17,392 nt of DNA from Deltaproteobacteria bacterium (GTDB lineage Bacteria; Desulfobacterota; Desulfobacteria; Desulfobacterales; B30-G6). A program made the position numbers and the translations under genes. This document shows, piece by piece, positions 1-17,392 of the stretch (position 1 is the stretch's first letter; every line of letters begins with the position of its first letter). The notes under the pieces were generated by a model that was not told the DNA's origin, did not search any database, and saw nothing but the letters and a program-made list of their open reading frames with translations. The stretch lies in the NCBI GenBank assembly GCA_003647375.1, contig QMMS01000063.1:1-17392 (forward strand), in the 5' to 3' direction.

Positions 1-557
1 ATGCCATCGGGTATGCCAACGAAAAACAGATTCCCTATATCCGGCCTTTTGTCAAGTATACGCCCACCTGGCCGCGTAGCTTCATGCCGCAGAATCAGGA
101 ACAGAGAGACCTTGTCGCAAGGATGAAGCTTATTCCTATCCGGGATTTGATCGAGGGAAAGCGGCTTCTTTTTTGTGAAGACTCCATTGTTCGCGGGACC
201 CAGCTCAAAGACAACATTCAAAAACTTTTTGAATATGGTGCCGGTGAAGTCCACATGCGACCAGCTTGTCCGACCCTTATTTATCCGCGTGAATTCCTGC
301 ATTTTTCCACATCAAGATCGACTCTCGATCTTGCCGGGCGTCAGGTTATCTATAAACTGGAAGGAAACGAGACCGACTTTCTTCCTGAGTATGCTTCCGC
401 AGACTCGGAAAAGAATCTCGAAATGATCGAAGGCATCCGTCAAAGGCTCGGCCTGACATCCCTGGTTTACCAGAAACTGCCGGATCTTGTGGATGCCATC
501 GGCATGCCTAAGGATAAAATGTGCACGCATTGCTGGGATGGGTCGAGCCACTTTTGA
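1..557 (+). CDS. purF: Amidophosphoribosyltransferase (PurF-like), C-terminal part
   Basis: This is the 3' end of a gene cut by the left edge; the frame opens at base 3 and about 184 residues are visible. PurF transfers the amide of glutamine to PRPP in the first committed step of purine synthesis in the cytoplasm. The visible part is the phosphoribosyltransferase half. It begins AIGYANEKQIPYIRPF and carries the PRPP-binding loop LLFCEDSIVRGTQ, which matches the family pattern DDSIVRGTT except for E and Q changes. A segment GAGEVHMRPACP follows, matching the family GAxEVHxRxxxPP. The C-terminus ends MCTHCWDGSSHF. The N-terminal glutaminase half is outside the window, so its catalytic Cys cannot be checked. 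The gene is on the strand opposite to the rest of the island and is a housekeeping neighbour, so the island probably begins after it. A PurF-like paralogue remains possible. Confidence 0.85.
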   Translation, partial: AIGYANEKQIPYIRPFVKYTPTWPRSFMPQNQEQRDLVARMKLIPIRDLIEGKRLLFCEDSIVRGTQLKDNIQKLFEYGAGEVHMRPACPTLIYPREFLHFSTSRSTLDLAGRQVIYKLEGNETDFLPEYASADSEKNLEMIEGIRQRLGLTSLVYQKLPDLVDAIGMPKDKMCTHCWDGSSHF

Positions 558-1168
558 TATGCAGACTGTAGGCTGCTGAAGACGATTAGTCTGTAAGCCC
601 TGGGCCAATCCCGTGCGTCGTCTCCATAATTATGATATAAATATTATTAGATATCCACATTATCGCTGTCAGCCGTGATAATAATCTATCGAATCCTTGA
701 TAGGTCTGTAATTGAAGCCTCCTCTAAATATACAGATACTATTGACATGATATAGAAATCAACACCTCTGAAAGGTACTGGCAGACAATTGATTAGATCA
801 ATTTATATTGTTATTTTAATAGCTTAGACTTAATCATACAATTTTAATTTAGGTACAATCGCCGATTTTGACGTAATCTTCACTATCTACACGGATGTGC
901 AGCTTGGTATTTACATAAGTAAGCTTTAATATAACAAGAGATATTATCTCTCTTTTGAAGTGGCCTGTGAAATGCAATCGAGAGGTGATCGGATTATTAA
1001 ATAGCGGCCTAATCCTGCAATGGTCACACCAACGATACGGAGAAACATTGTGCCACATTAGTTACAACGACTGTTTTCCATTGTGTAGCGTAACCATACC
1101 AGGATTGAGAGAAGCATCGGACATCCACTCATTGGTTGATAGAAAATGATTGCCATTAAATTGCTGAC
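558..1168. other. AT-rich intergenic stretch, no supported gene
   Basis: About 610 bases lie between the purF-like stop and the stop of the exported thioredoxin gene; the two genes converge here. The part from about 630 to 960 is clearly AT-rich compared with its neighbours. Short reading frames exist on both strands (for example 955-1149 plus and 849-1058 minus), but they overlap each other, lack good ribosome binding sites and resemble nothing I recognise. I see no strong GC hairpin followed by a T-run on either strand, although a transcription end would be expected for both converging genes. No tRNA, insertion sequence end or repeat array was found. Confidence 0.6.
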
Positions 1169-1561
1169 TTATTCAGGAACACCCAACTCTTCAAAAACAG
1201 CTACGATGCTTTTTTTATCTAAAAATCCAACATGACGTTTAATTTCTTTACCGTGTTTATCGTAAAAAATTTGAGTCGGAATACCACGAATACCGAAACG
1301 CTGGGCCTGCTCACGATGCTTCCAAACATCAATAAAAATAATTGAAGCTCGATCCTTATACTCTTTTTGGAGTTCGGCAATGATGGGAGCCATCATCTTG
1401 CAAGGAATGCATTTTTTTGCTCCTAAATCAACCATGGTAACTTGCCCAGGTGTTGGCACTGTTGGGATAGCTGTTTTTTTTGTACCATCGGCAAACGTCG
1501 TCGCCCCAACCAAAAAAGAAAGCATTAATCCAGTGAACATGAACCTCAGAAATTTTGTCAT
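1169..1561 (-). CDS. Exported thioredoxin-fold protein (CIPC)
   Basis: This 130-residue protein has an N-terminal signal peptide or anchor (residues 1-24, hydrophobic core FMFTGLMLSFLVGA ending TTFADG) and one thioredoxin domain. The active site is CIPC at C51-C54, preceded by VTMVDLGAKK. The cis-proline loop is GIRGIPTQIFYD. It is expected to act outside the cytoplasmic membrane as a dithiol reductant, probably recharged by a CcdA-type protein such as the one at 10544-11254. The start is supported by AAGGATC seven bases upstream. It is the last gene of the acr3 operon, 49 bases after the flavoprotein. Its sequence is very close to the thioredoxin at 11308-11730; both share CIPCKMMAPI and the SIVxxxxxLGV end. 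CxPC with Ile at the second position departs from the usual CGPC. The substrate cannot be read from the sequence. Confidence 0.85.
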   Translation of the reverse strand: MTKFLRFMFTGLMLSFLVGATTFADGTKKTAIPTVPTPGQVTMVDLGAKKCIPCKMMAPIIAELQKEYKDRASIIFIDVWKHREQAQRFGIRGIPTQIFYDKHGKEIKRHVGFLDKKSIVAVFEELGVPE

Positions 1562-1610
1562 AGATGATCCTTTTTAAGTAGATTGAAACTGCTGCCTGCG
1601 AGGTTTGAAG

Positions 1611-2960
1611 TTACAATTTGGAACACCAAAGCATAGCCGACATCTGAATAGGATCCCATGGAGAAGACAGCGGCGGCGTGTAGGAAAGATCCAGGTCGCA
1701 AAGCTCTTTTACAGCCATGCCGTGATACAAAGCGGTGGCAACGATGTCGACCCGCTTGGAAACCTCAGATTCACGATGGCCGACCAGTTGGGCTCCGAGA
1801 AGACGTCCGGTTGATCGATCCCCGGTCAATCTGATGTGCATTTCCTTGGCACCGGGATAGTACACCTTATGATCCCAGGTAGTCTGCATTACAGTCAGCG
1901 GATCAAAACCGGCTTCGGACGCTTCGTGCTCTCGCAGACCTGTTCTTGCGGCCACCTGGTCGAGGACCTTGACCACCTGGGTCCCTAGGCTTCCCTTGAA
2001 TTCGCAAGATCCACCCAGCATGTTCTCTCCTGCCACCCGGCCCTGCTTGTGGGCCGTGGTTCCCAATGGCATGTAAACATGGCGTTCGAGTATGCGGTGC
2101 CAAGTCTGGACGCAATCCCCGGCCGCCCAAATGTCCGTCGTTTGGGTGGCCATGTGACTGTCCACCTGGATGGCATTTCCAGCCCCAAGGCCGATGTCGG
2201 CGGATCGGGCGAGCTGTGTAGAGGGTTTGGCTCCGGCCGCCACGAGAACCATGTCTGCGGTTACAGTTTCACCGGATGCGGTATGCACCGTTAAAATATT
2301 TTCATTCCTCGATATGTGCTGGACCGCCTGTCCCGTGACCACCCGCACTCCCTTTGATTGAAGCTCAGCCCTGATGAAAGCGCCAAGTTCTGGGTCCAGC
2401 GTCGTCAACACCTCTGGAGCGAATTCCAACAGGGTGACCGTTATCCCCTTGTGGGTCAAGGCATCGGCCATTTCCAAGCCGATGTAACCACCGCCGATGA
2501 TAACGGCCTTATTAGGGTTTTCCCGGTCGAGAAACTTCTTTACAGCAAAGCTGTCATCTATCCAGCGCAAAAAAAAGACGCCAGGGTTTTCCAAACCTCC
2601 GATGGGAGGCTCAACCGATTCGGCACCTGTGGCGATCAGCAGTTTGTCATATTCTAACTGGCAAGTAGTTCCATCATCCGATCGCACATGCATCTGCTTG
2701 ACTTCCGAATCAATGGCCAGTGCCCGGTGTTCGAGCAGCAGATCGATGCCGTGCTGTTCGATCTCTTCGACGCTCCGGTGGGCCAGCGTCCGCCAGTCGG
2801 GCACTTCGCCGCTAAGGTAAAACGGCAGCCCGCAGATGCTGAAGTTGGGAAAGGCGTCGGCCACTACCACGCTGACCTTTGCTTGCAGGTCCAGCTCTTT
2901 TATACGTAGAGCCGCACTGATACCGGCGTCGCTGCCGCCGACGATAAGCATCTTCTTCAT
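1611..2960 (-). CDS. FAD/NAD(P)-dependent disulfide oxidoreductase, CoA-disulfide-reductase-like
   Basis: This is a 449-residue flavoprotein. The FAD-binding start is MLIVGGSDAGISAALR, the NAD(P)-binding glycine motif is VIIGGGYIGLEMADAL, and the second FAD motif is IWAAGDCVQ. A single active-site cysteine sits in NFSICGLPFY at C43, the position used by CoA-disulfide reductases, NADH oxidases and polysulfide reductases of the one-cysteine group. A C-terminal dimerisation domain follows (HKVYYPGAKEMHIR onwards). I place the start at the ATG at 2960, which puts the glycine motif at the N-terminus and lies just after the TAA of the upstream Fe-S gene. An in-frame start at 3017 would lie inside that gene. 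Position in the acr3 operon suggests reduction of a disulfide, persulfide or arsenic-thiol species, but the substrate is unknown. The ribosome site is weak (AAAGAG), consistent with translational coupling. Confidence 0.88.
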   Translation of the reverse strand: MKKMLIVGGSDAGISAALRIKELDLQAKVSVVVADAFPNFSICGLPFYLSGEVPDWRTLAHRSVEEIEQHGIDLLLEHRALAIDSEVKQMHVRSDDGTTCQLEYDKLLIATGAESVEPPIGGLENPGVFFLRWIDDSFAVKKFLDRENPNKAVIIGGGYIGLEMADALTHKGITVTLLEFAPEVLTTLDPELGAFIRAELQSKGVRVVTGQAVQHISRNENILTVHTASGETVTADMVLVAAGAKPSTQLARSADIGLGAGNAIQVDSHMATQTTDIWAAGDCVQTWHRILERHVYMPLGTTAHKQGRVAGENMLGGSCEFKGSLGTQVVKVLDQVAARTGLREHEASEAGFDPLTVMQTTWDHKVYYPGAKEMHIRLTGDRSTGRLLGAQLVGHRESEVSKRVDIVATALYHGMAVKELCDLDLSYTPPLSSPWDPIQMSAMLWCSKL

Positions 2961-2961
2961 A

Positions 2962-4344
2962 TTAATACTCTTTTTCTCTTGTCTTGTTACTCTCGTATGC
3001 ACGCAGGAGAATCTCAATCGGATGGTACACTGGATACGGCAACTGGTGTTGAAATTGGAGTCGACAGGACAAGCACTCCGTTATAACGGCATGCGGATCA
3101 GCATTTTTGATTTTTTTGATCAAGGGTGCGCTGAGTTCCATGGATTTATCATAGAACGCTTCTTTAAAACCTAAACTGCCGCCCATTCCACAACAATCCA
3201 TAGCGCCACCGACCTGTTCAATCTTCAAGCCTGGAATCAAATTCAACATATCCAGGTAGGGGCTCCCGATTCCTTGCTCACGTTGGTGGCAAGGGGCATA
3301 ATAAACCATGTGGGTATTCAGTTTGTCAGAATAGGACCTCAGCAGCTTATTTCGGTGCAACCTATTCAGATATTCGCCCATGTCCAAAATGTTTTCCGAC
3401 AAGGAGATTCGTTCCAGAGGGTTGAGGCTTGAAAAATAGGCGTCGTCCTTTAGTATTTTTTCATACATTGACTTTTTTAGACGAATGAAACCATTCTTTT
3501 TGGTCTTTTTTCCCGGGACTTTCATTTCATACTCGTCAGCATTTACAGATCGTTGATAGGCCTTGGAATAGCAAGCCCCCTCATTTAGAAGCACTTTCAT
3601 CAAAAACCCACAGGTTGGGCAAGAGCATACAAGTTTGTATCCGTTTTGAAGGGCTTTTAGAAGTGCTTGCACGTTGAAACGAACCCGCTCGAATGTCGTT
3701 CGTTCATCTCCTTCAAGCATGGTTGGCATACCACAGCACTGCTGGGGCGGCACATGGACGGAAATCCCGTTGTGCTGCAAAACCGCCACAGTGGCCTGGG
3801 CGACCTCGGGAAAGAGATATCCGGCAGTGCATCCGACAAAATAAGCTACTTTTGGAGATTGATGTGCTTCACGATCCAGGCCTTTCTTGCGTGCCCAAAC
3901 AAAGAAATTCTCCTCGGGTAGTCGGGGTAGATTGCGTCGTGGATGAATCCTTGCGACTTTTTTGGTAAAACGACTGACAGGGGAAAATGAAAAGGCCTTG
4001 TTCAAGGCTTTAGGGGCAAGACTTCCCCATCGTCCAATGCGTTGAACATCGGCCAGGAGACGAATATGAAGCGGCAAGCCTTTAGCTGAAACCCGCTCCG
4101 TTTTTGCCTGGATCACATCACCCCGGATGTTGGGACATGGACACAGGCCGCAGAGTGTGCAAAGCTCTGAGAGTCGCTGCAGTTCATCTTCACTAACAGG
4201 ATGGCCCTCCTCTTTTTCCTTGTCATACAGGCGGTAAAGCTCCGGAAAAAGCAGGCAGCTTTCATCCATGAGAAACCGGCATATATCGCAATCCGTGCAG
4301 GCGTCTAGGACACTGCGAACGGTCTTTGCCTGACTAACGGGCAT
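2962..4344 (-). CDS. GlpC/HdrD-like iron-sulfur protein with two CCG domains
   Basis: A cytoplasmic 460-residue electron carrier. Near the N-terminus are two 4Fe-4S cysteine clusters, CTDCDIC with a further Cys at 30, and [10 protein letters not shown] at 62-70. Two CCG domains follow: [13 protein letters not shown] with QQCCGMP, then [10 protein letters not shown] with MDCCGMGG and [10 protein letters not shown]. This is the layout of GlpC and heterodisulfide-reductase subunit D, which pass electrons to or from disulfides or quinones. The open frame extends to a TTG at 4368, but the ATG at 4344 is preferred because AGGG lies upstream of it. With that start it overlaps the acr3 stop by 11 bases, so the two are translationally coupled. 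The downstream flavoprotein starts two bases after its stop. The neighbours suggest an NAD(P)H-FAD-FeS electron path linked to arsenic handling; this role is an inference. Confidence 0.85.
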
Positions 4345-5524
4345 TGCTGAACCATCCCTGTGTGCCAAGGCAGATTTTAACCAGCATGAGCATTAACGGC
4401 ACTTCGATGAGTACACCCACCACAGTAGCCAGGGCTGCGCCGGACGAGAGGCCGAATAGCATGGTAGACGTGGCGATGGCCACTTCGAAATGATTGGAGG
4501 CGCCAATCATTGCCGCGGGGGCGGCATCCTCGTATCGAAGCTTCAGCAAGCGCGCCAGGCCGTATCCCAGTGAAAATATTAGTATGGTCTGAATAAATAA
4601 CGGTATGGCGATCCACAGGATTGTAAGGGGATTGCTGACGATCACCTCACCTTTAAAGGAAAACAGCAACACCAGGGTGATCAGCAGTGCGATGATCGTT
4701 ACCGGGGTCAGGACATGTAAAAATTTTTCTTTGAACCAAGCTTCTCCCTTGGTGGCAATAATCCATTTACGAGAAAAGTATCCCGCCACAAGAGGCAAGG
4801 CGACGTATATGCCGATGGAGAGCAGCAAGGCTTGCCAGGGTACGGGCAGGCGTCCTACGCCCAGCAGAACCCCACCCAGCACGCCGTAGAGTACCAGCAT
4901 GGTTAACGAGTTGATGGCCACCATCACCAGGGTCAATCCATCATTGCCTTTCGAGAGGAAGCCCCACACCAGCACCATGGCTGTACAGGGTGCAACCCCC
5001 AACAGAATGCATCCGGCCAGATAACTGCGCCACAAGGGCACTTCCAACATCTTTATACCATCCACAAGCACAACAGTACCCGCGCCGTGTGACGCACCAA
5101 CCGGCAAATCCAAGCCAAAAGGCATCTTAACCAGATCCACAGCATCGGGCCCAATAAAATTGTAAAACAGAGTGCCGAGAAAAAAAGTGGCAATCGCATA
5201 CATGGTAAATGGTTTGATGGCCCAGTTGATGAACAGGGTCAGGAACACCGGTTTGCCGCTTTTGCCAGCCTTGATGACCTCACCGAAATCAATTTTGACC
5301 ATAATAGGGTACATCATAAAAAAGAGGCAGATGGCAATGGGGATGGACACCACCGGTGCGCCGTTAACTGAAATGGCCAGGCTGTCGAGATATCGGGCTA
5401 TGCCAGGTGCGGCTTTACCAAGTAAAATGCCGACGATAATACACAGCACAACCCACAAGGAGAGAAAGCGTTCAAAGATGCTGGTCATCTTGCGTTCGCC
5501 GGGAGGGCTCTGGTCTGTATTCAT
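4334..5524 (-). CDS. acr3: ACR3-family arsenite efflux permease
   Basis: An inner-membrane transporter of 396 residues with about ten membrane segments, which exports arsenite (and often antimonite) using the proton-motive force. The family's essential cysteine is in [18 protein letters not shown] at C180. The conserved acidic residue of the late helix is E374 in [12 protein letters not shown]. The [12 protein letters not shown] signature (about 342-353) is also typical of ACR3. The start at 5524 has GGAGGT eight bases upstream; an internal Met at 13 is a less likely start. The gene follows arsR by 62 bases and overlaps the Fe-S gene, so it is the first structural gene of an arsR-acr3-FeS-FAD-thioredoxin operon, presumably derepressed by As(III) through the ArsR next to it. 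Assignment to ACR3 rather than to ArsB is firm. Confidence 0.95.
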
Positions 5525-5586
5525 ATGCTGGTTACCTCCGATTTTTAATGTCTGTGGCTTAAAAACCCTGATTTAATGAAGCATGC

Positions 5587-5973
5587 TCAAACCCGGGCCT
5601 CGCACCTATCGGTTTGGGCTTGACGGCTGCACAGAATTTCCGGATCAATTTTAAGAATCTCTATCAATCGTTGTTCATCCTCAACTGTCCTATGTTTATC
5701 CGCCAGGGACGACAAAACCCATGCCAAAGCAGTTTTAATCGCTTCAGGCGCATCCTCACCGGCCAATCGGTAGTACATCCACCGCCCCTGCTTTCTGCTG
5801 TTAACCAGGCGGGCATTTTTAAGGATTGACAGATGTTTGGAAACAGTAGAAGGGGCCAGACCCAAGAGTTCGATCAACTGGCATACGCACAACTCCCGGC
5901 TCCTCAGTGCACCGAGGATTCGAATCCGGCTCTCATCAGCGATTGCTTTGGTGGTCCTTACCAGTTGTCTCAT
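5587..5973 (-). CDS. arsR: ArsR-family As(III)-responsive repressor
   Basis: A 128-residue winged-helix repressor. The recognition region LAPSTVSKHLSILKNARLV (residues 39-57) and the wing GRWMYYRL are canonical. The metalloid site ELCVCQL provides C29 and C31, as in E. coli ArsR (CVCDLC), but the third cysteine of that motif is missing. Cysteines at 115 and 124 in the C-terminal tail (ILCSRQAQTDRC) could complete a three-coordinate As(III) site, which is an inference. The gene is first in the acr3 operon. A promoter with TATAGA and TTTCAT separated by 17 bases lies just upstream, with an inverted repeat in its spacer, fitting autoregulation. It resembles the second ArsR at 16783-17127 over the whole DNA-binding domain, but the tails differ. 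Confidence 0.93.
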   Translation of the reverse strand: MRQLVRTTKAIADESRIRILGALRSRELCVCQLIELLGLAPSTVSKHLSILKNARLVNSRKQGRWMYYRLAGEDAPEAIKTALAWVLSSLADKHRTVEDEQRLIEILKIDPEILCSRQAQTDRCEARV

Positions 5974-5983
5974 GGTTAATAAA

Positions 5984-6012
5984 TCTATACTTCGAAAAAT
6001 AACGAAATGAAA
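5984..6012 (-). promoter_or_regulatory. Putative arsR-acr3 promoter with operator-like inverted repeat
   Basis: On the minus strand, TTTCAT (6012-6007) and TATAGA (5989-5984) are separated by exactly 17 bases, just upstream of the arsR start at 5973. The spacer contains TTCG-N8-CGAA (6006-5991), an inverted repeat where an ArsR dimer would block RNA polymerase. The -35 is a weak match and the repeat arms are short, so this is a candidate only. A second small inverted repeat, TTGT-N2-ACAA, lies just upstream at 6014-6023. Confidence 0.45.
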
Positions 6013-6084
6013 ATTGTTTACAAAGTACCCAGAGAAATGTCAAGTAGAAGAACGAGATCGGTTGATATCTGAAGACTGCTCATA

Positions 6085-6107
6085 ATCAATCTATTGAAGC
6101 AATTGAT
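6085..6107 (-). terminator. Weak hairpin after the group B operon
   Basis: ATCAAT and ATTGAT arms of six bases, separated by 11 bases, lie downstream of the stop of the alkaline-phosphatase-family gene and before the arsR promoter. The stem is AT-rich and lacks a clear T-run, so it is a poor intrinsic terminator. It is recorded because no better candidate separates the two leftward operons; readthrough into arsR is therefore possible. Confidence 0.15.
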
Positions 6108-6131
6108 GTCTGTAGCTGCTGGTGAAAAGAT

Positions 6132-6947
6132 TCAAAACACGTCTTTCTCAAGCAGGTTTTCGATAATTTTTTTCAAACCGACCACTGAAAAGGAAATATT
6201 CTTATAACGCTCGACAGATACAGCATCCGAACAAATGATCAAGGGCAACCGGTAATCTTCCGGGTCCTGGCTGCCGTGTATTTTGTCATGGCCGGCATGA
6301 TCGCTGGTAATGATGATCAGGTATTGTTGTTTGTCTTTGATCAATTCGACCAGTGAGGATAGGTAGTCATCAATGAAGGACAATTCTTCCAAATATTCCG
6401 GGGACATCCATCCATACTCCGGCCCTACTTGATCTAGCCCGCTTACATGCAGGAATAAAAAATGTGAACCCGGGGTCTTGATAAATGCTTCGGCAAGGTC
6501 GATGGCATTATCTCGGGACAGCCGGTGCACATCGATTGCATCGTTGACAAGGTACCCCAGTTTTTGTTTGCTGTAAAAATATCCGGTTTGATATTTGTTA
6601 GATTTTGCACTGTTGAAAATTGTGGGTTTCTCGATTGCACCTTGTCCCGGCATCCAGGAATTATCCGTTTTACCGTTTTTTTCAGGGCTCATCCCCGTGA
6701 ACATTGCCGTGTGTGCGATCAGTGTTTTGGGCGGGTCTGTGCTTCGGCCTTTAAGGGTATAGGTGCCGGATTCCACCAATTGTCGGAGCGTTGGGATATC
6801 CGCCTCCCGGAGGGCGTTGGGATGCAGGGCGTCAATGGAAATGATGACGACGTTATGTAGATTCCCGGCATACCCAAGTCCAATGTCGGCAAGAAATAAA
6901 ACCAGTGCCGTGGTTATAATTGAACGCATTGCGTTTGTGATGGTCAT
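6132..6947 (-). CDS. Exported alkaline-phosphatase-superfamily phosphodiesterase-like protein
   Basis: This 271-residue protein has a signal peptide (residues 1-27, core IITTALVLFLADIGLGYAG). The fold signature of nucleotide pyrophosphatase/phosphodiesterases is visible: VVIISIDALHPNAL (metal-binding D39), PPKTLIAHTAMFTGMSP (Thr75, the nucleophile position by analogy with the family KTFPNHYSIVTG), GLDQVGPEYGWMSPEYL (D172) and IITSDHAGHD (D216, H217). The family normally has His in the DxxGH motif; here Pro176 replaces it, so one metal ligand may be lost or moved. It is shorter than most family members (typically 400 or more residues). AGGTAGGAAAG precedes the start. It is the last gene of the thiol/metal cluster, 61 bases after the 49-residue gene. 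The substrate is unknown; a sulfatase, phosphodiesterase or phosphonate hydrolase role cannot be separated. Confidence 0.75.
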   Translation of the reverse strand: MTITNAMRSIITTALVLFLADIGLGYAGNLHNVVIISIDALHPNALREADIPTLRQLVESGTYTLKGRSTDPPKTLIAHTAMFTGMSPEKNGKTDNSWMPGQGAIEKPTIFNSAKSNKYQTGYFYSKQKLGYLVNDAIDVHRLSRDNAIDLAEAFIKTPGSHFLFLHVSGLDQVGPEYGWMSPEYLEELSFIDDYLSSLVELIKDKQQYLIIITSDHAGHDKIHGSQDPEDYRLPLIICSDAVSVERYKNISFSVVGLKKIIENLLEKDVF

Positions 6948-7008
6948 ATCAGTTTATCTTTCCTACCTCGGTTTGATTGGGGCCGTAACAGGCCTCGAAG
7001 ACCGGCAC

Positions 7009-7158
7009 TCAATGGCGCTGCAGGGCTTTTTCAACTCTCTTGGCCAGGATGGATTTTACGAAAATAAGGGCGCGATCGTGATCATCGTCCAGACTGATGT
7101 GCATGATCTCGTCGATATCGTTTTTAGTCAACTGGAGTTGTACGGGTTTCAGATTCAT
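7009..7158 (-). CDS. Small conserved-looking protein, 49 residues
   Basis: An uninterrupted frame starts with ATG at 7158 and ends TGA at 7009; it lies between the DUF1573 gene and the phosphatase-like gene. It reads MNLKPVQLQLTKNDIDEIMH at the start and continues with an acidic ISLDDDHDR segment and a basic, helix-forming end (FVKSILAKRVEKALQRH). It has no signal peptide and no Cys, so it is probably cytoplasmic. A GAGAGAAAG purine tract lies about five bases upstream. Its start is 16 bases after the preceding stop, which fits the tight spacing of the operon. I do not recognise the family and give no function. Support is the reading frame, the operon position and the ribosome site. Confidence 0.5.
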   Translation of the reverse strand: MNLKPVQLQLTKNDIDEIMHISLDDDHDRALIFVKSILAKRVEKALQRH

Positions 7159-7174
7159 GATCTTTCTCTCATAT

Positions 7175-7897
7175 TCATTGGATCATTCCGATGATGTAAA
7201 TGGGGATATTGGGTCTTATTTTGCTGTCGGTTGTGACATCAAGGACATCCGCGTAACGGCCCTTTTGGGGTAGAGTGTTCTTCACCCGGATGACGCAGCG
7301 GTTATTGCCGTCAGTGCAGCGCTCCTTCAATTCGTATTGGAAAAATTTTCCCTTTTTGGATCTTAGATTTCCCTTTCTGGCTCTTAGATGTTCAATGGTA
7401 AACGGATATTCCTTCCTGGGGATGATCACCACGTCTACCTGGATAGGTTCCCCCACCTTTCCTTTCAAAAGTACCCTTTCCGGGCTTATTTCTGCGAATT
7501 TTTCCACCATGCCGGTTACGGCCACTTCAATCCAGGGCCGGTTCGGATCATTTGTTTTAATGCGTACACTTTCACGAATTTTCCTACCGCCGTAGCCTCC
7601 GGTGCTGACGTTAACCTGGATGCGCCCCTCCTGCCCGGGAGGGATCTGCCGCGTACTGGTCGCGGCCGTACAGCCTCAGCCGGATTTGATATCGTGGATG
7701 AGAAGATCTGCATCGCCCTTATTTTGAATAACAAACCCATGGGCAACCTGGCGGCCTTCCACCACCGTTTGAAATTCAAAGACATTTTCAGGAAGAAATG
7801 CCTGCGGCTCCCGGGACGGAGTGTCAGCCGCCCAGGCTAAAGCAGGAACAAGCAGAGCACACATAATGCTAAGGCACCATCGTTTGTTCAGCGACAT
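7175..7897 (-). CDS. Exported DUF1573 protein, probable selenoprotein (in-frame UGA)
   Basis: The frame runs from ATG at 7897 (AGGAGC six bases upstream) to 7175 with one in-frame TGA at 7678-7676, giving 240 residues if read as selenocysteine. Residues 1-24 are a signal peptide (SIMCALLVPALAWAAD). Residues 38-130 form a DUF1573 (Ig-like) domain: VFEFQTVVEGRQVAHGF, IQNKGDADLLIHDIKSG, then the UGA at 74, then GCTAATSTRQIPPGQEGRI and SVRIKTNDPNRPW. Family members have CGC where this has UGA-G-C, so the stop lies exactly on the first conserved Cys. A second domain of about 105 residues follows in the same frame. The gene is 25 bases after the CDF-MauE fusion; DUF1573 and MauE-type genes being neighbours suggests a shared periplasmic thiol or metal task. 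The alternative is a nonsense mutation, but a conserved frame and domain on both sides argue against old decay. Confidence 0.82.
7648..7666 (-). promoter_or_regulatory. Putative bacterial SECIS hairpin
   Basis: Nine bases after the in-frame UGA of the DUF1573 gene, the mRNA can form a perfect six-base-pair stem, GCCGCG with CGCGGC, closing a seven-base loop ACCAGUA. The loop begins 16 bases after the UGA, at the near limit of the 16-37 base window described for bacterial SECIS elements, and contains a GU step as in E. coli fdhF. G at the loop edge is available if the top pair opens. A second hairpin (CCCUCC/GGAGGG) follows about 38 bases after the UGA. GC-rich hairpins are common, so this supports but does not prove recoding. 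Confidence 0.5.
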
Positions 7898-7922
7898 ATT
7901 AGCTCCTATGGTTAGACCGATT

Positions 7923-9452
7923 TTATGGTTGGCGTTGTGTTCCTGGCAGTTTTGAAGCCGCCGGTCGCAGGAAAAAAACATATAGACTGATATATACTGA
8001 TGCGGCCAGAAAACTTAAGTCACGCACAATGGTCCACAATCCGGCAGGACTTGCGGTGGTAGCGGTGGCAAAACATCCGCAGTGAATGTCCAGTCCTCGG
8101 ACCTGATTGAATAAAAGAGCGGATATAAATACGGTCAGCATGCCTGTACTCATCAACGTGGCGCCCGGCAGCCAGAGGCCGCTTACCAGGCACAACCCCA
8201 CCAGCAACTCTATCCAGGGCAGGATAAGGGCCACCAGGTTGACTGCTGCATCCGGCAGAATCTGGTAATTGTAAACCGCTTCGGCAAACGCCAGAGGGTG
8301 CAGGATCTTGTCGTAGCAGGCGTACAGGAATACGCCTCCCAGGGCTAAACGAAGCACATGGAACACGATTGGCTGAACCCGGTAGGTGCCTTGCGCTGCA
8401 TCCGGTGTGCCGCTGTTTTTGGTTTCCGATGCATGCTCGGGATCGCCGTTGCAAGCCATTTCGCACAGCAGGGTCCCCTGGCCGCAGTCGGCGGTTTCAA
8501 ATTGCAGCACTGGATGGTCGATGTTATAGCGGTGCCGCAATTCATGCCGGATGCGCTTATTCAGTTGGGCGGTATGACTGACCGGTTGGTCGGGCACCAC
8601 AACATGGCAGGAAAAAGCGGTGCTATCAGAAGAAACCTGCCAGGCGTGCAGGTAGTGTACCCCAATAACGCCAGGCAGATCGGCCAGGAAGGCGCGGACT
8701 TTTTCAAGATGGATATGACCGGGGGTGGCATTCATCAGCACAGCAGTAGATTCCCTTAGAAGGCTCCAGCCGGTTTTCAGGATAAAGGCCACGATGAGCA
8801 CAGAGAGCAGGGGATCGAGCCAGTACCACGGATAAAACATCAGCAATACACCGTTGATGAGAACTACCACGGAAGTCAAAAGATCGCCTACCATGTGCAG
8901 GAAGGCCCCGCGCATGTTCAAACTGTGGGCAGCGTCCCGGTGCAGCAGTACGGCTGACAATCCGTTGCCGATCACTCCGACGCCCGCCAGAACGATCACC
9001 ACAAGGCCATTGATCGCCTGGGGATGTAGAAAACGATGCATGGCATGGTAAAGGATGACCCCCGAAGCGCCGACCAAAAGAATAACGTTGATCAAAGCCG
9101 CCATGATTTCAGCCCGCCGGTACCCAAAGGTATTGGCCACAGTCGCACCCTTGTGACCGATACGATAGGCGATGTATGAAATCAGCACGGCCGTAAAATC
9201 GCTGAAATTGTGAACCGCGTCTGAAATCAGGGCCACACTGTTGGCCATCAGGCCGCCTATGACCTGGGCCGTGGGAATGAGGAAATTCAGGGCCAGGGTG
9301 ATCAGCAGTCGGGACCCGCTGGTGTCACTGGGATCCGGTCCATGGTGATGATGGTCAGAATGACCGCTTTTTTCTGCCGCAAGCGGGTCGCTGTCATGCT
9401 CGTCGTCCCATTCATGGGCATCGTTTGGTTCCCTATTTATTTCTTCACTCAT
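7923..9452 (-). CDS. Cation diffusion facilitator fused to a MauE-like membrane domain
   Basis: A 509-residue inner-membrane protein in one uninterrupted frame. Residues 1-45 are acidic and His-rich (HSDHHHHG). Residues 46-325 form a CzcD/ZitB-type CDF transporter with six membrane segments and the paired metal sites HNFSD (81-85) and HMVGD (186-190), which in this family move Zn2+, Cd2+ or Co2+ out of the cytoplasm against protons. The cytoplasmic domain ends HPVLQFETADCGQG, as in stand-alone CDF proteins. After a Cys-containing linker (326-360), residues 361-495 form a second four-helix domain like MauE/DoxX, with DKILHPLAFAEAVYNYQILP and a CGCF motif at 458-461. MauE helps maturation of disulfide-rich periplasmic methylamine dehydrogenase. 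It starts four bases after the rhodanese stop and is followed by the DUF1573 gene. The fusion is unusual; no frame break is visible. Confidence 0.87.
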   Translation of the reverse strand: MSEEINREPNDAHEWDDEHDSDPLAAEKSGHSDHHHHGPDPSDTSGSRLLITLALNFLIPTAQVIGGLMANSVALISDAVHNFSDFTAVLISYIAYRIGHKGATVANTFGYRRAEIMAALINVILLVGASGVILYHAMHRFLHPQAINGLVVIVLAGVGVIGNGLSAVLLHRDAAHSLNMRGAFLHMVGDLLTSVVVLINGVLLMFYPWYWLDPLLSVLIVAFILKTGWSLLRESTAVLMNATPGHIHLEKVRAFLADLPGVIGVHYLHAWQVSSDSTAFSCHVVVPDQPVSHTAQLNKRIRHELRHRYNIDHPVLQFETADCGQGTLLCEMACNGDPEHASETKNSGTPDAAQGTYRVQPIVFHVLRLALGGVFLYACYDKILHPLAFAEAVYNYQILPDAAVNLVALILPWIELLVGLCLVSGLWLPGATLMSTGMLTVFISALLFNQVRGLDIHCGCFATATTASPAGLWTIVRDLSFLAASVYISLYVFFLRPAASKLPGTQRQP

Positions 9453-9456
9453 TTTA

Positions 9457-9948
9457 TCAATTCATCTCCATATCGGCCGGCAGTCCGGCTTCTTGCCATA
9501 TGGTCCAGCCATTGACAAGCAGACGAACATTTTCAACACCCATGTCTTTTAGAAAGTTGGCCAGTTCATGACTCAATGTACAGCTTTCACCGTCGCAGTA
9601 GGTAATAATCGTTTTCGAGTCGTCCAGTTTGTCGGCCGCATCCATGAAATAGCGGTCCACATCCTGCCAGGGAATGCTCAAGGCTCCGCGAATATGCCCT
9701 TGGGCATACAGGTTTTGCGGTCGTGCATCCACGAAAAGAGCATTACCCTTGGTAAAGAGTTGACTGGCCTGCTCCAGAGTTACGACCAGGCTTTCGCCCA
9801 GAGCATCTGAAAAACGTGTCTCAACAGACCATTCGCCAACTATCGGTATGCTGTCGGCACGCCAATGATTGGCACCGATGGTCAATATCCCGGCCAGCAC
9901 AGCGAGAACGGGTGCCTGCCAGATAGATTGCTTCAATGAATTATTCAT
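9457..9948 (-). CDS. Membrane-anchored rhodanese-like sulfurtransferase
   Basis: This 163-residue protein has an N-terminal hydrophobic helix (residues 10-26, IWQAPVLAVLAGILTIG) and a single rhodanese domain facing the periplasm. Rhodanese landmarks are LFVDARPQNLYAQGHIRGAL (71-90) and the active-site loop YCDGESCTLS with the catalytic Cys at 118. A second Cys at 123 in the loop and the lack of Arg or Lys in it differ from thiosulfate sulfurtransferases, so the substrate may be another persulfide or an oxidised metalloid. AGGTGA precedes the start. It lies 19 bases after the other rhodanese and four bases before the CDF-MauE gene, within the same operon. The hydrophobic segment could be a cleaved signal peptide, but no good cleavage site is seen. 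Confidence 0.85.
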   Translation of the reverse strand: MNNSLKQSIWQAPVLAVLAGILTIGANHWRADSIPIVGEWSVETRFSDALGESLVVTLEQASQLFTKGNALFVDARPQNLYAQGHIRGALSIPWQDVDRYFMDAADKLDDSKTIITYCDGESCTLSHELANFLKDMGVENVRLLVNGWTIWQEAGLPADMEMN

Positions 9949-9967
9949 TAATCACCTGAATATGCAC

Positions 9968-10423
9968 CTACTTTGATTGAACGGAATTGACGAAATCCCT
10001 TGCTTTATCCCCGCGCAGATGTTCGGCTAACCCCACCAGGCCGTCGACCAGATACTTTGACCGGAACCCTTTGGTTCTCAGATAGGCCATCGCCAGGATG
10101 GCACGGTCCTTGTGCGGACAGGCCGTGACGATAATTTTATCTTTCTGCAATTGATCCAGTCTTTCTGGCAGTTCATTCAGTGGAATATTGATCGCGCTTC
10201 CCATGCGCCATGCTTCGAATTCCTCCTGGAAACGAATGTCAATTAATTGAATTTTAACTTCCATGAGACCTTTGACTAATGATTTGCTATCGATCTTCAT
10301 ATCTTTCCTGGCCTGGTAGTCGAATTCGGAAAGATAGCCTTCCAGAGACTGGTCTTTCGCATAGGCGGTTGTGAAGCAGGCCGCCAAGAGGATCAATGCT
10401 ACTACAAAAGTTCTTTTTTTCAT
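9968..10423 (-). CDS. Exported rhodanese-like protein
   Basis: This 151-residue protein has a clear signal peptide (MKKRTFVVALILLAACFTTA, cleavage after YA-K near 22) and one rhodanese domain. IQLIDIRFQEEFEAWRMGSA (58-77) is the typical first motif, and the active-site loop is TACPHKDRA with Cys at 102. The loop carries Lys and Arg, unlike the acidic loop of the neighbouring rhodanese, so the pair probably differs in substrate. AAAGGA lies nine bases upstream of the start. It follows ccdA by 120 bases; this gap holds a small inverted repeat (TGACC/GGTCA) but no terminator. It is expected to carry or transfer sulfane sulfur in the periplasm; partner unknown. Confidence 0.85.
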   Translation of the reverse strand: MKKRTFVVALILLAACFTTAYAKDQSLEGYLSEFDYQARKDMKIDSKSLVKGLMEVKIQLIDIRFQEEFEAWRMGSAINIPLNELPERLDQLQKDKIIVTACPHKDRAILAMAYLRTKGFRSKYLVDGLVGLAEHLRGDKARDFVNSVQSK

Positions 10424-10543
10424 GTTACATATCCTTTATATTCATTTTTTTTTAATATTATGACCCAGACAGGTCACGAGTTTTCCTCCGCGGTTTATCG
10501 ATAGCCGCGAGTATGTCGGCAGAAACAAGATCGTTGTTTCCGG

Positions 10544-11254
10544 TCAGGCGCCGCCAAGAAACGGGTTGGAAATAAAATAAACCCCCAGCAAGGCGATCAC
10601 GACACCGGCACTGCGCCGGAACCACAATCCGGCTCCCTGCCAGGTACTGTTTTCGGTGAGTTTGCGCACCATTGCCGTGGAGCTGCCGGCCACGGCAATG
10701 GGCAGACAGTGCCCTAAAGCAAAGAGGATCATCATCAGCGAGCCGGTGACGATTTTCTGCTGTACTGAAACGATGGCCAGAATCGGGGCGATAAATCCGA
10801 ACGTGCAGGAACCCGATAAAACACCATAGGCCAGGCCCAAACCAAAAGCGCCATGGATCCCGCGCAACTTGAGTCGATAAAGCAATGAGCCTGACATGGA
10901 GCAGGCCTGCACCCCCAGCATGCCCAGGGCCACCCAGATCAATACAACACCAACCAGTACCTGCCACCAGATGCCCACATCGCCAAGCATGCGTCCCAAA
11001 AGCGCACACACAATGCCTACGGCGGCGATAGTGATAAACAGCCCAATGGTGAAGGCGCCGGCATACCAGCTGGCCCTGCGGGGGTTTAGGGCATTTTCTT
11101 GGCCGCCCACGTATGCCACGATCAGCGGGATGGATGCTAGGTGGCAGGGGCTGAAGAGCACGCTCACCATGCCCCAGGTAAAGGCACCTATTGCAGCGAT
11201 GCCCGAACCGCTTGACATCCACAGGTTGACAGTGACTAAGAATTGATCGAACAT
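10544..11254 (-). CDS. ccdA: CcdA-type transmembrane dithiol transporter
   Basis: A six-helix inner-membrane protein of 236 residues that passes electrons from cytoplasmic thioredoxin to exported thioredoxin-fold proteins. The paired redox cysteines are C37 in SVLFSPCHLASIPLI and C150 in GVLSGSCTFGFIAP, the two hallmark motifs of CcdA and of the DsbD membrane domain. Length and ending are normal for CcdA. AAGGAG precedes the ATG, with a spacing of about 11 bases. It lies directly downstream of two exported thioredoxins in the same operon, which are its likely clients along with the paralogue at 1169-1561. Cytochrome c maturation genes are absent from the window, so a dedicated role in metal or metalloid thiol chemistry is more likely than haem attachment; this is an inference. 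Confidence 0.93.
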   Translation of the reverse strand: MFDQFLVTVNLWMSSGSGIAAIGAFTWGMVSVLFSPCHLASIPLIVAYVGGQENALNPRRASWYAGAFTIGLFITIAAVGIVCALLGRMLGDVGIWWQVLVGVVLIWVALGMLGVQACSMSGSLLYRLKLRGIHGAFGLGLAYGVLSGSCTFGFIAPILAIVSVQQKIVTGSLMMILFALGHCLPIAVAGSSTAMVRKLTENSTWQGAGLWFRRSAGVVIALLGVYFISNPFLGGA

Positions 11255-11307
11255 AATTGGATTAACTCCTTTATTGTCCCGAGTTGTGTTTAGGGGCAGC
11301 GTTCATA

Positions 11308-11730
11308 TTATGAAACGCCCAGCTTTGCAAGCTTCTGAACGATACTTTTTTTATCCATAAAACCCTCGTGGCGAAAGGCTTCACGACCTTCGGCGTCGAA
11401 AAATATTTGTGTTGGGATAGCGCGGATACCATATTTTTTGGCCTGGTCCGGGTTTTTCCACACATCGATGAAGATGATGTCGGCCTTGCCGGCATATTCT
11501 TTTTCCAGCTCTTCCATGATGGGGGCCATCATTTTGCAGGGGATGCACTCGGTAGCTCCCAAGTCAATCATGGTCACTTTTCCGAGTGCCTTTATCGCGG
11601 TAGATTGTGTCGATAAAGCGCTTGTATCACACGGAGTTAGCAAATATTGCGACCGAACAGCACCGAATATCACCAATGCGACAATAAACCCCACTGCAGA
11701 AATTCCTAACAATTTCTGGTTCTTTTTCAT
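11308..11730 (-). CDS. Membrane-anchored or exported thioredoxin-fold protein (CIPC)
   Basis: This 140-residue protein has an N-terminal hydrophobic segment (residues 7-25, LLGISAVGFIVALVIFGAV) and one thioredoxin domain with CIPC at C62-C65 in DLGATECIPCKMMAPI. The cis-Pro loop is GIRAIPTQIFFD and the end is DKKSIVQKLAKLGV. No sharp signal cleavage site is visible, so it may stay anchored. The ATG overlaps the TGA of the upstream SurA/thioredoxin gene in an ATGA, so the two are translationally coupled. It precedes ccdA by 53 bases, a typical pairing of reductant and membrane electron donor. Its thioredoxin domain is strikingly like the protein encoded at 1169-1561, so the two arose by duplication. 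Confidence 0.88.
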   Translation of the reverse strand: MKKNQKLLGISAVGFIVALVIFGAVRSQYLLTPCDTSALSTQSTAIKALGKVTMIDLGATECIPCKMMAPIMEELEKEYAGKADIIFIDVWKNPDQAKKYGIRAIPTQIFFDAEGREAFRHEGFMDKKSIVQKLAKLGVS

Positions 11731-12667
11731 TTTTTAACCCCCATTGCTGCAAGCTGCTTGTCCACTTCTGTTTGTGCGAAAAACCCCGTGTGCCTAAATA
11801 CCTCCTCGCCCCGCGTGTCGTAAAATACCTGCACCGGTATGGACCGGATACCGAAGCGAGAAGCCAGAATCTTATCTTCGCGTACATGCACGAAGACCAC
11901 ATTCAGTTTATCGGGAAAATCCTTGCGCAGCTTTTCCAGTATGGGCTGCATCATGTCACAGGGGACACACCCCGTGGCACCGAATTCAACCATGGTCGGT
12001 TTGCCCGACCGCCGGGCCCTGTCCACGGGGTTGTCTTGGCCAATCGTCCGTGCTCAGCTGTCCACTGTTCATTAAGACGTATTTTTGATTTATTGCCCAG
12101 TCCCTGGATATAATTTTCCACCATCTGTTGTTTTTTGTCCTGAAGCAAATACCCGCGAATGTTATCGGCCACCTGTTCAAAAGGAGCGCCGCCCATCATT
12201 TCCTTGTTAGCGGAATAAAATGTGCGCATTTCGTTTTCGGATACGGAAAGCGATTGCATCATCTGTTCGAACAGACGCTGTATCGCCTGGCTGTCATTCC
12301 CTTGGTCATTAGAAATACCGGCTCTTTGGGCTTCCCGGAGAAGGATTTGCTGGGTGGCTTCCTGCTCGAGTACGAAAATCAGGTTTTTTTCCAGCTGTAA
12401 ACGCAACTTGGGCTCCTGCTGCTGTGTAGTCGCCATGAGCTGTGATTGTTTGATGCGAATATCACCGGATATCAACAGCGTATCGGCATCCATCGCTTCC
12501 AGCACTGCAGATTTGAGCAGCCCATTGGTGAGCCCAGGATAGCGTTCACCCAAGGTGTCTGCCATCGATTCATGTTGAAATCCTGCGGTCAGAAACAAAA
12601 GCAAGAGGAAAAACAGTCCATATCGTAGGGCGTGCTTGAATTCAGATCGAACAATTGCAAAGTGCAT
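11727..12667 (-). pseudogene. SurA-like/thioredoxin fusion protein, split by a one-base frameshift
   Basis: The first part starts at ATG 12667 (AAGGA ten bases upstream) with a hydrophobic signal segment (GLFFLLLLFLTAGF) and a SurA/PpiC-like N-terminal helical region of about 170 residues (ADTLLISGDIRIKQSQLM onwards, rich in Gln). At about 12035 the frame is lost after LAK. One base earlier in phase, the sequence continues as DNPVDRARRSGKPTMVEFG and a full thioredoxin domain with CVPC in TGCVPCDMMQPIL, a cis-Pro in IRSIPVQVFYD and the end AAMGVKK at 11727. One added base would give about 313 continuous residues. Both sides look well conserved, so this may be a recent mutation or a sequencing error rather than old decay. 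It is the first gene of the thiol/metal operon and is coupled by ATGA overlap to the next thioredoxin. Confidence 0.75.
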
Positions 12668-12710
12668 CGTAATCATTTCCTTAATTTGTAAGTTCAAAAT
12701 ATATCATCGA

Positions 12711-12866
12711 ATGGCATTACCATATGAATCCGTGTATTGGAAAACGATTCGTGGGGCATATAATCCATCATCCGGGCGGGCCTATCTGACCCTGAAAGGC
12801 AAGACGGTCACGATTAATTTGTCGGATGAGGAGTTAACAAATCAGGGAACAGTGAAAAGAGAATAA
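12711..12866 (+). CDS. Possible small protein, 51 residues
   Basis: A plus-strand frame starts at ATG 12711 (MALPYESVYWKTIRGAYNPS) and ends TAA at 12866 with INLSDEELTNQGTVKRE. The composition is protein-like, with alternating hydrophobic and polar residues that suggest a small beta sheet. No ribosome binding site is visible, the family is unknown, and its last 33 bases overlap the end of the minus-strand gene at 12834-13226. It would be the only internal gene on the plus strand. It may be a gene remnant or chance. Confidence 0.22.
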   Translation: MALPYESVYWKTIRGAYNPSSGRAYLTLKGKTVTINLSDEELTNQGTVKRE

Positions 12867-13226
12867 AGGCGGTGGGATATATGATAAAGGTAATTTCAGC
12901 AAAACCTTGCTATATTTATAGTGAGATAAGGATAAGGTCTGTGGTGCTTCAACCGATGAGTCTATTTTAAGCAGATGCGAGATCTGTTCACTCTTAGACC
13001 GTCCGGATGGTGAATTCGGTAAGAGGAAAAGGGTGCCCTTCTGGGTCCGGCATGGATGTACATGGCAGGTACCGGCGGTGGTTTTTCCGAGGCCGTCGTT
13101 CAGGTTCCGGTTTTTTTGACAGGGTGATTTGCCTGCTTGCGGTGAAAGGGCGGTACACGCCCCACCGGTAGCCATGCTCAGAGCCACGGTCAAGACAACA
13201 ATAATTTTGAAAAACTTATGACCCAT
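12834..13226 (-). CDS. Small exported Cys-containing protein of unknown function
   Basis: A 130-residue frame starts at ATG 13226 with a signal peptide (KFFKIIVVLTVALSMATGG, Cys at 24). The mature part has Cys at 36, 54, 59, 126 and 130, a TCHVHPC segment, and a hydrophobic proline-rich end (LSYIPPPLFSFHCSLIC). Short exported proteins with a YIPPPLF-like tail are, as far as I recall, met next to heavy-metal efflux genes, but I cannot name a family. GATGA... CACVH-type metal binding by the Cys/His segment is plausible but unproven. The longer frame from 13313 has no better ribosome site and would overlap the DnaJ-domain gene. The ribosome site at 13226 is poor (GGTGAG, 13 bases away). It would be the last gene of the ArsP operon. 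Confidence 0.45.
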   Translation of the reverse strand: MGHKFFKIIVVLTVALSMATGGACTALSPQAGKSPCQKNRNLNDGLGKTTAGTCHVHPCRTQKGTLFLLPNSPSGRSKSEQISHLLKIDSSVEAPQTLSLSHYKYSKVLLKLPLSYIPPPLFSFHCSLIC

Positions 13227-13260
13227 AGTGAATTCAGTCTCACCAACTTTTTGGTTAAGA

Positions 13261-13584
13261 TCAAGCTTTATTTTTGGATAAGTACAGCTTACACATCCAA
13301 TAGAAGCTCTCAAATGGATGCAGGTCTTGGTGATAACCGTATTCTGGATATCGACCGTGTGGCTTCATTCCACCAGGCATTTCATCGGTTTGCATGATGA
13401 CGTCATAAGCATATTGAATCTGTTTGAAACGGGATTCTGCTCCCGGTTTATTTGGATTCAGGTCCGGGTGGCAACGTTTGACCAGATGTCGATACGCCCT
13501 TTTGATCGTCAACTTGTCGGCGCCTTTGGTTATGCCCAGAACCTGGTATGGATCGTATGTATCATTCAGATCAGGCCGGTTCAT
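13261..13584 (-). CDS. Short DnaJ-domain protein
   Basis: This 107-residue cytoplasmic protein is mainly a J domain: DPYQVLGITKGADKLTIKRA (11-30), the HPD tripeptide at 39-41 that stimulates Hsp70 ATPase, and FKQIQYAYDVIM (53-64). After the J domain there is a short His- and Tyr-rich tail (GRYPEYGYHQDLHPFESFYW) ending in LSKNKA. The glycine-rich linker, zinc fingers and substrate domains of full DnaJ are absent, so it is a class III-like J protein that would recruit DnaK to a particular client. It starts 40 bases after the Fe-S protein gene; AGAAGA and GGAAGG precede the start. A helper role in Fe-S assembly or metal-protein maturation, as with HscB, is suggested only by this neighbour. Confidence 0.82.
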   Translation of the reverse strand: MNRPDLNDTYDPYQVLGITKGADKLTIKRAYRHLVKRCHPDLNPNKPGAESRFKQIQYAYDVIMQTDEMPGGMKPHGRYPEYGYHQDLHPFESFYWMCKLYLSKNKA

Positions 13585-13624
13585 TCTTCTTTTTTAATCC
13601 TTCCCGGTATTTACGGAGGGCGTA

Positions 13625-14149
13625 TCAATCTGCCAGGTTGAATCTGCCCATGTAGTCCTCCATTTTCAGAAGTTGATCCGAATCCAGGGGTGTACAGGCA
13701 TCGGCCCCTTTGGCCCCTTCAGCCACTCGGGCGGCGAACACCATGCAGGTGGGTTCCCCGCACTCGCGGCAGTTGGTCTTTGGGAGTAGTTTGAAAATTT
13801 CGAACAACTGTGGCCGGGGGGCACCCTTTAAGCTTGGCTCGATGTTTTCTTTGTTTTCCCATGCCTCATTGATCTCCCGCTTGAGCCACTCGACGATTTT
13901 GCGCGCTTCAGCCTCGTCCTTCAGGGCGTTGACAGCGATCTTGTGGCTATGCACGGTAATCAGTTTGCCCTGGGCCTTGAAAGTTACTGAAGGCGGGTCC
14001 TGAATATATTCGAAGCTGCCCAGGACAGTGTTCAAATAGGGCAATGCCTTTCTCACATCCTGATCCAAATGGGCAAAACAATGTACGCCCATGGCGCTGG
14101 GGTTGCATTTTGAGTTAAATATTTCCAACCGGTAACTTTCAAGTAACAT
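13625..14149 (-). CDS. Four-cysteine Fe-S domain protein
   Basis: A cytoplasmic protein of 174 residues. The C-terminal part carries a Cys pattern of the Fes domain type (as in the corrinoid subunit of acetyl-CoA synthase): LLPKTNCRECGEPTCMVFAA with C127, C130, C135 and a fourth Cys at 152 in GADACTPL, which would bind one 4Fe-4S cluster. Residues 1-110 form an uncharacterised domain with Cys at 15 and 24 (SKCNPSAMGVHC) and a VHSHK segment that may bind metal. GGGGA lies ten bases before the start. It follows the DGC-protein gene in the ArsP operon and precedes the DnaJ-domain gene. The family occurs in anaerobic Desulfobacterota; a redox role towards arsenic or its neighbours is an inference. 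Confidence 0.8.
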   Translation of the reverse strand: MLLESYRLEIFNSKCNPSAMGVHCFAHLDQDVRKALPYLNTVLGSFEYIQDPPSVTFKAQGKLITVHSHKIAVNALKDEAEARKIVEWLKREINEAWENKENIEPSLKGAPRPQLFEIFKLLPKTNCRECGEPTCMVFAARVAEGAKGADACTPLDSDQLLKMEDYMGRFNLAD

Positions 14150-14212
14150 GGTGGCATTTCCCCATTATAAGCCCTTTAGGGCGATTCGTGGTTTCCTCCT
14201 GATAAAATCGAT

Positions 14213-14641
14213 TCAGCACTTTGTGCAACTGCCGCCACCCGTCGTCGGGACCGCTTCAACAGGTCCGTTTTCACTCACCATCCGTCTGATAGCCGACTTG
14301 ACCTGTTCGATATCAGCACGTTCGAGATTGAAATTCTTGTTCTTTTCGATGCCCTCTTCGGTGATCATCATGTAGTGTTTCAGCGGCACCTGGGCGTTCT
14401 CCAATATTGCCTTGGCGCAGCCCACCGGGCAGCCGTCAACGGCCACCATCACCGGAACATCCCTGGCTGACTGCACGAAGCCGGAAAGCTGCCCGCCGAT
14501 GCCTGCCAGGCAGAACACCTTACCGAAGCCTTCCTGGGTTAACTCAATGGCTGCCTGGTTGGATAGCTGCCCCACATTAGAGCCACCCGAGCATGCCAAA
14601 ATCATGATATCGGCACCACCTTCACAACAATTATCAGCCAT
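14213..14641 (-). CDS. DGC-domain putative metal-binding protein
   Basis: This 142-residue cytoplasmic protein has the DGC signature DGCPVGCAK (C71, C75) with the partner motifs ILACSGGSNVGQLSNQAA (C17) and VFCLAGIGG (C44), the four cysteines thought to bind zinc or another soft metal in this family. Extra cysteines are found at both ends: MADNCCEGG and a GGGSCTKC tail. The N-terminal CC and C-terminal CxxC are additional candidate soft-metal ligands. AAGGGGG precedes the start. It sits between the small CPKC thioredoxin and the Fe-S protein in an operon led by ArsR and ArsP. Its biochemical role is not known; an arsenic- or metal-chaperone role is an inference. Confidence 0.87.
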   Translation of the reverse strand: MADNCCEGGADIMILACSGGSNVGQLSNQAAIELTQEGFGKVFCLAGIGGQLSGFVQSARDVPVMVAVDGCPVGCAKAILENAQVPLKHYMMITEEGIEKNKNFNLERADIEQVKSAIRRMVSENGPVEAVPTTGGGSCTKC

Positions 14642-14708
14642 TATAGCCCCCTTCTTTTCTACCGAGTTTTTGTTTGATTACGCTGGTGTGCTCTGGAATA
14701 AATTCAAG

Positions 14709-14733
14709 TAGTGGTTTCGATAAGGAAACACTA
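14709..14733 (-). repeat. Intercistronic hairpin
   Basis: Arms TAGTGTTTC and GAAACCACTA pair with a single bulged base around a loop of about six bases, in the 127-base gap between the 76-residue thioredoxin and the DGC gene. No T-run follows on the minus strand, so it is more likely an mRNA processing or stability element than a terminator. Confidence 0.3.
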
Positions 14734-14768
14734 TTGAAAGGTCTCATAAATAATTTCCCGGCAAGTTC

Positions 14769-14999
14769 TTACTTGATCCAGGCCAGAACCTCTTCTTTTT
14801 TGGGAATCTTGCCCACGGATTTCACTTCTCCGTCAACGACCACGGCTGGTGTACCGAACACACCGAAGCCGGCTATTTTCATCGTATCAGTGACTTTTTC
14901 AATCTCGGCCGCTACACCGGCTTCGGCCACTGCCTCTTTGACCACTTTTTCCGTCTGCTGGCATTTAGGGCAGCCAGGGCCCAACACTTTGATGTCCAT
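14769..14999 (-). CDS. Small redox-active disulfide (thioredoxin-like) protein, CPKC
   Basis: This 76-residue cytoplasmic protein is a minimal thioredoxin/glutaredoxin fold of the redox-active disulfide protein 2 type. It starts MDIKVLGPGCPKCQQTEKVV with CPKC at C10-C13, has the cis-Pro segment VFGTPAVVVDGEV, and ends KKEEVLAWIK, all at the expected positions. The start at 14999 has AAGGGGA seven bases upstream and gives the usual family length; a longer frame to 15086 lies inside the upstream gene. It begins 13 bases after the frameshifted homologue, so the two form a tandem duplicate. Members are often next to ArsP-like permeases and DGC proteins in anaerobes. It probably reduces or carries a metalloid or thiol in the cytoplasm. 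Confidence 0.9.
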   Translation of the reverse strand: MDIKVLGPGCPKCQQTEKVVKEAVAEAGVAAEIEKVTDTMKIAGFGVFGTPAVVVDGEVKSVGKIPKKEEVLAWIK

Positions 15000-15012
15000 T
15001 TTTATCCCCTTT

Positions 15013-15500
15013 CTATGCGGCCTGAACGATCCAGGCCTTAAGTTTTGCCCTGGGCGGAACTGAGCCCACGGCTTTGACTTTACCATTGATTACCAACGCC
15101 GGGGTGCTCATGACGCCATAGCGTCCAATTTCGGTCAAGTCACGCACATGATCCAGTGCGCCCACAACCCCGACTTCTGCCATAACGGCCATCATTTCCT
15201 GCTCCAGTCGTTCACACTGGGGCAGCCAGGGCCAAGCACCTTGATATCAACCCCATTGCTGCACTCCTCTGAGAAAGACTCTCCGACCAATTTCTTATAT
15301 TCACGTAAGAACGCCTGTTTATACTGATCTATCGCATTATTGGTGATATAGTTCCGCTTGGAGAGCCGTGTGAGAAGCTCTTTCTGAATTATTTCATCCG
15401 GTGCCCCTGTCATGGTTTCCGCCACTTCCGCCAGTACTTCCTTGAGACCGATGATGCTAATTTGGTGCTGACCGACGCGGATTTGAATAACATCGTTCAC
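15013..15500 (-). pseudogene. Two-domain thioredoxin-like protein, frameshifted within CPxC
   Basis: The gene starts at GTG 15500 with AGGGG five bases upstream, eight bases after the permease stop. Residues 1-80 are an N-terminal helical domain (IQIRVGQHQISIIGLKEVL, then FLREYKKLVGES). Residues from about 84 are a thioredoxin-like domain: VDIKVLGPGCP. In the sequence as given, the frame then runs into PSVNDWSRK and a stop at 15192. One base back, the sequence continues CERLEQEMMAVMAEVGV, YGVMSTPALVINGKV and ends AWIVQAA at 15013. The break is at a CCCC run (15219-15222); one more C would give CPQC and 162 continuous residues. The clean flanks point to a homopolymer sequencing error, a recent mutation or slippage at CCC. 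Confidence 0.75.
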
Positions 15501-15508
15501 AATATCCC

Positions 15509-16681
15509 CTAAGCAATAAATGCGCCATAAATCATCCCGGCAATGGTGGACAGGACCACGATAATACCACAAAATGTCGCTGTCTTTTTAACCCCCATGA
15601 CGCTGCCGATCACCAACATGTTGGGCAGGGAAAGGGCCGGTCCCGCCAACAGTAGCGCAAGGGCTGGTCCCTTGCCCATGCCGGCTCCCAGAAGCCCCTG
15701 CAGAATGGGCACTTCGGTCAGCGTCGCAAAATACATCAAGGCGCCGGCCACCGAGGCAATCAGGTTGGCCCAGATAGAATTGCCGCCCAAAAGGGACTGA
15801 ATGTAGTTCTCGGGTATCAGCGCTGGGTGACCCGGACGACCAAGCATGAAGCCGGCCACCAACACCCCGCCGGCCAGTAGCGGAAAAATTTGCTTCATAA
15901 ATCCCCATGTGGATTCCACCCAGTTCGTGCACTCCTCCTTGGTAAACCAGACTTTGAGCATGAAGGTCAGGACAATAAGCAGCGTAATGGTGATGTACCA
16001 TTTGGCCGCGAAGATGGCTGGCCAAAGACCTGTCGATCCAGGTGCCGGCTTTGCAAAGGCGGCGAACACCAGGATCAGCACCATTGTCAGGAGGTATAGG
16101 CTGTCTTGCAGGAGTGTGCGTCCTTTGGCCCCGACGTCCGGCACGTAAATTTGCCCGGCGGTGCGTGCTGCGTCATCTTTGCGGAAGATCAAAGCCATTA
16201 AAAGGCCGGTGACAATGGCAAAGACCACCGCACCGATGGCCCGTGCAAGACCTAATTGCCAACCTAAGATCTTGGCGGTCATTGTGATGGCCAACACGTT
16301 AATAGCCGGCCCGGAATAGAGAAAGGCGGTAGCCGGTCCAATGCCGGCACCGCGGGTGTAGATACCGGCAAATAACGGCAGCACCGTGCAGGAGCAAACT
16401 GCCAGGATTGTACCCGAGACGGAGGCTACTGAATAAGAAAGAATTTTGCCGGCCTGAGCCCCAAAATATTTAAGCACTGAGGCCTGGGAAACAAACACGG
16501 CAATCGCCCCGGCAATGAAAAAAGCCGGAATCAAACAGGTCAGTACATGTTCACGGGCGTATTCCTGCAGCATCATAAAGGCTTCCAGCCCGGATTGCCG
16601 GATGACTGGATGGCTCCAAGGCACATAATATGCGGCGACAAATACGCCTACAATCAACAATAACTTGGTATACTCTTTCAT
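15509..16681 (-). CDS. arsP: ArsP-like permease (DUF318 family)
   Basis: A polytopic inner-membrane permease of 390 residues. The family hallmark is SGTILAVCSCTVLPLFAGIY (89-108) with C96 and C98, followed by RGAGIGPATAFLYSGPAINV. The second half repeats the pattern less strictly (LTEVPILQGLLGAGMGKGPA, LLLAGPALSLPNMLVIG). ArsP proteins export trivalent organoarsenicals such as methylarsenite, and relatives are of unknown specificity; the CSC cysteines and operon with ArsR fit a soft metal(loid) substrate. AGGAGC is seven bases before the ATG. It follows arsR by 101 bases and is followed directly by two thioredoxin-like genes. The exact substrate is not fixed by sequence, and no arsM methylase or arsI lyase is in the window, so arsP is the best name but with some doubt. 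Confidence 0.82.
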   Translation of the reverse strand: MKEYTKLLLIVGVFVAAYYVPWSHPVIRQSGLEAFMMLQEYAREHVLTCLIPAFFIAGAIAVFVSQASVLKYFGAQAGKILSYSVASVSGTILAVCSCTVLPLFAGIYTRGAGIGPATAFLYSGPAINVLAITMTAKILGWQLGLARAIGAVVFAIVTGLLMALIFRKDDAARTAGQIYVPDVGAKGRTLLQDSLYLLTMVLILVFAAFAKPAPGSTGLWPAIFAAKWYITITLLIVLTFMLKVWFTKEECTNWVESTWGFMKQIFPLLAGGVLVAGFMLGRPGHPALIPENYIQSLLGGNSIWANLIASVAGALMYFATLTEVPILQGLLGAGMGKGPALALLLAGPALSLPNMLVIGSVMGVKKTATFCGIIVVLSTIAGMIYGAFIA

Positions 16682-16702
16682 AACACTTGCTCCTATTGGG
16701 TG

Positions 16703-16735
16703 GCCTCACAACGTACCCGCGATGTTGCGGGAGGC
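16703..16735 (-). repeat. Hairpin between arsR and arsP
   Basis: On the minus strand GCCTC-CCGC, a six-base loop AACATC, then GCGG and, after a nine-base bulge, GAGGC can pair. It lies in the 101-base gap between the second ArsR gene and the permease, with the permease ribosome site just after it. There is no T-run, so it could lower or separate downstream expression rather than end transcription. The structure is read by eye only. Confidence 0.3.
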
Positions 16736-16782
16736 TACATTCATATTTTGTCATGTAACGATATAATGAGGCCAAAAAAAAA

Positions 16783-17127
16783 TTAGTTTCCGCAGATGGT
16801 TTCCCGACGGATCTCGGGCAATCGCGCCACCAGTGTTGCAATCTCGACATCTTCCTCTAACCAATGTCGCAGATTCCCAAGCAAACTGGCTACATATGGA
16901 TTTTTAGCTCCATCATCCAGACGGTAATTAACCCACAGCCCTTCTTTGGAATAAATGATCAAGCCAGCCTCCTCCAATATCTTAAGGTGCTTGCTGACGG
17001 TGGACTGGGCCAAACCAAGGGCTTCCTGGATTTCGCATACACACAACACTTTGCGCTGGAGTAGCTTAACCATCTTTACCCGGTTGGGGTCAGATAGGGC
17101 TTTCATGACTTTGATGAATTCTTTCAT
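16783..17127 (-). CDS. arsR: ArsR-family metalloid-responsive repressor (second copy)
   Basis: A 114-residue winged-helix repressor with recognition helix region LAQSTVSKHLKILEEAGLI (39-57), wing EGLWVNYRL, and metal site VLCVCEI giving C29 and C31. A third candidate ligand is C112 three residues from the end (ETICGN). GGAGG precedes the start at 17127. It heads the operon with the ArsP-like permease, and its promoter is a near-consensus sigma70 site overlapped by an inverted repeat, so autorepression is likely. It is a paralogue of the ArsR at 5587-5973 with a shorter and different tail, which may tune it to another arsenical. Confidence 0.93.
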   Translation of the reverse strand: MKEFIKVMKALSDPNRVKMVKLLQRKVLCVCEIQEALGLAQSTVSKHLKILEEAGLIIYSKEGLWVNYRLDDGAKNPYVASLLGNLRHWLEEDVEIATLVARLPEIRRETICGN

Positions 17128-17148
17128 ATTGCCTCCATATCGTTAAAT

Positions 17149-17194
17149 TGGAATATATAGGCTTGTTTGGACGCTGTCAATAAAAAATATTCCA
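17149..17194 (-). promoter_or_regulatory. arsR-arsP operon promoter flanked by an inverted repeat
   Basis: On the minus strand TTGACA (17180-17175) and TATATT (17157-17152) are separated by 17 bases, a near-consensus sigma70 promoter. A perfect eight-base inverted repeat, TGGAATAT and ATATTCCA, lies at 17194-17187 and 17156-17149, one arm upstream of -35 and the other over -10, 30 bases apart. This would suit two-site or looped repression by ArsR. The arms are AT-rich, so chance cannot be ruled out for the repeat; the promoter itself is strong. Confidence 0.65.
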
Positions 17195-17270
17195 TAAAAA
17201 AAGAATCCCTGCCTTGGGAGACTAAATTTATCTATCTGCTGAACAATTTCAAAAAAAAACACTTATTTAC

Positions 17271-17301
17271 TTGACCTGTACCTTGGTACGGGTCTTATGT
17301 T
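17271..17301 (+). promoter_or_regulatory. MerR-type promoter/operator with 19-base spacer
   Basis: TTGACC (17271-17276) and TATGTT (17296-17301) are separated by 19 bases, the stretched spacing activated by MerR-family regulators. The spacer holds an inverted repeat: ACCTGTACC, TT, GGTACGGGT (8 of 9 positions pair), with the core GTAC-N4-GTAC also found in mercury-resistance operators. It lies 19 bases before the MerR-type gene, so that gene and what follows it are probably controlled here. Confidence 0.8.
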
Positions 17302-17319
17302 GTTTTAGGAGGATGAAAA

Positions 17320-17392
17320 ATGGAAAAAATTACTATTGGGCAATTGGCAAAAAAGGTAAATGTAAACCTGGAGACTATCCGATATTATGAGC
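17320..17392 (+). CDS. MerR-family regulator, N-terminal fragment
   Basis: A gene starts at ATG 17320, with AGGAGG seven bases upstream, and is cut by the right edge after 24 residues: MEKITIGQLAKKVNVNLETI then RYYE. This is the first helix-turn-helix of MerR-family proteins (IGxLAKxxxVxxETIRYYE). The metal-binding cysteines lie beyond the window, so the effector cannot be read directly. The operator upstream has the spacing and GTAC core of mercury operators, which makes a Hg(II)-type or closely related MerR likely. It is transcribed away from the ArsP operon and shares the intergenic region with its promoter. Confidence 0.85.
   Translation, partial: MEKITIGQLAKKVNVNLETIRYYE

Follow-up and report, generated by a model that had tools for sequence, protein, structure and literature searches.

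A DUF1573 gene interrupted by an in-frame UGA

The window, as we call the whole 17,392-nucleotide stretch of DNA analysed here, carries on its minus strand a DUF1573/OS_HP2 family gene (7175..7897) whose reading frame is crossed by a TGA at 7676..7678. If this codon is read as selenocysteine (Sec), as the frame and the alignment of homologues indicate, it gives Sec74 in the context SG-U-GC within a protein of 240 amino acids, which ends at a TGA of its own (7177-7175). The ribosome site AGGAG precedes the ATG at 7897, and the first codons (7829..7897, minus strand) specify a putative signal peptide, recognised by eye and appearing as a low-confidence helix in the structure model. The C-terminal part contains a cysteine pair, C194 and C201 (codons within 7295..7318, minus strand). 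A plain listing of open reading frames splits the gene into a 101-residue ORF (7981-7676), which contains the 73 codons ahead of the TGA, and a 116-residue ORF (7525-7175). Re-reading the sequence reproduced the coordinates, frame, motif, ribosome site and TGA position (7678-7676) of the original prediction. Its claim that homology runs through the TGA also held, with U replaced by C: the Pfam model PF07610 (DUF1573) matches residues 37-122 and spans the codon (E 6e-17; score 61.9 against a cut-off of 26.1). A HYDIN-type Ig model from Pfam matches residues 37-126. We saw no second candidate among the other in-frame UGAs in the window, for which frames were listed with TGA as U and two were translated, and scanning the window with Rfam (gathering threshold) and for tRNAs gave no match.

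An AlphaFold2 model built from 36 sequences is all-beta (mean pLDDT 90.7, pTM 0.78) and places Sec74 between strands 65-72 and 77-81. Strand order and Foldseek matches suggest two Ig-like domains. The Foldseek matches, led by HYDIN-type axonemal chains and including PDB 2qsv, are generic Ig/HYDIN-type domains and point to no function.

Upstream on the same strand, 25 bases away, lies a gene whose product joins a CDF cation-efflux domain to a membrane domain of MauE type, the latter with a CGCF motif (7923..9452). It is followed by genes for a rhodanese-domain protein in the same gene run (9457..9948), a second rhodanese-domain protein (9968..10423), a DsbD/CcdA-type membrane protein (10544..11254) and a thioredoxin with an N-terminal hydrophobic stretch noted by eye (11308..11730), all on the minus strand and all assigned with Pfam. 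The surroundings form an arsenic and thiol-redox island (1169-17127) with an ACR3 arsenite exporter, two ArsR-type regulators, an ArsE-type thioredoxin, an ArsP permease, CcdA and several thioredoxins, together with CoA-disulfide-reductase-like and GlpC-like proteins that score below the NCBIfam cut-offs. Two thioredoxin-related ORFs (15192-15572 and 11727-12697) are apparently broken by frameshifts. At another locus, L074, a long ORF resembles the CDF-MauE fusion of the window.

The UGA recurs in relatives and exchanges with cysteine codons

Searching the collected loci by tblastn gave 47 matches. The codon is covered by 45 of these, and every one has TGA; the window gene is counted among them, as are several genes that were fetched repeatedly, and the distinct Sec sequences number 39. 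Plasmid and viral sequence collections yielded no relative. The first six loci came from GTDB species genomes, all MAGs titled Desulfobacteraceae, Desulfobacterales or Thermodesulfobacteriota. TGA is present in the five that span the site, and the sixth (L006) consists of the C-terminal part only. These six host genomes contain ten DUF1573 matches, nine with one TGA, all over the Pfam cut-off, and a tenth that is stop-free and below it. A class-wide search matched the protein in 342 of 389 genomes. Among the 150 matches listed, 141 have a single in-frame stop, which is TGA in every case and never TAA or TAG, and nine are stop-free; the position of the TGA in the alignment column was confirmed for 30 returned loci and 11 fetched stretches of this search. 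Together, these counts make the Sec form look common in the class.

The nine stop-free relatives, which we fetched, have TGC (seven) or TGT (two) at the first Cys of a CGC motif. This agrees with the earlier claim that DUF1573 proteins have the Cys of a CGC motif at this position, and the check proposed at the time, an alignment of homologues at this column, came out in its favour, with a recurrent TGA and with TGC or TGT in nine relatives. Cys/Sec exchange among homologues, by which bacterial selenoproteins are recognised, is therefore seen in this family, and the in-frame UGA falls on the first Cys of CGC as in the UxC motif of the OS_HP2 family. The residue preceding the site is Gly in 37 of the 39 Sec forms and Asp in the other two, and Ser or Thr in eight of the nine Cys forms. 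Two loci have two DUF1573 sites each: L099 with two TGA codons and L104 with one TGA and one TGC.

Protein databases returned 48 matches, 28 of them aligned. Seven of these cover the site, with W in five, C in one and R in one; the W probably comes from gene callers using code 4. The other 21 are fragments that begin past the UGA, and together with the five Trp entries they show why annotation matters in this family.

Past the UGA, the median dN/dS was 0.30 (Nei-Gojobori; 58 pairs with dS below 1.5, which share genes and are not independent). Among the 20 pairs listed, values ranged from 0.19 to 0.50 before the UGA and from 0.15 to 0.54 after it. Judged from these comparisons, the region downstream of the TGA is under purifying selection.

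Two hairpins directly follow the UGA

Folding of the window gene revealed two hairpins within the 63 bases past the UGA, which form a SECIS-like region (7613..7675, minus strand) with hairpin 1 at about 7648-7666 and hairpin 2 at about 7625-7644. In hairpin 1 of the window gene the 5' arm is shifted by about three bases, giving six pairs and a seven-base loop. We measured covariation in 39 ungapped Sec sequences and compared them with nine Cys sequences. In the Sec set, 92.8% of the cells of hairpin 1 are paired, with two-sided changes at four of its five pairs, and 80.2% of those of hairpin 2, with two-sided changes at two of its seven pairs. On four of five measures, none of the 500 shuffles came up to the whole two-hairpin structure, and on the fifth 2 of 500 did; the shuffles do not preserve relatedness among the sequences. 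Sliding the helices by -1 gave as many pairs with two-sided changes as the true register (6 vs 6) and more further pair types (16 vs 15), but far lower values for cells paired (59.0 vs 85.5%) and for the covariation score (0.132 vs 0.242). RNAalifold recovered parts of the same two helices. In the nine Cys sequences, no covariation measure rose above the shuffles.

Synonymous recodings served as a control for folding energy that removes the coding constraint. Against these, hairpin 1 had a mean z of -2.53 in the Sec genes (p<0.05 in 28 of 39) and -0.12 in the Cys genes (1 of 9). The corresponding values were -2.08 (23 of 39) and -0.20 (0 of 9) for hairpin 2, and -2.29 (25 of 39) and -0.03 (2 of 9) for both hairpins together. 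The result for hairpin 1 was similar on new loci from a phylum search, tested with a cruder codon model (-2.51, 14 of 23 Sec; -0.29, 0 of 3 Cys); this test used 30 loci, with L105, which lacks the motif, left out and five duplicates dropped. A stem-loop past the UGA, expected of a selenoprotein gene, is thus kept in the Sec and not in the Cys forms. The exception is the Cys gene L069 (5485-5550), which retains hairpin 1 and Sec-type flanks (TG-C-GC) and likely contains a fossil SECIS left by a recent change from Sec to Cys.

The bSECIS model described in the 2026 review PMC13188914 sets constraints on the stem-loop (G in the first two positions of the loop, 16-37 nt, an MFE no higher than -7.5), and the same source mentions a subset of genes that fail it. 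With contiguous stems within 66 bases, the window gene failed the published constraints, which 4 of the 39 Sec and 1 of the 9 Cys genes passed. A limited literature search found no description of a two-hairpin element, from which we do not claim that it is absent from print. The two-hairpin SECIS of DUF1573, mostly failing the published bacterial model, is possibly new, and it offers a testable case for the range of SECIS structures accepted by bacterial SelB.

Selenocysteine machinery in genomes of relatives

We searched the host genomes of relatives for Sec machinery. In the hosts of the first six loci, selC exceeded its cut-off in five of six (all but G003) and selB in five of the same six (G005 has pieces only), with cut-offs that are not exclusive, being passed for selC by 5 and for selB by 2 of 14 control genomes. 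ARAGORN identified all five selC genes as tRNA-Sec with anticodon tca. Among sixteen relatives, selA was present in 15 and selD in 14, and the 17 selD matches over the cut-off have one TGA each. The presence of selA did not separate genomes with the TGA form (35 of 40) from stop-free genomes (33 of 40); these 80 genomes, 40 per kind, were a hand-chosen part of the matches listed, and stop-free here describes matches with no stop, whatever their codon at the site. Five TGA-form genomes lack selA, and the Pfam model gave no SelA match in them either; in these five, tRNA-Sec exceeded the cut-off in all and selB in four. Missing contigs likely explain the absent selA, perhaps with the exception of G427. 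This genome of about 2.5 Mb (locus L113) has a TGA-form DUF1573 gene, selB and tRNA-Sec over the cut-off, with the listed matches all on one contig (C1). Two models gave no SelA match in it, and a weak SepSecS-like match lies far below the cut-off.

A second tRNA-Sec gene (anticodon tca) was observed in two genomes, G002 (L021/L013, contig C75) and G004 (L014). The extra gene in G002 adjoins a near full-length selB over the cut-off, and a selC with a higher score is located on a different contig. Such second genes may reflect either MAG contamination or a second Sec-decoding set.

Two gene contexts and a possible redox relay

Gene context was surveyed at 26 loci whose flanks were long enough, 17 with Sec and 9 with Cys; 20 had been picked by hand. 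Two contexts of Sec genes emerged. At six loci (L075-L080), DUF1573 lies after PriA and before a HAD-type hydrolase, identified by Pfam on L075 (both proteins) and L080 (PriA) and by blastp cluster at the other loci. In the second, window-type context, rhodanese and MauE precede DUF1573; in the window itself, MauE follows a CDF transporter within one fused protein. The second Cys pair (C194/C201 in the window) is present in 8 of 36 full-length Sec genes, three incomplete genes having been left out, and MauE lies directly upstream of six of these eight. The remaining two have a thioredoxin (L002) or a weakly thioredoxin-like protein (L082) instead. MauE is absent beside the six PriA-linked genes, and all seven MauE-containing ORFs of the cluster have CGCF. 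A limited literature search found no description of these two contexts, which is no claim of their absence from print.

The product would be a secreted, Ig-like DUF1573 selenoprotein of the OS_HP2 family, for which SelB and tRNA-Sec would decode UGA 7678-7676 as Sec with the aid of the hairpins directly downstream. Sec74 and Cys76 may alternate between a selenenylsulfide and the reduced selenol/thiol, and electrons may be exchanged with the MauE-type membrane protein encoded upstream and with the CcdA/thioredoxin/rhodanese set. The CDF-MauE protein is probably the redox partner of the DUF1573 protein, a link that we infer. Together, these steps would make up a periplasmic redox relay inside an arsenic-resistance and thiol-redox island. 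We offer this relay with MauE as a proposal of somewhat less than even probability.

Alternative explanations

Support for selenocysteine in place of the first Cys of CGC comes from the recurrence of the TGA, the exchange of Cys and Sec among homologues, the SECIS-like hairpins past the codon, the purifying selection downstream and the Sec machinery of most relatives tested. UGA 7678-7676 is thus very probably decoded as Sec. TGA is one base away from TGC and TGT and two further window ORFs apparently have broken frames, so the codon could in principle be a sequencing error or the stop of a dead gene; TGA in many separate assemblies, in all 45 spanning matches and in 141 of the 150 matches listed, with purifying selection and covarying hairpins beyond it, makes this highly improbable, and we reject it for the family. 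Reassignment of UGA to Trp or Gly throughout the genome (codes 4 and 25) would fit the W in five of the seven aligned database entries that cover the site, yet nine stop-free relatives have Cys there, and UGA also serves as an ordinary terminator, in 8 of 36 Sec genes and in 9 of the 19 ORFs examined in the window. A genome-wide code change is rejected, as a UGA terminator exists in the same gene, and of all the readings weighed here we give it the least credence. Termination is known to compete with Sec decoding at UGA, which lends some plausibility to regulated termination, with the codon acting mostly as a stop that yields a functional, secreted product of 73 residues and with read-through as the minor outcome. 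A product of this length would break off halfway through the first DUF1573 domain, and the dN/dS ranges of the 20 pairs listed are similar on both sides of the UGA; we consider this reading improbable.

The remaining alternative accepts Sec and differs on its function: the U-x-C motif could be a soft-metal or arsenite-binding site and not a redox couple. The neighbouring arsenic genes (ACR3, ArsR-type, ArsE-type and ArsP) and the fusion of CDF to MauE are in keeping with a metal site. On the other hand, the six PriA-linked U-x-C paralogues lie between PriA and the HAD hydrolase, away from metal genes, and the window region is also rich in thioredoxin, CcdA and rhodanese proteins. Metal binding appears rather unlikely, though less so than the three readings above.

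Relation to known selenoproteins and SECIS elements

The original prediction joined two claims, that UGA encodes Sec at the first Cys of CGC and that Sec had not been described in DUF1573 proteins. The former is strongly supported, and the latter was mistaken, the family being already in print. A table in the 2022 review PMC9312934 has DUF1573 (pfam07610, motif UGC) as a selenoprotein family, as does one in PMC13188914 (PF07610, motif UGC), and a 2008 table (PMC2398784) has OS_HP2 (pfam07610, motif UxC), the cited source of which is a 2007 Olavius paper known to us through the citation. NCBIfam holds a curated model, NF041425 ('OS_HP2 family (seleno)protein'), which the window protein passes (136.2 bits; cut-off 100). 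That DUF1573 proteins can contain Sec is established and has been published since about 2008. We tentatively suggest, as a combined proposal of which we are rather doubtful, that the DUF1573 SECIS is a distinct class of two covarying hairpins outside the standard model and that window-type proteins serve a Sec relay with MauE in arsenic islands.

The window protein shares the domain and the U-x-C/UGC motif with the OS_HP2/DUF1573 family, from which the window gene and seven relatives differ by the extra C-terminal Cys pair, six of the eight lying directly behind MauE. MauE/DoxX-type proteins (PF07291) with CGCF adjoin the window-type genes, and the MauE of the window differs from them in its fusion to a CDF transporter. 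PDB 2qsv, a bacterial protein of unknown function, is the one solved chain that a profile search turned up (E 0.00046), and it is a Foldseek match of the window protein as well; the CGC motif is absent from it in the alignment, which rules it out as a carrier of the motif and leaves it as a fold relative only. The nine Cys DUF1573 proteins (PF07610) come from the same class and are the same protein with CGC for UGC. They differ from the Sec forms in lacking Sec, and hairpin 1 is not above expectation in eight of the nine. With the bSECIS described in PMC13188914, the Sec genes share a stem-loop inside the coding region directly downstream of the UGA. Unlike that model, they have two hairpins. 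The apical loop of the first lies at a distance of 14-18 nt from the UGA and mostly lacks G at its first two positions; that of the second lies mostly at a distance of 37-39 nt.
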